Shown piece after piece: positions 1 to 64,000 of a DNA stretch of 64,000 bases. Every line of letters begins with the position of its first letter. Positions within the stretch are counted from its first letter, which is position 1. The DNA is from a virus. Both the position numbers and the translations under genes were made by a program. The notes below the pieces were generated by a model. It was not told where the DNA came from. It saw only the letters and a list, made by a program, of their open reading frames with translations, and made no database searches. Where the stretch lies: the IMG/VR virus record IMGVR_UViG_3300046512_000357, positions 1-64,000 of that record; one strand, written 5' to 3'.

Positions 1-1110
1 CTACTTTGTAGGCTTCACAATTTTGCCGCGCCTATGTCGCACGTAGTGCGCGGTCATTGCCGGCGTCGTATGGCCAAGTTGATCTTGTGCCGCAGCCAGG
101 CCATCGATATCGTCTTTGTCCGTTGCCGCCTTCGCGCGCAGGTCGCGGAACTGGAAATTCTTAATTTCCTCCGCTAGCTCCGGGTGGGCTTCAATCGCCT
201 TCACGCGCGCCCGGTCAAATGCCCCGCGCAACATATACTCCGTCATCCGCTCGCCTTTGTCGTTAGAGATCAAGGCGATGCCGGCCACCTTGCGGCTGTT
301 AATCCGGTTCACAACGACGGCCAGCTGCCCCTCCACCGAGATGCGCAGCTTCTTTCCAGTCTTGTTCTGCTCTACCGGTAAGTGCCCATCCTTCAAATCA
401 GTTCGCTTGAACTCCAGCAGGTCGCCCTTGCGCTGAGCTGAGAGGTACGCGATGTCCATCGCATCCTGCAGTCCCTGCTCGGCCACCGCCCATACGGCGT
501 TGTAAATCTGATCCTCGATGTATACATTGCGGCCATCTTCCACAAATCCTTTGATGCCGGCACAGGGGTTGGGCAGCTTGGTGAATCCCTTGTTGCGCGC
601 GAAATTCCATATGTGGGAGAGCAGGGCCTTCTCGCGGTTGGCTACGACTTGACCTTCCCTGCCGGTGAACTTCAGCAGCGGCTTGTCCGCAGCTTTGCGC
701 ACCGCATTCTCTTCCTGTCGACGCGCAACAACTGATCGCCAGCGCCAATCCAGATAAGCGCGGACGTTCACGGGCTCGATGTCATCAAGAGGCACCGGCG
801 GGTCATCGAAGAACTTGTAAAGATTCCCCACCTCGTCAATGTTGTTTTTTTGCGTACCTATGGCTTTCGTCGGCATGACCTCGGCCATGTACTGCTCCGC
901 CACATAACGGAAGGTGATGCGTGCTGAAGCCGGCACTTTTTTTGATGCCCATTCCGCCCACTTTTGGACCGCTACGACATAGTCTTTCCCTACCGGTATT
1001 TCGCGGCGCGGGGTTTCTCCGGTATCGAGGTAGTAGTGGATTCCACTTGGTCGTCGCCGCGCGCGGAGGCCTTTCGGGAGATTTCTGTTGGTAGTTGGGG
1101 TTCGCCCCAT
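1..1110 (-). CDS. int: Tyrosine-recombinase integrase
   Basis: Site-specific recombinase of 369 residues that would integrate and excise the prophage. The C-terminal half holds the catalytic pattern: an arginine in LSAQRKGDLL (about residue 228), the box-II motif FRDLRAKAA with Arg but Phe where His is usual, and LGHTTPAMTAHYVR near the end with the box-II His and the nucleophile Tyr. The N-terminal half is a typical arm/core-binding domain. The stop codon is the first three bases of the window, so the gene is complete and attL must lie just outside. It is the last gene of the leftward operon, 7 bp after the DUF4224 gene. Confidence 0.95.
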   Translation of the reverse strand: MGRTPTTNRNLPKGLRARRRPSGIHYYLDTGETPRREIPVGKDYVVAVQKWAEWASKKVPASARITFRYVAEQYMAEVMPTKAIGTQKNNIDEVGNLYKFFDDPPVPLDDIEPVNVRAYLDWRWRSVVARRQEENAVRKAADKPLLKFTGREGQVVANREKALLSHIWNFARNKGFTKLPNPCAGIKGFVEDGRNVYIEDQIYNAVWAVAEQGLQDAMDIAYLSAQRKGDLLEFKRTDLKDGHLPVEQNKTGKKLRISVEGQLAVVVNRINSRKVAGIALISNDKGERMTEYMLRGAFDRARVKAIEAHPELAEEIKNFQFRDLRAKAATDKDDIDGLAAAQDQLGHTTPAMTAHYVRHRRGKIVKPTK

Positions 1111-1117
1111 ATGATGC

Positions 1118-1393
1118 TCACTTCAAAACGTTCGGGACCCATTTCTTTTTCGGTAGTTCGGCCTTCGTTTTCGCCGCACTATCCACCGCAGATCGCGCCA
1201 CAACAGGATGGCCGGTGCCGCTCACAAAGAACGGAACACCCATGATGCGTAATGTTTCTATCTGGCGCGACTTACTTTTGCGGCCAGTGAGGATGGCTAT
1301 GTCCTCTGGCGTCAAGAAGGTGCTCGGGGTCGATTCGAGCGCTTCGATCTTCCGCATCAGGTCGGCGATGAACTCGTTTTCGCTCATATTCAT
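1118..1393 (-). CDS. DUF4224 protein, possible excisionase
   Basis: A 91-residue protein whose core (TFLTPEDIAILTGRKS, then QIETLRIMGVPFFV) matches the DUF4224 family, small phage proteins usually coded immediately upstream of tyrosine integrases. The start of the motif resembles a MerR/excisionase-type winged helix, so a role as recombination directionality factor is plausible but inferred only from position and size. Its start overlaps the upstream stop by 4 bp (ATGA). Confidence 0.8.
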   Translation of the reverse strand: MNMSENEFIADLMRKIEALESTPSTFLTPEDIAILTGRKSKSRQIETLRIMGVPFFVSGTGHPVVARSAVDSAAKTKAELPKKKWVPNVLK

Positions 1394-1641
1394 GGCGGAG
1401 TCCCCATCTTAATTGGCCGGACCGTCTTCAGCTGGACCATGGTTCGTGCGATCTCGTCGGGATCGAGCGCGAGCGGCGACCGGCGCGGCGCTACCGCCGC
1501 CTCTAGCCTGTCGACCTTCTCGGCAAGCGCATCGATGGCGCGCAGCACGTCGGCGTTCGTCGGCTCGGCCGACACCACCACGCTGAGGAGGGCGCGGCGC
1601 GCCGGGGGTGATGACGCTGGTTTTTGATCTGGGTGTGGCAT
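1390..1641 (-). CDS. Small hypothetical protein with short coiled coil
   Basis: An 83-residue protein of unknown function. Residues about 25-50 (DVLRAIDALAEKVDRLEAAV) form a heptad-like helix, suggesting oligomerisation. It is tied by overlapping stop/start codons to both neighbours (TAATG with the upstream MazG-like gene, ATGA with the DUF4224 gene), which supports it as a translated member of the leftward operon. Confidence 0.7.
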   Translation of the reverse strand: MPHPDQKPASSPPARRALLSVVVSAEPTNADVLRAIDALAEKVDRLEAAVAPRRSPLALDPDEIARTMVQLKTVRPIKMGTPP

Positions 1642-2990
1642 TACTCACCGCCTTTCGCCGCGCGACGGGCACGCTCCACCCACGCGAGGCGGCCAAACTC
1701 GACCTGGTCGACGCTGATCAGACCTTGGCGGCCGGCCACCCATTCCTTGAACCAGGCGCGCTCCTGCTGAGCGGTCGGCGCCGCATCGCGCTCGCTGTCC
1801 GGCTGGCTGGCGGCGCGCTGGGCGAGGAAATGCTTGCGGACGATATGCCAGGCTGCAGCATCTTCCGACTCAACCTGCGTTTCGTCCATGCAGCCATCGA
1901 CCATTTCGATTGACTGGGCCAGTAGCAGCCCGAAGCGGCTGATCAAGTCGCCGCCCGCATCCTGGCTCAGCACATCACCCTGCGCTGTGGATGACCGATC
2001 GGCTTTCAAGCGCTCGATCTCCATGCGCACAAAGCCCAGCACGGTGAACTCGTAGCCGGTCAGGTCGCCATCAGGCATGCACGATTTAAGGCCCAGCAGG
2101 TCAACGATGCTGCGCAAGCGCCTGGTGGCGTCGGCGTCCCAGGCTGGCGCTGCATCTGCTGGCGTGCTGGCTACTGGTGCGGGCTGGCGGGTAGCGCGGG
2201 CCTTACGCCAGTCATCCACGGCCTTCAGTGCGTTAGCAGCGCGGCGGCACCACTCGACGTACTCGCCAATCGTGTACTGCCTGTTATCGGCTGCTTCCAT
2301 CAGTACCGCGATCAGACTGTCATCAGGCAGCGGTGGCAGTTCATCGCTCAGCGCCGCTTGCGCATTCCCGGTTACGCCGCGAGGTTGTATCTTATCGCCG
2401 CCGACCGAGACGTCCAGACCAGCATCTGCCATGGCCTGCATCGCGCCGCTGGCAAACGGCTGCGCCGCTTCCGCATGCTGCTGTGGGGCGGCTTCTGGCA
2501 GGGGTGAGTGCTTCGGCTTCGCCGCCTGCTTGGCGCGGATCTGTTCGACCTTCGTCCAGATGCGCGCCAACTCGGTTTCGGCGGCTGCGTGCATGTCCAA
2601 GCCGTTCGCCAGGCACAGCGCCGCCAGCGTCACCATCACGCCGCCGACTTCCTGCGCCGGCTCGCCGACCGGCCGGCCGTAGACGTAATCCACGAGCTGA
2701 TGCGCTTCGCTGGCAGTGCAGCCTGTTGACTGTACAAGCTCTAGCGCCTCTTCCAGAAAGCGGTGATTGCGCTCCTCCTGGTCGCCGGCGATCGTCTCCC
2801 CGAAGCAGGCCAGCATCCAGGGCTGCACGCGCTGCTGGAAGCAGTTCAGTTGGCGCTCGGCTAGGTCGAGCAGAGTGAGTATTCGTGGAGCCGTGACTGA
2901 TTGCCGGAAGTAGTCGCGCGCCACGCCGGAATGCGGCTGATCGGCGGCTACCGCCAGTGCGCGCAGCTTTTTGATATCTTCGATGTTCAT
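1641..2990 (-). CDS. MazG-like dATP/dGTP pyrophosphohydrolase-domain protein
   Basis: A 449-residue protein. Residues about 40-150 (FQQRVQPWMLACFGE, RFLEEALELVQ, YGRPVGEPAQEVGGVMVTLAALC) match the all-alpha NTP pyrophosphatase (MazG-like) domain found in phages, with the acidic E-x-E-E metal-binding helices. The family hydrolyses (d)NTPs to monophosphates, adjusting nucleotide pools. The remaining 300 residues are Ala/Pro-rich linkers with two short helical segments also found in phage early proteins of the Ead/Ea22 type, not otherwise recognised. Its start overlaps the stop of the 77-residue gene (ATGA). Confidence 0.75.
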   Translation of the reverse strand: MNIEDIKKLRALAVAADQPHSGVARDYFRQSVTAPRILTLLDLAERQLNCFQQRVQPWMLACFGETIAGDQEERNHRFLEEALELVQSTGCTASEAHQLVDYVYGRPVGEPAQEVGGVMVTLAALCLANGLDMHAAAETELARIWTKVEQIRAKQAAKPKHSPLPEAAPQQHAEAAQPFASGAMQAMADAGLDVSVGGDKIQPRGVTGNAQAALSDELPPLPDDSLIAVLMEAADNRQYTIGEYVEWCRRAANALKAVDDWRKARATRQPAPVASTPADAAPAWDADATRRLRSIVDLLGLKSCMPDGDLTGYEFTVLGFVRMEIERLKADRSSTAQGDVLSQDAGGDLISRFGLLLAQSIEMVDGCMDETQVESEDAAAWHIVRKHFLAQRAASQPDSERDAAPTAQQERAWFKEWVAGRQGLISVDQVEFGRLAWVERARRAAKGGE

Positions 2991-3220
2991 GTAGCTTCCT
3001 CAATAATCGTTATGTCACATGGCCGCACCGGCTCGGCGCTGCCTTCCAGATAGACCACCATTTCAGCATCGCCCTTGTGGTGACAGAAGCCGGCGATGAA
3101 CTTCTTGACGCCGGCGTGCCGGATCGGGCGGCACAGCTGCTTGCAGCGGTGGATCATGCGGTCGTGGCGGTCCGCCGCTTCCTGCGCGCTTTCGGCGGGC
3201 GCCGCGTCGCGCGCGCTCAC
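2987..3220 (-). CDS. Small hypothetical protein
   Basis: A 77-residue protein starting with GTG; the start overlaps the stop of the preceding 41-residue gene as GTGA. Cys and His residues (HRCKQLCRPIRH, GFCHHKG) could form a metal site, but no family is recognised. Its place in a chain of 4-bp overlaps supports translation. Confidence 0.65.
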   Translation of the reverse strand: MSARDAAPAESAQEAADRHDRMIHRCKQLCRPIRHAGVKKFIAGFCHHKGDAEMVVYLEGSAEPVRPCDITIIEEAT

Positions 3221-3342
3221 CGCGTCACCCAGTAGTACAGGTTCACCACTCCGGCCGCCAGGTAGAGCAGGGCGATCAGTTGGAACGCGCGGCGCCGGCA
3301 GTGCGGGGCGCTGGGCATCGGGGCTTGCAGGTCTTCGCTCAT
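3217..3342 (-). CDS. Very small single-pass membrane protein
   Basis: A 41-residue frame with a basic stretch (CRRR) followed by about 20 hydrophobic residues (AFQLIALLYLAAGVVNLYYW). An AAGGA ribosome site lies 9 bp before the ATG, and the stop overlaps the next GTG start (GTGA). The start codon overlaps the extended -10 promoter of the divergent gene at 3357. Function unknown. Confidence 0.6.
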   Translation of the reverse strand: MSEDLQAPMPSAPHCRRRAFQLIALLYLAAGVVNLYYWVTR

Positions 3343-3350
3343 GTTATTAT
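3342..3350 (+). promoter_or_regulatory. Extended -10 promoter of opposing gene A
   Basis: TGTTATTAT reads as TG-N-TATTAT, and the T of the TG belongs to the start codon (CAT on this strand) of the leftward gene at 3342. The -10 hexamer ends 6 bp before the ATG at 3357, so the transcript should begin at the A of the start codon. It is one of six similar promoters in the window. Confidence 0.65.
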
Positions 3351-3356
3351 TTCCTT

Positions 3357-4001
3357 ATGAAAGCAATAACGGAACTGTTTGAATCCTGGATCACACGTTT
3401 TTGCGCGTTGATTCTGTTGAGCGCTGGCTCGTTTGGCGCGTTCAACTGGATACGCTGGTCGGCGTTGAGTGCGTCCGACTGGGCAACCTGGTTCGGGAGC
3501 GTCGGGACGGTAACAGCGGTGGTTGTGGCCGCGTTTGCGATATACGCGCAAAACCGAAACGCGCGCGAACTCGAGCGATTGCGACGCGATCAAGATGAGG
3601 CCGCAACTTTGCTTGCGCTGTGCTACCTCGGTCGGGAGGTCAGGCAAATGTGCACGCTTTCCGGGTTCCAGATAGATACCCCAGGCAATCCTATTCTTTA
3701 CCCGGACATTAGCGCCAACTTCGCGTCGATCGCGGCGATGATCGGCGCGCTGCCCATTGAGCGCGTAGCAGCGCGCAGTATGGTTGGGCTGTCTCTTGCT
3801 CTCCGCAGGATTGCTCTGCATATGAGTGAGATTTACAAAGTAAATCCGCAACAGGGCGACGGATTCTACCTTGCGAATCGCAACCGCCTCGTCGATCTCG
3901 ACGTGCGATGCGGAGAAGTGAGTGGCGCTCTTCGAGAAGCGTTGAAGGCCTTCGCTCCCGACCTGTATGCTCAGCATTCGACCGAACTTCTTCGACTGTA
4001 G
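3357..4001 (+). CDS. Membrane-anchored helical protein (moron), probably leaderless
   Basis: A 214-residue protein facing against the leftward operon. The N terminus has two hydrophobic segments (about residues 14-33, FCALILLSAGSFGAF, and 45-65, WFGSVGTVTAVVVAAFAIY), followed by a charged helical cytoplasmic region starting ARELERLRRDQDEAATLL. No Shine-Dalgarno precedes the ATG; the promoter -10 ends 6 bp upstream, so a leaderless mRNA is likely. The plan (short membrane anchor plus helical domain) recurs at 4973 and 33422. Superinfection exclusion is one possible role, but nothing in the sequence proves it. Confidence 0.7.
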   Translation: MKAITELFESWITRFCALILLSAGSFGAFNWIRWSALSASDWATWFGSVGTVTAVVVAAFAIYAQNRNARELERLRRDQDEAATLLALCYLGREVRQMCTLSGFQIDTPGNPILYPDISANFASIAAMIGALPIERVAARSMVGLSLALRRIALHMSEIYKVNPQQGDGFYLANRNRLVDLDVRCGEVSGALREALKAFAPDLYAQHSTELLRL

Positions 4002-4018
4002 CTGCTCAGGGCACCGGC

Positions 4019-4942
4019 TCATATAGCCTCCGGAAAGCCGTTGTAGGTGTGCCCATCCAACTCACGGCCGGCCGCCCGCTTGCCGATCTTGGCCATGTGC
4101 TGGCCGTCCTCGAACCGGTGCCATAGCGGCTGGTCAGTAAACGGCGCAGCGCCCTGCAAGGTGAGCGTCTTGCCTAGAATGCTCCGGCCATCTTGGGCCG
4201 GTGCCCATTCTCCCCATTGTTTGAATAGGAACGGCACGCTGGTAGTGGCGCACTGGTCGCGTAATTCGCGCGCCCAGACTGGGTGCATCGGTCGTGCGCC
4301 TGGACCGGACTCGCCGCCGACGATGACCCAATCCATCGCCTCCAACATATTGGTGCAGTCACGGATGTTGTCGGGGTTTGCGAACAGGCCTTGAAAGCTG
4401 ACCGGCCCTAGAAGCGGCTCCATGCTTAGGAAGCGGCGCTCGACGGCGACACGCAGCAGCTTGGGAATATCGCGCTCGGCCTCTTCCTGATTCACGATGG
4501 TCGCGCCCAGCAGCACGTTATCGGGGACGCCGTCGAGGAACATCTCGCCCAGCATGTCGCCAGCATTGCCGATCCGCTTCGTCAGCAGCAGCCAATCGAG
4601 GTTCGGTGTCGCTTGTATCAAATCTGCCAGATCGGCGCGCCACGTTGGGTCGACCGCGTTGTCGAACACGTCGGCCAAGCTGGCGCAGAACACGCGCTGG
4701 CGATGGTCGTGCGCCGCGTAGAACTCAGCGTGCGCTGCGTTCCAAGCCAGCGGCTTGCGCCAGTTTGCTGCGCTGGTGCGGCGGCGCGGCGCTCCCGGTC
4801 CCCAGTTGACGGCCGTGCCGCCGCCGAAGCGCGCATTGCGCGTCTCGGCGTAGCAGTGGTCGCAGCCCAGGCCGACTTTTTGGCAGCCTTCCCACGGATT
4901 AAAGGTGTGGTCCGCCCATTCGATTGTGGTGTTCTCGCTCAT
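4019..4942 (-). CDS. DUF5131 (phage Gp37/Gp68 family) protein
   Basis: A 307-residue protein starting TTIEWADHTFNPWEGC, the signature of the phage Gp37/Gp68 family (DUF5131). A conserved cysteine cluster (C20, C27, C30 in GCQKVGLGCDHCYAE) resembles the C-x(n)-C-x2-C cluster of radical-SAM-like photoproduct-lyase relatives. Other family motifs present are RVFCASLADVFD, LDWLLLTKRIGN, RFLSMEPLLGPV and VIVGGESGPGARPM. The biochemical role is not established. The start codon overlaps the divergent promoter at 4942-4950. Confidence 0.85.
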   Translation of the reverse strand: MSENTTIEWADHTFNPWEGCQKVGLGCDHCYAETRNARFGGGTAVNWGPGAPRRRTSAANWRKPLAWNAAHAEFYAAHDHRQRVFCASLADVFDNAVDPTWRADLADLIQATPNLDWLLLTKRIGNAGDMLGEMFLDGVPDNVLLGATIVNQEEAERDIPKLLRVAVERRFLSMEPLLGPVSFQGLFANPDNIRDCTNMLEAMDWVIVGGESGPGARPMHPVWARELRDQCATTSVPFLFKQWGEWAPAQDGRSILGKTLTLQGAAPFTDQPLWHRFEDGQHMAKIGKRAAGRELDGHTYNGFPEAI

Positions 4943-4950
4943 GCTAATAT
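4942..4950 (+). promoter_or_regulatory. Extended -10 promoter of opposing gene B
   Basis: TGCTAATAT (TG-N-TAATAT) directly adjoins and overlaps the start codon of the leftward DUF5131 gene. Transcription should start near 4957, giving a 16-nt leader that contains AAAAGG before the ATG at 4973. It closely matches the promoters at 3342, 24997, 25784 and 26844. Confidence 0.65.
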
Positions 4951-4972
4951 TGCCTATCTGAAAAGGATGAAT

Positions 4973-5581
4973 ATGTTTGAGAAATTGCTAATGGGCTTGG
5001 CTGTAATAGTTGGAATTGCTGCCACGGTAATGATTTCTTTTGTGTGCTACACCCAATGGCCGGATAAGGATTCGAGTCTTCCTGCGTGGATACAGGCCAT
5101 TGGCTCGGTGGCGGCGATTTTTGTAGCTATCGGTGTCATGGATTTTCAACACCGCCAAGCTAAAAGACAGAAGGAAACTGAGCGTGTCGATCTGCAGTTG
5201 AACCTCGGTGCTGCTCTTGAAAATGCGGCAAACAGGCTTGTTGATGTATTGAACGAGGTGTGCGCCATTACGACCGAAGGAAAAATGACGCCGGTCGCGG
5301 TGGTCTATGCACACTCGCAGCTTGCTCATGTGCTTGCGGCTATTGACAGAATCGAGCTTGTTGGGATGCATGGTGAGAACGTTAAACATTGCGGTAAATT
5401 AAGTACTGCATGCGGAAAAGTTATGTCGTACACATCCATCTATAAGGAAAAGCAGGCGAGTGATGGACCTGCACTATTTCGGCAAGCTACAGATCAGCTA
5501 GAAGAAGTGACTGAGGTGATCGCCAATATCGAAAGGCTTCGAGTCAATCAGCAGAGTCGCCTAACCATGCTCGTTGGGTAG
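4973..5581 (+). CDS. Membrane-anchored helical protein (moron)
   Basis: A 202-residue protein opposing the operon. Two hydrophobic segments (residues about 5-25, LLMGLAVIVGIAATVMISFV, and 38-58, WIQAIGSVAAIFVAIGVMDF) precede a charged helical region (HRQAKRQKETERVDLQL). The ATG at 4973 is chosen over the one at 4967 because AAAAGG sits 6 bp before it. The 3' end overlaps the convergent RdgC-FtsK-gamma gene by 21 bp. Same topology as the products at 3357 and 33422, with no clear sequence identity between them by eye; function unknown. Confidence 0.7.
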   Translation: MFEKLLMGLAVIVGIAATVMISFVCYTQWPDKDSSLPAWIQAIGSVAAIFVAIGVMDFQHRQAKRQKETERVDLQLNLGAALENAANRLVDVLNEVCAITTEGKMTPVAVVYAHSQLAHVLAAIDRIELVGMHGENVKHCGKLSTACGKVMSYTSIYKEKQASDGPALFRQATDQLEEVTEVIANIERLRVNQQSRLTMLVG

Positions 5582-7165
5582 CCGCTTTTTAGGACTGCCC
5601 TCGCTAATTTCTTGGCGCACCAAGGTGCGCTGCCCTCCGACTAAGGGCCCCACAACTTTTCCTTCCATCGCTTCCAGCAGTTGTGCCGCCCGGTTGTAGC
5701 CGATCCGCAGGTGGCGCTGGATCAGCGATATCGACGCGCGCTGGTTGGTGCGCACCACGGTGACGGCCTGTTCATACAGCGGGTCGCTGGCGCTGCCGTC
5801 GCCGGCGGGCACATCGGCGCTGGCGCCAAGCTCCACGGTCTTGCCGCCGAAGGTGATGGTTGCGGTGGCGCCATCCTTGGCGAGGCTGTTGTTCAGCCGG
5901 CGCGCGGCGGCTAGCGCGCTGCCGTCGTCGCCGACCACGCGCTGCTTGCGCACCGGCTCGTCACCCTGAGCGGCGCGCTGCGTTGGCTCTACAATCTCCA
6001 CGGCCGCCACCAACATCATCTGCGCGGAGGTCGAGCCGGTCGGAAAGGAATTCGCTAGCACGAGCGCTGCCTTGATAGCGCCTTCACTACTGACAGCCAT
6101 CTGCTCACTCACGCGGTCGATGTAGGGCTGCACCGTTTGCTCATACAGCTCGGCCAGCACGTCGCGGTGCATGGCACGGACCTTGTACAATTCGGCCGAC
6201 AGGCCCACCGCGCGTTCAAGTTTCTGCTGGCTCACGCCGGCCGGCGCCGCTTTTTGCTCGCCAGGCTCGCTCACCGTCGCCTCTCCGCCCAGCGCCTCGA
6301 CCAGATCGCCCATCAGCTTCGCCAGCTCGCCGGACATCAGCGCGAAGTCGCCGTCGAAACGCTCGTCGTCGTTCCGGATCGAGCCGCGCGAATCTTCCGT
6401 CAAAACGTCCAGCATCTTCACCGACTTGATGGCCAGGGTCTCGTCCAGCACGAAGCTGATTTTGCTATCCCACGTCATGGCCAGGCGCGTGCACTGCTTG
6501 CCGGCCTTGATGTGTTCCGCGACCTCGGCGCCGCCCAGCGTGTGGCGTTTGTACTGCACCTGAGCCTTGCTCTCACCGGTGGCGCGTAGCGTGGCGTCCT
6601 GGTCGACCGTGAAACCGGCCGGCGCTTCATCCGTTTGCAGCCATTCTGTCATCACGCCCACCGGCGAGCGCTGCACGCGCAGGCTTTCCAGCGGCATGCG
6701 ATCCACCGCCTTCAGCAGCAGCTTGATCACGTTGTCCGCCTTCGACGGGCTAGCCGCGTCGACCACCAGCCAACCGTTTTTCGGATCGATCCAGGCGAGG
6801 GTAGTGCTCGCGATCGAGAACGCGCGCGGCAGCAGTTCGTCCGCGACGCGCTCCTTCAGTTCTTTCATCGCCTTCTTGCCTGGCGCGAAGCCCTGGGCCT
6901 CTTCCATCTCGGCGGCGCGCGCGACGGCCACCTGATTGATCACTGCCGGAGGCAGCAGCTTCTTCTCGCTCTGCAGCTTGATCAGGTACTGGCCGTTCAC
7001 GGCGTGCACCAGCTGGCCGGCGGCGCGCGGCGGCGCCCAGCCTTCGCGCAGCAGCTCGTTGCTGCTGGCCGGCGTGAAGGTGTTCACGGAAAGGGCGCTG
7101 GCCAGCGCTTCGGCGGTCATCGTCCAGTTGCGCGGCAGGCGGTAAATTTGTAAATTTTTAAACAT
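5561..7165 (-). CDS. rdgC: RdgC-FtsK-gamma fusion recombination protein
   Basis: A 534-residue protein. Residues 1-297 are a full-length RdgC: MFKNLQIYRL, FTPASSNELLREGWAPP, LLPRAFSIASTTLAWIDPKNGWLVVDAAS, RFDGDFALMSGELAKLMGDLVEALGGEA. RdgC forms a dsDNA-encircling ring that limits RecA. Residues about 298-460 are a linker with a helical segment. Residues 461-520 match the FtsK gamma winged helix (DPLYEQAVTVV, RASISLIQRHLRIGYNRAAQLLEAME), which in FtsK binds KOPS sites. The arginine three residues before the conserved Glu of the recognition helix is Gln here. The start at 7165 is chosen because TAGGA lies 6 bp upstream and RdgC begins M-x-F-K-N-L. It sits in the recombination operon after ninB. 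Confidence 0.9.
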   Translation of the reverse strand: MFKNLQIYRLPRNWTMTAEALASALSVNTFTPASSNELLREGWAPPRAAGQLVHAVNGQYLIKLQSEKKLLPPAVINQVAVARAAEMEEAQGFAPGKKAMKELKERVADELLPRAFSIASTTLAWIDPKNGWLVVDAASPSKADNVIKLLLKAVDRMPLESLRVQRSPVGVMTEWLQTDEAPAGFTVDQDATLRATGESKAQVQYKRHTLGGAEVAEHIKAGKQCTRLAMTWDSKISFVLDETLAIKSVKMLDVLTEDSRGSIRNDDERFDGDFALMSGELAKLMGDLVEALGGEATVSEPGEQKAAPAGVSQQKLERAVGLSAELYKVRAMHRDVLAELYEQTVQPYIDRVSEQMAVSSEGAIKAALVLANSFPTGSTSAQMMLVAAVEIVEPTQRAAQGDEPVRKQRVVGDDGSALAAARRLNNSLAKDGATATITFGGKTVELGASADVPAGDGSASDPLYEQAVTVVRTNQRASISLIQRHLRIGYNRAAQLLEAMEGKVVGPLVGGQRTLVRQEISEGSPKKRLPNEHG

Positions 7166-7176
7166 CGTCATTCCTA

Positions 7177-7641
7177 TCAAAAGCCGCGCGGCGGCGCTTC
7201 GTGAAACTCGACGCCCATCTGGCCGCCGAACGCGTGAATCTGCTCCATGTACTGGGCAAAGCCCTTGACCGTCAGGTCGGTCGAACTACCCACCAGAATC
7301 GGCTGGCCGCCCGGGTCGAAGTCCCACTTGCGGTAGGCCTCGTCCTTGCACAGCTCCGGGTCGAATTCGTCCGGCAGGAACTGCTGCTTGAAGTACTCGT
7401 GCCAGATTTCGGCGCTGTACTGGCGCCCGTCGCTCCAGCACTGCTCGGCGATGTCTTTAAGCGGCCCGGCCCACATGCGCGCGTTCTGGTCGAGCTTCCG
7501 GGTCTTCACTTCCTCGCGCACCAGCAGTTCCAGCGGGCGCTCGGCATCCAGCGGCACGTTGCGGAGCAGGGCGATTGCGCGGTCGACCTGCTCCTGGCCG
7601 CGCAGCAGCAACTTGCGCTGCTCGAATTTCTGGCGGGTCAA
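7177..7641 (-). CDS. ninB: NinB / lambda Orf-type recombination mediator
   Basis: A 154-residue protein, close to the 146 of lambda Orf. The family core is clear: PLDAERPLELLVREE, RKLDQNARMWAGPLKDIAEQ, GRQYSAEIWHEYFKQQFLP. Orf/NinB dimers bind SSB and ssDNA and load annealing proteins or RecA. TTG is proposed as start because GGGAG lies 7 bp before it; the reading frame stays open further upstream over the preceding gene. It belongs functionally with RecT, the exonuclease and RdgC in this operon. Confidence 0.88.
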   Translation of the reverse strand: MTRQKFEQRKLLLRGQEQVDRAIALLRNVPLDAERPLELLVREEVKTRKLDQNARMWAGPLKDIAEQCWSDGRQYSAEIWHEYFKQQFLPDEFDPELCKDEAYRKWDFDPGGQPILVGSSTDLTVKGFAQYMEQIHAFGGQMGVEFHEAPPRGF

Positions 7642-7669
7642 GGCGGTGCTCCCAGCGTGCGGCGCGCGA

Positions 7670-8368
7670 TCACGCTGGCACCGCCTCGGCCGCTGGTTGT
7701 TTGGCCGCGTCGTACTGCTCGATGCCCCAGGCCAGGGCATACAGGCACCAGACCATTCCGAACGTGTAATCCTTCATCCGGTGTTCCCAAAGGTCTTCGA
7801 AGTGCCAGCTGTCGCGCGAGCCGGTGCTGTCGCTATCGCGATAGCTAAACTCGTGTGCAGCCCACAGCGCACGATCAACGCCGCCATCCTCCAGCGCACC
7901 GAACACCTCATCGTCGACGGCTTCCCACAGCGCGCGGCGGCCGTCTTTATCCAATAAGCCTTCTGCCTTGGCGCTGCGCATCCAGAGCACACGGTACTGA
8001 TTGATCACGCGCCGAAACGCGGCCTCGTCGTATTCCATCGCCTTGCCGCCGTCACGGCCGCCATGCACCGCAATCAGCTTCTCGGTCCAATAGCCGGGAT
8101 TGATGGCCAGGCGACGGCCGCGCTGGCGGTTGTATTCCCGGTCCGTCCGGAAGAAATCAAACATATCCGTCGTGCGCTGAAACACGTAGGTGCCCATGTC
8201 GCCGGTATAGCAGAGGTATCCGGGCCAGGTGATCAGGTCGAAGTACATGTTGCCGGTGTGCTGTTGTTTGAACCGGATGTGACGATTCACGCCGTCATCT
8301 CGGATCACGACCATCTGGTGGTCGGCCACGTCGCGAAGGAAGCGCTCTTCGGTGCATTCGTGGCTCAT
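7670..8368 (-). CDS. Conserved phage hypothetical protein
   Basis: A 232-residue protein starting MSHECTEERFLRDVADHQMVVIRDDG, in a style common in beta- and gammaproteobacterial phages (VNRHIRFKQ, FDLITWPGYLCYTGDMGTYVFQR, DMFDFFR). Aromatic-rich and probably globular; no catalytic motif is recognised. The ATG at 8368 is preferred because it overlaps the stop of the KTSC gene by 4 bp. Confidence 0.8.
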   Translation of the reverse strand: MSHECTEERFLRDVADHQMVVIRDDGVNRHIRFKQQHTGNMYFDLITWPGYLCYTGDMGTYVFQRTTDMFDFFRTDREYNRQRGRRLAINPGYWTEKLIAVHGGRDGGKAMEYDEAAFRRVINQYRVLWMRSAKAEGLLDKDGRRALWEAVDDEVFGALEDGGVDRALWAAHEFSYRDSDSTGSRDSWHFEDLWEHRMKDYTFGMVWCLYALAWGIEQYDAAKQPAAEAVPA

Positions 8369-9078
8369 GGCGCTACGCCTAGGTCGGCCACGTCGATGAC
8401 GATGCCACGGCAGTAAACAATGCCGTCTTCCATGATGTCGAAAGTGGCGTGCGGCACGTCGGTCTTGTAAGTCCAGCTGTAGCCCGGCTCGGCCGCCCAC
8501 AGCGCCTCCACCGTCTTGGCGTCTGGCTGGCGCGCGAAGAAGTCTTTCAGCTCGTCGTCGTCTTCGATGCTGTCGCGGTCTGGCAGCAGGCCTTTACCAT
8601 CGATCAACGCGGTACCACCGTCGTGGCAACCGAATTCATCGTTGATGGCGCCGCGCAGCTCCATCAAATCGTCGCTGGCGCCGAAGATCACCACCAGGCC
8701 GGCGGCCTTGGCTTGAGCCTTTCCCTCGGCGGTCAGGTCAAATGGGTATTCGCGGCCGTTCAGCAGCGCGGCGAAGTAGTCGCGGTTCTGGTGGTGCGCC
8801 GGTGCGGCGGCCACCGGCGCCGCCGACGGCAGGCCCATGTTCTGGTACGGGTGCTTGTCGCCGTACGGCTTGATGTGCTTGCCGAAGTGCGCGCCGGCCG
8901 ACTCGGCGCTGGCGAAGGCGGCGTACTCCTGGGAGGTAAAATTCCGGTAGTGGTACACGTTGCCCGGCTGGCCCTTGCTCAGGAACTGGATCGCCAGCGT
9001 TTCGGTGGCGGGGTCGTGGCCGATGGCGGCCAACTGCGACGACTTGATCGGGGTCAGTGGGATGCTGTTTGCGTTCAT
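8365..9078 (-). CDS. KTSC-domain protein
   Basis: A 237-residue protein. Residues about 12-75 (SSQLAAIGHDPATETLAIQFL, VYHYRNFTSQEYAAFASAESAGAHFGKHIK) form a KTSC domain, a small domain of unknown function often attached to nucleic-acid enzymes and phage proteins. Residues about 95-237 form a second, unrecognised domain rich in acidic residues (DSIEDDDELKDFFARQPD). Lies between the coiled-coil gene and the gene at 7670. Confidence 0.85.
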   Translation of the reverse strand: MNANSIPLTPIKSSQLAAIGHDPATETLAIQFLSKGQPGNVYHYRNFTSQEYAAFASAESAGAHFGKHIKPYGDKHPYQNMGLPSAAPVAAAPAHHQNRDYFAALLNGREYPFDLTAEGKAQAKAAGLVVIFGASDDLMELRGAINDEFGCHDGGTALIDGKGLLPDRDSIEDDDELKDFFARQPDAKTVEALWAAEPGYSWTYKTDVPHATFDIMEDGIVYCRGIVIDVADLGVAP

Positions 9079-9101
9079 GGTTTTCTCCTATGGTTGGGTG
9101 A

Positions 9102-10508
9102 TTACGCGGCGAATTTCGCCTGGGCGGTGCTGAGGTGACGCTGGATAGCTGCGCAGATGCGCGGGAAGTCACCCTCGTGATACAACTTGGCCGCCTTCTC
9201 GGTCGCCGCCGGCGTGAAGCCGAGCGACAGCAGGCCGTCGGCGCTGATTGCCAGCGGTGCGATGCGCTCGTTGATCTGGCCGAGGCGCAGCGTGGGCGGC
9301 GTGTCGGTCGCGGCGTCCTGCTGGCTGAACAGGTCGGCGGCCGGCGGGAGTTCTCCGCCTTGCGGCTGCGCATCAGCGAGGTCTGCGAGGCGAGCTTGCT
9401 CGGCCAGTGCATTGGCTTGCGCAATGGCGGCGCCGGCAGTAGTGGGGCGCTGCAGCTGGGCGGCGGCTTGCTGCGCGCGCTGCTCGGCGGCGATGCGGTC
9501 GCGCTCGGCCTGGTCGGCGGCGGCCTGGCGCTCGGCAGCGGCTTTCGCCTCGGCGGCGACGCGCTCTGCCTCAGCGGCAGCTTTCGCAGCGGCCAGCTCA
9601 GCCAACTGGCGGTCAATTTCCGCTTGCGCGAGCCGGTTCTTCTCCGCCTGGGCATCCGCCTCGGCCTTGAGCTTCGCAGCGGCCGCCTCGCGTTCGCGCA
9701 GCGCCGCTGCCTCTTGCTCTGCGGCGAGCGCAGCCAGGCGGTCGGCCTCGGCCTTCTGCACGGCGGCAATGCGCTCGGCCTCGATATCAGCCACGCGCTT
9801 ACGCTCGGCGGCTGCATCGCGCAGTTGCTGCAGTTCGGCGCGCTCTGCGGCGATGCGAGCAGCTTCAGCTTCGCCAGCCGCCGCCGCTGCCTGCGCAGAG
9901 GTCAATTTCGTCATTGCCTCGGCGTGGGCCGCCTTTGCCGCGTCCAGCAGCGTGCCGAAGTCTTCGCCCGGCTCATCCGCATCCAGCGCCGTCAGCATCG
10001 CGCCTATTTCCGCAGCGGTTTTGCCCATTGCTTGCAGCGGCAGTTCGCGGATTGCCACGAGGCGCTGGCGTATCTCTTCCTGGCGTGCCAGCTCTGCCTT
10101 TTTCAGGTCTTCCTTGCGCTTTTCCTCGGCCTTGATGGCGTCATGGAACTTTGCCTCGTAGGGGGTGACGATGGCCAGCAAGTCCTTGTATTTCGAGTCC
10201 AGGAGCTTGCCGATCTCCAAAATCGGGGCCTTGCGTTCGGCTCGCGCCTTCTCGCCGGCAATGCGCACTTCGTCGCGGAAGGCCGCACGGTACTTGACCG
10301 CAGTTTCCATGCCGGCCGTGGTGCTGGCATCCGGAGTGATCGCATCCGCTTCCGCCTTCAGAATCGCGAATTTGTCGTTAAACGGCTTGAATACCTCGGC
10401 GACATATTTGATCGGGTCGAGGGTGATCAACTGGCTGGTGGCCGGAATCGCGGCGGCGTGAACTGCGACGGCGCCGACTGCGTCGTTTTCTGCTGGGTGG
10501 TTGTTCAT
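9102..10508 (-). CDS. Long alanine-rich coiled-coil protein of the recombination operon
   Basis: A 468-residue protein. Residues 1-110 form a small globular part (PIKYVAEVFKPFNDKFAILKAEADAIT, KYRAAFRDEVRIAGEKARAERK) seen in phage proteins beside RecT/exonuclease genes (DUF1351-like at best). Residues about 120-340 are almost continuous coiled coil of Ala, Glu, Lys and Arg. Residues about 390-468 form a compact end (LRLGQINERIAPLAISADGLLSLGFTP, AAIQRHLS). An accessory role in recombination is inferred from context only. The stop overlaps nothing; the start overlaps the exonuclease stop by 4 bp. Confidence 0.75.
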   Translation of the reverse strand: MNNHPAENDAVGAVAVHAAAIPATSQLITLDPIKYVAEVFKPFNDKFAILKAEADAITPDASTTAGMETAVKYRAAFRDEVRIAGEKARAERKAPILEIGKLLDSKYKDLLAIVTPYEAKFHDAIKAEEKRKEDLKKAELARQEEIRQRLVAIRELPLQAMGKTAAEIGAMLTALDADEPGEDFGTLLDAAKAAHAEAMTKLTSAQAAAAAGEAEAARIAAERAELQQLRDAAAERKRVADIEAERIAAVQKAEADRLAALAAEQEAAALREREAAAAKLKAEADAQAEKNRLAQAEIDRQLAELAAAKAAAEAERVAAEAKAAAERQAAADQAERDRIAAEQRAQQAAAQLQRPTTAGAAIAQANALAEQARLADLADAQPQGGELPPAADLFSQQDAATDTPPTLRLGQINERIAPLAISADGLLSLGFTPAATEKAAKLYHEGDFPRICAAIQRHLSTAQAKFAA

Positions 10509-11275
10509 GCTGCTTCCTTCATCCGTAAAGTCGTTTCGTAGTAGGTGACCAATTTTTCAAACTCGGCCAGTTCCTCGACCATCTGGTCGATGTATTCGTC
10601 ATCGCGCTGGTAGGTGCGCAGCCACAGCTGCTTGTCGATGATTTCCATTGCCGGGCAATACACGCAGAAGTCCCACCACTTGCGCGCCGTAAGCCACATG
10701 CAGCCCTGCACCTGATCCATAAACTCGCTGGCGTCGTTCTCGATGTAGATCCGCTGCAAGCGTTCCGGCGATATCAGGCACTTGTACTCGCTACCGCCGT
10801 CGCGCCCGATCAGGCCGTCGGCGCTGGCGCCGAACAGTCGGTCTTCGGACAGAACAAAGCCCGCGCGCTGCACCATGTGGCCGCTGGCAATCTCGTGCTC
10901 GCGCCGCGCCGCCGGCTCCAGTTCATGGCCGCGCCGCATCGCGTACGTCTCGAAACTCTCATCCAGTGGCTTGCCGCTGATCCGCTCGATGGCCAGGCGG
11001 AGGGCATAGGCCTTTGCCGCTTCCGAGAAGTCGCCGACCGCCAGCCCTTCGATAGCGCGCTGGATCGATTCAGCCTTCGGCGCCGAACGGTAGCCGGCCA
11101 GGTCGCGCGCTGCAGCTTCACTCATGCCGGAGCGGATGGCGGTGACGTACGCCTGCTGCTTTTCGTCCAGGCCACCGGTGCGCGAGCGGGCGACCACGAA
11201 CATGCTGGCGGTGATCACGCCGGCACGGGCCTGGTGCCAGTCTTCCGATCCCTGTTCGCAATTGATGACGATCAT
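10505..11275 (-). CDS. YqaJ/lambda-Exo-type recombination exonuclease
   Basis: A 256-residue protein. MIVINCEQGSEDWHQARAGVITASMF is the classic YqaJ/lambda Exo N terminus. RRGHELEPAARREHEI supplies the first acidic residue, and FGASADGLIGRDGGSEYKC gives the D...E-x-K of the PD-(D/E)XK core. It would resect dsDNA 5' ends for the RecT annealase. The start at 11275 overlaps the recT stop by 4 bp, which fits translational coupling and the known need for the pair to act together. Confidence 0.93.
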   Translation of the reverse strand: MIVINCEQGSEDWHQARAGVITASMFVVARSRTGGLDEKQQAYVTAIRSGMSEAAARDLAGYRSAPKAESIQRAIEGLAVGDFSEAAKAYALRLAIERISGKPLDESFETYAMRRGHELEPAARREHEIASGHMVQRAGFVLSEDRLFGASADGLIGRDGGSEYKCLISPERLQRIYIENDASEFMDQVQGCMWLTARKWWDFCVYCPAMEIIDKQLWLRTYQRDDEYIDQMVEELAEFEKLVTYYETTLRMKEAA

Positions 11276-12387
11276 TTGCCGGCTCCAGCGGCCTCGGCGC
11301 GCGCCTTCAGCACTGGATAGTGCTCGGCCAAGCCGTCCTGAGTAGCCGGCGACAGGCGCCCCCATGCATCGTTAAACAGGTCCAACCCTTCGTCGGCCAG
11401 TGCACTGAAGTCGGCCAGGATGGCCTGCATGTCGTCGGACAGTGGCTTTGAGGCGGAACTTGCCGGCTCGGCGTCAATGGTGCGACCTTGATCGGCGCCG
11501 GTGGCGTCCGCTTTCCATCCGTCATGGAAGGCGGCCAATGCCTTACGGTTGGGCGCGCCGGCATCGCTCCAGAATTTCTGGTAGGCCGCGACGCCCTTGG
11601 AGGCAGCGGCCTTGGCCTGCTGGATCAGTTCGGCCGACGCCTCCGACGGCGCCGACGGGCCGGAGGGCTGTCCGGCAGCGGGCGTGATATCTCGCATTTC
11701 GCGGTTCACTTCCTCCAGCTCATCCGGCGTGTACACGCCAAGGATGACGTCAGGCGCATACAGGCGAGTCCAGCGCTTTACGGCGAGATAGGCCAGTTGC
11801 TGCTTCGGATCGGTGGCCCACAGCGGCGAGTTACGCACGCTGGCCTGGACCAACAGGAGGTCGAGGACGCGCGGGGCTGCCTCACCCTTCAACGTGCAGG
11901 ACACCCGGACTCCCAATCCGTTTTCGTCCTGCATGCCATAGTCCGGCACACGGAACTGGTATTCCTTCTTGTCGCCCTTGGCGGGCATGGTGATGACTTT
12001 CGTCTTGCCGATGATCTTCTCCCATGGCCCGTACCACTCGTATGCAAAGCGGTCCTGTGCGACCCCGCTCGACTGGATCACTGCATTGACCAGCTGCGCC
12101 TCATAGCCGAGCGTGCCGTTGACCAAGTGGGTTTTCTGTGCCACGGCGAACGGGTTCATGCGCCACTGCACTGCCTGCATAACCACCGCGGCGCAATCCG
12201 CTGCATTGCCGCGAAGGTGCTCGGGAATGGTCGAGCGCCCCTTCGCCATGATGTCCGCGAGGCGCATCATGCTGTCCATGCTTGCGCTGTCGAGAATCAG
12301 CGCTGCGCTGCTGGTGGCGACCATCGGCAGGTCGGTGGCGGGCGCCAACTGCATGGCGGCTTGGCTTTCTTTGGTGACTGCGTTCAT
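11272..12387 (-). CDS. recT: RecT-family ssDNA annealing protein
   Basis: A 371-residue protein. The RecT core spans about residues 40-235: LADIMAKGRSTIPEHLRGNAADCAAVVMQAVQWRMNPFAVAQKTHLVNGTLGYEAQLVNAVI, SCTLKG, WATDPKQQLAYLAVKRWTRLYAPDVILGVYTPDEL. RecT coats and anneals ssDNA made by its partner exonuclease. The C-terminal 130 residues are a Pro/Ala linker and a short helical domain. Its start overlaps the upstream 42-residue gene by 4 bp. Confidence 0.93.
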   Translation of the reverse strand: MNAVTKESQAAMQLAPATDLPMVATSSAALILDSASMDSMMRLADIMAKGRSTIPEHLRGNAADCAAVVMQAVQWRMNPFAVAQKTHLVNGTLGYEAQLVNAVIQSSGVAQDRFAYEWYGPWEKIIGKTKVITMPAKGDKKEYQFRVPDYGMQDENGLGVRVSCTLKGEAAPRVLDLLLVQASVRNSPLWATDPKQQLAYLAVKRWTRLYAPDVILGVYTPDELEEVNREMRDITPAAGQPSGPSAPSEASAELIQQAKAAASKGVAAYQKFWSDAGAPNRKALAAFHDGWKADATGADQGRTIDAEPASSASKPLSDDMQAILADFSALADEGLDLFNDAWGRLSPATQDGLAEHYPVLKARAEAAGAGK

Positions 12388-12512
12388 CGGGTTCTCCGGT
12401 TCAGTTTCGTTAAAGCTGCATTGAGCAGGGCAAGGCGTACAGCATGTGCTGGGCGGTGGCCGGCGCGCAGGTTGCGCAGCGCCTGGCTGGCAACGTCGAC
12501 GAGGGCGGTCAT
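12384..12512 (-). CDS. Very small basic protein
   Basis: A 42-residue frame rich in Ala, Leu and Arg (VASQALRNLRAGHRP, ending TKLNRRTR). Both ends overlap neighbours by ATGA (with the membrane protein upstream and recT downstream), so it is very probably translated. Function unknown; the composition would suit an amphipathic, nucleic-acid-binding helix. Confidence 0.6.
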   Translation of the reverse strand: MTALVDVASQALRNLRAGHRPAHAVRLALLNAALTKLNRRTR

Positions 12513-12643
12513 TTGTCCGCTTTCCCGCTCCACGCCGCCTGGTCGCGTTGCGCCGCCTCTTCGTCGGCCTGCTGCATGAAGGCGTAGGCGCTGCCGATCA
12601 GCACGCCCAGCAGGGCAATGGTTACGGCTTCACGCAACTTCAC
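12509..12643 (-). CDS. Very small membrane or secreted protein
   Basis: A 44-residue protein starting with GTG, preceded at 6 bp by a perfect AAGGAGG. KLREAVTIALLGVLIGSAYAFMQQ has a positive N terminus and a 16-residue hydrophobic core, so it is a membrane anchor or signal peptide. The C terminus is acidic. Function unknown. Confidence 0.65.
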   Translation of the reverse strand: MKLREAVTIALLGVLIGSAYAFMQQADEEAAQRDQAAWSGKADK

Positions 12644-12848
12644 GGCGGGCCTCCTTGCGTGCGCGGCGCGCGGTGGCCTGGTCGCGACCGAGCTGGATAG
12701 CCTTCTGCAGTTCCTCCCTGCGGCGCCCGGCCGGCACACCGATGCCTTCCAGCGCAATTTCCAGCGCTGCCAGTGAAAGAGCGCTTAGCGGCTTGTTGGT
12801 CAGCAGGCGGATCTGCTTCTGCAGCGCGGCGTAGGATTGGTTGCTCAT
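12630..12848 (-). CDS. Small hypothetical basic protein
   Basis: A 72-residue protein, MSNQSYAALQKQIRLLTNK then a basic C terminus (GRDQATARRARKEARR). It could bind nucleic acid; no family recognised. The start overlaps the upstream stop by 4 bp. Confidence 0.6.
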   Translation of the reverse strand: MSNQSYAALQKQIRLLTNKPLSALSLAALEIALEGIGVPAGRRREELQKAIQLGRDQATARRARKEARREVA

Positions 12849-13198
12849 TTCCGCACCATGATGGTTACGCCCATGGCGCCAGCGTCGTATGCAGCGGCGG
12901 CCAGCGCGGCGGCGTCGCCGATAGCGGTGTAGCTGTGCGCGCCGGCGGCAGTTCGCGCGGTGACCGTGTAGGTCAGGCCGAACTCTCGGCGTGCCAGCTG
13001 CGGCGCCACACTATTGCGGTTGCGCCCGTGGATCGGATAGGCGCTGACGTGGCTGCCGGCCGGCGCTGCTTCTGGTGCATCCAGATTGCCAGCCATCAGC
13101 GATTCGGTCAGGCCTGAGTCCTGGTAGACGAAGGCGAGGCCGGCGAACACAGCGAGGCGTGACTGGCGGCCGGCGGTGGTGTGGCTGACGGTGATCAC
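12845..13198 (-). CDS. Hypothetical protein
   Basis: A 117-residue protein of unknown function (MITVSHTTAGRQSRLAVFAG, LTYTVTARTAAGAHSYTAIGDAAALAAAAYDAGAMGVTIMVRK). The pattern looks like a small beta-rich fold followed by a helix. Member of the chain of 4-bp overlaps in the leftward operon. Confidence 0.65.
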   Translation of the reverse strand: MITVSHTTAGRQSRLAVFAGLAFVYQDSGLTESLMAGNLDAPEAAPAGSHVSAYPIHGRNRNSVAPQLARREFGLTYTVTARTAAGAHSYTAIGDAAALAAAAYDAGAMGVTIMVRK

Positions 13199-13476
13199 TT
13201 GGCACGCTCCGCGATCATGGCGTCGGCGATGCTGTAGGCAGCATGTGCAATGACAGCTTGGACGTTATCTTGCAGTCGTCCATTGGTGGCGCAAATGTCG
13301 CCAGCGGTTGAGCCGAGGCGACCTTCCAGCGGCTCGTTGATCAGGCCTGAAAGGGCTTGGGCTGCGAAATAGTCGCGTAGCGTCATGCCCGTTTCGGTCA
13401 GCGCTTCGCGTTGTTTTGCGCTCTGCGCGCGCCCCGGGTCTGGAAATGCGGCGCCCCCTGTCGTCGTGCTGCTCAT
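13195..13476 (-). CDS. Small phage protein of the MTLRDYFAAQAL type
   Basis: A 93-residue protein. GMTLRDYFAAQALSGL and the C-terminal helix AAYSIADAMIAERAK form a pattern common in small early proteins of proteobacterial prophages; role unknown. The ATG is preceded by an AGGGAG site. Confidence 0.75.
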   Translation of the reverse strand: MSSTTTGGAAFPDPGRAQSAKQREALTETGMTLRDYFAAQALSGLINEPLEGRLGSTAGDICATNGRLQDNVQAVIAHAAYSIADAMIAERAK

Positions 13477-13590
13477 AGCTTCTCCCTGTTGACTTCGTTG
13501 TTTGGGGAGCGCGTACGCCGCTCGCTGCGTGTGGTGCTTCGGTACTGGCGCGGTCGGCGCGTGGCGTACTGACGCATTCCCTACTTGTCA

Positions 13591-13685
13591 CCACATGGCT
13601 GCCGGCTACCCCTCCGATCCGCCCGCGCACTGCACCAGCTTTACCTGTGTGTGTTCTCGCTCCTCGGTAGCCAGCAGCCATGTGG
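13591..13685. repeat. 20-bp imperfect inverted repeat with 55-bp spacer
   Basis: The arms 13591-13610 (CCACATGGCTGCCGGCTACC) and 13666-13685 are inverted with one mismatch. The right arm touches a second hairpin (CCCGCGC and GCGCGGG, about 13688-13708). The stretch 13477-13715 between two leftward genes carries no credible gene, so this is a structured non-coding segment in the leftward early transcript. Confidence 0.6.
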
Positions 13686-13715
13686 TTCCCGCGCTTCACC
13701 GGCGCGGGACGGTTG

Positions 13716-13841
13716 TTACTTACCCTTCATCCGTTCGAACAGATCGGCGCTCGGGCGGTGCTGCGGTCCGATTTGCACCAGTAGCCACAGCACAGCGGAG
13801 CAGCCAGCGAACACCGCGATTACGATCAGTTGCTTCTTCAC
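13716..13841 (-). CDS. Very small membrane protein
   Basis: A 41-residue protein with a GTG start preceded at 6 bp by AAGGAG. KKQLIVIAVFAGCSAVLWLLVQI is a single hydrophobic segment after two lysines, possibly with a lipid-modifiable Cys (VFAGC). The tail is polar (QHRPSADLFERMKGK). Function unknown. Confidence 0.55.
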   Translation of the reverse strand: MKKQLIVIAVFAGCSAVLWLLVQIGPQHRPSADLFERMKGK

Positions 13842-13969
13842 GATGCGCTCCTTGTCATTGGTGCCGCGCTTGCCCGGGATGGGCCGACCGCGCGGCGAAG
13901 TCGAGGCATTTCAGATCCCACTGGGCGCGTTTCTATCGCCTGGCCAACGGCTATCGCTGCGTTGTGCAC
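13838..13969 (-). CDS. Possible small basic protein
   Basis: A 43-residue frame with GTG start whose stop overlaps the next GTG start (GTGA). Arg/Ala-rich (RLRRAVGPSRASAAP). The frame is open further upstream without a better start and no ribosome site is clear, so it may be chance. Confidence 0.3.
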   Translation of the reverse strand: MHNAAIAVGQAIETRPVGSEMPRLRRAVGPSRASAAPMTRSAS

Positions 13970-13994
13970 CGGGGCAGCGCGCTCCGGTTTCGGT

Positions 13995-14399
13995 TCAAGG
14001 TGGCTCGGCGCCGCAGCTGCGCTCCCATATGCGGCGCTCGGCGCGGGCTTCCTGCTGCGACACCAGCAGCAACGCGTGGGCGCTCGGCAGATGCGTGTCG
14101 CACCAATCGCTCATCTGGCGCATCTGCTCCCGCGTCAACCAGGCGCCGACATCGATCTGGTCCAGCGCGCCAGTCAGCGCCGCGTGTTCAACTTCGTAGC
14201 CGGCGGAGTCCAGCGTCCCGTACAGGTCAATCCGCAGGCCGTCGTGCTCGTATCCGGCACGCAGCAGGCGAGCGGTGGTCGGCACCAGCGGCTGCTGGAC
14301 CACGTACACGGTGCGGAGCGGCTCATCACCTTGAATCACCGGGGTCGCGATGGCGCCAGCGCGCAGCTGGAGCAGGGCGGCGGAGATTGGGGCGTTCAC
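13995..14399 (-). CDS. Hypothetical protein
   Basis: A 134-residue protein: RTVYVVQQPLVPTTARLLRAGYEHDGLRIDLYGTLDSAGYEVEHAALTG suggests a compact alpha/beta fold; the C terminus is a charged helix. No family recognised. ATGA overlap with the upstream gene. Confidence 0.7.
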   Translation of the reverse strand: MNAPISAALLQLRAGAIATPVIQGDEPLRTVYVVQQPLVPTTARLLRAGYEHDGLRIDLYGTLDSAGYEVEHAALTGALDQIDVGAWLTREQMRQMSDWCDTHLPSAHALLLVSQQEARAERRIWERSCGAEPP

Positions 14400-14617
14400 G
14401 CTGCGGCCTCAAAAATCCAGCCCGAGGCGAGTGCGGCGACCCGGCTGCGTTCCATGCGCTGCTGAGCGGCCAAATCGCTCTCGGTGTAGCGCAGCCGGCG
14501 CCGCGGCAACTTGCGGCCGAACTCGTTGCAAATCTCGAGGCGGCGCGGGCAGCCGATGCTGGCGACCAGGCCGGCGCACTGCAGGTCGGTAGTTTTTTTG
14601 CGGAGGACTTTGCGCAT
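14396..14617 (-). CDS. Small basic hypothetical protein
   Basis: A 73-residue Arg/Lys-rich protein (MRKVLRKKTTDLQCAG, RLEICNEFGRKLPRRRLRYTESDL). A DNA- or RNA-binding role as an early regulator is conceivable, given its place near the leftward promoter and its charge, but no known antiterminator motif is seen. Confidence 0.6.
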   Translation of the reverse strand: MRKVLRKKTTDLQCAGLVASIGCPRRLEICNEFGRKLPRRRLRYTESDLAAQQRMERSRVAALASGWIFEAAA

Positions 14618-14629
14618 GGCGGCCTCCGA

Positions 14630-14737
14630 TTAGCCCAGCGTCGCCGGAGCGGCTTGCTGGCTGAAGTCGAAGGCAGGAACTGCATCGCCAGCAGCTGCTG
14701 CGGCAGCAGCGATAGCGCGGAATTCGGTATTGGACAT
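14630..14737 (-). CDS. Very small first gene of the leftward operon
   Basis: A 35-residue Ala-rich frame (MSNTEFRAIAAAAAAAGDAVPAF). GGAG lies 6 bp before the ATG, and the frame starts about 30 nt after the predicted transcription start of the leftward early promoter. Function unknown. Confidence 0.5.
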   Translation of the reverse strand: MSNTEFRAIAAAAAAAGDAVPAFDFSQQAAPATLG

Positions 14738-14773
14738 TTCGTTCTCCATCGTGGGTGGTGCGTCGATGGAGTA

Positions 14774-14802
14774 ATATTAGTCCGACTACTTATTTAAGTC
14801 AA
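14774..14802 (-). promoter_or_regulatory. Leftward early promoter (PL-like)
   Basis: On the minus strand TTGACT (14797-14802), a 17-bp spacer and TAATAT (14774-14779) form a near-consensus sigma-70 promoter driving the recombination operon. Two repressor operators lie on it. The design is the same as the rightward promoter at 20303-20331, with matching spacing. Confidence 0.85.
14777..14789. promoter_or_regulatory. Repressor operator OL1 (overlaps -10)
   Basis: TTAGTCCGACTAC, a palindrome centred on AGTC-C-GACT, overlaps the -10 of the leftward promoter. Bound repressor would block RNA polymerase. Its centre is 25 bp from the second site. Confidence 0.75.
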
Positions 14803-14814
14803 CAGTCGGACTAA
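14802..14814. promoter_or_regulatory. Repressor operator OL2
   Basis: ACAGTCGGACTAA lies directly upstream of the -35 of the leftward promoter, 25 bp centre-to-centre from OL1, the same spacing as the two sites at 20291-20328. Confidence 0.72.
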
Positions 14815-14842
14815 TAAAAGTGGGGAAATTTTTTGCATGTTG

Positions 14843-14989
14843 TTAAAAAGGTAGCTCAACAGGCTCATTCGGCAGCGCCTCCGACTGCCACCCAATCTGA
14901 TCAGTATTGATGTGCTTGATGATGTTGGTGGTGTCGAAGTGCGCGAAGCGGCGTGAGAAGCCGTCGACGCGCAGTGAGACTAGGATCAT
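14843..14989 (-). pseudogene. Probable 5'-truncated small phage gene
   Basis: From ATG 14989 the frame gives 48 residues (ILVSLRVDGFSRRFAHFD, NIIKHINTDQIGWQ). The same frame stays open for 18 codons upstream (LSQNLARLIADAQCHLRTHP) to a stop at about 15044-15046, with protein-like composition but no canonical start, so the original gene was probably longer. It lies just upstream of the leftward promoter. Function unknown. Confidence 0.45.
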
Positions 14990-15250
14990 GGGATGCGTGC
15001 GGAGATGGCACTGGGCGTCTGCGATCAGGCGCGCCAGGTTTTGACTAAGTTATGCCAGCATCGACACAGATGATGGCGAAGTTGATTCGGTGGGCGGTCA
15101 CAACGGCGGGAAGATATTGCATTTACGCAGCTGCAGAGGTAACTGAGGTTTATCTGGATGCTGCAGCGCTCCCTATAGATTGCCGCAGGAACCTCATGGT
15201 GTGGCACGGCCCTGCGGAGCGTCGAAATTAAAAGTCGACGCATTCGTTCC
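14990..15250. other. Stretch without a convincing gene
   Basis: It holds the upstream part of the truncated gene above and one 59-codon rightward frame (15052-15231) with no ribosome site. No promoter, repeat or RNA gene is evident. Confidence 0.4.
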
Positions 15251-15787
15251 TTAGCTGCGGGTCGTACAGGACTCACGCCACTGGTAGTTAGCGAACAGAT
15301 TACCGGGAAACCCCGCGAGAGGAAGGGCCCGGGCTTCGTCGCCAAAAGCAGGGCTCTTGAAGATGATGTTGGCTGATTCATCGTAGCCGATAATGACCAG
15401 CTGAAGGGGCTGTCCGGAGCCACGGGAGACTATAGCGACGACAATTGGTCGCCCCGCGTCGATTTCAGATTGAATGGTGGTTAGCGGCAGAGCCCCATCT
15501 ATCGTGGCGTTATAGCGATTGGTCAAAATGAGCCCAGCATCCAATATATTTGGGAGATCGCATTGCTTGGCACGAGGATTTGTCGCGCATAAGCCTCCAA
15601 ACGACTTTCCCACCAGCTTATCTTGGGTGTTGTCGTAATCATGGCCGCCGAAGTAGTAATCGTTCACGCTGCTGGAAACAGCGGCCCAGCCCCAGTTGTT
15701 CATCAGCTGAGCCTGCATTTGTAGCGGTAGCGGATTGCCGGCGCGACTGTTTACGCCAAGGTCATCGGCAGTATTTGTCGGTTGCAT
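15251..15787 (-). CDS. Papain-like (C39-type) protease homologue lacking catalytic residues
   Basis: A 178-residue protein aligned by recall with small papain-like bacterial proteases whose core reads NWCWAA. Here it is MNNWGWAAVSSSVNDYY, with Gly (codon GGC) in place of the nucleophile Cys. The usual GHFVLI..GYD box is PLQLVIIGYD, lacking the catalytic His. Other family features remain (QCDLPNILDAGL, TIQSEIDAGRPIVVAI, IIFKSPAF). It is therefore probably a binding or decoy protein rather than an enzyme. GGAG lies 8 bp before the ATG. It sits in the immunity region among lysogenic cargo. Confidence 0.75.
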   Translation of the reverse strand: MQPTNTADDLGVNSRAGNPLPLQMQAQLMNNWGWAAVSSSVNDYYFGGHDYDNTQDKLVGKSFGGLCATNPRAKQCDLPNILDAGLILTNRYNATIDGALPLTTIQSEIDAGRPIVVAIVSRGSGQPLQLVIIGYDESANIIFKSPAFGDEARALPLAGFPGNLFANYQWRESCTTRS

Positions 15788-15936
15788 AGTGCTGCTCCAT
15801 TCAATGATTGAGAAATAGCCAATCGAGATTGTGCATCGCTATTTGCATATCGTCTGTAGCACAAACGTGCTACAGACGCATGTGAAGTGGACTTGTTGGT
15901 GAAGGAGGGCGGCCAGGGGATTAGGAGTTGTTGCAT

Positions 15937-16020
15937 GTGCGCAAACGCGAGCTGATGCTCGATGTGAAGCTTGAGCTGGAGCTGGATTCTAGCGATCTGG
16001 ACGCCATTGAGCGCAAGTAG
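15937..16020 (+). CDS. Possible very small protein or gene fragment
   Basis: A 27-residue frame from GTG with AGGAG upstream (RKRELMLDVKLELELDSSDLDAIERK). Strongly charged; may be a fragment of a lost gene. A hairpin follows the stop. Low certainty. Confidence 0.25.
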   Translation: MRKRELMLDVKLELELDSSDLDAIERK

Positions 16021-16028
16021 GCATTACA

Positions 16029-16047
16029 AAACCCCGACTTGCGGGGC
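16029..16047 (-). terminator. Rho-independent terminator of the RelA/SpoT gene
   Basis: On the minus strand CCCCG-CAAGT-CGGGG is followed by TTTTG. It lies about 90 bp after the stop of the leftward gene at 16139. Confidence 0.7.
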
Positions 16048-16138
16048 TTCTAACAGATCGAGAAAGAAAAGCTTAATTTGCTTCTCAAGTTAGCTGTATC
16101 CGTATCTAAGATCTCGTGCGCCGCTTTAAAACTCTAGA

Positions 16139-17209
16139 TTAATTTTCAAAATCAAGAATACGTCTTACTAAGTTTCCGTCATCCGAACCTAACCCTATCT
16201 TTCTTGAAATTAAATATTGGGAAACTTTCTTTTCATCAGCTGTACGCCATGCCAAAACATAGGCTAAGTAGAAAATCCCGATACCAGTGTTAACTGCCTC
16301 ACCATCCCCACCGGCGTTAGTCCAGTAAGCGGTAAATTTTCGTACCGTTTGTGCCTCATCCTTTGCGATTTTTTCGAGCTGTCCGATTGTTCTTATGTCA
16401 AAGCAAGCAAGCCTCTCAACGTCCTCAGCAGAGATGTCATTGCTACGCTTAGCGAGGATATATCCGGAAGCATTTACGACCTCATCATCAAGTTTCTTTG
16501 TATAGCTATCAACATTAAACAGTGCCCTGAGCGATGCTATATCTATCGTTACTGAATTCGGATCACGCTCAATTGACTGCGGCACCTCGCGCTCATACTC
16601 TATCAGACTACGACGGATTGACTGAAACTCACTATCCGCCAGCTCTAAAAGTCCGGCCACTCTTGCAAATTGTCGACGAATAATTGCCGGAACGCCTTTA
16701 GAGGACTTATATCCTAAATCATGTTCAATTTCTGCCCAGGCGTGCTGGAGAATAGATCTAATCTGAATCTCAAACCTCATTTTTGCAAAACTGCGATATT
16801 CTTTCAATTTAGAACGAACGGGATTAAAACTCGCGATAAAATGTAGAGATGAATATCCGAATCTGTCAGGCTCCTCAGAAACTCTTTTATCTACTGATTC
16901 GCTAACATCAATTGAAAATTCTTGTTCAATTAATTTGGCTACCAAATCAACATCTTCAGCAAAATACGTAGTTATCCTTATAGCGGATATATCTGTCAAA
17001 TCCGCTAGCGAAGAATAATTTTTATCTGGCCTGGATATTTTTCTATCAAGGCTTTGGCGTGATTTACACCGATGGGTTACTGAATGAACCAAAATTGCAT
17101 CATTTGTCAGCAATGTGCTTACCAATTGCCTCGCCGAAGCTGCAAAGTCATTGTAAAGTGCCTGCTTTTCATCATATTCTTTGAGTATTAGATTAACATT
17201 TGGCTTCAA
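16139..17209 (-). CDS. RelA/SpoT-domain (alarmone-synthetase-like) protein
   Basis: A 356-residue protein, markedly AT-richer than its neighbours. Residues about 45-190 carry the nucleotidyltransferase core of (p)ppGpp synthetases: KNYSSLADLTDISAIRITTYF, GYSSLHFI (G-loop) and EIQIRSILQHAWAEIEHDLGYK. There is no HD hydrolase domain. The C-terminal 150 residues are helical and unrecognised. Small alarmone synthetases in prophages often act as toxSAS toxins (PhRel, FaRel, CapRel) that block growth on phage infection; no separate antitoxin is visible next to it, so a self-contained regulatory C terminus is possible. TTG start with GAGG 5 bp upstream. Confidence 0.85.
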   Translation of the reverse strand: MKPNVNLILKEYDEKQALYNDFAASARQLVSTLLTNDAILVHSVTHRCKSRQSLDRKISRPDKNYSSLADLTDISAIRITTYFAEDVDLVAKLIEQEFSIDVSESVDKRVSEEPDRFGYSSLHFIASFNPVRSKLKEYRSFAKMRFEIQIRSILQHAWAEIEHDLGYKSSKGVPAIIRRQFARVAGLLELADSEFQSIRRSLIEYEREVPQSIERDPNSVTIDIASLRALFNVDSYTKKLDDEVVNASGYILAKRSNDISAEDVERLACFDIRTIGQLEKIAKDEAQTVRKFTAYWTNAGGDGEAVNTGIGIFYLAYVLAWRTADEKKVSQYLISRKIGLGSDDGNLVRRILDFEN

Positions 17210-17459
17210 AATTACCTCGAAATCTACTTTTATGAAATTAAATATATGTGCGATGCAAGTAATGTCTGGGAAAAATAGTGGTCGAATAATTTTTCAATTT
17301 TTGAAAATTCCTTAGGTAATATCTTTTTATGAACACCTCGTTTTATTTTTTTGGCTGTGGAGCGAAATGTTTCGACCAATTATCCTTGAGTTGAATTGCT
17401 TTCTCTGTACCGTCATTTCTCGCAAATAGCCTTCCAGTGATCTTCGAACTTGGTTGCCG
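17210..17459. other. AT-rich intergenic segment with gene remnant
   Basis: No complete gene. The left part is AT-rich and must hold the promoter of the RelA/SpoT gene. The right part (about 17405-17455) contains one copy of a repeat that reads, on the minus strand, as the C-terminal end of a protein (KFEDHWKAICEK then stop). Confidence 0.45.
17421..17446. repeat. Direct repeat, copy 1
   Basis: Twenty-six bases match 19088-19113 with one mismatch. Both copies lie just downstream of a leftward gene's stop and translate on the minus strand to E-(D/Y)-H-W-K-A-I-C near a stop codon. Confidence 0.65.
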
Positions 17460-18008
17460 TTATCGGCGTCCCAGTCTATCAGGCAAGTCAAAAGCGGTCA
17501 TCTTCCAACCCCATAGCCCATCGCGCTTCATGGTCATCACGCCAGCTTGGTTCTCGCCACGAAGGTGAACGGTGACTCTACTCCAACCTTTGTAGTTCAG
17601 AACGTAGTCTGGTGCCGTCTCGGTCGTATGATCATACTCATCGATCGTCTTGCCGGCCGCGCGCGCATCGTTGCCGCGCAAAAGGGCGATAACGCCAGCG
17701 GGTGAGACGAGCTTATCGACCATCGTGCCGACCATGGCAATACCCAAAGCCATGCCCATGTTGGCGAATGGATTGGCCTTCATCTCTGGCGAGTCCATCT
17801 CGCCGGACATGTGGGCTAGCAGCTGGCCTTTCACATTCTCACGTAGAGCAGGGAAGTCGACGTAGTCCGACAAAGCATCGGCATCTTTGTTCTGAACGGC
17901 GGCCTTCATTCCTTGCAGCGCCAGATAAGGCGAAGCCGCGATACTCGCGACGAACGCTACGGCTACGAGCGCGCCGGCGCCATAAATCTTCTTCACGTAG
18001 ATATCCAT
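17460..18008 (-). CDS. DUF2939 family protein
   Basis: A protein of 182 residues from the ATG at 18008. An N-terminal hydrophobic segment (YGAGALVAVAFVASIAASPYLAL) is followed by the DUF2939 signature (LQGMKAAVQNKDADALSDYVDFPALRENVKGQL) and a beta-rich C terminus (YVLNYKGWSRVTVHLRG, GVMTMKRDGLWGWKMTAFDLP). Members are inner-membrane anchored or periplasmic proteins of unknown role in Proteobacteria. A TTG at 18020 is an alternative start. Probably lysogenic cargo, framed by two copies of a 26-bp repeat. Confidence 0.8.
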   Translation of the reverse strand: MDIYVKKIYGAGALVAVAFVASIAASPYLALQGMKAAVQNKDADALSDYVDFPALRENVKGQLLAHMSGEMDSPEMKANPFANMGMALGIAMVGTMVDKLVSPAGVIALLRGNDARAAGKTIDEYDHTTETAPDYVLNYKGWSRVTVHLRGENQAGVMTMKRDGLWGWKMTAFDLPDRLGRR

Positions 18009-18102
18009 CAAATCCGGCAAAGGACGTGCCGTTTCGTTCCCAAATTATATTATTTATTGTTAAATGGAAATCTAGCGAATTGTCACGATGATATTTGAGG
18101 CA

Positions 18103-18125
18103 GCGGGCCGGTTTTCCCGGCCCGC
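18103..18125. terminator. Strong GC hairpin after the 37-codon frame
   Basis: GCGGGCCGG and CCGGCCCGC form a perfect 9-bp stem with a 5-base loop. There is no long T tract on either strand, but the position (10 bp after the stop of the frame at 18135-18248) suits a terminator or transcript-stabilising hairpin. Confidence 0.5.
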
Positions 18126-18134
18126 CTTCCTAGG

Positions 18135-18248
18135 TCACAGCCAGTCGAGTCGATGTAGGACCTCAAGCAGCGCCGTCACAGCGGCGATGCACTTGGCCAC
18201 ATCTATCTTCCAACTCACCTTTCCTACAGGTCGTTTGGCTTTTGGCAT
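18135..18248 (-). CDS. Possible 37-residue amphipathic protein
   Basis: A basic N terminus (MPKAKRPVGKVSWK) precedes a hydrophobic helix (DVAKCIAAVTALLEVLHRLDWL). The frame is directly followed by a strong hairpin, which favours a real transcript. No clear ribosome site. Confidence 0.4.
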   Translation of the reverse strand: MPKAKRPVGKVSWKIDVAKCIAAVTALLEVLHRLDWL

Positions 18249-18692
18249 TTTGCGTTAGCTCATGCTTGGCACCGAACGTGCGCACGTCCAGCACCAGGTT
18301 AATGGGGCTGAACATTTATATCGCGCCTTGCCGGGCGCTAGCCGAGTGCTGCTGCAGCAGCGTTGGCGCTCCGAGTGATTCAGCCCTACACGTGCTTGAA
18401 CTTTCTCGAAGGCGGCTCGTGCGGGGCTGATTGGTCTTCACACCGGGGCCAAAATTGTCCCTTCGCCGTATAGACAGCGTCGCGGATTTCTGGAGCAGGC
18501 ATGTCGACTTCAACCACGCAGTTACCTTAAGCGGGTTAGTGGCCCGCAGTCCAGGCACTACCCTGGATTCTTGTCCCGCGCATCGGATAATGCGCAAGAT
18601 TATTTCTCGCAATAGCCTTACATTGATCATTAGCCCGACAACTACACCAAAGCGCCGCGACGATATCAGTTGCGCGCGCACCGACAATCGAA
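18249..18692. other. Stretch without a convincing gene
   Basis: About 440 bp between the 37-codon frame and the membrane-protein gene. Frames on both strands are open but have no ribosome site and unbalanced composition. No repeat or RNA gene was recognised. Confidence 0.4.
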
Positions 18693-19037
18693 CTAAACGA
18701 ACACCTTTAGCGCGGTTACAGCCAATATGCCGATGGCCCACCATCCCATTTTTCGCAACTGGTCAAGTCGGAGCAGTATCTCGCGCTGAAGTATCAACGT
18801 CGCGGCAGCGTCTTCGCGAGTGTAGCAAGAAGCCTTAATGCCCTGGTCAGCTTCGAAAATTGCTGATCCGTCCGGAGCAAAGTGACAATCAAGGCCTGCC
18901 TCGGTACGCGCTCGACGCGCTGAGCGAATCGCTTCGACCCATGCAGCGTTTGCTGCGCCCTTGGCAGCGAGGCTGTTGAGCTGATTATTCTCAAATGCTT
19001 CAGCGTCAATATCTTCTTGTGGGCGATTCGTGGTCAT
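18693..19037 (-). CDS. Small protein with C-terminal membrane anchor
   Basis: A 114-residue protein. AGGAG lies 4 bp before the ATG at 19037. A soluble, charged N-terminal region (EAFENNQLNSLAAKGAANAAWVEAIRSARRARTEAGLDCHF) is followed by a tail anchor (WWAIGILAVTALKVFV). It follows a terminator-like hairpin, so it probably has its own promoter or is reached by read-through from the repressor operon. Function unknown. Confidence 0.65.
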   Translation of the reverse strand: MTTNRPQEDIDAEAFENNQLNSLAAKGAANAAWVEAIRSARRARTEAGLDCHFAPDGSAIFEADQGIKASCYTREDAAATLILQREILLRLDQLRKMGWWAIGILAVTALKVFV

Positions 19038-19052
19038 AATTCTCCTGCTCGC

Positions 19053-19071
19053 AAAACACCGTGCTTCGGTG
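19053..19071 (-). terminator. Terminator of the repressor/zinc-ribbon operon
   Basis: On the minus strand CACCG-AAGCA-CGGTG is followed by TTTTG, about 60 bp after the stop of the zinc-ribbon gene. Confidence 0.65.
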
Positions 19072-19087
19072 GGCAAAGGTTAGTTGG

Positions 19088-19113
19088 CGCAAATAGCCTT
19101 CCAGTGATATTCG
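19088..19113. repeat. Direct repeat, copy 2
   Basis: Partner of 17421-17446 (one mismatch in 26). Here the repeat is in frame with the zinc-ribbon gene beyond its TAG stop: 16 further sense codons (ending EYHWKAICAN) run to TAA. This suggests the gene once continued through it. Confidence 0.6.
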
Positions 19114-19130
19114 CAGCATCCGGCTTCGGG

Positions 19131-19505
19131 CTAAGGTCGACTCCCATACTTTTGCTCGAACTTGTTCGCCATCATCTCGCACGTGTTACGCACGAACGAT
19201 TCTGTTCCAGACCCCAGCGGTTGCTTTTTCAAGTCATCTTTGCAAAGCTCGATTGCCTTGCGGTCGCTTGTCTTCTCCTGTGCCTCCGGCGTGCTGCCAA
19301 TTAGGTAGCCGATGAAGAGTAGAGCGCCCAGCAATCCCAAGATGATGCCGATCACCACCAACCAAGTGGGAGTTTCGCCGCTAGCTGCCGAAGATGCCGC
19401 TCGAGACACCGGTTGCCTGTCGGCTATAGGATGGCCACAACCAGGGCAGGCCGCTGCTAGTTGTGATACCTGGCGTTCGCAGACTGGGCAAGGAATCAAC
19501 GCCAT
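19131..19505 (-). CDS. Zinc-ribbon membrane protein in the repressor operon
   Basis: A 124-residue protein. An N-terminal zinc ribbon (CPVCERQVSQLAAACPGCGHPI) precedes a transmembrane segment (LVVIGIILGLLGALLFIGYLIG) and a short polar region with two Cys (ELCKDD, RNTCEMM). It starts 2 bp after the repressor stop, so it is expressed in the lysogen; superinfection immunity or exclusion is a plausible but unproven role. A stop codon separates it from 16 in-frame codons that overlap the 26-bp repeat. Confidence 0.75.
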   Translation of the reverse strand: MALIPCPVCERQVSQLAAACPGCGHPIADRQPVSRAASSAASGETPTWLVVIGIILGLLGALLFIGYLIGSTPEAQEKTSDRKAIELCKDDLKKQPLGSGTESFVRNTCEMMANKFEQKYGSRP

Positions 19506-19507
19506 TT

Positions 19508-20254
19508 TTACAACCTATCTCGGAAGTTCTTCGGCGTGAAGTGAACTACGCGGCCAATCACGATACAGTCAGCGCCGTGACACGGCGCAGGTTTAAACTC
19601 GGGATTTTCGGACGTTAGATACCATTCGCGGCGCTCATATTTCAGCCGTTTAATCACGGCTTGGCCGTTGTAATTCATAGCAAAAACACCGCCGCTTTTA
19701 CGGGCCTTGTCGGTGGTATTGACCACAGCGATATCGCCTTCGTACATCAGCGGCTGCATGCTATCGCCTTTGACCTTCACGGCAACTAACGAATTGGGGT
19801 GGAGATCGTTCTCCTCCAGCCACTGGCGGGGCACGTGGTGCCTACCAGCCTCGCCAGCGATCGGCTCAGGCATGAACCCATCCATGCCGGCCTGAACATG
19901 CATCGCCACCATTTGGATTGAAACGGTGTTCGGGGCATGATCGTCGTCGTCGGTAACACCTATGAGAGCAACAGCATGCGCGACACGTTGCGCCTGGTCG
20001 CCCAATAGTACGCTGAACTCGGAAAGCCCGACCCCTAAAAGCGATGCGAACTTGGACGCAGCGTCGACGTTCAGCGGGATTTTCCCGTTCAGGTATTGGG
20101 CGAGAGCGCTCTGGCCGAACCCAAGCAACTCCGCCGCTGCCTCTTGGGAAGATGGTTGGCCGGACTCTTTGCGCGAGCGCTGCCAATCCTTGAACAGGTC
20201 TTTGAGCTTCGCGGCTTCGTCTAATTGTTGCTGTGATAGTGGTTGGGCGGGCAT
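19508..20254 (-). CDS. CI/LexA-type prophage repressor with S24 autoprotease
   Basis: A 248-residue protein from ATG 20254. The N-terminal helix-turn-helix spans about residues 34-60 (SSQEAAAELLGFGQSALAQYLNGKIP). Residues 115-240 form an S24/LexA protease: cleavage site Ala122-Gly123 (HVQAGMDG), nucleophile Ser165 (KGDSMQPLMYEGD) and general base Lys202 (GQAVIKRLKY). RecA-stimulated self-cleavage should induce the prophage after DNA damage. It should bind the four AGTC(C/G)GACT operators. No ribosome site precedes the ATG and the promoter -10 ends 7 bp upstream, so the mRNA is probably leaderless, as with lambda cI. Confidence 0.92.
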   Translation of the reverse strand: MPAQPLSQQQLDEAAKLKDLFKDWQRSRKESGQPSSQEAAAELLGFGQSALAQYLNGKIPLNVDAASKFASLLGVGLSEFSVLLGDQAQRVAHAVALIGVTDDDDHAPNTVSIQMVAMHVQAGMDGFMPEPIAGEAGRHHVPRQWLEENDLHPNSLVAVKVKGDSMQPLMYEGDIAVVNTTDKARKSGGVFAMNYNGQAVIKRLKYERREWYLTSENPEFKPAPCHGADCIVIGRVVHFTPKNFRDRL

Positions 20255-20261
20255 AAATCCA

Positions 20262-20290
20262 AGAATATAAGTAAGCCTAATAATTATCAA
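20262..20290 (-). promoter_or_regulatory. Repressor maintenance promoter (PRM-like)
   Basis: On the minus strand TTGATA (20285-20290), 17 bp, TATTCT (20262-20267). The -35 abuts the operator at 20291-20303, the geometry of lambda OR2/PRM, so bound repressor could activate its own transcription. Confidence 0.65.
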
Positions 20291-20303
20291 TTAGTCGGAC
20301 TGT
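20291..20303. promoter_or_regulatory. Repressor operator OR2-like
   Basis: TTAGTCGGACTGT lies between the back-to-back repressor and Cro promoters, touching the PRM -35 and overlapping one base of the PR -35. Confidence 0.75.
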
Positions 20304-20331
20304 TGACTTTAATTAGCAGTCGGACTAATAT
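20303..20331 (+). promoter_or_regulatory. Rightward early promoter (PR-like)
   Basis: TTGACT (20303-20308), 17 bp, TAATAT (20326-20331), the same hexamers and spacing as the leftward promoter. Transcription should start at or next to 20338, the A of the cro-like start codon. Confidence 0.85.
20316..20328. promoter_or_regulatory. Repressor operator OR1-like
   Basis: GCAGTCGGACTAA overlaps the -10 of PR and lies 25 bp centre-to-centre from the other site. Repressor here would shut off early rightward transcription. Confidence 0.75.
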
Positions 20332-20337
20332 TCAGTC

Positions 20338-20616
20338 ATGAACTCGATATCCCACATCCGAGCAAAGCTCAAAGTCACTCAACAAGCCCTCGCTGAGGCG
20401 TTGCAGGTCAGTCAGGGGAACGTGTCTCACTATGAGCGCGGGCAGAGTGTGCCACCCGAAGTGGCGAAGCGACTAATCATATTCGCCGGAAAGCGGGGGC
20501 ACGCGCTTACGTTCGACGACATTTATGGCGCACCACCAGCGTCATCCCCTTCATTAAGCGCCAGTGTGGCGTCTACTGCCGTGACCCAGGTCAACGCCAC
20601 CGGAGAAACCGCATGA
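20338..20616 (+). CDS. Cro-like helix-turn-helix regulator
   Basis: A 92-residue protein with an XRE-type helix-turn-helix (HIRAKLKVTQQALAEALQVSQGNVSHYERGQSVPP, residues about 6-40) and a disordered Ser/Ala tail. First gene after PR, divergent from the repressor: the position of Cro. The -10 ends 6 bp before the ATG and there is no ribosome site, so it too seems leaderless. Confidence 0.88.
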   Translation: MNSISHIRAKLKVTQQALAEALQVSQGNVSHYERGQSVPPEVAKRLIIFAGKRGHALTFDDIYGAPPASSPSLSASVASTAVTQVNATGETA

Positions 20617-20984
20617 AGCGCTACATCAACCGCCTGATGGCGCGCCTCGGCTACCTGCCGGCGCCGGCCAAGCTTGCCCCCAGTACCATCAACATGGAAC
20701 TCAACTTCCAGATCGACAGCACGCCACTGGATAACGCGATCGCCAAGCTCGACCAGCTCAGCTCGGCCGCCAGGCGCGCCGAGGCCGCGGTGACCGACGC
20801 GCTGCTGGCGCAGGAAGGTGAGTTCATCGGCGCCGAGCTGGTCGCCGACAAATCGCAAGCCCTCATCCTCACCGCACTGCAAAAGCAGACCACGCTGCTG
20901 GAGGTGCTGGCGAAGCAGGGCGATCACGCCGCGCTGCGCACCGCGCCCGCCACCGGCGCTGCCGCATCCGGCCTGCCTGGCTGA
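20613..20984 (+). CDS. Hypothetical early protein
   Basis: A 123-residue protein that overlaps the cro-like stop by 4 bp. Its middle (NFQIDSTPLDNAIAKLDQLSSAARRAEAAVTDALL) is a helical region like that of some short phage tail/tape-associated proteins, but its early position argues for another role. Function unknown. Confidence 0.65.
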   Translation: MKRYINRLMARLGYLPAPAKLAPSTINMELNFQIDSTPLDNAIAKLDQLSSAARRAEAAVTDALLAQEGEFIGAELVADKSQALILTALQKQTTLLEVLAKQGDHAALRTAPATGAAASGLPG

Positions 20985-21063
20985 CGGCGCCGGCCCAAAA
21001 AATCGCACTACCAGAATCATCCGCATCACCTGAAAGCCTGAATCACTTTTATAGGAAACCACC

Positions 21064-21351
21064 ATGAACACCACTAGTAACCGCAAGCCCAATCCCCGCT
21101 TGAACGTCGTCAAGGTGTATCTCGGCGACGAAGAGCAGGCCACCCTGCAAAGTCACTGCCACGCCAGCGACACCAGTATCAGCGCATTCCTGCGCCAGGC
21201 TGGTATCCGCATCGCGACAGCGCACCAGCAGATTACCCGCTTCCCCGGGCGCCAAGAAGGGGCTGGTGCAGGCCTGCACCGGGCCTTCTCGTTCCCAGGC
21301 CAGGGCGTACGTCGCGTGTCGCGCGGCGCGCTGCGCCCGATGCGTTCGTGA
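21064..21351 (+). CDS. MobC/ribbon-helix-helix-like small protein
   Basis: A 95-residue protein. NVVKVYLGDEEQATLQSHCHASDTSISAFLRQAGIR has the strand-helix-helix pattern of plasmid mobilisation MobC-like and other ribbon-helix-helix proteins, so it is probably DNA binding. The C terminus is basic and disordered. ATAGGA lies 7 bp before the ATG. Confidence 0.65.
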   Translation: MNTTSNRKPNPRLNVVKVYLGDEEQATLQSHCHASDTSISAFLRQAGIRIATAHQQITRFPGRQEGAGAGLHRAFSFPGQGVRRVSRGALRPMRS

Positions 21352-21400
21352 ATTGCTGAACCGCTGCGCTCCACTCGACGCATACAGAAAGGACGAACCG

Positions 21401-22159
21401 ATGCATCACCTGATGATCGCTGACGTGCAGATTCGCACCGATGAACATGGCCGCTTCTCGCTGAACGATTTGCATAAGGCTGCCGGCGCTGAAGCGCGCC
21501 ACCAGCCTGCGCAGTTCCTGCGGCTTGACGCCACCGGAGCACTGGTAGATGAGCTGGCCGAGGAAAATGGCGGTATGGGAAATCCCATAGTGACGATCAA
21601 TGGCGGCCGCGCGCCGGGCACGTTCGTCAGCAAGGAGCTTGTCTACGCTTATGCAATGTGGATTAGCCCTAAATTCCATCTGCAGGTCATCCGCACCTTC
21701 GACGCGGTTACCAGTGACTCCGCGCAAGCAACGCGCAAGCCCAAGGCGACGAAGCCGCCGGTACTGGAGGCCGCCACGATGATGCCCGCCCTAGTGCGCG
21801 CGCTGCGCGCCTGCGGCATCGACAAGAACGCGGCGGCCATTGGCGCCAACCAGATCGCCACCGCGCAAACCGGCGTGAACCTGTTGGCCATGGCTGGCCA
21901 CTCGCATCTGCCAACACCAACCCAGCAAATCTGCTACACGCCGACCGAGCTGGGCAAGCGCTTCTGCCAAAGCGCCATCACATTCAACCGCCGCCTTGCT
22001 GATGCTGGTTTGCAAGAGAACATCGGCGGGCACTGGGTCCCGACCGAAAAGGGCCGTAAGCACGCGGTCGTGCTGGACACCGGAAAAGCCCATAGCAGCG
22101 GCACGCCGATCCAGCAGGTGAAATGGATCGATTCCGTTTTGGCAGAAGTCGCTTTGTGA
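21401..22159 (+). CDS. KilA-N domain protein
   Basis: A 252-residue protein. The KilA-N domain occupies residues about 15-95 (DEHGRFSLNDLHKAAG, PAQFLRL, GTFVSKELVYAYAMWISPKFHLQVIRTFD). KilA-N/Ant-type proteins bind DNA and act as phage regulators or antirepressors. The C-terminal half (CYTPTELGKRFCQSAITFNRRLADAGLQEN, GHWVPTEKGRKHAV) is a typical antirepressor-associated helical domain. AAGGA lies 8 bp before the ATG at 21401. Confidence 0.88.
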   Translation: MHHLMIADVQIRTDEHGRFSLNDLHKAAGAEARHQPAQFLRLDATGALVDELAEENGGMGNPIVTINGGRAPGTFVSKELVYAYAMWISPKFHLQVIRTFDAVTSDSAQATRKPKATKPPVLEAATMMPALVRALRACGIDKNAAAIGANQIATAQTGVNLLAMAGHSHLPTPTQQICYTPTELGKRFCQSAITFNRRLADAGLQENIGGHWVPTEKGRKHAVVLDTGKAHSSGTPIQQVKWIDSVLAEVAL

Positions 22160-22209
22160 ATCCGGGATGCCGCGCCCCGTTGCGCGCGGCGAAGAAGATG
22201 GAGAACCGC

Positions 22210-22452
22210 ATGCCCCAAGCATCGCAAATTCAACCTGGCGCCGGCGCGGCGCTGCTCGATCACTTAATCGAGAAATTGCGCCTGAAAAACGACGCCGCCC
22301 TCGCGCGCGCTTTCGAAGTGGCGCCGCCAGTAATAAGCAAGATCCGCCACGACAAGCTGCCGTTCGGTGACAGCATGATCTTGAAGGCGCACGAGAAGTA
22401 CAACTTCACCGTGCAGTCGATCCGCCAACTGCTGGCCGGCGAGGGCGCGTAA
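22210..22452 (+). CDS. Small helix-turn-helix protein
   Basis: An 80-residue protein with a helix-turn-helix (LRLKNDAALARAFEVAPPVISKIRHDKLPFG). GGAG lies 6 bp before ATG 22210. Probably a second early regulator. Confidence 0.7.
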   Translation: MPQASQIQPGAGAALLDHLIEKLRLKNDAALARAFEVAPPVISKIRHDKLPFGDSMILKAHEKYNFTVQSIRQLLAGEGA

Positions 22453-22454
22453 CG

Positions 22455-22607
22455 ATGACGCAGCAGCAGCAGCACCAGCACCAGGCCGCCGAGGAAGTGC
22501 GGCCAATGGAAGTCGAACCGGCGCACGTCATGACGCGGGAAAAGCACAAGCAGCGCGAACACTACGAACGCATGCTGCGCGAATTGGAAAAAGAGCAGCA
22601 GAAATAG
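22455..22607 (+). CDS. Small highly charged protein
   Basis: A 50-residue frame: Gln/His-rich start (TQQQQHQHQ), then a charged helix (REKHKQREHYERMLRELEKEQQK). It follows the previous stop by 2 bp. Function unknown. Confidence 0.55.
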   Translation: MTQQQQHQHQAAEEVRPMEVEPAHVMTREKHKQREHYERMLRELEKEQQK

Positions 22608-22654
22608 AAAAGGCCGCGTTGGAGCGCGACCCGATCACCCATCAGAGGAATTAC

Positions 22655-22861
22655 ATGCCTACTATTTTACAGCAAGGACCGGCGCCAGCACAGACTGGCA
22701 CGCCGGAGGAGAAAGTCACGCTCGCGGCCCGCGAATGGCGCGAAAAGGACCGTGAGCACATCGCGGAAAAGAACGCCGCCACAGGCGCTGCGGAGTACCG
22801 CGCGCGCCGCAAGCTGCGCATGACCGTCGACCTGACCGACGGGAAGGCTGGCCAGCCATGA
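22655..22861 (+). CDS. Small hypothetical protein
   Basis: A 68-residue protein with a Pro-rich start and a charged helix (EKVTLAAREWREKDREHIAEKNAATGAAEYRARRKLRM). AGAGGA lies before the ATG, and the stop overlaps the next start by 4 bp. Confidence 0.6.
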   Translation: MPTILQQGPAPAQTGTPEEKVTLAAREWREKDREHIAEKNAATGAAEYRARRKLRMTVDLTDGKAGQP

Positions 22862-23190
22862 GGAAGCTCCCACACCCCACCAGCCTTGCGCACGCGATGC
22901 TGCGCCAGCTCGCCGCCGGCCCCGGCACCTTCTATCAGATCTGCGAACTGCTCGAATTCGATATCGAAGACGACAAGGTCGAGACGGTCTGCCGTGCGCA
23001 CTTCAGCGACCTCGTGGACGCTGGCCATGCTTACCTGGTCGACCTGACCTACCACGTCACTACCGCCGCGCGCGCCGCCATCGCGCCGCCGGCGCCGTAC
23101 GTCGGCCAGATTGCCGGCCCAGCTTATCGCGGCACGCCGCATCCGATGCCAGTCACCATTGCGCGCCGCGCAGCGGGAGCGCGGGCATGA
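22858..23190 (+). CDS. Winged-helix-like small protein
   Basis: A 110-residue protein. SLAHAMLRQLAAGPGTFYQICELLEFD, CRAHFSDLVDAGHAYLVDLTYHVTTAARAAI has the pattern of a winged helix (three helices then a hairpin ending in a T-x-A-G-R-like helix). A DNA-binding role is inferred. 4-bp overlaps at both ends. Confidence 0.6.
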   Translation: MRKLPHPTSLAHAMLRQLAAGPGTFYQICELLEFDIEDDKVETVCRAHFSDLVDAGHAYLVDLTYHVTTAARAAIAPPAPYVGQIAGPAYRGTPHPMPVTIARRAAGARA

Positions 23191-23840
23191 CCAAATCACG
23201 CGGCATCAACGCACCCAAGCACAAATGGACGCCCGAGCAGGACGCCATCCTGCGCAACCAATATCCCGACATGCGCGCCGCCGACGTCGCCGCTGCACTC
23301 GGCATTCGCCTGACATCCCTTTACGCGCGCGCCAAGAGGCTGGGCCTCACGAAGTCAGACGAGTTCAAGAACAGTTCGGCCTCCGGGCGCCTTGACGGCG
23401 TACGCGGATCGGCCACCCGATTTGCATCTGGACACGTGCCATGGACGAAAGGCCAGAAGGGTATCCGCCTCAGTCCAGACACGGAGTTCAAGAGGGGCGA
23501 GCGCCCTGTGAACTACATGGCAGTCGGCTCCGAGAAGCTGCACATGGGATATGTGTGGCTGAAGATTGCCGACGGCGGCTGGCCAGAGGCATGGAGACCG
23601 AAGCATCACGTCATCTGGGAGCGCTCGCACGGCGCCGCACCGCCGGTAACGCACCTATTGTCGTTCCGCGACCGTGACCGCAATAACTTCGCACTCGACA
23701 ACCTTGAGCTGATCAGCAAGGCAGACTGGATGCGCCGTTATACGCGCCACAACCTGCCGAAAGAGATCGCTGATCTGATGGCCCTGCAAGGCGCACTCAC
23801 GCGCCAAATCAACAAACGGAGCAAAGCACATGAGCAATAA
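23187..23840 (+). CDS. HNH endonuclease with N-terminal DNA-binding module
   Basis: A 217-residue protein. The N terminus (KWTPEQDAILRNQYPDMRAADVAAALGIRLTSLYARAKRLGL) is a Myb/HTH-like module. The C terminus holds an HNH core typical of phage homing endonucleases (KHHVIWERSHGAAPPVTHLLSFRDRDRNNFALDNLELISKADWMRR). It sits freely in the early operon with overlaps of 4 and 11 bp to neighbours. Probably a free-standing homing-type nuclease. Confidence 0.85.
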   Translation: MTKSRGINAPKHKWTPEQDAILRNQYPDMRAADVAAALGIRLTSLYARAKRLGLTKSDEFKNSSASGRLDGVRGSATRFASGHVPWTKGQKGIRLSPDTEFKRGERPVNYMAVGSEKLHMGYVWLKIADGGWPEAWRPKHHVIWERSHGAAPPVTHLLSFRDRDRNNFALDNLELISKADWMRRYTRHNLPKEIADLMALQGALTRQINKRSKAHEQ

Positions 23841-24075
23841 CAACATCGACGCACTTCGCGAACACCTGTTTGGCGCGCTGGCTGGTCTGAAGGACGGCTC
23901 GGTGGATATCGAGAAGGCCAAGGCCATCTCCGGCGTGGCGCAAGTGATCATCAATACTGCGAAGGTCGAGGTCGAATACGCCAAAGCTACCGGACAGGGC
24001 GGCAGCGAGTTCCTGGCGCCGAAGCCAGCGCTACCAGCTGGCATCACCGGCGTCACCCAACATCGGATTCGCTGA
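23830..24075 (+). CDS. Conserved small phage protein
   Basis: An 81-residue protein: NIDALREHLFGALAGLKDGSVDIEKAKAISGVAQVIINTAKVEVEYAKATG is a common pattern in proteobacterial prophages, a helical hairpin of unknown role. GGAG lies ahead of the ATG. Confidence 0.75.
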   Translation: MSNNNIDALREHLFGALAGLKDGSVDIEKAKAISGVAQVIINTAKVEVEYAKATGQGGSEFLAPKPALPAGITGVTQHRIR

Positions 24076-24077
24076 CC

Positions 24078-24662
24078 ATGAGCGTGAAGCCAATTCACGG
24101 GCTATCTCAGGTCCCCGAGTATCGAGCCTGGCAGACGATGCGCTTACGCTGCACGGAACCCGCAAACCCTGCATACGCGAACTACGAAGGCCGGGGTATC
24201 GCCGTCTGCGATCGGTGGCTGAATTCTCCTGCGGCATTCATCGACGACATGGGGGCGAAGCCTACGCCCCAGCACGAGTTAGACCGTCGCGACAACAGCG
24301 CTGGCTACTCGCCGGAGAACTGTCGGTGGGTGACGCGCAGCGTCAATGATCGCAACCGCCGGTCGAACCGCATGGTCACCTACTCGGGAGAAACGCATGC
24401 ACTCGCGCATTGGTGCGAGCAGTTCGGCATTCGCCCTGACACGGCAAAGAAACGCCTCGATGCAGGCTGGACGCCAGAAGAAGCATTCACGATCCCGGCG
24501 CGCACCAAGGCTCTGAATGGCCAGGCAAAGCCGCTCAAGCACGAGTGCGTTACCTGCGGCGCCCTAACCACTGGTACACGCTGTCGTCCTTGCGAAAACA
24601 AGGCACGCCCGGCGCGCGCCAACTTCGCGCACGAGCGTGAGATTGTGATGGTAGCTGCGTGA
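24078..24662 (+). CDS. Phage homing-endonuclease-like protein with zinc ribbon
   Basis: A 194-residue protein. EYRAWQTMRLRCTEP, YEGRGIAVCDRWLNSPAAFIDDMG, HELDRRDNSAGYSPENCRWVTRSVNDRNRRSN matches the compact phage endonuclease-like family (LDR.DN..Y.PENCRW). A second part (ETHALAHWCEQFGIRPDTAKKRLDAGWTPEEAF) is an HTH, and the C terminus has a CVTCG...CRPC zinc ribbon. It starts 2 bp after the previous stop. Confidence 0.75.
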   Translation: MSVKPIHGLSQVPEYRAWQTMRLRCTEPANPAYANYEGRGIAVCDRWLNSPAAFIDDMGAKPTPQHELDRRDNSAGYSPENCRWVTRSVNDRNRRSNRMVTYSGETHALAHWCEQFGIRPDTAKKRLDAGWTPEEAFTIPARTKALNGQAKPLKHECVTCGALTTGTRCRPCENKARPARANFAHEREIVMVAA

Positions 24663-24666
24663 GGAA

Positions 24667-24972
24667 TTACGATTTTTCGCTCGAATGGTACATAGGGCCC
24701 CGCCATTGCGGGGTGTGTTTATCCACCTGTATCTCGAGTGCCTCTACGTCAATTATTCCGGCTTGGATTTTTGCGACGGTAAAACCTATCAAGTCAGTCG
24801 CGCCAACATCGCTCGCTACCGGTGCCCAGAAGTCATTGCGTCGAAGTATGAATCGGAGAGCGGGCGCGTGCGATGGATCGCCAGTGGTAATTTCCACATT
24901 GGCAACATCATTCCAGACCGATATGTTGGCATGCCAGCGCTCGCCGGGTTCAACTTCCATTTCGTATTTCAT
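24667..24972 (-). CDS. Opposing small protein (moron C)
   Basis: A 101-residue protein facing against the rightward operon (GERWHANISVWNDVANVEITTGDPSHAP, IGFTVAKIQAGIIDVEALEIQVDKH). GGAG lies 5 bp before the ATG, and an extended -10 promoter overlaps the next rightward gene's start. Probably beta-rich; function unknown. Rightward frames over the same bases lack such signals and were not chosen. Confidence 0.7.
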   Translation of the reverse strand: MKYEMEVEPGERWHANISVWNDVANVEITTGDPSHAPALRFILRRNDFWAPVASDVGATDLIGFTVAKIQAGIIDVEALEIQVDKHTPQWRGPMYHSSEKS

Positions 24973-24996
24973 AACATCTCCATTGCAAAAAAGAAA

Positions 24997-25005
24997 ATAC
25001 TATCA
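24997..25005 (-). promoter_or_regulatory. Extended -10 promoter of opposing gene C
   Basis: Minus strand TGATAGTAT (TG-N-TAGTAT); the G-T pair of the TG overlaps the first base of the rightward start codon at 25005. Leader of about 18 nt with GGAG. Confidence 0.6.
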
Positions 25006-25442
25006 TGATCTACGACCTATCCCGCGCCGAGCGCCAGCACCGCGCCATCGCCAACGAAAAACCAGGCCCGGTCCTGCAATCGAAGCGCTGCGCCTGCGGT
25101 AAAGCTTCGCCGGCCAAAGTGCTTGCGCAGTACAAGAAGTGCCACGGCTGCCAACTCGCCGACCGCATCGCCACGCTTCAAGACGGCGATCTGGACATCC
25201 TGCGCCACATGGTGGGCGCGACGCCACACCACCCGATGGTGCGCTGGGGCTTCCGCAACGAATACCTGGTGAACCGCCGCGATGCGGCAGCGCTGGCTCG
25301 CCTGGTCGCCGCTGGCTTCGCGCGCGCCGGCCGCCCGCTGCTCCAGCTGCAATACTTCCATGCCACTGATGTCGGTTGCCGTCTCGCTGGTCTGTCGGCG
25401 AAACGCGCAGCCGTGGCACTGTCGCTGGGAGCGCGACCATGA
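25005..25442 (+). CDS. Hypothetical protein with cysteine cluster
   Basis: A 145-residue protein. CACGKASPAKVLAQYKKCHGC is a likely zinc-binding cluster; the C-terminal half (GFRNEYLVNRRDAAALARLVAAGFARAGR, YFHATDVGCRLAGLS) looks like a winged helix. No family recognised. Confidence 0.7.
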   Translation: MIYDLSRAERQHRAIANEKPGPVLQSKRCACGKASPAKVLAQYKKCHGCQLADRIATLQDGDLDILRHMVGATPHHPMVRWGFRNEYLVNRRDAAALARLVAAGFARAGRPLLQLQYFHATDVGCRLAGLSAKRAAVALSLGARP

Positions 25443-25495
25443 CGAGCCTCGTATCCGAACTGGCCGACGTCTGGCCACTGATGCATTGCTACAAA

Positions 25496-25756
25496 CTAGT
25501 CATTTGGTTCCGATTTGGAATGCGAGCCAATCCACTCCTGAGCGTACTGGAGCACGCCATTTATTGCTTCGGCCTCGGTCAGGTATCCCTCTCCATCAGG
25601 GCCCTGTTGGACCGTTTTCCCCAGTACTACTTCGCCCACATCTGGCCCCATTCCTTTTTGGATGCTGAATTCAGCAAAAAAGCGATCACGCGGGGTTTTG
25701 AATGGATTAATGAGGATTGCGTGGCCGCCGTAACGGTGGAAAGGGGGCTTGCTCAT
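25496..25756 (-). CDS. Opposing small protein (moron D)
   Basis: An 86-residue protein: PPFHRYGGHAILINPFKTPRDRFFAEFSIQ, then GPDGEGYLTEAEAINGVLQYAQEWIGSH, a small alpha/beta domain seen as a lone protein in Burkholderiales. AGGA lies 8 bp before the ATG. The opposite strand is open over the whole length (25439-25795), so the insertion may have interrupted a rightward gene starting MTSLVSELADVWPL. Confidence 0.72.
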   Translation of the reverse strand: MSKPPFHRYGGHAILINPFKTPRDRFFAEFSIQKGMGPDVGEVVLGKTVQQGPDGEGYLTEAEAINGVLQYAQEWIGSHSKSEPND

Positions 25757-25783
25757 GGGGATGTTCCTAGTGTGGAAAATGTG

Positions 25784-25792
25784 AGATTAGCA
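25784..25792 (-). promoter_or_regulatory. Extended -10 promoter of opposing gene D
   Basis: Minus strand TGCTAATCT (TG-N-TAATCT), sharing its TG with the CATG that contains the rightward start at 25792. Confidence 0.6.
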
Positions 25793-26538
25793 TGATTCAC
25801 TACCACGGCCTCCCAATCACTCCCGCGACCGCAGCCCTTCGGGCAATCAGCGGTGGTCATGCGTTTGTGTCGTTCCGGCATCCAGAACAGTTGACTCTTG
25901 CGTTGGAGGTGTCGCAGTCGTTCGCAGTCGACAACGGCGCCTTCTCCGCGTGGCGTAGCGGTAACCCTGTGACCGACTGGGAACTATATTACGACTGGGT
26001 GGCAGAACTGCATCGCTACCCAGGATTTGATTTTGCCGTCATCCCTGATGTCATTGATGGCAATGAGGCGGCAAATGACGCACTGCTGGCGGAATGGCCT
26101 TGGCGCGAGCACGCTCCACACATTGGGGCGCCTGTGTGGCACTTGCACGAGTCACTGGAACGTCTCGGCCGGTTGGTCGCTGCCTGGCCGCGCATTTGCC
26201 TTGGCAGCTCGGGTGAATTTGCGAAGATCGGCACGCCGGCCTGGTGGACCCGCATGGCGGAAGCCATGGACGTGATCTGCGACCGATCCGGCCGGCCTTG
26301 CGCCAAGATTCACGGCCTGCGCATGCTTGACCCGGCGGTATTCTCACGCTTCCCGTTTGCCTCGGCGGACAGCACCAACATTGGCCAGAATGTAGGCATC
26401 GATTCGGCCTGGAAGGGCACCTACACGCCGCCGACCAAGGAGGCGCGGGCGGCGATTATGCGCGAGCGAATCGAATCGCATCAGGCGCTGACGTTCTGGC
26501 AGCGTGCGGCCGCGCCAATTCAGGAGGGGCTGTTTTGA
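25792..26538 (+). CDS. TGT/DpdA-like TIM-barrel protein
   Basis: A 248-residue protein. FAVDNGAFSAWRSG resembles the D-(S/N)-G-(G/A)-F motif of tRNA-guanine transglycosylases and the phage DNA transglycosylase DpdA. Further motifs fit a barrel: GFDFAVIPDVIDG, WHLHES, WPRICLGSSGEFA, KIHGLRML, FPFASADSTN. If correct it would exchange a base for a 7-deazaguanine in DNA or tRNA. No 7-deazaguanine synthesis genes are in the window, so the host would have to supply the precursor. The family call is by motif recall. Confidence 0.6.
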   Translation: MIHYHGLPITPATAALRAISGGHAFVSFRHPEQLTLALEVSQSFAVDNGAFSAWRSGNPVTDWELYYDWVAELHRYPGFDFAVIPDVIDGNEAANDALLAEWPWREHAPHIGAPVWHLHESLERLGRLVAAWPRICLGSSGEFAKIGTPAWWTRMAEAMDVICDRSGRPCAKIHGLRMLDPAVFSRFPFASADSTNIGQNVGIDSAWKGTYTPPTKEARAAIMRERIESHQALTFWQRAAAPIQEGLF

Positions 26539-26548
26539 TGACATTTCG

Positions 26549-26818
26549 TTACAGGAGTTTCAGAGCTTGCGCGGCTGTAATTGCAGTGCTGACAGCTGAA
26601 ATTAGCGCCCCTGCAGCTGCGGCAATGCCTGCGACCATCGTCCATTTGGCAGAACGCTGCGCGGCCTCCGCCGCGATTCTGGCTGCCTCACTTGCGGTCG
26701 CCGATGAGTCGGCTGCGTTCTTGACCATCTCTTCAATTGCATCCGCAGTCCGGATGGATGCCTTAGCTTTTTCCTTCTGCAGTATCTCTGCCATCGGGTC
26801 CCAGACTTCTCGCGTCAT
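26549..26818 (-). CDS. Opposing small tail-anchored protein (moron E)
   Basis: An 89-residue protein: a charged helical N terminus (DPMAEILQKEKAKASIRTADAIEEMVKNAADSSATASEAARIAAEAAQRSAKW) and a C-terminal membrane segment (MVAGIAAAAGALISAVSTAITAAQALKLL). AGGAG lies 5 bp before the ATG. It fills the gap between the TGT-like gene and ninG, transcribed against the operon. Confidence 0.7.
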   Translation of the reverse strand: MTREVWDPMAEILQKEKAKASIRTADAIEEMVKNAADSSATASEAARIAAEAAQRSAKWTMVAGIAAAAGALISAVSTAITAAQALKLL

Positions 26819-26843
26819 TTCTGCTCCTAGTTTTAAAGAGGAA

Positions 26844-26852
26844 ATACTAGCA
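26844..26852 (-). promoter_or_regulatory. Extended -10 promoter of opposing gene E
   Basis: Minus strand TGCTAGTAT (TG-N-TAGTAT) lies between the ninG ribosome site and its ATG at 26852. Short leader with AGGAG. Confidence 0.62.
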
Positions 26853-27547
26853 TGATGCGCCGCACACCCATGAAGCCCAGCACCTTGCCCTTGAAGCGCA
26901 CCGCGTTCGCGCGCGGTGAGCGCATCGAGGCCCGCGAGGTGACGAAGATCATCACCAAGGCTGCGCGCGAGAAGAAGCACAAATGCGCCGTCCGCACCTG
27001 CCGCGCCGACTTCGTCCGGCCGGCGCCATTCGTCACCTGGTGCTCGCCGGAGTGCGGAACCTTGCTGGCCATGGCGAAGCTGGAGAAGCAGAAGCGGGAG
27101 ACGGCCACCGCCGAGCGCAAGGACCGTCAGCAGAAGCTGGCCAAGTTCAAGCGCAAGGCCGATCACGTGGCCGACTGCCAGAAAGCCTTCAACGCCTGGG
27201 TGCGGTTCCGTGACCGCAACGAGCCGTGCATCGATTGCGGCAAGTTCGCTAGCAGCGACGCGCTGACCGGGGGGGTATACGACGCCGGCCACTACCTGTC
27301 GCGTGGCAGCCATCCACACCTGCGGTTTGACGAGCGCAACGTGTTCAAGCAGCTGAAGGGCTGCAACCGGCCTGGCGGCACCACGGCGGCATCGTTCCGC
27401 GCCGGCATCGTCGCGCGCATCGGCCTGGCCGACGTGGAGGCGCTGGAGGCGGACAACGAGCCGCGCCATTACACGGTCGACCAGCTGATCGCCCTGACCG
27501 CGCACTACAAACAAAAACTTAAAGAACTGAAAGCGGCCGCCGCCTGA
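26852..27547 (+). CDS. ninG: NinG (Rap-like) recombination nuclease
   Basis: A 231-residue protein matching lambda NinG/Rap: the zinc-binding CAVRTCRADFVRP, TWCSPECG; then CQKAFNAWVRFRDRNEPCIDCG and the core GVYDAGHYLSRGSHPHLRFDERNVFKQLKGCNRPGGTTAASFRAGI. Rap is a structure-specific endonuclease that cuts D-loops and Holliday junctions in phage recombination. Pairs functionally with the leftward Red-like genes. Confidence 0.92.
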   Translation: MMRRTPMKPSTLPLKRTAFARGERIEAREVTKIITKAAREKKHKCAVRTCRADFVRPAPFVTWCSPECGTLLAMAKLEKQKRETATAERKDRQQKLAKFKRKADHVADCQKAFNAWVRFRDRNEPCIDCGKFASSDALTGGVYDAGHYLSRGSHPHLRFDERNVFKQLKGCNRPGGTTAASFRAGIVARIGLADVEALEADNEPRHYTVDQLIALTAHYKQKLKELKAAAA

Positions 27548-27577
27548 TGGTCGGCCCATAACCTGAACGGAGAAGTA

Positions 27578-30208
27578 ATGAGCGCATTTAGCCCTGAAGA
27601 ACAGAAACTGCTGGTGCAGGCCGAGTATGGCCAGTTCCTGCGCGAGAAAATCAAGCTGGCCCAGAAGAAGGGCTTCGACGTGCCGCTGGACCAGATCCAC
27701 CCGGGCCTCAAGCCGCACACGCGCGACATCGTGCGCTGGGCGCTCGCGGGCGGCCAGCGTGCCATCTTCGCGTCGTTCGGCCTGCACAAGACCAGCACCA
27801 ACCTGGAGGTGATGCGGCAGATCGGCATTAACCGGCCGGGCGGCATTCGCGGCATCGTGGCGCCGCTCGGCGTGCGCCAAGAGTTCTCCCGCGAGGTGGC
27901 GAAGCGCTTCACCGGTGACCAGGCCGTTGACCTGCGCTTCATCCGCTCCGACGCCGAGATTGACGACCCGGCAACCATCTACATGACGAACTACGAATCG
28001 GTGCGCGAGGCCAAGGTCAACGTGACGAAGTGGCAGGCGTCCGGCCTGGATGAGGCCAGCGTGCTGCGCAGCTACGGCAGCAAGACGTATCAGGAGTTCC
28101 TACCGATGTTCGAGCCGGTCGAGTTCAAGTTCGTCTACACGGCCACGCCGAGCCCGAACCGCTTCAAGGAACTGATCCACTACGCCGGCTATCTGGGCGT
28201 GATGGACACTGGCCAAGCGCTGACCCGTTTCTTCCAGCGCGACAGTGAGAAGGCCGGCAACCTGACGCTGTACCCGCACAAGGAGCATGAATTTTGGCTT
28301 TGGGTGGCGAGCTGGGCGGTGTTCATCCAGCGCCCGAGCGATCTGGGTCATTCGGACGAGGGCTACGACCTGCCGCCGATCGAGGTCCGGTACCACGAGG
28401 TGCCGAGTAATTACGCGACGGCCGGCGCAGAGAAGAACGGCCAGGGCCTGCTGATCCCGAACGTGGCCATGGGCCTGTCGGCCGCCGCCGGCGAGAAGCG
28501 CAACAGCATGCCGGCGCGCGTGGTCAAGGTGGCCGAGATTATCGCGGCCGCGCCGGAAGATCACTTCGTCGTCTGGCACGACCTGGAAGATGAGCGCCAC
28601 GCCATTCAGGCGGCGATCCCGGCCGCCGTGAGCGTGTGGGGTACGCAGGATCTGGAAGAGCGGGAGCAGCGCATCGCCGACTTCAGCGACGGGAAGTTTC
28701 CGGTGCTGTCGACGAAGCCGATCATCGCCGGTTCCGGCTGCAATTTCCAGGTGCACTGCCATCGTGAGATTTTTGCCGGCATCGGTTTCAAATTTAACGA
28801 CTTCATCCAGGCCATTCACCGTGTCCAGCGCTTCCAGCAGAACCATCCGGTCATTATCGACATTGTGTACACGGAGGTCGAGCGCAAGGTGTTGGAGGAC
28901 CTGCAGGTGAAGTGGCAACAGCACGACGAGATGCAGGCCAAGATGGGCGAGATCATCCGCACCTACGGTCTGGACCAGCTATCGATGCAGGATTCGCTCG
29001 CGCGCACGATCGGCGTGCAGCGCCAGGTGGCCGTGGGCGAACACTTCACGGTTGCGCACAACGACTGCGTGCTTGAGGCGCTGGAGCAGCCTGATAATTC
29101 CGTCGGCATGATCCTGACGTCGATCCCGTTCGCCAACCATTACGAATACAGCCCGAGCTACAACGACTTCGGCCACACGCAAGACAATGCGCAGTTCTGG
29201 CGCCAGATGGATTTCCTGACGCCGCAGCTGCTGCGCATCTTGCAGCCGGGCCGCATCTACGCCTGCCATGTGAAGGACCGGATCCTGTTCGGCAATGTCA
29301 CGGGCGCCGGCGTGCCGACGGTCAGCCCGTTCCACGCCGAGGCGCTGTTCCACGGCCTGAATCACGGCTTCGACTATATGGGCATGATCACGGTGGTGAC
29401 TGACGTGGTGCGCGAGAACAACCAGACCTATCGCCTCGGCTATTCGGAGGTGTGCAAGGATGGCACGAAGATGGGCGTCGGCTCGCCGGAATACATCCTG
29501 CTGTTCCACAAGCCGCAGACCGACCGCGCGCGCGGCTACGCCGACACGCCGGTGACGAAAGCGAAGCCGCAATGCATGGGTGACGATGGCCTGCCGGTGG
29601 ACTTTGACCGCACGCTGCCGCCGATTCCCGGCACCGGCTACAGCGTCGCGCGCTGGCAGGTCGATGCGCATGCCTTCTGGCGCTCCAGCGGCAATCGCTT
29701 GCTGGGCGCGGCCGAGCTGGCCAGCTACGGTCCGGCCAAGCTGGCGAAGATGTTCACCGAACTGTCGTTGGCCAACGTCTACGACTATGAGCTGCATGTG
29801 GGTACCGGCGAGCAGATGCTGGCGAACAAGTCGCTGCCGGCCACCTACATGAGCCTGGCGCCGGGCAGCAGCGATCCTATGGTCTGGCACGACATCGTGC
29901 GCATGAAGACACTGAACGGCGCTCAGGCCGCGCGCGCGGTCGAGAATCATGTTTGCCCATTCCAGATCGATATCGTGGACCGCCTGATCGGCCGCTACAC
30001 GAACCCTGGCGACGTCGTCTACGACCCATTCCATGGCCTCGGCACGGTGGGCGTGCGCGCCGTGAAGCTGGGTCGCAAGGGGCGCGGCTCGGAACTGAAC
30101 GCCGCGTACTTCCGCGACCAGGTGCACTACCTGAAGGAGGCGGAGCGCGAGGCGACCATGCCGACGCTGTTCGACCTGGTGGCGCTGGACCAGGAGAATG
30201 CATCGTGA
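27578..30208 (+). CDS. Helicase-DNA methyltransferase fusion
   Basis: An 876-residue protein. Residues about 40-470 are an SF2/SNF2-type helicase: degenerate Walker A (FASFGLHKTSTN), LDEAS box, FKFVYTATP (motif III), and IQAIHRVQRFQQ (motif VI). Residues about 490-860 are an N4/N6-type methyltransferase: ILTSIPF in place of the usual (T/S/D)PP(Y/F), and FxGxG-type motif I in VYDPFHGLGTVGVRAVKLGRKGRGSELN. The loss of a Pro in the catalytic box and of a Gly in Walker A are unusual. Such fusions in phages are thought to protect DNA against host restriction; whether this one is active is open. Confidence 0.85.
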   Translation: MSAFSPEEQKLLVQAEYGQFLREKIKLAQKKGFDVPLDQIHPGLKPHTRDIVRWALAGGQRAIFASFGLHKTSTNLEVMRQIGINRPGGIRGIVAPLGVRQEFSREVAKRFTGDQAVDLRFIRSDAEIDDPATIYMTNYESVREAKVNVTKWQASGLDEASVLRSYGSKTYQEFLPMFEPVEFKFVYTATPSPNRFKELIHYAGYLGVMDTGQALTRFFQRDSEKAGNLTLYPHKEHEFWLWVASWAVFIQRPSDLGHSDEGYDLPPIEVRYHEVPSNYATAGAEKNGQGLLIPNVAMGLSAAAGEKRNSMPARVVKVAEIIAAAPEDHFVVWHDLEDERHAIQAAIPAAVSVWGTQDLEEREQRIADFSDGKFPVLSTKPIIAGSGCNFQVHCHREIFAGIGFKFNDFIQAIHRVQRFQQNHPVIIDIVYTEVERKVLEDLQVKWQQHDEMQAKMGEIIRTYGLDQLSMQDSLARTIGVQRQVAVGEHFTVAHNDCVLEALEQPDNSVGMILTSIPFANHYEYSPSYNDFGHTQDNAQFWRQMDFLTPQLLRILQPGRIYACHVKDRILFGNVTGAGVPTVSPFHAEALFHGLNHGFDYMGMITVVTDVVRENNQTYRLGYSEVCKDGTKMGVGSPEYILLFHKPQTDRARGYADTPVTKAKPQCMGDDGLPVDFDRTLPPIPGTGYSVARWQVDAHAFWRSSGNRLLGAAELASYGPAKLAKMFTELSLANVYDYELHVGTGEQMLANKSLPATYMSLAPGSSDPMVWHDIVRMKTLNGAQAARAVENHVCPFQIDIVDRLIGRYTNPGDVVYDPFHGLGTVGVRAVKLGRKGRGSELNAAYFRDQVHYLKEAEREATMPTLFDLVALDQENAS

Positions 30209-30216
30209 GGGGGCGA

Positions 30217-30477
30217 ATGAATCGCGACGAATGGCAACAACGCGCGCGCGAGTTGGCCCCGCGCGGGGCGGCGCTGCCGCAAGCGAAGCTGACGGACGAG
30301 GACGTCCTGTCAATTCGCGCAGCGCAGGTGGAGCGCGACGCCCAGCGGCAGCGGATCGCAGCCGAACTGAGCAACGCCGCGCTGGCGCGCCGCTTCGGTG
30401 TGCACGTCCGCACCGTCGAGAAGGTGCTGCAGCGCGATTCGTGGGCCCATCTGCTGCGCACGGAGGCTCGGCGATGA
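30217..30477 (+). CDS. NinH-like helix-turn-helix protein
   Basis: An 86-residue protein: KLTDEDVLSIRAAQVERDAQRQRIAAELSNAALARRFGVHVRTVEKVLQRDSWAHL has a resolvase-type helix-turn-helix, as in small phage DNA-binding proteins of the nin region. The ATG 30217 has GAGGGGG ahead; a GTG at 30205 overlapping the previous stop is an alternative. Its stop overlaps the next start. Confidence 0.7.
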   Translation: MNRDEWQQRARELAPRGAALPQAKLTDEDVLSIRAAQVERDAQRQRIAAELSNAALARRFGVHVRTVEKVLQRDSWAHLLRTEARR

Positions 30478-31424
30478 ATTACTTCGAGCACCACATTGGC
30501 GACTACGACAAGAACACCTCGCACCTCACCGCGTGCGAGGATGGCATCTATTGCAGGTTGATCCGGCGCTATCTGGACAAGGAAATTCCACTCGATCCGG
30601 ATACTGATGAAATAAAACGCGTAGTCCGTGCACGCACCCGCGAAGAAAAAAAATCAGTTGATGCAGTTCTCAAAGAATTTTTTTATCTCGAGGCGGATGG
30701 CTGGCACCACAAAACGTGCGATGAAATCATCGCCACATACCAAGCCGGCGAGCCGGAGCGCGAGGCTAAAAAGGCCAACGAGGAAACGCGTATGAAACGG
30801 CATAGGGACGAGCGCGCAGGCCTGTTTGCACAGCTTACGGCGGGCGGCCGGCACGCTTCCTGGAACATCGGAATCAAGGAATTGCGGGCAATGGTGGCTA
30901 CGTTGCAAGAGCCGGAAAACCCGGAACCAGTAACGCAACCTGTAACGGCACCTGCAACGCCTGCAACGGCTACCCAAACACCAATACCCACTACCCATAC
31001 ACCATATATAAAACCTTTGTCGGCGAAAACCGCCGACGAGCAGATGGACGGTGGCGAGAGCGTGGTCGCAGAACGGCGCACGAAGCGCCGGCCGTCGCCG
31101 GATGACGAGACGTGTGCTCGCTACTGCTTCGGGTTGGTCAAGCGCCTGGATGCCAGCGCGAAGCCGCCGAACTTCGAAGCATGGGGCAACGACGTCCGCC
31201 TGATGATCGAGCGGGACAAGCGCACCCATCGCGAGATCTGCGAGCTGTTCCTGTGGGCGAACAACGACAGCTTCTGGCAATCGAACATCCTCTCACCGGC
31301 CAAGCTGCGCGAGAAGTGGAATCAGCTGATCATCAAACGCGGCACGCCGCAGAAAGGAGCGGCACATGGAAACTTCGGCTCGCAAGATTACCGCGCAGGG
31401 GTTAGCGAAGATGGCAAGTTCTGA
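30474..31424 (+). CDS. DUF1376 replication-initiation protein
   Basis: A 316-residue protein starting MNYFEHHIGDYDKNTSHLTACEDGIYCRLIRRYLDKE, the DUF1376 domain of phage replication initiators (residues 1-95). A flexible Pro/Thr-rich linker (residues about 145-180) precedes a C-terminal helical domain (RYCFGLVKRLDASAKPPNFEAWGNDVRLMIERD, ILSPAKLREKWNQLI). Like lambda O it should bind the origin and recruit the helicase loader coded next. Repeats rich in ACCTGTAACG/CCTGCAACG in the linker might be part of the origin. Confidence 0.87.
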   Translation: MNYFEHHIGDYDKNTSHLTACEDGIYCRLIRRYLDKEIPLDPDTDEIKRVVRARTREEKKSVDAVLKEFFYLEADGWHHKTCDEIIATYQAGEPEREAKKANEETRMKRHRDERAGLFAQLTAGGRHASWNIGIKELRAMVATLQEPENPEPVTQPVTAPATPATATQTPIPTTHTPYIKPLSAKTADEQMDGGESVVAERRTKRRPSPDDETCARYCFGLVKRLDASAKPPNFEAWGNDVRLMIERDKRTHREICELFLWANNDSFWQSNILSPAKLREKWNQLIIKRGTPQKGAAHGNFGSQDYRAGVSEDGKF

Positions 31425-32193
31425 CCGCCGTGCGCGCTACATGAGCGCCATCCTAGAGACCTGCCAGCAGCACGGCGAATACACATCGCTACTGCTGGCT
31501 GGTGGCTGGTCTGGCTGCGTGCAATGCGAGTACGCAGCCGAGAATGCCGCTGCGGCTGCCGCACAACACTCCTGGCAGGCAGAATTGCGTAGCCGGGCCT
31601 GGGATGCTCGGCTGGGCCGCGCGGCGATTCCTGAGCGCTTTGCGGACCGCCGGCTCGAAACGTACGTGCCGACCTGCCACGACGCCGAGAGGGCGCTGCG
31701 CATCGCCGCGCGCTACGCCGCGAACTTCGCCGCGGTGCGCAAAGCCGGCGCCTGCCTGATCTTCTGCGGCGACGTCGGCACCGGCAAGACGCACATGGCG
31801 ATCGGCATCGCGCACTTGGTGCTGGAGCAGGGCGGTCAGCCGGTGTTCACGTCGGTGATGCGGGCGGTGCGGTCGGTCAAGGAGACCTACGCCAAGGGCA
31901 ACAGCCGTACCGAGGCGCAGGCCATCGCCGACCTGGTCGATCCTGACCTGCTGATCCTCGACGAGGTCGGCGTCCAGCACGGCACCGACACCGAAAAGCT
32001 GGTGCTGTTCGAGATCATCAACGGGCGTTACGAAGCCGGCCGGCCGACGATCGTGATCAGCAACCTGGCGATCAAGGCGCTCGAGGAATACCTCGGCGCC
32101 CGGGCCTTCGATCGGTTGCGCGAGGGCGGCGGGCAGCTGGTGGTGTGCGACTGGGAGTCGTACCGCAGCCGGCGCGAAGGTGTGGCGGCATGA
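31366..32193 (+). CDS. dnaC: DnaC-type helicase loader
   Basis: A 275-residue AAA+ ATPase. Walker A GDVGTGKTH (about residue 134), Walker B DLLILDEVG, sensor region VISNLAIKALEEYLGARAFDRLREGG. An N-terminal cysteine pair (GGWSGCVQCEYA, plus C29) resembles the zinc site of DnaC relatives. It should load host DnaB at the phage origin. AAAGGAG lies before the ATG; the gene overlaps the initiator gene by 59 bp. Confidence 0.9.
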   Translation: METSARKITAQGLAKMASSDRRARYMSAILETCQQHGEYTSLLLAGGWSGCVQCEYAAENAAAAAAQHSWQAELRSRAWDARLGRAAIPERFADRRLETYVPTCHDAERALRIAARYAANFAAVRKAGACLIFCGDVGTGKTHMAIGIAHLVLEQGGQPVFTSVMRAVRSVKETYAKGNSRTEAQAIADLVDPDLLILDEVGVQHGTDTEKLVLFEIINGRYEAGRPTIVISNLAIKALEEYLGARAFDRLREGGGQLVVCDWESYRSRREGVAA

Positions 32194-32600
32194 GCGGGCG
32201 CGACCGCTTTCTGCTGAACCCGCTGGACCTGATGGTCGGCAAGCAGCTGGTCGGCCAGGAGGAGGCCGACAAGACCGCGCTGCTGGTGCTGATCGCGCTG
32301 GACGCGGCGAAGCGCGGTGCCGCGCCGGGCGCGCTGGCCAACACGCTCACGGAGCACCTGTTGACCAGCGCTGCGATCTGGTCGCAGCAGGGAAATCGCC
32401 GGCTCTACGACAAGACGGTGGTGGCTTGGGGGCATCTGCGCAAGGCATGCGCGCGGCCGACGGCGCTGCTCGACTTGACCACGGGCGAGTACGCGGCGAT
32501 TCGGCTGGCGATCAGCTACTACGTCTGCGCGCTGCCGAAGCTTGAGGTAGGCGTGCTGGCGGCCGGCTACGAGAAAGCGTTGCGACAATTGCGCGTTTGA
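32190..32600 (+). CDS. Hypothetical helical protein
   Basis: A 136-residue protein (RFLLNPLDLMVGKQLVGQEEADKTALLVLIALDAAKRG, YYVCALPKLEVGVLAAGYEKALRQLRV), all-helical. Located between the helicase loader and the Q-like gene, overlapping the former by 4 bp. Function unknown. Confidence 0.7.
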   Translation: MSGRDRFLLNPLDLMVGKQLVGQEEADKTALLVLIALDAAKRGAAPGALANTLTEHLLTSAAIWSQQGNRRLYDKTVVAWGHLRKACARPTALLDLTTGEYAAIRLAISYYVCALPKLEVGVLAAGYEKALRQLRV

Positions 32601-32677
32601 ACGAATTGCCACATCGACAGTCTAGCGCAACGGCAACAGCTGTGTTAACGTCCAGCCACACCTCTTGGAGTAGCGAA

Positions 32678-33214
32678 ATGGGCTTTGCCGACCGATACCT
32701 GCACGCCGTCAACTCGTCCGATCTGCGCGACGATGAGCACCACCATGCGACCGATGCGCTGTGCGCGGCGGCGCTGGCCGACACAGCCGGCGCGGGCATC
32801 GGTTCGTTGCTCTCGCGCGTGAAGTACGCCGATGGCACGCAGCACCAGCTGTTCGAATCCGGCAGCGCCAATTTGGCACAACTGCTGCGCATCTGGACCG
32901 CGCGCGTGATCGAGAAGGGCCGCGAGCGCAAGTGGGTGCGCGAGGGCACCGCGTGGGATGCGCAGGCCGCCCAAGCGCTTTACCGCCGCGTCGCCGAGAG
33001 GTCGCTCGCGCATTGGTTGGACGGGAAATGCGAGGGGTGCTCGGGCAGCGGCAACACGGCAGACCGACGTATCTGCGTGCCTTGTAAGGGAACTGGTCGC
33101 GGCGAGATCGGTGGCGGAGGGTTCGAGCGCGAGAAGGCACTCGACATGGTGAGTGAGCTGGAAGGACTGCTCCACTCGCATAACGCCCGTGCTGCCACTA
33201 CACTGCGAGGGTAG
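32678..33214 (+). CDS. Zinc-finger protein, candidate Q-type antiterminator
   Basis: A 178-residue protein. A DnaJ-like double zinc motif (CEGCSGSGNTADRRICVPCKGTGRG) lies in the C-terminal half, as in Q82/Q21-like antitermination proteins; the N terminus is helical (DRYLHAVNSSDLRDDEHHHATDALCAAAL). It is the last gene of the rightward early operon, the usual place for Q. GGAG lies 8 bp before the ATG; a frame continues upstream to a TTG at 32597 without a ribosome site. A 12-base string upstream (32644-32655) recurs at the proposed late promoter. Confidence 0.6.
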   Translation: MGFADRYLHAVNSSDLRDDEHHHATDALCAAALADTAGAGIGSLLSRVKYADGTQHQLFESGSANLAQLLRIWTARVIEKGRERKWVREGTAWDAQAAQALYRRVAERSLAHWLDGKCEGCSGSGNTADRRICVPCKGTGRGEIGGGGFEREKALDMVSELEGLLHSHNARAATTLRG

Positions 33215-33421
33215 TTTGAAGAGTTGTTGCAATCACACCGCGCTGGAGTTACAGGATCCTCGTGAGACAGCAAGTGCGCAAGAAACCTCGTTTTTAGGCT
33301 GAGTCATGCGACCAATCTCCGCCGCAGGCGCACTGTCTAAATTGGCGGCTCGTCGAGCGTGACCTGATTGGTGGTGATTTGTTATCGACGTCATTATGGA
33401 CGCGTGTGACGCGCTGCCCCC
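33215..33421. other. Intergenic segment
   Basis: About 200 bp between the Q-like gene and a convergent membrane-protein gene. No gene or clear terminator is seen. Confidence 0.4.
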
Positions 33422-34012
33422 CTAATTTATCGAGTTCGATTCCCAACTGGAACGCAAAACGAGCCGCGCCTGTTTGCTTGTGGTTTCAACTTGTTTTGCA
33501 TATGCGGTAAGCTCGTCTTGATATTTTCTTCTCTCATCGTCCGGCGGCGCGAAATCCAGTCGGATAAAGAAACTCGTCAGCGCCGACTCGAAGGTTTCCA
33601 GCGTGTTGATTTCCTTGGCTTGGATCGACCAGTTGGAACTCAATGTGGACATGGTTTTGAATATTGGTGCAACGTCCTGAAACGCTGCTGCTGTTGCGCT
33701 GACGATCTCTTTTTTCCCACCGTCCTTAACGGCTGACTTGAGGAGTTTTTCCACCGCGCGCGAAGCGAGAGCTACCTCATCGTTTAATCTATATAGCTCC
33801 GACTGTCGTACTGTTAGGCGAGCTTTGGTAGCATCGCCATTGAGGAAGTGCGCTTCGATTCTGCGCTCAGACTTCTTAAATTGCCACCTCGCTATCATCG
33901 TAGAGAAAATGACGCCAACGAAAGCTATACAAGCCGCGAACACGGGCGCTGTAGCTTTCCAGAATTCGATGTTATTCCAGATATCGCTTGGATTCGTTGC
34001 GGGTGTAGTCAT
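33422..34012 (-). CDS. Membrane-anchored helical protein
   Basis: A 196-residue protein: an N-terminal membrane segment (FWKATAPVFAACIAFVGVIFSTMIA) and a long helical cytoplasmic region (RWQFKKSERRIEAHFLNGDATKARLTVRQSELYRLNDEVALASRAVEKLL). Same layout as the morons at 3357 and 4973. GGAGG lies ahead of the ATG. Likely expressed in the lysogen; role unknown. Confidence 0.72.
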   Translation of the reverse strand: MTTPATNPSDIWNNIEFWKATAPVFAACIAFVGVIFSTMIARWQFKKSERRIEAHFLNGDATKARLTVRQSELYRLNDEVALASRAVEKLLKSAVKDGGKKEIVSATAAAFQDVAPIFKTMSTLSSNWSIQAKEINTLETFESALTSFFIRLDFAPPDDERRKYQDELTAYAKQVETTSKQARLVLRSSWESNSIN

Positions 34013-34100
34013 GGGGCCTCCAGGATAGTGGTCTCAATGGAAAGGCGACCCCTCCCTTTTGAGGGGGAGGGCGCCGGTCTTCACATGTGTTGTGGCAGTT

Positions 34101-34748
34101 CTACAGATTAGGAGTGTAGGTATAGAAAACCACGATCGCCATACGGTTTTTTTCCTTATATCTTATCGACGTTTCCCCGGTCGGCAGTGGCTGATTTGCG
34201 ATGATCCCGTCACCAAGCTGTCTGGTGTAAGGCTCGACGGCGATTCCAAGCCCGAGATTGTGACGCTCTTTGAGGCCACCGCGTGGTTTAAATCCCCAGA
34301 TGAAACCTAGGGAAACGGAGTCCATTAGCTTCTTGTCACCCAAAAGACTAGCACCGACGAACACCCCAACTTTGCCGCCTAAGTGGTCATTTTCCGTCAA
34401 ATACCAATGGCGCTCAAGCATTAAGCGAGGCACCACATCCCGCTCACTGGTTACGCGCACTACACCATTCACCAGCTGCGCCTCGTCGATGGCTTCGCCG
34501 CGCCGTCCTGCTTTGGTGGACACTGAAAGTCCCACACCCCAATCCGCAAAGAAGGAATCGGAGTCTAGCTTGGCTCTAGCATCTTGAGCTTTGACGAGAT
34601 CATCCTTAGCTTTTTGAACGTCGGCATCAGCAGCTTTTTTTTCCGCTTCGGTTGCAACTACGTTGGCCGGTGGCTTTGCGGCTGGCGTTTGTGCAGTTGC
34701 ACAGACAGAACTTACCGCAAGCATTAAAAACATTACAATTTTCCCCAT
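34101..34748 (-). CDS. Secreted or outer-membrane protein
   Basis: A 215-residue protein with a clear signal peptide (GKIVMFLMLAVSSVCATAQT), a short coiled coil (ATEAEKKAADADVQKAKDDLVKAQDARAKLDSD), then about 150 residues of alternating strands (FADWGVGLSVSTKAGRRGE, GGKVGVFVGASLLG, SVSLGFIWGFKPRGG, HNLGLGIAVEPYTRQ, NRMAIVVFYTYTPNL) that look like a small beta-barrel. AAAGGGG lies 7 bp before the ATG. A surface-changing lysogenic-conversion gene is plausible. Confidence 0.75.
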   Translation of the reverse strand: MGKIVMFLMLAVSSVCATAQTPAAKPPANVVATEAEKKAADADVQKAKDDLVKAQDARAKLDSDSFFADWGVGLSVSTKAGRRGEAIDEAQLVNGVVRVTSERDVVPRLMLERHWYLTENDHLGGKVGVFVGASLLGDKKLMDSVSLGFIWGFKPRGGLKERHNLGLGIAVEPYTRQLGDGIIANQPLPTGETSIRYKEKNRMAIVVFYTYTPNL

Positions 34749-34907
34749 TTTGGACCCCTTTGTTTATTATGAAAGAATAACAACAATAATTGCATAAATA
34801 TTCATTCGTCAACAAACATTTGCCATATTTGAATCTGTTGCAACACTTCGGTTTTGATAGCTTCTAGGCGGGTTATGGAGCCGGTTTAGTCAAATATATG
34901 ATTGGGG
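34749..34907. other. AT-rich intergenic promoter region
   Basis: No gene. The AT-rich bases next to 34748 should hold the promoter of the leftward outer-membrane gene; the right side leads into the proposed late promoter. Confidence 0.4.
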
Positions 34908-34937
34908 TTGACAATGGGCCAAAAAGCACGTTAACGT
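34908..34937 (+). promoter_or_regulatory. Candidate late promoter (pR'-like)
   Basis: Consensus TTGACA (34908-34913) with TAACGT 18 bp downstream (34932-34937). The segment 34930-34941 repeats a 12-base string found just upstream of the Q-like gene. A leader of about 160 nt without a gene runs to a strong terminator at 35077-35105, the layout of lambda pR'-tR'. Confidence 0.5.
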
Positions 34938-35076
34938 CCAGTCTCACAATTTCACTGCACTCGTAATGCGGGCATAGCCCCACCGATAGCAGCGATCCGA
35001 GGCTAGCACCAACTCCGTTGATGCTTTCACTCGCGTGTACCGCTCACTTCGCAGATAGCGCTGGAGCACCAAACCG

Positions 35077-35105
35077 AACCGCCCTTGTGGCGGTTTTTCT
35101 TTTTC
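35077..35105 (+). terminator. Intrinsic terminator of the late leader (tR'-like)
   Basis: AACCGCC-CTTGT-GGCGGTT followed by TTTCTTTTT. It lies upstream of the first rightward gene of the late region, so it would stop unmodified polymerase and require antitermination. Confidence 0.8.
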
Positions 35106-35126
35106 CGCATCCGAAGTGAGGCGGCC

Positions 35127-35294
35127 ATGACGCAGACGACAAAGCCCTCCAAGGAAGACGTCCGCGAGTGGTTCGAACGCCGCACGCACGCGCCGCTGGA
35201 CCCGCCGCCAAGCCCTGACGAGATCCGTCGCATCCTGGGCTGGCACCTGCTGCCGCAGACCCGCCAGCCGGACCGCGAAGCTATTGGCGAGTAG
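35127..35294 (+). CDS. Small conserved phage protein
   Basis: A 55-residue protein, TKPSKEDVREWFERRTHAPLDPPPSPDEIRRILGWHLLPQTRQ, a type common before terminase regions in proteobacterial prophages. GAGG lies 5 bp before the ATG. Role unknown. Confidence 0.72.
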   Translation: MTQTTKPSKEDVREWFERRTHAPLDPPPSPDEIRRILGWHLLPQTRQPDREAIGE

Positions 35295-35311
35295 TGCTCG
35301 GCGCCGTGCTA

Positions 35312-35680
35312 TCAGCCCTCGATTTCGGCGAGCAAAATGTTGAGGTCCGAAGGCTTGACGACATGCGCGTCAAATCCAGCTTGTTTGGCCTTCGCCTTAG
35401 TGTGTTGATCACCCCAAGCGCTAAATGCCACCAATTTAGGCTGCTGAATGCTTGTTAGCTCCCGAATTTTCCGCGCGGTCTCGAAGCCATCAAGTTCTGG
35501 CATGCCTAAGTCGAGGAAAACAATGTTGGGTGCGAAGGCGAGCACAGCCGACAGGCCCGAAAAGCCATCGTACTCGATTTGAGTCATGTAGCCGTGCAGC
35601 AAGAAGAAATCCGACAAAAGGTCGGCAGCATCTCGGTTATCGTCCACGATAAGTACTCGCACTTGTCGAGCTTCAGCCAT
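35312..35680 (-). CDS. Stand-alone response-regulator receiver protein
   Basis: A 122-residue single CheY-like domain: the acidic pair in LIVDDNRD (D13-D14), phosphoacceptor Asp in IVFLDLGMPELDGFETA, Ser switch in VAFSAWGD and Lys in AHVVKPSD. No output domain. GGAGGG lies before the ATG. In a prophage it may intercept a host histidine kinase; the partner cannot be read from the sequence. Confidence 0.85.
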   Translation of the reverse strand: MAEARQVRVLIVDDNRDAADLLSDFFLLHGYMTQIEYDGFSGLSAVLAFAPNIVFLDLGMPELDGFETARKIRELTSIQQPKLVAFSAWGDQHTKAKAKQAGFDAHVVKPSDLNILLAEIEG

Positions 35681-35870
35681 AGGTAAATCCCTCCGTATTT
35701 TAGAAGGATTTTATTTGCACGGAATTCGTCTGCCCGTCAGCCCACTTCTCTCAAACGGGTAGGATAAAGCCGGATGACTAACATGTGAGCAGGAAACTGG
35801 TGAACGACACCGTCGTCCGCTGCGCTAGCGGCAGAGCTAGACGGCGCGGCGCGTACGCTCTTCAGTTAGC

Positions 35871-36095
35871 TCACAGTATGGCCGCGCTGCAAGCTTTTAA
35901 GTGGTTGTGCTTCAGTTGATAGTACAAAACTGTTTCCCCGGTCGCATGAATCTCTACCGGGTATTCTTCAAACGCAAGAAAAAACTTGGATTCCGCGAAC
36001 GTCAGGCCAACCAATACTTCGTCGCCATCATCGTCGACCGTTAGCGCTTTTCGCAGAACGAGTTCGCTGCGTTGCACGTCTGTTAAATTAAGAAT
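35871..36095 (-). CDS. Small protein, paralogue of the next gene, probable ATT start
   Basis: A 74-residue protein (ILNLTDVQRSELVLRKALTVDDDGDEVLVGLTFAESKFFLAFEE) clearly paralogous to the gene at 36229. The homology begins at an ATT codon preceded at 6 bp by GGAG, exactly where the paralogue has its ATG. The only upstream alternative is a TTG at 36173 without a ribosome site. ATT initiation is therefore likely. Function unknown. Confidence 0.6.
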   Translation of the reverse strand: MLNLTDVQRSELVLRKALTVDDDGDEVLVGLTFAESKFFLAFEEYPVEIHATGETVLYYQLKHNHLKACSAAIL

Positions 36096-36228
36096 TTCCG
36101 TCTCCTCGGCTGTTCGCGTAGGCCGAATTCTAACCCGCTGGTTGCCGCGTGCAGCAAACAGCGGCGGCAGCAATAATGCGGCGACCGGACAATACCGTGC
36201 CGGGAGGTCGAGAAGACGTCACCAGATG

Positions 36229-36489
36229 CTACTTATCACTGTCTTTGCTTCGCCGAGCGCGAAGCTGGAGCGCGTTCATTTGGCGCGACGCCGTATGTAG
36301 GTTCCGCAACTGTCGGTAAGCCGTCGATTCTGCCGCGCCGACGTTTTGGTCCGCCGTTCTCTCCACGGCTAGCACAAATTGCGATTCATCCACAGTAAGG
36401 CCACGCAGCGTTTCTGCGCCCTGGGCATCGGTTGTTAGCGCATCGTTTGCCTGCAGCATTTTGCGCTCGATTTCCGCGAGATTTAGCAT
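36229..36489 (-). CDS. Small protein, tandem paralogue
   Basis: An 86-residue protein (MLNLAEIERKMLQANDALTTDAQGAETLRGLTVDESQFVLAVERT). GGGAG lies before the ATG. It shares the pattern LNL...R...AL..D..G.E.L.GLT..ES.F.LA.E with its downstream neighbour, so the pair arose by duplication. Function unknown; probably expressed in the lysogen from an AT-rich promoter upstream. Confidence 0.65.
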   Translation of the reverse strand: MLNLAEIERKMLQANDALTTDAQGAETLRGLTVDESQFVLAVERTADQNVGAAESTAYRQLRNLHTASRQMNALQLRARRSKDSDK

Positions 36490-36757
36490 TCCGCTCTCCC
36501 GAAATAAATGTAAATTTGCAATTAAATATTAGCGCAAAAAATAATCGTTGTCAGCTTGCAGCATTAAATGTGCGATGTGCATGAACCGATGTTGACTCGG
36601 TGTTAGAGAAAGCCGTCCATCGCGCTCCAGCGGGCGGGCTTGAAAAGCGGGCGCAGTCGCTGACGAAACATGACCAGATGGGTCCGGCTGCTGGATGCGC
36701 TGCAAGGCGTCCAGCGGTTCCAGCCTGGAGCGGGCAGCGACAACAAGAGAGAACGCA
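36490..36757. other. Divergent intergenic region
   Basis: The first 70 bp are AT-rich and should carry the promoter of the leftward paralogue pair. The rest is GC-rich with no credible gene. Confidence 0.4.
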
Positions 36758-37003
36758 ATGAATAAGCACCAGCACCACACGAACAATGCAGTGCTGGGCG
36801 CACCCAAGGATTGGGACCAGGCGCAGCTGCCGTGCGACGCGCTGCCGATCACCCGCATCGAGGTTGAGGGCATGCCCGCCGTGGTCAGCTACTGGAAGCC
36901 GTCCCAGAACGAACTGGCCATGCTTGCCGCCGGCGGGTCGATCGCGCTGACGGTGCTGGGCATGACGATGCGGCCGGTGATGCTGGCGGTGGACGCGCAG
37001 TAG
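36758..37003 (+). CDS. Conserved small phage protein
   Basis: An 81-residue protein: VLGAPKDWDQAQLPCDALPITRIEVEGMPAVVSYWKPSQNELAMLAAGGSIALTVLGMTMRPVML matches a small protein common in phages of Burkholderiales and Pseudomonas. Role unknown. Confidence 0.78.
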   Translation: MNKHQHHTNNAVLGAPKDWDQAQLPCDALPITRIEVEGMPAVVSYWKPSQNELAMLAAGGSIALTVLGMTMRPVMLAVDAQ

Positions 37004-37040
37004 TGGGCACTGCGGCGCAGCATCGAGCCGGCGGTAACAC

Positions 37041-37349
37041 TTACGTTTTCGTTACCAGAGTAATTTCTTTGCCGTTGAGTTGAACTTTGAATTTGTTATC
37101 GCCAGTTTTAGTAACTGTAGTCTGTGAATTATTCAGGCGGTAGCGAACGTTCCCAGGCGTGCGGGTATATACCCCGGCAGAAATTAATTTCCCCTTCGTC
37201 TTTCCTGGCGGCGCCGGCGCACGTACCTCCGGGATATCTACCACCGTAATCTCACAGTACTGGTCGATCTGATAGCCTTGGGTGGGATTGTCGGAGTCCA
37301 CGGCGCTGATAAGCGGGCCGGCAGACTCAGTCTCAATCGTTGTAGTCAT
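37041..37349 (-). CDS. Opposing small protein (moron F)
   Basis: A 102-residue beta-rich protein (YQIDQYCEITVVDIPEVRAP, KLISAGVYTRTPGNVRYRLNNSQTTVTKTGDNKFKVQLNGKEITLV). GAGG lies 6 bp before the ATG, with an extended -10 promoter upstream. It opposes the late operon. Function unknown. Confidence 0.7.
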   Translation of the reverse strand: MTTTIETESAGPLISAVDSDNPTQGYQIDQYCEITVVDIPEVRAPAPPGKTKGKLISAGVYTRTPGNVRYRLNNSQTTVTKTGDNKFKVQLNGKEITLVTKT

Positions 37350-37376
37350 AGTAATCCTCGTAATGGTGAGAGTGGG

Positions 37377-37385
37377 AGATTATCA
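37377..37385 (-). promoter_or_regulatory. Extended -10 promoter of opposing gene F
   Basis: Minus strand TGATAATCT (TG-N-TAATCT), sharing its -10 hexamer with the promoter at 25784. It does not overlap the next start, which lies 9 bp beyond. Confidence 0.55.
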
Positions 37386-37393
37386 TAAAATCA

Positions 37394-38026
37394 ATGCTGC
37401 CTGCTCAGCCTGCTAGGCCGCGCCCGCCCGACAGCTTCACTGACCTGCTGACCGCCCGCTATATGCCGGCGCCGGAAGTACTCGCGTGGGCCCGGGCCCA
37501 GATCCTTACCGGGTGCAGTCAGCTGCACAACCCTGACCACGCCCACTTGGAATATGCCGACGTGCAGTTTCTGTGGGCGCCGGGCGGCTTCAACAAGCAG
37601 GGCCGCACGGTGATTGGCCAGTGCGAGGAGATGGTATTCCGCTGTGGGCCGTGGCAGAAGGGGCGGCAGCAACAGCAGATGGCCGACTGGTTCGGCATGG
37701 TGCCTGATTACTTGATCACACTGGACGCCAGCTACTGCCTCAAGTGCACCGACGCCGAGTTTTGCGCGCTGGTGGAGCATGAGCTTTACCACATCGGTCA
37801 AGAGCAAGACGAGTTCGGCAGCCCGGCATTCACCAAGGACGGCTTGCCCAAGTTGTTCATTCGCGGCCATGACGTCGAAGAGTTTGTCGGCGTGGTCCGC
37901 CGCTACGGCGTAGGCCATCCCGAAGGCACGCTGGCCCAGCTGGTTGCCGCTGCAAACGCCGCCCCTGAGGTGGCAAAGATCAACATAGCGAGGGCGTGCG
38001 GTACCTGTCTGCTGAAGGCGGCTTGA
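37394..38026 (+). CDS. Phage putative metallopeptidase
   Basis: A 210-residue protein with a zinc-peptidase motif (LVEHELYHIGQ, H-E-L-x-H) and a downstream acidic region (FIRGHDVEEFVGVVRRYG) that could supply the third ligand. Also YADVQFLWAPGG and LITLDASYC. The family is coded just ahead of the terminase genes in many siphoviruses; substrate unknown. Confidence 0.83.
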   Translation: MLPAQPARPRPPDSFTDLLTARYMPAPEVLAWARAQILTGCSQLHNPDHAHLEYADVQFLWAPGGFNKQGRTVIGQCEEMVFRCGPWQKGRQQQQMADWFGMVPDYLITLDASYCLKCTDAEFCALVEHELYHIGQEQDEFGSPAFTKDGLPKLFIRGHDVEEFVGVVRRYGVGHPEGTLAQLVAAANAAPEVAKINIARACGTCLLKAA

Positions 38027-38058
38027 CATTGACGGCCCCTTGACGGAAGGCAATCCCC

Positions 38059-38538
38059 ATGGCGGCACTCAAGGATGACGTGAAAGCCTTCATCGTGCAG
38101 GCCCTAGCGTGCTTCGACAAGCCCACGCAGGTGGTCGCGCAGGTCAAGGACACCTTCAAGCTCGACGTCACCCGCCAGCAGGTGGAGACATATGATCCGA
38201 CGAAGCACGCCGGCCGGACGCTGAACATCAAGTGGCGCACGCTGTTCGAGGACACCCGCAAGCGCTTTCGCGAGGAGACGGCCGAGATCGGCATCGCCAA
38301 CCGCGCGTATCGCCTACGCGCTCTGGACCGCCTGGCCGAAAAGGCTGAGAGCAAGGGCAACATGCCGCTGGTCATGCAGATCATCGAGCAGGCCGCAAAG
38401 GAAGTGGGCGACCTGTACGTGAACCGCCGACTGGACGCCCCGAAAGCGCCCGTCGGTACCCAAGAGGGCGGCATTCCTGCTGCGCCGGAGTATGTGCTGG
38501 AGCCTGACGAAGATGTCCCAGACCAGCCCGTACTCTGA
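38059..38538 (+). CDS. DUF2280 protein, terminase small subunit
   Basis: A 159-residue protein. AALKDDVKAFIVQALACFDKPTQVVAQVKDTFKLDVTRQQVETYDPTKHAGRTLNIKWRTLFEDTRKRF is the DUF2280 pattern, with an N-terminal HTH as expected for DNA recognition by a small terminase. It is followed and overlapped by the terminase-portal fusion. Confidence 0.88.
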   Translation: MAALKDDVKAFIVQALACFDKPTQVVAQVKDTFKLDVTRQQVETYDPTKHAGRTLNIKWRTLFEDTRKRFREETAEIGIANRAYRLRALDRLAEKAESKGNMPLVMQIIEQAAKEVGDLYVNRRLDAPKAPVGTQEGGIPAAPEYVLEPDEDVPDQPVL

Positions 38539-40111
38539 CCCGCCGGTCAAACTGACGCCGAAGCAGGCAAACATCTACTGCTGGGGATTCCAGAAAAAGG
38601 CCCGCTTCCGCGACGCGGTTTGCGGCCGGCGCTTCGGCAAGACGTTTCTGGGCAAGGCTGAGATCCGCCGTGCGGTGCGCTTGGCCGCCAAGTGGAATGT
38701 CAGCGTCGAGGACGAGATCTGGTACGGCGCGCCGACGTTCAAACAGGCGAAGCGCGTTTTCTGGCGCCGCCTGAAGCAGGCAATCCCGGCCAGCTGGCGC
38801 GCGAGCAAGCCGAACGAGACCGAGTGCTCGATTACGACGAAGGCCGGCCATGTGGTGCGGATCGTTGGTCTGGATTCATACGATAAGCCGTTCGCCGAGG
38901 CGATCACGTACACGGACATCGACCCGGTGGTCGAGGAGTGGCTGGAGAACATCGACCTGAGCGGCAACAACCTGACCGTGTTCGCGCACAGCGTATTCAC
39001 CGAGGGCATGGCTAAGGGGCTGACCCACATCCTGGTGGATATGCCGTCGACGGTGGACAAGGAAGGCCGCCAGAAGTACATCACCAAGGCCGACGAGAAG
39101 GCCGCCGGCCTGCGGCCGTACATGATCCACGTCAAGCCCGGCCAGGTGCTGGGCTGGCGGAGCCAGAAGGGCGCGGACGGCGTCGAGCGGCTAACCATGC
39201 TGCGCATGATGGAGTGCATCGAGGAGGATGACGGCCCATTTGGCGTCAAATCGGTGCCGCAGGTGCGCGTTTTGATCCCGGGCGCCTGGGCCACGTACCG
39301 CGAGGACAAGCAGAAGAAGGGCGAATGGGTGCTGGCCGAAGAGGGCGGCACGTCGATCGACTTCATCCCGCTGGTCACGTTCTACACGAAGCGCACCGGT
39401 TTCATGACCGCCGTGCCGCCGCTGCTGGACTTGGCTGACTTGAACATCAAGCACTGGCAGTCGTCGAGCGACCAGGACAGCATCCTGCACACCGCGCGCG
39501 TACCACTGCTATCGATCACGGGCCTGCAAGACGACGACAAAGTCGAGATCGGAGCCAAATCGTTTTTGCGGCTGCCGATGGGCGCCGAGGCGAAGTACGT
39601 CGAGCACACCGGCGCGGCAATCGATGCCGGCCGCGTGTCCCTGCAGGATCTGGAAAACCAGATGCGCGCTATGGGCGCCGAGCTGCTGGTTGAGACGCAG
39701 GTCGCCAGCACCGCGACCCAGAACAACATCGAGGACAGCGAGGCCAAGTGCCAGCTGTCGCGCATGGTGCAGTCTGAAGAGGACACGCTCGACAACGCCC
39801 TGGACATGATGCACCGCTGGATGAACCTCGAATACAACGGCGCGGTCGATATCTACGACGACTTCTCGTCCGACGCGATCCTGGCTACGGCCGGTCCGTT
39901 CGTGCTGGCGCTGATCCAGCTGGTGAACAACGGCCTGCTCGACAAGGAATCCGCCTTCGAAGAGATGCAGCGCTACGGCATCATCAATCCGGACAAAGTG
40001 TGGCAGGACGTGCAGGCGAAGCTCGAACTTGAGGGGCCGGTGTTCAGTGCGCCGCTGCCTCGGGCTCAGTCACCAGCGCCCACCCCAGCACCGGCGCCGG
40101 CCGTTGAATAA
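38513..40111 (+). CDS. Large terminase-portal fusion (deletion product)
   Basis: A 532-residue chimaera. Residues 1 to about 124 are the start of a large terminase (LTPKQANIYCWGFQKKARFRDAV, Walker A GRRFGKT at 38-44, WYGAPTFKQAKRVFWRRL, VRIVGLDSYD). From about residue 125 (KPFAEAITYTDIDPVVEEWLENIDLSG onward) the protein is a DUF4055 portal (ILVDMP, RPYMIHVKPGQVLGWR, IDFIPLVTFYTKRTGFM, PPLLDLADLNIKHWQSSSDQ). Missing are the terminase Walker B and nuclease domain and the first part of the portal. The junction is near 38885. The simplest reading is an in-frame deletion that leaves the prophage unable to package DNA. Confidence 0.87.
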   Translation: MSQTSPYSDPPVKLTPKQANIYCWGFQKKARFRDAVCGRRFGKTFLGKAEIRRAVRLAAKWNVSVEDEIWYGAPTFKQAKRVFWRRLKQAIPASWRASKPNETECSITTKAGHVVRIVGLDSYDKPFAEAITYTDIDPVVEEWLENIDLSGNNLTVFAHSVFTEGMAKGLTHILVDMPSTVDKEGRQKYITKADEKAAGLRPYMIHVKPGQVLGWRSQKGADGVERLTMLRMMECIEEDDGPFGVKSVPQVRVLIPGAWATYREDKQKKGEWVLAEEGGTSIDFIPLVTFYTKRTGFMTAVPPLLDLADLNIKHWQSSSDQDSILHTARVPLLSITGLQDDDKVEIGAKSFLRLPMGAEAKYVEHTGAAIDAGRVSLQDLENQMRAMGAELLVETQVASTATQNNIEDSEAKCQLSRMVQSEEDTLDNALDMMHRWMNLEYNGAVDIYDDFSSDAILATAGPFVLALIQLVNNGLLDKESAFEEMQRYGIINPDKVWQDVQAKLELEGPVFSAPLPRAQSPAPTPAPAPAVE

Positions 40112-41259
40112 TGAGCGCCCTCGAACAGTGGCTGCTTGAGGTACTGCTCGGCAACGGCATCAAGATGCTGCGCGCCGAGGCTGAGGTCAAGGCCAAGGTG
40201 CTGGCCCTGCTGGTGCTGATGCAGAAGGATTTGGTCAGCGTGCTGGCCAACGCCGGCGAGCTGTCGGTGATGGGTAAGCAGGCCAAGGCTGCGCTGCTGC
40301 GCGAATCGAACGACCTGATCGCCAGCTACTACGGCCGGGCGCTGGTGCAGATGGATCTGTTCGGCGTGGCTGATGTGGAGTCGCTGGGCGTGCGGAAGGC
40401 GCTGGCGGCCGTGATCGAGCGTGCGGCGCCGGGCCACATCAGCGCCGAGGTGCGCCTGGGCCTGAGCATCCCGTCTGAGACCTACCTGAAGAAGCTTGTC
40501 AGCGACGTGCTGATCCAAGGCTCGCCGGCGAAGAGCTGGTGGCTGCGCCAGCAGCAGGACACCCAGTTCAAGGTGGCGACCCAGATCCGCATCGGCGCGG
40601 CGCAAGGCGAGACGAACGCGCAGATCATCAAGCGCATCGTCGGCGAAGAGGCGAAGGTCGTACCGGCCGTGGCCGCGCCGACCGCCAAGGCGCCGGTGCC
40701 GGAGATTCAGCCGGGTATGCCGGGCGTGATGCCGCTGGCGAAGAAGAACGCCGCCGCCATCGTGCAGACGAGCATGGCGACCGTCTCCGCCGCCGCGCGC
40801 CGCGCCGCGCTGGAACTGAACAAGGACGTGACCAACGGCTTCATGCAGGTCAGTACCCTGGACAGCCACACAAGCCTGACGTGCATCGCCTACAGCGGCG
40901 CGTGCTGGAACTGGGAATACGAGCCGATCAATGGCAATGACTTGCCGTGGAACGGCGGCGTGCCGCGCCACTGGAACTGCCGCAGCGCCGAGATTGCGCT
41001 GATGAAGACGCTGCGCGAGATGGGCATCGACATGGACGAGCCAGAGGCTGGCCAGCGCGCTTCAGCCGCCGGCCCGATCAGTGCCAAGACCAGCTTTGCC
41101 GACTTCCTCAAGATGATGGGGCCGGAATACCAGGACGAGACGTTGGGCAAGGGCAGGGCCGAGCTGTTCCGCGCCGGCAAGCTGACGCCGCGCGAGCTGG
41201 TCGACGTATCCGGGCGGCCGCTGAAGCTATCGCAGCTCAAGGAGGAGTACTCGAACTGA
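40111..41259 (+). CDS. Head morphogenesis (Mu gpF-like) minor capsid protein
   Basis: A 382-residue protein. The C-terminal part carries the family pattern (NAAAIVQTSMATVSAAARRAALE, STLDSHTSLTCIAYSGACW, GVPRHWNCRSAEI), with paired Cys. It would be a minor head protein acting with the portal. Start overlaps the previous stop (TAATG). Confidence 0.86.
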   Translation: MSALEQWLLEVLLGNGIKMLRAEAEVKAKVLALLVLMQKDLVSVLANAGELSVMGKQAKAALLRESNDLIASYYGRALVQMDLFGVADVESLGVRKALAAVIERAAPGHISAEVRLGLSIPSETYLKKLVSDVLIQGSPAKSWWLRQQQDTQFKVATQIRIGAAQGETNAQIIKRIVGEEAKVVPAVAAPTAKAPVPEIQPGMPGVMPLAKKNAAAIVQTSMATVSAAARRAALELNKDVTNGFMQVSTLDSHTSLTCIAYSGACWNWEYEPINGNDLPWNGGVPRHWNCRSAEIALMKTLREMGIDMDEPEAGQRASAAGPISAKTSFADFLKMMGPEYQDETLGKGRAELFRAGKLTPRELVDVSGRPLKLSQLKEEYSN

Positions 41260-41274
41260 TGTAGAATCTGGCGT

Positions 41275-41487
41275 ATGACCTTTGACGCCAAATCCCTGCT
41301 GACCGCGCCGCTGCCGCCCGACCTCACGGTTGACGGGCTGGCCGCTGCACTTGCGCAACTCCAGGCTGCTGGCATGGGTGACGCCAGCGTGGAGCTACCC
41401 GGTGGCGCGCCGATCAGGAAGATCAATTTGGTGGCGCACGGCGAGAAGCCTGCGCACTTTGTTTTAACGGGAATGGAGCAGAAGTAG
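41275..41487 (+). CDS. Small hypothetical protein
   Basis: A 70-residue protein (MTFDAKSLLTAPLPPDLTVDGLAAALAQLQAAGMGDASVELPG). No ribosome site is evident. TAGAAT lies 7 bp before the ATG, so it could have its own promoter and a leaderless mRNA. Function unknown. Confidence 0.6.
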   Translation: MTFDAKSLLTAPLPPDLTVDGLAAALAQLQAAGMGDASVELPGGAPIRKINLVAHGEKPAHFVLTGMEQK

Positions 41488-41488
41488 C

Positions 41489-42280
41489 GTGCGTGAAGCT
41501 GTAACCATCGAATCAGCTAAGCGATTTCAAGACTACGCAGCTGGATTCGTTCGCCCACTGTTAAGTCCGTCGAAACAGCGCCGCCCCGAGGTTGTCGGTA
41601 CTGGTTTGCTAATTGAGCATAACTCGGCGTTTTACATTGCCTCTGCTGCGCACGTAATGAACAATTTTCACTCGATGTGGTTTCACCACATCGAAACCGA
41701 GCTTCGTCCTGTATCGGGCTTGCTGGAGTTGACGAGGGCTTTCGGCGATAGCAGTTCTGCTGACCCTTTGGATATTGGGGTAGTACGCTTGGCGGGTGGC
41801 CCTATGCCTCCCTATTCCAACTGGAATGCCCTTCCTTCGGAGTTGTTGCGAGCGCAACCGCTGCCCCGAGCACCTGAGGGATACGCTTTCGTCGGGTTCC
41901 CCTCATCCAGAAGTAAAGCGAACCCAGCCGATATGGTTTTCAAGGTCAGCTACGCCGGTATAAATGGCATGTCGACCGCACCACACAAATACGAAGAACT
42001 CTGCTTTTCGCCCGAGAATCACCTTTTATTCGATGTCGATCGAGGAAAGGTGATGAGGGATGGGCAAAGCTGGAATTTCCCATCGATGCACGGCATTTCC
42101 GGCTCGCCTATTTGGCACAAAGACGAAGCGGGCGTGCACATTGTGGGAATAGCTATTGAATATCACGCTAAGCACAACGTATTGGTCGCTACCGATATCG
42201 GCGTCGTTATTGGTCTGGTTCGACGGTTAGAAAAAGAGGTTGCCCGTCGGATGGGCGAGAATTCTACGCAATTCGATTAG
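41489..42280 (+). CDS. Trypsin-like serine protease (cargo gene)
   Basis: A 263-residue protein with a chymotrypsin-fold triad: His in IASAAHVMNNF, Asp in DPLDIGVVRL, Ser in HGISGSPIWH. No signal peptide, so probably cytoplasmic. It lies between head genes but is AT-richer and ends with its own terminator, suggesting inserted cargo. Lone trypsin-like proteases also occur in anti-phage systems; the GTG start has GGAG somewhat far upstream. Confidence 0.78.
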   Translation: MREAVTIESAKRFQDYAAGFVRPLLSPSKQRRPEVVGTGLLIEHNSAFYIASAAHVMNNFHSMWFHHIETELRPVSGLLELTRAFGDSSSADPLDIGVVRLAGGPMPPYSNWNALPSELLRAQPLPRAPEGYAFVGFPSSRSKANPADMVFKVSYAGINGMSTAPHKYEELCFSPENHLLFDVDRGKVMRDGQSWNFPSMHGISGSPIWHKDEAGVHIVGIAIEYHAKHNVLVATDIGVVIGLVRRLEKEVARRMGENSTQFD

Positions 42281-42311
42281 ATCCTGTATCCAAATTTAGA
42301 TTCAATAACCA

Positions 42312-42335
42312 AACCGCCCTCGAGGCGGTTTTTTT
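42312..42335 (+). terminator. Terminator after the protease gene
   Basis: AACCGCC-CTCGA-GGCGGTT plus seven T. Same stem as the late-leader terminator, with a different loop. Confidence 0.85.
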
Positions 42336-42408
42336 ATGCCGCAAGCGGACGCGACGCGGTGCACGGCCGGAAGGCCATCGATAGGGCGGATGCCCGGAAA
42401 GTCAGACC

Positions 42409-43218
42409 ATGCCATTCAAATTCAACGCCGACGGCACCATTGCGATGGACGCCAACGCGAAACTGCCCATCTTCATCCACCCGAACGGTACCGAGGCGCC
42501 TTTCGACGCGGACAATACGTTGGGCACGATCACGCGCCTGAACGGAGAGGCCAAAACTCACCGCGAGGCCAAGGAAGCCGCTGAGCTGAAGCTGAAGACC
42601 TTCGACGGCATCGAAGACGGCGTGGCCGCGCTGGCCGCCCTGAACACAGTGAAGAGCCTCAGCGTCGGCGACCTGAAGACTGCGGCCCAGGTCAAGGAAA
42701 TCCAGGACGCCGCAGCCAAGACCGCTCAAGAGCAGGTCGCTGCCCAGGCCAAGGCAAACGCGACCCAGATTCAAGAGCTGAGCGCTCAGCTGGAAAAGCG
42801 CACCAACGAACTGAACACCCATATGATCGGCGGCGGTTTCTCCAGCTCGAAGCTGTTCACCGATGACAAGCATCCAGCACGTCTGCAAATCCATCCCGAG
42901 ATGGCAAAGGCATATTTCGGTGCCAATTTCAAGGTCGAGGACGGCAAGATGGTCCCGTACGATGCCGCTGGCAACAAGATCTTTTCGCCGACCCGCCCCG
43001 GCGAGATCGCCGATTTCGACGAGGGCCTGACGCACCTGGTGCAAGCTTGCCCATTTAAAGACCAGATCCTGAAAGCAAGCGGGGCATCCGGCGGCGGCGC
43101 CCAAGGCGGAAAGGGCGGTGCCGGTGCGGCGAAGCAAGTAACGCGTGCTCAGTACGAAGCCGCCGACCCATCCGCGCGTCCAGGCCTGCTGGCCGGCGGC
43201 GCCGTTCTGGTCGACTGA
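42409..43218 (+). CDS. Scaffold-like protein (DUF6651)
   Basis: A 269-residue protein: FKFNADGTIAMDANAKLPIFIHPNGTEAPFDADNTLGTITRLNGEAKTHREAK, a central Ala/Gln coiled coil (QVKEIQDAAAKTAQEQVAAQAKANATQIQELSAQLEKRTNEL) and a Gly-rich C terminus. Position directly before the coat gene supports a scaffold role. Confidence 0.82.
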   Translation: MPFKFNADGTIAMDANAKLPIFIHPNGTEAPFDADNTLGTITRLNGEAKTHREAKEAAELKLKTFDGIEDGVAALAALNTVKSLSVGDLKTAAQVKEIQDAAAKTAQEQVAAQAKANATQIQELSAQLEKRTNELNTHMIGGGFSSSKLFTDDKHPARLQIHPEMAKAYFGANFKVEDGKMVPYDAAGNKIFSPTRPGEIADFDEGLTHLVQACPFKDQILKASGASGGGAQGGKGGAGAAKQVTRAQYEAADPSARPGLLAGGAVLVD

Positions 43219-43238
43219 TTCACCAATCTGCTTCACCC

Positions 43239-43266
43239 AAGGCCTGCCACAGAGCAGGGCCTTTTT
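43239..43266 (+). terminator. Hairpin between scaffold and coat genes
   Basis: AAGGCCTGC and GCA(G)GGCCTT form a stem with one bulge followed by three extra T. It may lower read-through or process the mRNA between scaffold and coat. Confidence 0.55.
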
Positions 43267-43380
43267 GTATCCGTAGTACCTGCAACACATCGCCAACGCC
43301 TGGATGGGGGTTGGTGCTTTGGGCTGGATGGCCTGTCTGCTTCGCAAATTCCAAACCACCAACTTCCAAAAGGCTACACC

Positions 43381-44745
43381 ATGAAGAAAACCATGCTGTC
43401 GGTCATGGCGCTGTGCGCTCTGGTCTTCTCCTCGGCCGCTCACGCGGTCACCGCCTTCGGTCACAAGGCCTGCGATGTTGTCGCGGCCGTACCGGCGAAA
43501 GCGGAGTTCTACGCCCGCGTCGTCGCCGAACTGGGCTATCGCTACCTGTGGAACTACTCGGCGCGCACCGGCCTGATCCTGGGCGCCAACAACCTGACCG
43601 GCCTGATCACCTCGATCTACAACGCGATGGACGTAGTCTCCCGCGAGCAGGTCGGCATGATCCCGGCGGTCACGGCGGACATGACGTTCGCCCGAGCTGC
43701 TGTTGGCCAGACCGTGACCTCGCCGGTCGCACCGGCCGCGACCGCAACGGACATCACGCCGGCCGTGACGCCGCCAAATGATGGCGACCAGAATATCGGC
43801 AACAAGTCGGTGACGCTGACCAAGGCCCGCCGCGTGCCGATCCGCTGGAATGGTGAAGAAAAGCTGGCACTGGACAACAACGGCGCCAGCTACAACATCA
43901 TCCTGCGCGATCAAATCGCCCAAGGCATGCGCACGCTGTGCAACGAGGTCGAGAGCGACTTGGCTGCGCTGCACGTGAAGGCATCGCGTGCCTACGGCAC
44001 CCCCGGCACTGCACCGTTCGGCACCGCTGCCGACCTGAGCGATACCGCCGGCGCGCTGCGCATCCTGGAAGACAACGGTGCACAAGGCCTGGATTTCCAG
44101 CTGGTGCTGGGTTCGGCCGCCATGCAAAACATGCGCGGCAAGCAGTCGGGTCTGTTCAAAGTAAATGAGGCCGGCCGCGAAGACATGCTGCGCAACGGCA
44201 TCACCGACCGCCTGCAAAACTTCGCGCTGCGCCAGTCCGGCCAGATCAAACGCCCAGTGGCCGGTACCGCTGCAGGTGCGACGACCAACGCCACTGGCTA
44301 TGCTGTTGGCGCAACGGTCATCACCCTGGCTGCCGCCGGCACGGGCTCCCAACTGGCTGGCGACGTAATTCAGTTCGCCGGTGATGCCAACAAGTACGTA
44401 GTGTCCAGCGGCGATGCGAGTTCGGCCGATGGCGGCACGATCACGCTGGCGGCACCTGGCCTTCTGCAGGCAATCCCGGCGGCTGCGACTGCCATCACGG
44501 TAGCGGCACAGGGCTTCCGCAACATGTTCTTCGCCCGATCGGCCATCGTCCTGGCCACGCGCGTGCCCGCGCTGCCGGCGCAAGGTGACTCGGCCGTCGA
44601 TCGCACCATCGTGACCGATCCCGTATCTGGCCTGTCGTTCGAGATCAGCATGTACATGCAATACCGCCAAGTGCAGCTGGAAATTGCACTGGTCTGGGGC
44701 GTGGGTTCGGCCAAGGATGAGCATATCGGCATCCTGCTGGGCTAA
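43381..44745 (+). CDS. P22-type major capsid protein with signal-like N terminus
   Basis: A 454-residue protein. From about residue 66 it is a P22 coat-family protein (ANNLTGLITSIYNAMDVVSREQVGMIPAV, DITPAVTPPNDGDQNIGN, ITKARRVP-like TLTKARRVPIRWNGEE, DQIAQGMRTLCNEVESDL, DPVSGLSFEISMYMQYRQVQLEIALVWG). Residues 1-65 are extra: a textbook Sec signal (KKTMLSVMALCALVFSSAAHA) and about 40 further residues. AAAGG lies 7 bp before this ATG, and no start codon or ribosome site exists at the usual family start. A 12-bp direct repeat (43567 and 43597) flanks the join. Confidence 0.88.
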   Translation: MKKTMLSVMALCALVFSSAAHAVTAFGHKACDVVAAVPAKAEFYARVVAELGYRYLWNYSARTGLILGANNLTGLITSIYNAMDVVSREQVGMIPAVTADMTFARAAVGQTVTSPVAPAATATDITPAVTPPNDGDQNIGNKSVTLTKARRVPIRWNGEEKLALDNNGASYNIILRDQIAQGMRTLCNEVESDLAALHVKASRAYGTPGTAPFGTAADLSDTAGALRILEDNGAQGLDFQLVLGSAAMQNMRGKQSGLFKVNEAGREDMLRNGITDRLQNFALRQSGQIKRPVAGTAAGATTNATGYAVGATVITLAAAGTGSQLAGDVIQFAGDANKYVVSSGDASSADGGTITLAAPGLLQAIPAAATAITVAAQGFRNMFFARSAIVLATRVPALPAQGDSAVDRTIVTDPVSGLSFEISMYMQYRQVQLEIALVWGVGSAKDEHIGILLG

Positions 44746-44795
44746 TCGATTACAACCGGCGGCCAGCACGGCGCCGGGCAACCTGCGAGAACAAC

Positions 44796-45257
44796 ATGCC
44801 TACCATCAAAATCAAATCAAGCCATCCGAGCCAGGGTGATTTCGTCATCATCAACGCGGCCGACTTCGACGCCGAGAAGCACGAGCCGTTCGATCAGGAG
44901 TCGTATGATGCGCTGCGCGGTGCGGTCCAGTCAGGCGGCCTGCTGCCGTCGGCGCCAGAGGTTCTGGCCGCACGTGACCAACTGCTGGCCCGCTCCGACG
45001 AACTGGACGACCGCGAACTACAGATCAACCAACGCGCGCTGTCGCTGGACGACCGTGAGCAACAGCTGTTGGAGCGCGAACAGGCGAATGCGACCGAAGC
45101 GCAGCGCCTTGCGGATCTGGCCGCCGCGCGCGCCGTCGCACCGGACTACAGCGCCATGTCCAAGGACGAACTGCACGCCGCGCTCAATGTGAAAGGCACT
45201 CAGTTCCCGGCCGCTGCAAACAAGGCTGAGCTGATCGCGCTGCTGACCGCCGCGTAA
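44796..45257 (+). CDS. Head-associated protein with coiled coil and HeH-like end
   Basis: A 153-residue protein. N-terminal small domain (IKIKSSHPSQGDFVIINAADFDAEKHEPFD), central coiled coil (RDQLLARSDELDDRELQINQRALSLDDREQQLLEREQ) and a C-terminal SAP/HeH-like helical hairpin (SKDELHAALNVKGTQFPAAANKAELIALL). Typical of proteins coded after the coat gene; a head-completion role is inferred. Confidence 0.75.
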   Translation: MPTIKIKSSHPSQGDFVIINAADFDAEKHEPFDQESYDALRGAVQSGGLLPSAPEVLAARDQLLARSDELDDRELQINQRALSLDDREQQLLEREQANATEAQRLADLAAARAVAPDYSAMSKDELHAALNVKGTQFPAAANKAELIALLTAA

Positions 45258-45323
45258 TCCCGCCTCGCTCCACCTCCAGCCCGCCGCGTGCGGGCTTTTT
45301 CAATTCCACCGCCGAGATAGCCA

Positions 45324-46886
45324 ATGTCCCAGACCACCACGATCAAAGTAGGCGAGTCCGCCAAGACCATCACGCTGCCTGAGGGTAAGGCGCTGATCCT
45401 GAATGGCGCTGCTGGCGCGGTAGGCATGGCCTACCTGCTGGACCCGGTGCTGGGCGGCACTAATTCGGCGAAGACGTGGGTAGTTGGTACCGGCGCGCTG
45501 GCGCCCATCGGACCATACGCGAACTCGCAGAAAATAATGTTGACATGCTCTGCCGTCTCTATCGACGCCACCATGCAGGATGCGGTGCTGAATTTGCCGA
45601 CGACTGCCGCTGCTGCGACGCCGGCCTCAACGCCACCACCGTTGAGCACAATTGCCCGTCAGCGCATCTACGGAGTGGTCAGCAACGCGACCGTCAACGC
45701 GTGCATGCATGAGATCCGGCAGGCGCCAGAGCACTACGACGCCGTCAAAGTTGTCCTGACCGGGGCCGCATCGGTGCCGGAAAATGCGTTCAAGGTCGGT
45801 GTTTCGCCGTCGGCTGCATATAACGACGGTTTCCATCCTGTCGATGCGACCGGCGCGGTCATTGCGCCGATTGTCGGCACGTTCGGCAGTACCAATCTGA
45901 CCGACTTCCGCAATACCGGGGGCGGTGCACCGACTGGCGTCGTTACCGGCACCTCCGGCCAAAACGCGGACTTCACGCTGATCGAGGGCATGCTCCAGAC
46001 CGATTGGATTCCCTGCAAATCCCTACCGCGCACGGACTTCCCGAACCGGCGCCCGCTGATCATGACGCGCATCTGGGGCACGAATCCTCCCGCCGTCATC
46101 GGCGTTGCGCAATCCAACAACGGCAATGCCAATCCGTGGACGCAAATCGACCCCGACTACATGTCGGGCTACTGGGCCGCTGACTATACCGGCAGCACGC
46201 CGAGCACGCCGCCGGTGCAAAGCAGCATCCCGTCGTATGACATGCTGTTCCAGCTGCGCGGGAAACTCTGCCAGTCCATAGCTGGTGCTGGCGATTCGAT
46301 CATGCAGGGCTGGGTTCAGACTACGGCAGTGCCTCAATGGGGCGGAACTATCAACGGCTGGGCGCGGCGCTTGGTGCAGAAGATCATCGACGGTGGCGGC
46401 GTTGCGTCGTACACGGCGCTGTGCCAATATGGGAACAAGTCGTTGCTGTTCCACAATCGCGCGTACAACTGCCTGCTGACCGGCGGCATCACGCACCTGT
46501 TGCTGATGCCGTGGTCCGTGAACGAAGCGCCGGACGGCGTTGCTTCGGTGCCGCCAGCGCTGGCGCGGACGTCTCAACTGATCGCTATGGCGGCTGCGCG
46601 CAACGTGAAGATCATCATCGTTCGCCCGTGGGCTGGCCAGGGCCAGGACTTGGCCTGTTTCAATCTGGTCCAGGCTTACTGCGACAAACTGGCCGCCTCT
46701 GGCGTGGCCGTGCTCGACGCGCGCGCCATCGTCGCGGCGGACATCACGACCAACGCAATGCGCCCTGAGTTCCTCACCAAAAAGGCAGACGGCACCACGG
46801 TCGACGTCATCCACTTGAACGAGCCTGGTCACGAAGCCGTCGCGCAGTTTGCCTATGACAATCGCACCAAATTCGGGCTGGCTTAA
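45324..46886 (+). CDS. SGNH-hydrolase structural protein
   Basis: A 520-residue protein. The N-terminal 290 residues are beta-rich (capsid decoration or adhesin type). The C-terminal 220 residues form an SGNH esterase: block I AGAGDSIMQG (nucleophile Ser), oxyanion Gly/Asn region LCQYGNKS and LLMPWSVNEA, and the Asp-His pair in DVIHLNEPGHEAV. Such domains deacetylate polysaccharides. Finding one between coat and connector genes rather than with fibres is unusual. Confidence 0.8.
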   Translation: MSQTTTIKVGESAKTITLPEGKALILNGAAGAVGMAYLLDPVLGGTNSAKTWVVGTGALAPIGPYANSQKIMLTCSAVSIDATMQDAVLNLPTTAAAATPASTPPPLSTIARQRIYGVVSNATVNACMHEIRQAPEHYDAVKVVLTGAASVPENAFKVGVSPSAAYNDGFHPVDATGAVIAPIVGTFGSTNLTDFRNTGGGAPTGVVTGTSGQNADFTLIEGMLQTDWIPCKSLPRTDFPNRRPLIMTRIWGTNPPAVIGVAQSNNGNANPWTQIDPDYMSGYWAADYTGSTPSTPPVQSSIPSYDMLFQLRGKLCQSIAGAGDSIMQGWVQTTAVPQWGGTINGWARRLVQKIIDGGGVASYTALCQYGNKSLLFHNRAYNCLLTGGITHLLLMPWSVNEAPDGVASVPPALARTSQLIAMAAARNVKIIIVRPWAGQGQDLACFNLVQAYCDKLAASGVAVLDARAIVAADITTNAMRPEFLTKKADGTTVDVIHLNEPGHEAVAQFAYDNRTKFGLA

Positions 46887-46888
46887 CC

Positions 46889-47386
46889 ATGCTGACTATC
46901 GAAACCGGCGCCGGCCTGCCGAATGCCGAGAGCTACGCCAGCGTGGCGCAGGCTGATGCACGTTGCGCAGCGCTGGGTGTGACTGATTGGGCGCCGCGCG
47001 CGGACGCCGACAAGGAAGTGGCGCTGCGCAACGCGACCCAGTTCATGCTGGCGACGTACCGGAGCCGCTGGGCGGGCCGCCGCGTCTATCAGGCGCAGGT
47101 TCTGGACTGGCCGCGCTGGAATGTGGTGGTGGACGGCTTCCCGGTGCTCAGCACCATCGTGCCGGTCGAGGTGGTGAACGCCTGTATCGACCTGGCTGCG
47201 CGTGCCGCCGGCGGCACCGAACTGTTGCCGGATCTGGAACGCACCATCAAGCAGGATACCGTCGGCCCGATCACCACCATCTACGAGGACGGCTCGCCGG
47301 AACGCCCGCGCTACACGGCCGTCGACAGCATGCTCGCGCCGTACCTGTGCGGCTCGGGGACGTCGGGAAGGCTGGTGCGCGGATGA
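46889..47386 (+). CDS. DnaT-like head-tail connector
   Basis: A 165-residue protein: GLPNAESYASVAQADARCAALG, VALRNATQFMLATYRSRWAGRRVYQAQVLDWPRW, VVNACIDLAARAAGG is the pattern of the phage DnaT-like/connector family that docks under the portal. Confidence 0.82.
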   Translation: MLTIETGAGLPNAESYASVAQADARCAALGVTDWAPRADADKEVALRNATQFMLATYRSRWAGRRVYQAQVLDWPRWNVVVDGFPVLSTIVPVEVVNACIDLAARAAGGTELLPDLERTIKQDTVGPITTIYEDGSPERPRYTAVDSMLAPYLCGSGTSGRLVRG

Positions 47387-47757
47387 GTGGCTATCCGGTT
47401 GTGAAGATCGAGGGGTGCGCCGTACACGAGAACACCTATTCGACCGACGGCAAGGTTTGGTCGGTCACGAATCTGATATCGCATGCGAAGGATCTGGTGC
47501 CGTTCGACCTGCCGCTGGCAGCCATCTACCTTGGCACCGAGGTGTGGACACCAGAAGGTTCAGTCTTTGGGCTGGCATTCCACATGCGCCGCGCGCTGGA
47601 CGTGGACACGAGCTATCCCGTCATCATGTGCGAGAAGGGCTTCATCATGGATGGCTGGCACCGAGTGCTGCGCGCGCTGATCGACGGAAAGGCCACCATC
47701 AAGGGGGTGCGCTTCAAAAAGACTCCGCCTCACGACTATCTGGAAACGAAGGCATGA
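47383..47757 (+). CDS. ParB-N-like small protein
   Basis: A 124-residue protein. Its end (YPVIMCEKGFIMDGWHRVLRALIDGKATIKGVRFKK) resembles the ParB/sulfiredoxin fold (G-x-x-x-D-G-x-H-R). It sits within the connector genes with 4-bp overlaps at both ends. Enzymatic role not evident. Confidence 0.65.
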   Translation: MSGYPVVKIEGCAVHENTYSTDGKVWSVTNLISHAKDLVPFDLPLAAIYLGTEVWTPEGSVFGLAFHMRRALDVDTSYPVIMCEKGFIMDGWHRVLRALIDGKATIKGVRFKKTPPHDYLETKA

Positions 47758-48137
47758 GCAACTACGCAGCCAAGGCGAAGAGCACCGACAAGACGTTCCG
47801 CCGCAGCGGCCAGCTGCTGACGTTGACCTTCAAGCAGCCGGGAGCCTACGTTGGCGGTGCGCAAATCCCGGGTGTGCCGATCACGAAGCACGCCTGGGGC
47901 ATCGAAACCGGCGTCACCGCGCACGACCTGGGCGTCGGCACGATCAACGGCACGCTGATCAAGTCCGGAGACCGCAAGATCCTGATGTCCGCGCTGGACG
48001 ACACCGGCGCCGCGCTGCCGTCGATGAAGGAAGACGACCTGGTGCTGGCCGGCGGCGTAGTCTACAAGGTAAAGAACATCGACAAGGTCGCGCCGGGCGG
48101 CTTGGTGGTGCTGTGGCAGCTGGTGGCGCGGATCTAA
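47754..48137 (+). CDS. Head-tail joining/completion protein
   Basis: A 127-residue protein (QLLTLTFKQPGAYVGGAQIPGVPITKHAWGIETGVTAHDLGVGTINGTLIKSGDRKILMSALD), beta-rich, in the position of stopper proteins between connector and tail-completion genes. Confidence 0.75.
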   Translation: MSNYAAKAKSTDKTFRRSGQLLTLTFKQPGAYVGGAQIPGVPITKHAWGIETGVTAHDLGVGTINGTLIKSGDRKILMSALDDTGAALPSMKEDDLVLAGGVVYKVKNIDKVAPGGLVVLWQLVARI

Positions 48138-48727
48138 TGACTTCATTCGCGCTACAGATTCGAGCCTGGGTGGACAAGACCAAGGGCGACCTGGACACGG
48201 CCGTGCGCTATTGCGCGCTGGCCGTGGACGGCAAGCTGATGTACCGGTCGCCGGTTGGTGACCCCACAACCTGGAAGGTGAATCCGAACAAGCCGAAGGT
48301 ATTCGGCAAGTTCAGCTCGGCCGGGCCGAAGGCGAACTGGCAACTGGGCTTCCTGAGCAAAGGCGCGTCGACTTACCGCACGTCCGGTGCCGGCTACGTC
48401 GGCGGCCGCTTCCGTGGCGCCTGGATGGTGTCCATCGGCTCGCCGGACAATTCGATGGGCACAGTAGTGGACCCAAGCGGCAATATCACACTGGAAGCAC
48501 ACAAGGCGATCATCGCCGCGGCGAAAGCTGGCGACGTGATCCATTTTCGAAACAACATGCCCTACGCGGTTCGCCTGGAGCAGGGCTGGTCGAAGCAGGC
48601 ACCGCTCGGCATGGTGGCGCTGACGGTGGTCGAGTGGAACGTCATCGTGGACAACGTGGTCAACGGGATCCGCGCCGGCACCAGCGCGGCCGATTTCGCG
48701 CAGGGCTTCAATACCTATTCGCTATGA
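48137..48727 (+). CDS. Tail-completion (HK97 gp10-like) protein
   Basis: A 196-residue protein: FALQIRAWVDKTKGDLDTAVRYCALAVDGKLMYRSPVGDP, FRGAWMVSIG, DVIHFRNNMPYAVRLEQGWSKQAPLGMVALTVVEW is typical of gp10-type neck proteins (YA..LE.GWS.QAP.GMV). Start overlaps the previous stop. Confidence 0.85.
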   Translation: MTSFALQIRAWVDKTKGDLDTAVRYCALAVDGKLMYRSPVGDPTTWKVNPNKPKVFGKFSSAGPKANWQLGFLSKGASTYRTSGAGYVGGRFRGAWMVSIGSPDNSMGTVVDPSGNITLEAHKAIIAAAKAGDVIHFRNNMPYAVRLEQGWSKQAPLGMVALTVVEWNVIVDNVVNGIRAGTSAADFAQGFNTYSL

Positions 48728-49137
48728 CCATTCCCAATATCAGGAACGCGCTGGAGACGGCGCTGGCCAGCATCGCGCCGGCGATCGACATCGTGCATGA
48801 GAACGGCGAGCGATACGAGCCGCAAGACGGCGTGCCGTACTGCGAAGCCTACCTGCTGGTGGCCGAGCCGAGCAACCCGGTTATGGGGCAGGCCTTCCAC
48901 CGCGAGGCGGGCGTTTTCCAGATCAATCTGCAATACCCGCTGTTGGCGGGCACGCTGCCTTGCGCAATCCGCGCGGAGCAGGTGCGCGCGCTGTTCAAGC
49001 GCGGCTCCATGTTCACCGACGGCGGCGTCGAAGTCCAGATCGACAAGACACCAGAGATCGCGGCCGGCGCGCCAGACGAGGGGCGCTGGCGACAGACCTG
49101 CCGGATCCGCTGGCACGCCGACATCTTTACCGAGTAA
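48724..49137 (+). CDS. DUF4128 tail-terminator-like protein
   Basis: A 137-residue protein: NIRNALETALASIAPAIDIVHENGERYEPQDGVPYCEAYLLVAEPSNP, HREAGVFQINLQYPLLAG, EQVRALFKRG matches DUF4128, thought to cap the tail tube. Followed by a terminator. Confidence 0.84.
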   Translation: MTIPNIRNALETALASIAPAIDIVHENGERYEPQDGVPYCEAYLLVAEPSNPVMGQAFHREAGVFQINLQYPLLAGTLPCAIRAEQVRALFKRGSMFTDGGVEVQIDKTPEIAAGAPDEGRWRQTCRIRWHADIFTE

Positions 49138-49144
49138 CCACTGA

Positions 49145-49166
49145 AACTGCCGAAAGGCGGTTTTTT
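49145..49166 (+). terminator. Terminator between tail-terminator and tail-tube genes
   Basis: AACTGCC-GAAA-GGCGGTT, a stable tetraloop hairpin followed by further T. Partial termination would set the ratio of head and tail transcripts. Confidence 0.8.
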
Positions 49167-49215
49167 CATTCTGGCCATCCATGTGATGGCCTTTTTCTTT
49201 TCTGAAAGGCATCAC

Positions 49216-50421
49216 ATGACGACCACTGCAAACGGTATTGACAGCCTGCTGGTCCTGGCGAAGCAAAGTGCCGAGGGCACCCAGGCGCTGGCCGCCGGCG
49301 GCAAGGTGTATCCACGCGTTACCGCAACGTTCGACACGGAGGCGGATAAGTACAGCTCGAACGAAATCGACCAGAGCCAGCAGCAGAGCGACACCCGCTT
49401 GGGCAACTTCCGTGTCGCCGGCGCGCTGAACGCGGAGGCGTCGTGCGGCACCTACGCTGATCTGATCGCAGCGCTGCTGCGCCGTGACTTTGCCGCAGCC
49501 GGTACGACCGCCGCTGCCGCCACCATCGCCGCCGTCGCCGACGGTTTCACCCGCTCTGCCGGCTCGTTCCTCGCTGACGGTCACCGCGCCGGCACGGTGG
49601 TGCGCATCACCGGTTTCGCGGCGCCGGCCGCAGCGAACAATGGTAAGAACTTCTTCCTGACGGCCGTGACCGCTGGCAAGCTGTCCGGTCAGTTCCTGGA
49701 CGGCAGCAGCATCATCACCAAGGCGGCCGGCGACAACGTTGCTATCGCGGCACCGGGCAAGCGCACTTTCACCCCGTTGACCGGCCACACGCGCGACTGG
49801 TTCACTGCGGAAGTACAGGATCCGGGCATTTCCGTGAATCGCGTCTTCGTGGACAACTTCGTCAGCAAGGGCGACTTGTCGATCCAGCCGAACGGCCTGA
49901 CCACCCTGAACTTTACCCTGATGGGCAAGAAGGAACTGGATACCACGCCAGCACCTTATTTTGCCGCGCCAGCGGCGGCGCCCGGCACCGGCAAGTTTTC
50001 CGGCGCCACCGCAATGCTGTCGGTGGCGGGTATCCCGTCGCTGATCTGCACGGGCATGTCGCTGAGCATCGATGGCCAGGGCAAGCTGGACAGCGTCATC
50101 GGTACCAAGTACGCCACCGCAGCGTCGCGTGGCAAGGTGATGGGCTCCGGCCAGTTCACCGTTCTGATGCAAGACAGCGCTTACCTCGACTACTTCAAAA
50201 AGGAAATCGAGGTATCGCTGGCTTATGTGATGGCCGCCGGCAGCGCGCCGTTGGCAGATTGCATCGCGATCTCGGCCGGCCGCATCAAGATCACTTCCGC
50301 CAAGGTCGATGACGGCGAGAAGAACAAGATCATCACCTGCGCGTTCGACGTGCTGCGCTCCTATGCGACCGACACGCAGTTCGATAGCACCACGATCGCC
50401 TGGCAAGACACCACCCTGTAA
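49216..50421 (+). CDS. Major tail tube protein
   Basis: A 401-residue protein. GIDSLLVLAKQSAEGTQALAAGGKVYPRVTATFDTEADKYSSNEIDQSQQQSDTRLGNFRVAGALNAEASCGTYADLI is the phage tail tube family. A central insertion with repeated strand pairs (residues about 95-170) could be an Ig-like or decoration domain. GAAAGG lies before the ATG. Confidence 0.86.
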   Translation: MTTTANGIDSLLVLAKQSAEGTQALAAGGKVYPRVTATFDTEADKYSSNEIDQSQQQSDTRLGNFRVAGALNAEASCGTYADLIAALLRRDFAAAGTTAAAATIAAVADGFTRSAGSFLADGHRAGTVVRITGFAAPAAANNGKNFFLTAVTAGKLSGQFLDGSSIITKAAGDNVAIAAPGKRTFTPLTGHTRDWFTAEVQDPGISVNRVFVDNFVSKGDLSIQPNGLTTLNFTLMGKKELDTTPAPYFAAPAAAPGTGKFSGATAMLSVAGIPSLICTGMSLSIDGQGKLDSVIGTKYATAASRGKVMGSGQFTVLMQDSAYLDYFKKEIEVSLAYVMAAGSAPLADCIAISAGRIKITSAKVDDGEKNKIITCAFDVLRSYATDTQFDSTTIAWQDTTL

Positions 50422-50547
50422 TCCACCGCCGACGCTGCCGGCATCCCACTTTGGCGCAAGCCACCCCAGCACCGACCGGTCGCTGTCGCCTTCGCGGGCG
50501 CGGCGGCCGGCACGGGCACCTATCTACCCGCGAAGAAAGGCAACACC

Positions 50548-51048
50548 ATGTCCCTGAACACCGCTCAAACCATCGCCGCCATCGGCTTCGACATCGCCAA
50601 CCTGACCGCCGTCGATGCCTCGCCGGCGACCCACAAAGTGGACCTGCTGTTCGATGAAGACGGCAACGCTACGGCCGGCTTCATTATCGTCGGCAAGAAC
50701 AGCCCGGAATACCAGGCCGAGAGCCACGCCGTGCGCGCCGAGGGTCACAAGCGCTCCGCGATCCGCAAAACTGCGATCGACACCAAGACCGACGAGGGCG
50801 CCAGCAAACTGGTGGACGTCATCGACAGCAACGCCACCCGCCTCGCGCTGTCGGTGGTGACGGACTGGTACGGCTTCACCAGCGCCGGCGCGCCGGTACC
50901 GTTCGACAAGACGCTGGTCAAGGCCGCGTTCGCTAAATACCCGACCTGGGAAGACAAGGTGAACGCCGCGCTGGAGGTTGACGCGAATTTTTTGAAAGTC
51001 TCGTCGCCAGCCTCGTCGCCTTCGCCGACCACCAGTTCGAACGCCTAA
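50548..51048 (+). CDS. Tail assembly chaperone, short form (gpG-like)
   Basis: A 166-residue protein coded between tube and tape measure genes (MSLNTAQTIAAIGFDIANLTAVDASPATHKVDLLFDEDGNATAGFIIVGKNSPEYQ), the place of lambda G. A slippery heptamer at 50988-50994 allows a -1 shift into the downstream frame, giving the longer GT-like form. Confidence 0.85.
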   Translation: MSLNTAQTIAAIGFDIANLTAVDASPATHKVDLLFDEDGNATAGFIIVGKNSPEYQAESHAVRAEGHKRSAIRKTAIDTKTDEGASKLVDVIDSNATRLALSVVTDWYGFTSAGAPVPFDKTLVKAAFAKYPTWEDKVNAALEVDANFLKVSSPASSPSPTTSSNA

Positions 51049-51353
51049 GCAAAGCCGCCGACGGTAATTCCGTTGGCGATCACGTCGACGCCGCGAAGCG
51101 CCACCCGCTTTACAAGGCGGAAGAGGCGCCGCCGGCGCCGGACTTGCCATTCGAGCTTGCCTACATCTGGGAATGGTTCCTGAAGCTCAGCCGAAAGCGG
51201 CAGAGCGGGATGGTACCCAGCCCCATCACCAGCGAGGAGGTCCTCTGCTGGTGTGCCCGCCAGGGCATCTCCTTCACCCCGTTTGAAAACAGCGTCATCG
51301 ACCAGCTCGACGACCTGTACCTGTCGCACCAATACAAGAAGAAGGAAAAGTGA
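50548..51353 (+). CDS. Tail assembly chaperone, frameshifted long form (gpGT-like)
   Basis: Joining 149 codons of the short form with 119 residues from 50994 in the -1 frame (ESLVASLVAFADHQFERLSK ... ELAYIWEWFLKLSRKRQ ... IDQLDDLYLSHQYKKKEK) gives about 268 residues. The T-part has no ribosome site of its own. In lambda the G:GT ratio governs tail assembly around the tape measure, which follows here with a TGATG overlap. Confidence 0.8.
50988..50994 (+). promoter_or_regulatory. -1 programmed frameshift site
   Basis: T TTT TTG in the reading frame of the chaperone gene. After slippage translation continues as ESLVASLVAFADHQFERLS through to the stop at 51353. Confidence 0.8.
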
Positions 51354-54300
51354 TGCCTGATATCGCCACACTCGGACTTGAAGTCAATTCCTCGCAGATC
51401 GTCGAGGGCAAGAACGCGCTCGACCAATTCGCGGAGTCGAGTGTCAAGGTCGAGCAGGCGGTGCGCTCCACCAATGGCCAAATGAATGACACGGCCAAGA
51501 TCATGAAGTCCCAGGCGGATGCTGCGAAAGCAGCCGAAGATGCGAACAATAAGTTCCTGGCGTCGCTGGAGCGTGAGATTGCCGTGTTCGGCATGGGGCG
51601 CGGCGAGCTGGAGCGCTACAAGGCCGCCGAGTTGGGTTTAGGCAGCGCCGCGCAGAGCAAGGCGATGGCTCTGGGTATGTCGATCGATGCGCTGCACCGC
51701 GAAGAAGCTGAGATGCGCGCATTGTCCGCCGCCCAAGACAAGGCTGCCGCCTCCGGTGACGCATTCATAAAAAAATTGCAAGATCAGGTCGCCACTCTGG
51801 GCATGAGCGCTCAGCAGTTGCAGGCATATCGCGCCGCGCAGCTGGGGGTGAGTGATGCGGCGGCGCCGCTGATCGCGAAACTTGGCGAGGCCGGCGCTGG
51901 CGCGCATGGTGCTGGCAAGCATCTGGAAGGACTGAGCTTGTCCACGGTCGCGGCCAAGCGCGAATTGCTGGTGCTGGCGCATGAGCTCAGTCAAGGGAAT
52001 TACTCGAAATTCGGCGGCTCGATGATGGTCCTGGGCGAACAAACGGGCGCGGCCGGCTTGCTGTTCAGCTCGACTGGGATCGCTGCGTTGGCGTTCGCCG
52101 GTGTGCTGGCGGCCGTGGGCTATGCACTGATCAAAGGTGCATCCGACCAAAAACACATGAACGATGCGCTGGTGATGACCGGGAACTACGCCGGCGTGAC
52201 CAGCGACAAGCTGAACGATCTGGCGCATGCGGCGGTGGAGGCTGGTGGAAGCCTGGGCGAGGCCAAGAAGGTTGCGACCGAATTGGCAGGTAGCGGGAAA
52301 TTCACCGGCGATCAGATTGGCTACATCACCGAAGCGACTGTGGCCTGGGAGCATGCCACGGGCATGTCTGTCAAAGCCATCATCAAAGACTTTGAATCGC
52401 TAGCTGTGCAGTCCACCAGCACCGGCACGCGCGCGACTGAGGCCATCTCGCGCGCTGCCCTTAAGCTGGATGACCAGTACCACTTCCTGACGGAAGCGGT
52501 GTACGAGCAGATACGTGCACTCGAGAAAGAGGGCGACGCTAAGGCCGCGTCTGCACTGGCTACCGAGACGTTTGCCAAGGTGACGCACGATCGTGCCGAA
52601 GAGATCCTTGCAAACTTGGGCTCGATTGCGCGCGGCTGGAACACCATCAAGGAGGTTATTGGCCAAGCGGGTGACGCAGTCGGTAAGTTCGGCGCGCGCG
52701 CCACACCGGCGACCGAGGTGGCGAAACAAAGCACGCGTCTCCGTATGTTCGACGAGGGATTAGCATCTTCAAACGAGCGCCTGGGGCGCCCCGCTGATGC
52801 TATGAGCGCTGACCTTGCCGCTGCCCGAAACCGCATCGTACTACAACTGACCGAGGCGGTCACGAAGCTGAACGAGGCTGATGCTGCTGCGATCGCACAG
52901 GGAAAAAACGCAGCCACACAGTCGGCAGGCGCGCACGCCGCATCCATGCTGGCCGCAAGCGACGCCAAGCACCTGAAAGAGACCAAGCTCGAACTGGCGC
53001 TGGCGTCCAATAAGGAATACGAGGCAGCCATTCGCGCAGCCAATCCGGACAGCGCTCTGATCACCGAGAAGGCGATCGAGGAGCGGCGCCTCAAAACCAT
53101 CAAGGACAACACCGACAAAGCGCCGAAGGCGAAGGTTGACCAGGTGGAAAGCACCGAACTCGCCGACCGGCTCGCGCGCATCCAAGATCTGGTCAATGCC
53201 GACAAAGAAATGTACGGCACCATGTCCAAGATGGAGGACATGTTCCATGCCGCCGGAAAGATGGGTGACGAGGAATACTACCAACTGCAACGCGACCACA
53301 TCGTCGCGGTCGGCCAAGATCAGGCTTACGGGTACACCAAACAGATCGCGGAATTGAAGGCCTACAACAATGCCACCGCAGCTGAGGCCGCCAAGCACGC
53401 GAAGCAAATCAACGACATCGACGAAAAGCGCAAGGCCGCCGACGCCAAAATGCAGGACGAACTGAGTCTGCTCGATGCAAAGGAATTTTTGCGCAAGGAG
53501 GCTGTCGAAGCTGCATCGGATCAGGCGCTTAACACGTACCTCAGCGGCTTAGATCAAGAGGCGAAGAAGTTGGAGCTTTCCAACCAGGCACACGAGACTT
53601 CGAAAGGCGCGATTGAGCGCGAATCGATCGCCCGGTTGGACGCCGCTATCGCACAGCAACAGCAGCTCGTGGCTGGTCAAAATTCTGACACGGCAACTGA
53701 GAAGGAGATTGCCCAAGGCACCCGCCTGCTCAAGTTTCTTGAGGATGAGCGTGCCGCCCGCGCGCGTATAGCAGCCGGTCTCGATCAGCAGCAGGCCATC
53801 CAGTACAAGGACAAGGCTGCCGACCAGGCCATCAAGGACTGGCAGCGCGCCGGCCAGAGCATTTCCGAAAGCCTGACGTCCGCGTTCGGCGAAGGCGGGA
53901 AGGCGCTGGGCAGTATGTTCCAAGCGTACGCGAAAGGTATGGAGGGGCAGCTGCGCGCGCAGAAGGAGCTGGCAGCCGCTAAGAAGCTTGCCGAGGACAA
54001 CCCTGACAAGATCGCCGCAATCAACCGCGCCCAGTTGTCCGGCGCACAGTCGCAGATCCAAGGATATGCCGGCATGACGGCCGCCGCGCAGGGCTTCTTC
54101 ACCGAAGGCTCGCGCGGCTATCAGGCGATGCACGCCGCGACCGTCGCATTGCAAGGTGCCGAAGTTGCGCTGAGCCTGATCAAGGGCGTCAATGCCGTGC
54201 TGACCCAGGGCGAGGGCGATCCTTACTCTGCCTTCGTGCGCATGGCGGCGATGGCTGCCATCGTGACCGGCTTGGGTGTGGCGATTTCCGGTGGCGGTGG

Positions 54301-56551
54301 TGGCGGTGGCGGCCAGTCCGCTGCCGACGTCCAGAAGGCGCAGGGCACGGGTTCCGTGTTCGGCGACAGCTCGGCGAAGTCGGATTCGGTCCGGCGCTCG
54401 ATCGAGCAGCTGACCGCGAACTCGTCCGACATGCTGCCGATCAATCAGGGCATGCTGACCGCGCTTCAGAACATCGAATCGTCGATGACGGGGCTGACGA
54501 ACCTGGTGGTGCGCACCACGGGCCTGACCGATGGCGCGAACATGGGCATCCAGACCGGCACGATCGCGACGGGTGGCGCAGTTGCGCTCGCCGGCAGCGC
54601 CCAGGTGGGCAGCATGATTGGCGGCGCGTTGGCAGGCCCGCTCGGGGTTTGGATCGGCGGTGCGATCGGTGGCGCCGTGTCCAAGCTCTGGGGAAAAACT
54701 ACCCAGAACATCGTCGATTCCGGCTTGCAGTACGGCGGTAGCGTGCGCAGCTTGCAGGCTGGTCAGGGCTTCGACCAATACGCCAGCATCGACACGACCA
54801 AGTCCAGCTTCTTTGGCCTGTCAAAGAGCACGAGCAACCGCGTGGAGGTGCAAGGCCTGAACGACGAGCTGTCGAAGCAATTCGGCCTGATCTTCACGAA
54901 CCTAGACAAGTCGCTTCAGGCTGCTGCCACTGCCATGGGCGGCTCGGCAGCCGACGTGACAAAGGTGCTGGACAACCTGACGCTGGAAAGTTCGAAAGTA
55001 TCGCTTAAGGGCCTGACCGGCACCGCGCTGACCGATGCGCTGAACTCTGTCATCTCGAAGTCGATGGATGAGATCGCGGAAGCGGCGTTCCCGCAGCTGG
55101 ATCAGTTCCGGACGGTGGGCGAGGGCTATGCCGAGACGGTGATGCGCCTGGCCGGCGATTACGCCAAGCTCGATTCGATCCTGGCTGCCAGCAGCACGAC
55201 GTTCGGCGCCACCGGTATGGCCAGCATCGCCGCGCGCGAGCACCTGATCGAATTGGCCGGCGGCATCGATCAGCTGGCAACGCAAACAAACTCCTTCACC
55301 CAGAATTTCCTGTCGACCGCCGAGCAGCTGGCACCGGTCCAAAAGTACGTCACCGACCAGCTCGCGGCCATGGGCCTGCAAAGCCTGGATACCCGGGACA
55401 AGTTCAAGGATTACGTGCTGGGCCTGGCCAACTCCGGCGCGCTCGCGACCGAGACGGGCGCGCAGCAGTACACCGCGCTGCTGGCCTTGGCCGATGCCTT
55501 CGCCAAGACCCACGCGGCAACGGTCGACCTGACAAAGTCGGAGCAGGAAATCACCGACGAGCGTACCGACCTGCAGAACAAGCTCGACGAACTGACCATG
55601 ACGCAGGCTCAGCTGGCCGACAAGGCTCGCGCCGCGATCGACGGCCACAATCAGGCCCTGTACGACCAGGTAACGGCGGCGCAGGCAGCGAAGGACGCAG
55701 CAGACGCCCTTGCCAACACCAACAAGGGCTATCAGGATCAGATCGATGCGCTGTTGAAGTCGACCATGTCGGCCACGCAGGTGCGCGCGCTTGAAACGGC
55801 GGGCATGGACGCGAGCACGCTTGCGCTGTATGACCGTCTGGCTGGCCTACATGCTTCGATTGATGCAGAAAAGGCAGCATCCGATGCCATCAAGGCGGCC
55901 CAGGCGTCGTCTGCTACTGCGATGAACAGTTTCGGCGACGCGCTTGCAGGAAGCATGAAGGCGGCTACCGAAGCCGCCGCCGCGTTCCGCGCGCTGAATG
56001 ATGCGCTGCTGATTGGCGACTCGTCCGCTCTCAATCCTGAACAGAAATACTTGGAGGCGAAGCGCCAGTTCGACACCGCTGACGGCTCGAATCTGGAAGC
56101 GGCAGAAAAAGCCTTCCTTGATGCATCGAAATCGTGGTTCGGTGGCAGTGCTGGCTATGCGGCAGATTTCGCCGCCGTCATCGCAAAGAACAGTCAGTTC
56201 GCCGACGCGAGCGATGCGCAGGCCGCTGCGATTCCAGCTTTCTGGGCCGCGATTAAAAACCAGATGATGGGCATCGACGGGTCGCATGCGAATGGCCTGG
56301 ACTTTGTGCCTTTCAATGGGTATCGCGCTGAACTTCACTATGGCGAGCGGGTGCAGACTGCCGCTGCAGTTCGGAGCGGAGATGCGGCCGCCGAGCGCAC
56401 GAACACTTTGCTGGAGGAAGTGCTGACCGAGCTGCGCGCCGACAAGTCGCAGCGCGGCGCTGTCGGCACGGAGACCATTGCGAAGCTCGACCGCCTAGCG
56501 GACAAGATGGATGCTCAGAAACGTACAACGCGCGCCAAGGAAACTGCATGA
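51353..56551 (+). CDS. Tail tape measure protein
   Basis: A 1,732-residue protein. The N terminus (PDIATLGLEVNSSQIVEGKNALDQFAESSVKVEQAV) and repeated helical segments are typical. Hydrophobic stretches occur at about residues 225-255 (LLFSSTGIAALAFAGVLAAVGYALIKG), 960-985 (AAMAAIVTGLGVAISGGGGGG) and 1065-1100 (AVALAGSAQVGSMIGGALAGPLGVWIGGAIGG), which may insert into the host membrane during ejection. At about 0.15 nm per residue the tail would be near 260 nm. AGGAAAAG lies before the ATG. Confidence 0.95.
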   Translation: MPDIATLGLEVNSSQIVEGKNALDQFAESSVKVEQAVRSTNGQMNDTAKIMKSQADAAKAAEDANNKFLASLEREIAVFGMGRGELERYKAAELGLGSAAQSKAMALGMSIDALHREEAEMRALSAAQDKAAASGDAFIKKLQDQVATLGMSAQQLQAYRAAQLGVSDAAAPLIAKLGEAGAGAHGAGKHLEGLSLSTVAAKRELLVLAHELSQGNYSKFGGSMMVLGEQTGAAGLLFSSTGIAALAFAGVLAAVGYALIKGASDQKHMNDALVMTGNYAGVTSDKLNDLAHAAVEAGGSLGEAKKVATELAGSGKFTGDQIGYITEATVAWEHATGMSVKAIIKDFESLAVQSTSTGTRATEAISRAALKLDDQYHFLTEAVYEQIRALEKEGDAKAASALATETFAKVTHDRAEEILANLGSIARGWNTIKEVIGQAGDAVGKFGARATPATEVAKQSTRLRMFDEGLASSNERLGRPADAMSADLAAARNRIVLQLTEAVTKLNEADAAAIAQGKNAATQSAGAHAASMLAASDAKHLKETKLELALASNKEYEAAIRAANPDSALITEKAIEERRLKTIKDNTDKAPKAKVDQVESTELADRLARIQDLVNADKEMYGTMSKMEDMFHAAGKMGDEEYYQLQRDHIVAVGQDQAYGYTKQIAELKAYNNATAAEAAKHAKQINDIDEKRKAADAKMQDELSLLDAKEFLRKEAVEAASDQALNTYLSGLDQEAKKLELSNQAHETSKGAIERESIARLDAAIAQQQQLVAGQNSDTATEKEIAQGTRLLKFLEDERAARARIAAGLDQQQAIQYKDKAADQAIKDWQRAGQSISESLTSAFGEGGKALGSMFQAYAKGMEGQLRAQKELAAAKKLAEDNPDKIAAINRAQLSGAQSQIQGYAGMTAAAQGFFTEGSRGYQAMHAATVALQGAEVALSLIKGVNAVLTQGEGDPYSAFVRMAAMAAIVTGLGVAISGGGGGGGGQSAADVQKAQGTGSVFGDSSAKSDSVRRSIEQLTANSSDMLPINQGMLTALQNIESSMTGLTNLVVRTTGLTDGANMGIQTGTIATGGAVALAGSAQVGSMIGGALAGPLGVWIGGAIGGAVSKLWGKTTQNIVDSGLQYGGSVRSLQAGQGFDQYASIDTTKSSFFGLSKSTSNRVEVQGLNDELSKQFGLIFTNLDKSLQAAATAMGGSAADVTKVLDNLTLESSKVSLKGLTGTALTDALNSVISKSMDEIAEAAFPQLDQFRTVGEGYAETVMRLAGDYAKLDSILAASSTTFGATGMASIAAREHLIELAGGIDQLATQTNSFTQNFLSTAEQLAPVQKYVTDQLAAMGLQSLDTRDKFKDYVLGLANSGALATETGAQQYTALLALADAFAKTHAATVDLTKSEQEITDERTDLQNKLDELTMTQAQLADKARAAIDGHNQALYDQVTAAQAAKDAADALANTNKGYQDQIDALLKSTMSATQVRALETAGMDASTLALYDRLAGLHASIDAEKAASDAIKAAQASSATAMNSFGDALAGSMKAATEAAAAFRALNDALLIGDSSALNPEQKYLEAKRQFDTADGSNLEAAEKAFLDASKSWFGGSAGYAADFAAVIAKNSQFADASDAQAAAIPAFWAAIKNQMMGIDGSHANGLDFVPFNGYRAELHYGERVQTAAAVRSGDAAAERTNTLLEEVLTELRADKSQRGAVGTETIAKLDRLADKMDAQKRTTRAKETA

Positions 56552-58062
56552 TCCTGATCGAACTGACGGCTGGGGTCGATGCAGCCGGAACGCTGCGTAC
56601 GTTCTACGTGTCCACCGACAGGTTCGCGACCGAACCTAGCGACTCGCCGGCCGACACGAGCTTCCTTCCATGCGTGGCCGATCCCGGATCCATCGGACTG
56701 CATGCATTCTCCGACGGCCGGACCAGCGGCCGCACGAAGCTGGAAGTCGGCGAGATCACGCTGATCAACGTTGATGGAGAGCTGGACGACTGGGTGCGCT
56801 ATTCCTTCGATGGTCGTCCACTCACGATCCGCAGCGGCGTGGCCGGCCCGTATCCGTCGGCGTTCAAGACGGTCCTGGTCGCCACCGTTGACGGTGTCGA
56901 TACCACCTGGGATAAGGTCGTCATCCGTATAAAGGACAAACAGTTTCTATTCGATAAGCCGGTGCTGACCGCACTGTACGGCGGCGCCAACGTGCTGCCC
57001 AACGGCGTCGACGGCGCGGCGGACCTGAAGAGCAAGGCGAAGCCGCGCGCGGCGGGTGTCGTTTTCAACGTGTCGCCGCCGATGGTGAACACGTCGCGGC
57101 TGATTTTCGAGGTGGGCACCTGCAACGCGGTCGACCACGTCTATTCGAATGGCGCGGAGCTTACTGCCGGCGCGGTTTATATGTCCCAGGCGGATATGGA
57201 GGCGAACTCGCCTGCCTCCGGGTACTTCCGCGCCTGGCCGGCCGGCGGCTACTTCCGGATCGGATCGTACGACGCGCAGCAAATCACGGCCGACGTCACG
57301 CAAGGCGCCACTCCCGCGCAGCGAACTGTCGGGCAGGTGCTCGCGGCGCTGGCGGTGGCCGCCGGCATTCCCACTGCGGATATCGTGATGACCGACGTTT
57401 CTGCACTTGACGCGCTGAACGCCAGCCCGGTGGGAATCTGGTTGGACGACGACTCGACGACCTTCGCCAGTGCCATGGATCAAGTGGCCGCAAGCATCGG
57501 TGCATGGTATGGCTTCGACGGCAGCGGCATGCTGCGTATGGGGCAACTGACCGAGCCGGTTGGGCCACCGAAGGCGATCCTGGCCGAGTACGACATCCTC
57601 GATGGCATCGAACGGCGCGCGCCGGCCGACAACGGCATGCCGGCCTGGAGCGTCACGGTCAACCATACCCGCAACTACACCGTGCAGACGTCCGGGTTAG
57701 CCGGATCGGCGGCGACGCGCCAACCGTTTGTCAGCCAGGAGACGCGCGCTGCGAATGCTGTGGCGGCCACGATTAAAACGCAGTGGCTGCTGGCCAGCAC
57801 CATCACGGTCGACACGCTACTCACAACGCCGACGGCCGCAGACGCAGAGGCGGCGCGCCTGTTGGCGCTTTACAAGGTGCGGCGGGACATCTTTGAGATC
57901 CCGGTTGCGCTCTCCGTTCTGACCTCCACGGGCATTTGGCTGCTCGACGTGATCGGCGTGGACCACCCGCGCTTCCAGCTCAATACCGGCAGGCTGTTTC
58001 GCGTGATCGGCGTCGCGCTCGAGAACGGCAGCAATAAAGCAATTTTGACTATCTGGGGATGA
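56548..58062 (+). CDS. Tail-tip/baseplate hub-like protein
   Basis: A 504-residue protein directly after the tape measure (4-bp overlap). Beta-rich N-terminal domain (LRTFYVSTDRFATEP, GRTKLEVGEITLINVDGELDDW), middle hub-like region (TLTALYGGANVLPNGVDG-type) and a C terminus ending FQLNTGRLFRVIGVALENGSNKAILTIWG, as in phage proteins of the distal tail/hub. The family is inferred mainly from position. Confidence 0.75.
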   Translation: MILIELTAGVDAAGTLRTFYVSTDRFATEPSDSPADTSFLPCVADPGSIGLHAFSDGRTSGRTKLEVGEITLINVDGELDDWVRYSFDGRPLTIRSGVAGPYPSAFKTVLVATVDGVDTTWDKVVIRIKDKQFLFDKPVLTALYGGANVLPNGVDGAADLKSKAKPRAAGVVFNVSPPMVNTSRLIFEVGTCNAVDHVYSNGAELTAGAVYMSQADMEANSPASGYFRAWPAGGYFRIGSYDAQQITADVTQGATPAQRTVGQVLAALAVAAGIPTADIVMTDVSALDALNASPVGIWLDDDSTTFASAMDQVAASIGAWYGFDGSGMLRMGQLTEPVGPPKAILAEYDILDGIERRAPADNGMPAWSVTVNHTRNYTVQTSGLAGSAATRQPFVSQETRAANAVAATIKTQWLLASTITVDTLLTTPTAADAEAARLLALYKVRRDIFEIPVALSVLTSTGIWLLDVIGVDHPRFQLNTGRLFRVIGVALENGSNKAILTIWG

Positions 58063-58063
58063 A

Positions 58064-58921
58064 ATGAGTAACTGTATGCTGGGATTCCCAAACCGTGCCG
58101 ATATCGCCGTGCTGAGCGGCGGCGCCTGGTCGGCGAAGCTGCCGCTGACGAACTTGCTTGATCGGACAATCGGGCGCGTAGCTCGTACCACCAACACGGC
58201 GCCGTCAAGCTCGACCATCGTCATTGACCTAGGCAAAAGCACCAACGTGCGCGATGTGACACTGCGCAATCACAACCTCTCGCTTGCCAGCCGATACCGG
58301 GTGACGGCATCGACTGTGCCTGATTTCTCTGTGCTGACTTACGACTCTGGCTGGGGCGACGTCTGGCCAGAAGTTTATGCCTGGGGCACGCTGGAGTGGG
58401 AAGACGACAACTTCTGGTCTGGCAAATACACCGCCGAGGAGACACAGGGCTACACCACTCAGCTCGATCACATCCTACCGATGGCCAAGGCCCTACGCTA
58501 CTGGAAGATTGAGCTGAGCGACCCGACGAACCCGGCAGGGTACATCCAGGCGGGCAGGCTGTTCATCGGCCCGGTCTGGCAGCCAAAGCTGAACATGAGC
58601 TATGGCGCCTCCTTGGCGTGGGAGACGAGCACGACGGCACAGGCCGCGATCAGTGGCGCCGAATATTTCGACCGCCGCACGCCGTTCCGAGTGGCCCGTT
58701 TTTCGATTGACTGGATGGAGCAGGACGAAGCATTTTCCAAGGCGTTCGAGTTGCAGCGCCAAGCCGGCATCGATCAGGAAGTTCTCTTTATTCACGACGC
58801 CGACGATACCGTGCACGCCCTGCGCCGTCGATTCCTCGGCCGCCTGCGCACGCTCGGCCCAATTGAATACCCGTATTTCAACATAAACAAAGCCGCCTTT
58901 GAAGTGAAGGAACGTCTGTAA
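58064..58921 (+). CDS. Distal tail protein
   Basis: A 285-residue protein: SSSTIVIDLGKSTNVRDVTLRNHNLSLASRYRVTASTVPDF is a carbohydrate-binding (discoidin-like) jelly-roll pattern, followed by ALRYWKIELSDPTNPAGYIQAGRLFIGPVWQP. Common next to hub genes in siphoviruses. Confidence 0.78.
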   Translation: MSNCMLGFPNRADIAVLSGGAWSAKLPLTNLLDRTIGRVARTTNTAPSSSTIVIDLGKSTNVRDVTLRNHNLSLASRYRVTASTVPDFSVLTYDSGWGDVWPEVYAWGTLEWEDDNFWSGKYTAEETQGYTTQLDHILPMAKALRYWKIELSDPTNPAGYIQAGRLFIGPVWQPKLNMSYGASLAWETSTTAQAAISGAEYFDRRTPFRVARFSIDWMEQDEAFSKAFELQRQAGIDQEVLFIHDADDTVHALRRRFLGRLRTLGPIEYPYFNINKAAFEVKERL

Positions 58922-60234
58922 TGACCCAAGTGACTGTAAATGGCAATACCTATTCCGATGATGGCTCTTCGTCGAAGGACATGAATAACGGAGGCTTCCG
59001 CGAGCATCAACTGCCGATGATTGTCGACACGATGATCGACACGGCGGGGAAGGTCGCCGCAGCTGCTCACCAGGTGGAGCTTGCTGAAGCGGCCGCCGCC
59101 GCCGCAGCCACTGCTGCTTCGACAGCGGTATCGGGTCCGGGGTCCACTGGCAGCTCGACCACGTCGCTTACGATCTCCCTCGGCGTGCAGTCGCTCGTAA
59201 TTCAATCCGGCAAGACGTTATCGCCTGGCATGCCGTGCACGATCGCCAGTACTGCCTCGCCGCGCAACTGGATGAATGGCTCAATCGATTCCTATAACCC
59301 GGCCAACGGCGCGCTGCAGGTCAACGTCACCAACATCGGCGTCGTGACGCCTGGCGTTTACCCTACGCTGGCGGCCTGGTCCATCTCGCTTTCCGGCCCA
59401 GCTGCGGTGACTGGCGTGCTGAACGAATTGAAGGGCGGCGCCATCGTCAGCGCTGCCACGATCAATCTGGACTCGGCCACTGGCAACTACTTGCACCTGA
59501 CGCTGGGCACAGGACCTGTTACTGCGGTGACGTTGGCGCAAGGCGCGGAACGCGAGGTGACGTTGGATGGCGCGGTACCGTTTACGCACAGCGCGAACCT
59601 GCTGCTGCCAACTGACGCATCGATGCGAGGAATGGTGGGTGACGTCATTCGCTTTCGAGGAGAAGGGGGCGGTGTGGTGCGCGTTACCTCGTGGGTGCGC
59701 AAAAGCGGGAAGGCGCTGGTGCCTGGCTTCACAAACATTATCGTCGCGACAACTACGCAGAATGTCAATTTTCCTGAGGGAGTCGCATTCGCCGAGATAA
59801 CTATTCAGGACGGAGGATCGAGTGGCGCGACCTCTACCGGCGGCGTCTCGATGGGCGGGCGCGGCGGAGATTCCAGTGTGACGGTTGTTCCAGTCGATCC
59901 TGCCGTGACGTACCTGGCAACGCCGGGATCATACGGTAGCGGCCCGTTGGCCAACACCAACACGCCCTCCCAACCAGGTGGGCTGAGCTCTTTCAGCGGC
60001 GCAGGGATCACCACTGTTACCTCTGCAAATGGAGCGATCAAATTTAAAGGTGGTGATTCTCTGGTGTTTACGGTTCAGGGTGGCCTCGGGCAGGGCGCAG
60101 GCGGCTCCTCGCTATTCTCCGGTGCATCAAGCGTCAGCATGGCAACTGCAGGCTTTGGCGCCGGCGGGCGCGGCGTCAGTGTCGGTGAGCCGGGTGTGAG
60201 TGGCAAAGCGGGTGTCGTGGTCATTAAATACTAA
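58921..60234 (+). CDS. Tail fibre protein
   Basis: A 437-residue protein. N-terminal attachment region with a helix (AGKVAAAAHQVELAEAAAAAAATAA), beta repeats (SLTISLGVQSLVIQSGKTLSPGMPCTIASTASPRNWMNGSIDSYNPANGALQVNVTNIG) and a Gly/Ser-rich tip (GGRGGDSSVTVVPVDP, GAGGRGVSVGEPGVSGKAGVVVIKY). Probable receptor-binding fibre, overlapping the previous stop (TAATG). Confidence 0.8.
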   Translation: MTQVTVNGNTYSDDGSSSKDMNNGGFREHQLPMIVDTMIDTAGKVAAAAHQVELAEAAAAAAATAASTAVSGPGSTGSSTTSLTISLGVQSLVIQSGKTLSPGMPCTIASTASPRNWMNGSIDSYNPANGALQVNVTNIGVVTPGVYPTLAAWSISLSGPAAVTGVLNELKGGAIVSAATINLDSATGNYLHLTLGTGPVTAVTLAQGAEREVTLDGAVPFTHSANLLLPTDASMRGMVGDVIRFRGEGGGVVRVTSWVRKSGKALVPGFTNIIVATTTQNVNFPEGVAFAEITIQDGGSSGATSTGGVSMGGRGGDSSVTVVPVDPAVTYLATPGSYGSGPLANTNTPSQPGGLSSFSGAGITTVTSANGAIKFKGGDSLVFTVQGGLGQGAGGSSLFSGASSVSMATAGFGAGGRGVSVGEPGVSGKAGVVVIKY

Positions 60235-60245
60235 GTGAGGAAACA

Positions 60246-60644
60246 ATGAGAGCAGGTCAAGTAGAGAAAGGCCGTATCGTGAACATCATTGAAGTCGCAT
60301 CGCTCGATGCGTTTCCAGGGTTGGTCGATGCCACTGGTGTGAATATCGGAGATGCGTGGGTGAATGGCGGCCCGGTCGCTCCGTTGCCATTTCCGATTCC
60401 TCCGCAAAGCGTGCCAATGCTTAATGCCCATCTGGTGCTGATTTCGACAGGAAAGATGAAATTGCTGGTCGACCTGATTGGCGAGCTGCCCGACGCAGAC
60501 CGCTTCGAGGCGCAGGCCTACCTGAACCTCGCCCAGACCTGCAAACGCGACAACAAGTGGGTTGTGCAGCTGGGCGCCGCGCTCGGCTACGACCCCGCCG
60601 GCCTTGATCAGTTGTTCATCCAAGCCGCAGCCCTCAACCCATAA
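60246..60644 (+). CDS. Small tail-associated protein
   Basis: A 132-residue protein between fibre and lysis genes. The N terminus (VEKGRIVNIIEVASLDAFPGLVDATGVNIGDAWVNG) is shared with fibre-assembly-type proteins (short strand, IGD.W.NG). The second half is helical (LVDLIGELPDADRFEAQAYLNLAQTCKRDN). Confidence 0.7.
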   Translation: MRAGQVEKGRIVNIIEVASLDAFPGLVDATGVNIGDAWVNGGPVAPLPFPIPPQSVPMLNAHLVLISTGKMKLLVDLIGELPDADRFEAQAYLNLAQTCKRDNKWVVQLGAALGYDPAGLDQLFIQAAALNP

Positions 60645-60672
60645 GCCCAGCCGCCTCGGCGGATTCACTCCC

Positions 60673-61119
60673 ATGAAAGAAACTATGCCCGCACTCGAAA
60701 CAACTTCCGCCGCCGGCGGCGCGCTGATCAAAATCTTTGGCGCCCCGGTGCTGGCCGGCGCCGCCGCGACCGCGCTTGTGTTCCTGTTCATGTGGCCCAA
60801 GACGCTGCGAGAGGCGTTCCTCCGGCTGACCAGCACCATCGCCACCAGCGCGATCTTCGGCCCGTTCCTGGTCATGGCTGTGCACAGCTGGTGGCCCTCG
60901 CTGTTCGATTCGGCCAAAGCGGTCACCATCCTGTACGGCGGCGACCCAGCAATGGGCGTGCTGTTCGTGGCCGCGCCGGTGATGGTGGCCGCCGGCCTGC
61001 CGGCCTGGTGGCTGATCGGCGGCGTGATCCGCTGGCTGGACCGCCGTCGCGACAAGGACATCGGCGAAATGGTCCATGACGCCGCAGAGGTGGTCAAGGA
61101 TGCGCGAGGTGCGCTGTGA
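60673..61119 (+). CDS. Holin-like membrane protein
   Basis: A 148-residue protein with at least three membrane segments (IFGAPVLAGAAATALVFLFMW, TIATSAIFGPFLVMAVHSWW, AMGVLFVAAPVMVAAGLPAWWLIGGVI) and a charged C terminus (RRRDKDIGEMVHDAAEVVKD), directly ahead of the endolysin gene. Position and topology support a holin. Confidence 0.78.
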   Translation: MKETMPALETTSAAGGALIKIFGAPVLAGAAATALVFLFMWPKTLREAFLRLTSTIATSAIFGPFLVMAVHSWWPSLFDSAKAVTILYGGDPAMGVLFVAAPVMVAAGLPAWWLIGGVIRWLDRRRDKDIGEMVHDAAEVVKDARGAL

Positions 61120-61610
61120 TCGCCGCCAGCGCCAATTTGCGCGCTTTCCTGGATACCATAGCGTGGTCTGAGGGTACGTCGACCAGCCCCGCCACGCGAA
61201 ATAACGGCTACGACGTGATCGTCACCGGCGCCGACGGCCGTCCAGAGATTTTCGCCGATTATGGCGCTCACCCGTTCGCCGCCGGGCGTGCGCCGAAGCT
61301 CATCAACAGCGCCGGCCTGAAAAGCACTGCTTCCGGTCGGTACCAGCACATGCTGCGGGACTGGGCGCATTACCGCGATCAGCTGCTGCTGTCGGATTTT
61401 GGCCCAGCATCCCAAGATGCATGGGCAATCCAGTTGATCCGCGAACGTCGCGCGCTTCCGCTGATCGAGGCGGGCCGGTTCGCCGATGCGGTCGCCGCGG
61501 TCAGCAATTTGTGGGCTAGCCTGCCTGGGGCGAATTACGCCGGCCAGCCCATGCGCAAGATCGCGCAACTGACGAGCATCTACTCGGCGGCCGGCGGGAG
61601 GCTGGCGTGA
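61116..61610 (+). CDS. Lambda R-type endolysin (lytic transglycosylase)
   Basis: A 164-residue protein matching lambda gpR in length and motifs: LRAFLDTIAWSEGTST with the catalytic Glu, NNGYDVIVTGADGRPEIFADYGAHPF, STASGRYQHMLRDWAHYRDQL, FGPASQDAWAIQLIRE. Cleaves peptidoglycan glycan strands. Overlaps the holin by 4 bp. Confidence 0.92.
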   Translation: MIAASANLRAFLDTIAWSEGTSTSPATRNNGYDVIVTGADGRPEIFADYGAHPFAAGRAPKLINSAGLKSTASGRYQHMLRDWAHYRDQLLLSDFGPASQDAWAIQLIRERRALPLIEAGRFADAVAAVSNLWASLPGANYAGQPMRKIAQLTSIYSAAGGRLA

Positions 61611-62014
61611 GCGCGCTGGGCGACGTGGCGGCCGGCGCCGCCGGCGCGGTGGGCGGCCAGTTGTGGAAGGTGGCGGCATTGGTGCTGTTGGCATCCGTGC
61701 TGGCCGGTGGCGGCGCCGGCGGCGCGCTGTTGTGGTCGGCGTCCGCCGCACGCGACCAGGCGCTGGCTGATCTGAAGAAAGAGCAGGGCGTCACAGCGGA
61801 GCTGCGCGCCGGCGTGGTGGCGCAGAACACCGCGATCCTGGCGCAAGCCGACCGGGCGCGCGAGGCTGAAGCGCGAGGGCGCGCGGCGCAGGAAGCCGCC
61901 GCAGCGAATGGCCGGCGCTACGACCAGGCGCTGCAGCAGATCGCCGGCGCGCGGGCGACCAGCTGCGCAGACGCTATGCCATATGTGAATCAGCTTCTGG
62001 AGAAAGTGCGATGA
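61607..62014 (+). CDS. Rz: Inner-membrane spanin (Rz-like)
   Basis: A 135-residue protein with an N-terminal membrane anchor (WKVAALVLLASVLAGGGAGGALLW) and a periplasmic coiled coil (ADLKKEQGVTAELRAGVVAQNTAILAQADRAREAEARGRAAQE), the standard i-spanin layout, with 4-bp overlaps to endolysin and Rz1-like genes. Confidence 0.85.
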   Translation: MSALGDVAAGAAGAVGGQLWKVAALVLLASVLAGGGAGGALLWSASAARDQALADLKKEQGVTAELRAGVVAQNTAILAQADRAREAEARGRAAQEAAAANGRRYDQALQQIAGARATSCADAMPYVNQLLEKVR

Positions 62015-62301
62015 ACCTGCTGCGCCTGCATCACCTGCAGCTTTTCGCTGCACCTGCGGCTCTTGCCAGCGCCTGCATACTGGCCAGCTGCTCTGCTGCT
62101 CCGGTGCCCGCTGCGCAAATCGTCCAGGTGCCGGTGGCCGTGTCGTGTGTGCAGCGGCCGCCATTGCGCCCTGTGTACGAGTTTGATCAGCTGCCGGCTA
62201 CTGCCAGCGATGGCGACAAGATATTGGCGCTGGTACGCGATTGGGCGCGGTATCGGAAGTACGCTGGAGAGCTGGAGGCAGTAATTGAGGGCTGCAAGTA
62301 G
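62011..62301 (+). CDS. Rz1: Outer-membrane lipoprotein spanin (Rz1-like)
   Basis: A 96-residue protein with a lipoprotein signal ending in a lipobox (CILASC-S, Cys about residue 27) and a Pro-containing linker (VQRPPLRPVYEFDQLP). It would pair with the Rz-like protein to fuse the membranes at lysis. Last gene of the late operon. Confidence 0.84.
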   Translation: MNLLRLHHLQLFAAPAALASACILASCSAAPVPAAQIVQVPVAVSCVQRPPLRPVYEFDQLPATASDGDKILALVRDWARYRKYAGELEAVIEGCK

Positions 62302-62356
62302 TTAATCATATTTTTTTATTGCAGGATGAAGCTCGACATGGAATGCCCTTCACCAA

Positions 62357-63649
62357 TTATGGCTGCTTGGCTATCAATAATCGCTTTAACGTCTTATTAA
62401 TTGCGGGGTCGTGTATTCTTATTGTCCAGTCCGTTAAGTAGTCGAAGATATATCTGTAGCTTGTGCGATTCAAAATTATTCCGTTTTCAGGGTGTGATCC
62501 ATGTATAGATTTAAACAATCGTTCGAGATGTGGTCTCATCAAAATTTCCTCGAAATTCATTGGCTGAGGAAAGCCGACGTCAAATAGTGTGAAATGAGGA
62601 ACGCTATACCACGTGTCTAAGGCCGGGTCAAAGCACACACCAAAGTGGAACACTAGAATGGCTGGAATTTTGCTTCCGTCTATTTTCCACGACTCCAGAT
62701 TTCGACGAATCACATCCATTACGTTGTCATCCAACCATGCATGCAGTTGTTTTATATATTCGGTGCGACTTCCTCTAAATTCTTTATCTTGTGAAAGATT
62801 ATCTTTCGTAACATCTAATGCAATCAGCCCTATTTCTTTTCGTGCTAGGATTTGGTCGCGCGCTGATTTGATGTTGGCTTCGAGCCTTTTCACGCCAGAC
62901 CTTTTAACAGCTACATTGAATCTCAAAGGATAGTATTCACATTGCCAGTCAGGCTCTTCCGCAGTTACCATGCATCCGGCACCACGAAGTTTTGCTGCAA
63001 TAAAATGTTCAAAAAGGAAATTTCTTCCGTGCGTGGCTTTTTTCGGGTCAAGAGGAATAAAGCTGTCTTCATTTATAGCACGGATAAAAGACGGCGGCAT
63101 TTCGGTAAGACCTGTAGATGTATAGGTTATCGCGCGTAATTGCATTAAGTCCGTGTTGGCAAGAACGATCTTGTACTGATCAATTTCATTATCTAAAAAT
63201 TGTTCCGCTATAGTGCGCTTTATGGAGAAATATCTCCCATTTTTGTTGGGAACTATTTTCATCCTCTTAAGAAAATCGTCAATATCGACAAAAATCGGAT
63301 CTGACGAATCTAAATAGACAGAACTACCTTTAAACTCTGTTTGGTAATTTACACGATATCTCGGGTCATTTTTGGGATATCCGTTATCGGTGATCACTTG
63401 CGTCACTTCTAGAGGGCCTTCTCGTACGCCAAGCCGATGCAAAATTTCTAAAGTACCAGGTCTAAACACTTCGAATTGGGAGACACCATTCTCGCTCCAC
63501 GTGCAGTAAATTCCATTTCGTACACCCTCAAAAATATGATCCTCACCAAGTTCAAATGCCAGTACTTTCATCACAGGACCATTGGGGTCTCCAATTACTC
63601 GAACAAGATCACCATCGCGAGGGCGTCCATTTTCCAGTTCGAATCTCAT
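62357..63649 (-). CDS. Putative PD-(D/E)XK-type nuclease, cargo gene
   Basis: A 430-residue AT-rich gene at the right end, opposing the late operon. Residues about 205-285 (FLFEHFIAAKLRGAGCMVTAEEPDWQCEYYPLRFNVAVKRSGVKRLEANIKSARDQI) resemble a restriction-endonuclease fold: helix with Glu, then E-P-D, strand, and V-x-V-K-R. GLIALDVTKDN follows. Residues 1-200 (DGDLVRVIGDPNGPVMKVLAFELGEDHIFEGVRNGIYCTWSENGVSQFE) form a small beta domain and an unrecognised region. A phage-defence role is inferred from fold, position and base composition. Confidence 0.6.
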   Translation of the reverse strand: MRFELENGRPRDGDLVRVIGDPNGPVMKVLAFELGEDHIFEGVRNGIYCTWSENGVSQFEVFRPGTLEILHRLGVREGPLEVTQVITDNGYPKNDPRYRVNYQTEFKGSSVYLDSSDPIFVDIDDFLKRMKIVPNKNGRYFSIKRTIAEQFLDNEIDQYKIVLANTDLMQLRAITYTSTGLTEMPPSFIRAINEDSFIPLDPKKATHGRNFLFEHFIAAKLRGAGCMVTAEEPDWQCEYYPLRFNVAVKRSGVKRLEANIKSARDQILARKEIGLIALDVTKDNLSQDKEFRGSRTEYIKQLHAWLDDNVMDVIRRNLESWKIDGSKIPAILVFHFGVCFDPALDTWYSVPHFTLFDVGFPQPMNFEEILMRPHLERLFKSIHGSHPENGIILNRTSYRYIFDYLTDWTIRIHDPAINKTLKRLLIAKQP

Positions 63650-64000
63650 AACAATCCAATCTGCGTTGGTGGAACTGCTATTGCCGTGTCAGTTTTCTTG
63701 GCGCGCGGTGGCACTGGAAATTCCCAAGTGCGCATCTGTTCGGCAGGGTAGGGGCGCAAGAAGCTGCGCGCGTATTCGGGATCGGTGCAGTTCAGCCAGT
63801 CGTCCCACTCTGCCTGAGGCACGATTACCAGTGCGCGCTTCTCATCGCCCGGTTTGTGAAAACGCTTCATCAGCGGGTGCTCCTCCGCGTTGATCGTCAG
63901 TTGCGTGAACGAGTGCTCTGGACCAGCCTCACCATCCCATTCCCTCCACAGGCCGCCGACGGCGAACATCGACTGGTCAGCCATTCCGATGCCCCAGCGC
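63646..64000 (-). CDS. SRAP (YedK-like) protein, cut by window edge
   Basis: The visible 118 residues (from RWGIGMADQSMFAVGGLWREWD to the stop) match the C-terminal half of SOS-response-associated peptidase YedK/HMCES: FAVGGLWREW, SFTQLTINAEEHPLMKRFHK, RALVIVPQAEWDDWLN. The family crosslinks abasic sites in ssDNA through an N-terminal Cys, which lies outside the window. The following nuclease-like gene starts within its stop (4-bp overlap), so the two form one unit. Confidence 0.88.
   Translation of the reverse strand, partial: RWGIGMADQSMFAVGGLWREWDGEAGPEHSFTQLTINAEEHPLMKRFHKPGDEKRALVIVPQAEWDDWLNCTDPEYARSFLRPYPAEQMRTWEFPVPPRAKKTDTAIAVPPTQIGLL

What the first reader, a model, noticed from the sequence alone, without database searches (positions are those of the whole stretch)
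38513..40111. In-frame fusion of large terminase to portal: packaging-defective prophage or new packaging protein
About 124 residues of a terminase ATPase with an intact Walker A run straight into a DUF4055 portal lacking its N terminus. The Walker B, nuclease domain and portal start are absent, implying loss of more than 1 kb at about 38885 with the frame kept. Every other late gene looks intact, so the event is probably recent, or the element lives on by another packaging route.
Basis: partly seen in the sequence, partly recalled or inferred. Interest (0 to 1): 0.8.

Follow-up and report, generated by a model that had tools for sequence, protein, structure and literature searches.

The report
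Deletion fusing terminase to portal
A bacterial prophage has lost about 1.2 kb spanning most of its DNA-packaging motor gene and the start of the next gene, leaving one joined but almost certainly useless protein, so it probably cannot package its own DNA; this is ordinary prophage decay (or a sequencing join), not a new machine.

Summary
Window 38513-40111 is one open frame that joins TerL codons 1-124 directly to a DUF4055-type portal from its residue K73. Four close relatives (88-91% nucleotide identity on both sides) carry separate, intact terL and portal genes. Against them the window lacks 1175-1176 bp: TerL residues 125-439, the short intergenic gap and portal residues 1-72. The lost TerL part holds the DNLRG arginine-finger motif, Walker B and the whole nuclease domain. 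The join has only a 2-nt overlap, and about one random join in three would be in frame, so neither feature needs a special cause. No second terL was found in the 65,298-bp record. The fusion was found in no other sequence searched. The other head and tail genes compared with relatives are intact. Window-private changes in the fused gene are nearly all synonymous, so the event is recent, or a chimeric join. The record ends exactly at gene borders, so it is probably a prophage trimmed from a longer contig. Best reading: a recent illegitimate deletion making a packaging-defective prophage. A functional fusion is very unlikely. Reads were not available, so an assembly or amplification chimera stays open.

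The parts
38059..38538 (+). DUF2280 protein, probable small terminase; overlaps the TerL start by 26 bp, as in relatives
   Evidence: Pfam DUF2280 2.1e-45; same arrangement in L002; role as small terminase is inferred from position
38513..38884 (+). TerL remnant, codons 1-124, Walker A intact
   Evidence: phrog_2 1.8e-10; residues identical to L002 TerL 1-123; the only phrog_2 match in the record
38885..38886 (.). deletion junction; 2-nt overlap (AA); 1175-1176 bp missing against intact relatives
   Evidence: blastn pieces and junction alignment
38885..40111 (+). portal remnant from K73 of the intact protein, read in the TerL frame
   Evidence: phrog_145 2.9e-108, DUF4055 1.1e-44; 95-96% identical to L002/L004/L007 portals
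40111..41259 (+). head morphogenesis (Mu F-like) protein, full length
   Evidence: phrog_241 5.8e-74; 94-95% identity over the full length in relatives
42409..43218 (+). scaffold-type protein, full length
   Evidence: phrog_784 and phrog_206 head scaffolding; 99.6% to L004 over the full length
43381..44745 (+). major capsid protein, P22 coat-like, full length
   Evidence: phrog_283 3.6e-95; 96-97% to L002/L004 over the full length
46889..58921 (+). neck, tail, tape measure and further tail-region genes, open
   Evidence: PHROGs connector and tail families; full-length or near full-length matches in L013/L014/L015

Best explanation
In an integrated, otherwise complete-looking temperate siphovirus, probably of a Duganella-type host, one illegitimate (microhomology-level) deletion of about 1175 bp removed the 3' 72% of terL and the first 72 codons of the portal gene (shown by comparison). 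The joined ORF encodes 124 residues of TerL fused to a portal lacking its N terminus. Inferred: TerL is dead, with no arginine finger, Walker B or nuclease. The truncated, TerL-capped portal is unlikely to form a working ring. After induction the phage would make heads without DNA at best, plus tails. The prophage persists only because it is replicated with the host chromosome.
For: L002, L004, L006 and L007 carry separate intact terL (439 aa) and portal (480-486 aa), collinear with the window and 88-91% identical on both sides of the join. In host-family genomes 10 of 11 strong TerL-side matches end at the junction base (query 187), the two strong portal-side matches start at 182 and 186, and in genome G400 the two halves sit about 1.17 kb apart. 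TerL motifs lost: DNLRG aligned to 4zni (4znj has A at the R), Walker B VDEW, Terminase_6C nuclease domain. The lost portal residues include 22 columns invariant in 12 relatives and lie inside the match to solved portal chains. No other terL found in the record. No fusion found elsewhere. Private codon changes: TerL remnant 0 nonsynonymous and 7 synonymous, portal 1 and 18, so almost all of the branch was under selection.
Against: No reads are held, so the join itself is unverified in any cell. Purifying selection up to the tip also fits a join made during sequencing, and formally fits a functional fusion. The packaging defect is inferred, not measured.
Confidence: 0.75

Rival explanations
1. 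The join is an artefact: a chimeric read, whole-genome-amplification chimera or misjoin between two places in an intact phage, or between co-occurring related phages.
For: No read support can be checked here. The fusion is a singleton. No decay is seen on either side. Closely related phages occur in several metagenomes, so mixtures are plausible.
Against: Only 2-3 nt are shared at the join, far below the overlap that a short-read assembler needs to collapse. The same relative (L004) fits both sides at about 90%, so no switch of parent is evident.
Confidence: 0.2
2. The deletion is real, but the element is still mobilised in trans by an intact related phage or prophage in the same cell, which supplies TerL and portal.
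For: Structural, replication, integration and repressor genes are present. Near-identical TerL and portal proteins occur in related phages, so complementation is mechanistically easy.
Against: No positive evidence. The record is probably a prophage trimmed at gene borders, so the rest of the host genome cannot be searched.
Confidence: 0.08
3. The fusion is a working packaging or portal component, for example a portal with an N-terminal ATP-binding domain.
For: The frame is open across the join, Walker A is intact, and private changes in the fused gene are nearly all synonymous.
Against: No Walker B, arginine finger or nuclease; 72 conserved portal residues are missing. No second example was found. 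No substitute TerL was found in the record. Relatives without the fusion show the same synonymous excess, so it can simply be inherited.
Confidence: 0.02

Closest known systems
Cryptic or defective prophages with deletions in packaging and head genes
   Same: An integrated temperate phage with a lesion in essential late genes while the rest is intact
   Different: The deletion happens to fuse two reading frames; nothing else is unusual
terL-portal pair of the intact relatives L002/L004/L006/L007 (Terminase_6N/6C TerL and DUF4055 portal)
   Same: First 123 TerL residues identical to L002; 95-96% identical portal in L002/L004/L007; same gene order
   Different: Two separate full-length genes; 1175-1176 bp more
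Pseudomonas phage YMC11/02/R656 (KT968831) packaging genes
   Same: Same order: DUF2280 protein, TerL, portal; both parts of the query match (47%)
   Different: TerL and portal are separate genes (two matching pieces)
Portal knockout (ORF60) of phage Sp5 (PMC5155283)
   Same: Precedent that loss of the portal leaves head-like particles but blocks packaging of phage DNA
   Different: Engineered single in-frame deletion in a podovirus, not a natural lesion in two genes

Membership tests
Functional large terminase (TerL) | Walker A | tested here: met
   GRRFGKTF, identical to relatives
Functional large terminase (TerL) | Walker B with catalytic carboxylate, and arginine-finger motif | tested here: not met
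   DNLRG...ALVDEW of L002 (aligned to 4zni) lies in the deleted part from N125 on
Functional large terminase (TerL) | RNase H-like nuclease domain (Terminase_6C) | tested here: not met
   Present at residues 266-422 in L002; absent from the window ORF; no match to that part of L002 TerL in the record
DUF4055-type portal | DUF4055 domain | tested here: met
   E 1.1e-44, full profile
DUF4055-type portal | Complete N-terminal region | tested here: not met
   Residues 1-72 missing; present in all 12 relatives aligned and covered in solved portal chains
Defective prophage | Integrated temperate phage genes (integrase, CI-type repressor) | tested here: met
   Integrase at 1-1110, repressor at 19508-20290; record ends at gene borders
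Defective prophage | No infectious particles on induction | not testable with these tools
   Needs the strain

The most novel reading that the evidence does not exclude
The TerL-portal fusion is a functional part of the virion or packaging apparatus that borrows motor activity in trans, so that the element still makes DNA-filled particles with a helper's terminase.
Probability: 0.02. Interest if true: 0.6.

Novelty: new member of a known kind. Interest (0 to 1): 0.12.

Why it matters
If real, it is one more recent example of prophage inactivation through loss of packaging genes while the rest stays intact. Practically, annotation pipelines would label this ORF a portal and could count the prophage as intact. 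The mechanism and outcome are expected.

Tried and rejected
Structure prediction of the fusion and of the intact portal gave mean pLDDT 34 and 41, unusable; no fold search was made on them. Collapse at a direct repeat: rejected, only 2-3 nt shared; 18% of random joins share at least 2 nt and 6% at least 3. Recombination between two different phages at the join: no change of nearest relative seen. A second terL in the record: none found. Wider decay: not seen in the late genes compared. Literature on natural terminase-portal fusions: nothing seen in two searches.

Full report
Observation. The ORF at 38513-40111 (532 aa from the conserved start; open from 38492) is as described. Residues 11-120 match the large-terminase family phrog_2 (1.8e-10) and residues 125-511 match the portal family phrog_145 (2.9e-108) from profile position 79; Pfam finds a complete DUF4055 domain. 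The gene lies directly after a DUF2280 protein (probable small terminase, an inference from position) and before a Mu F-like head protein, then scaffold-type and P22-like coat genes, neck, tail and tape measure genes.

Comparison with intact relatives. A scan of IMG/VR gave loci L002, L004, L006 and L007 with portals 90-96% identical and, on the left, TerL genes with the same first 123 residues (L004 and L007 differ at one). In all four, terL (439 aa) and portal (480-486 aa) are separate. The blastn pieces end and restart at window 38885-38886. The window text TAC GAT AAG CCG joins TerL TAC GAC AAC CTG to portal GCC AAG CCG. Missing DNA: 1175 bp against L002, 1176 bp against the other three. 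The overlap is 2 nt (AA), or 3 if the private GAT was once GAC; 18% of random joins in this region share at least 2 nt and 6% at least 3, so no repeat need have driven the event. As about one join in three fits the frame, an open fusion is no surprise.

What is lost. The TerL of relatives and its alignment to the solved ATPase 4zni place the DNLRG motif (R replaced by A in 4znj) and Walker B VDEW just after residue 124, and the Terminase_6C nuclease domain at 266-422. A review (PMC7617512) states that trans-acting arginine fingers of P74-26 and others are indispensable for ATP hydrolysis; that 4zni is the P74-26 enzyme and that this R is its finger is from my own knowledge. The missing 72 portal residues contain 22 columns invariant among 12 relatives, and the portal profile matches solved portal chains from profile position 3-8 on. 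A portal knockout in phage Sp5 blocks packaging though head-like particles form (PMC5155283). So the packaging defect follows from established function; it was not measured. The structure predictions were too poor to use.

Is it unique, and how old? The junction pattern, degenerate at the codons, occurs nowhere in IMG/VR (records very near the window's own may be left out). In 394 genomes of the family of Duganella aquatilis (L011), the DNA query across the junction gave 13 strong matches in 12 genomes. None crosses the join: 10 of the 11 TerL-side matches end at query base 187 (window 38886), the other ends earlier, and the two portal-side matches start at 182 and 186. In one genome (G400) both halves lie about 1.17 kb apart. 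The protein search of 295 genomes of this family gave terL and portal only as separate matches. Among the listed phage and plasmid records, those that match both TerL and portal do so in two pieces; a few single-piece matches start at residue 56-100, which I read as the portals' own N termini (inference). Codons private to the window are 7 synonymous and 0 nonsynonymous in the TerL remnant, 18 and 1 in the portal. Had the gene been drifting for much of that branch, nonsynonymous changes should outnumber synonymous ones. The join is thus very recent, or was made in the laboratory or the assembler.

The element. Integrase at the left edge, CI-type repressor, RecT, RdgC, replication genes, head and tail genes: a temperate siphovirus. 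The late genes compared with relatives are full length or nearly so. No other terminase was found in the 65,298-bp record. The record starts at the integrase stop codon and ends at the start codon of a minus-strand frame, and the longest exact direct repeat between the two end regions is 12 nt, so I infer that it was cut from a longer host contig by a provirus-trimming program. The host chromosome, and any helper prophage in it, is not available.

Module exchange around the same place. Some relatives have the same TerL type with a portal only about 42-44% identical (L008-L012), others a near-identical portal with a TerL of another type at about 34% (L003, L005). These exchanges leave both genes whole, unlike the window's join inside both genes. 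They show that the border is a natural module boundary, which makes a failed exchange an alternative to a simple deletion; nothing in the data separates the two.

Verdict. Artefact remains possible at about one in five. A functional fusion is very unlikely. Interest is low.

Noticed in passing
window 5561-7180 (-): RdgC exonuclease domain with a C-terminal FtsK-gamma (DNA-reading) domain in one 539-aa protein. Pseudomonas and Achromobacter phages match both ends of it, in two pieces, so the combination is not unique.
   Followed up: partly
L003, L005, L008-L012, terL-portal border: Natural exchange of TerL and portal types between related phages: near-identical portal with another type of TerL, and the reverse.
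   Followed up: partly
window 17460-18020 (-): DUF2939 protein matching the candidate defence family PDC-S55 (1.7e-40) in an A+T-rich stretch near the repressor region.
   Followed up: no
window 41489-42280 (+): A 263-aa protein with weak similarity to LmuA (5.7e-07) sits between the Mu F-like and scaffold genes, with lower third-position G+C than its neighbours; not matched in L002, L004 or L007, so it looks like an inserted extra gene.
   Followed up: no
window 45324-46886 (+): 520-aa protein with a weak GDSL-hydrolase match after the coat gene; 98% identical in L004 and L007, but only the first 90 residues match in L002.
   Followed up: no
window 62357-63649 (-): 430-aa protein of low third-position G+C (0.39) with no Pfam or PADLOC match, next to an SRAP gene that runs to 64347 of the record.
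   Followed up: no
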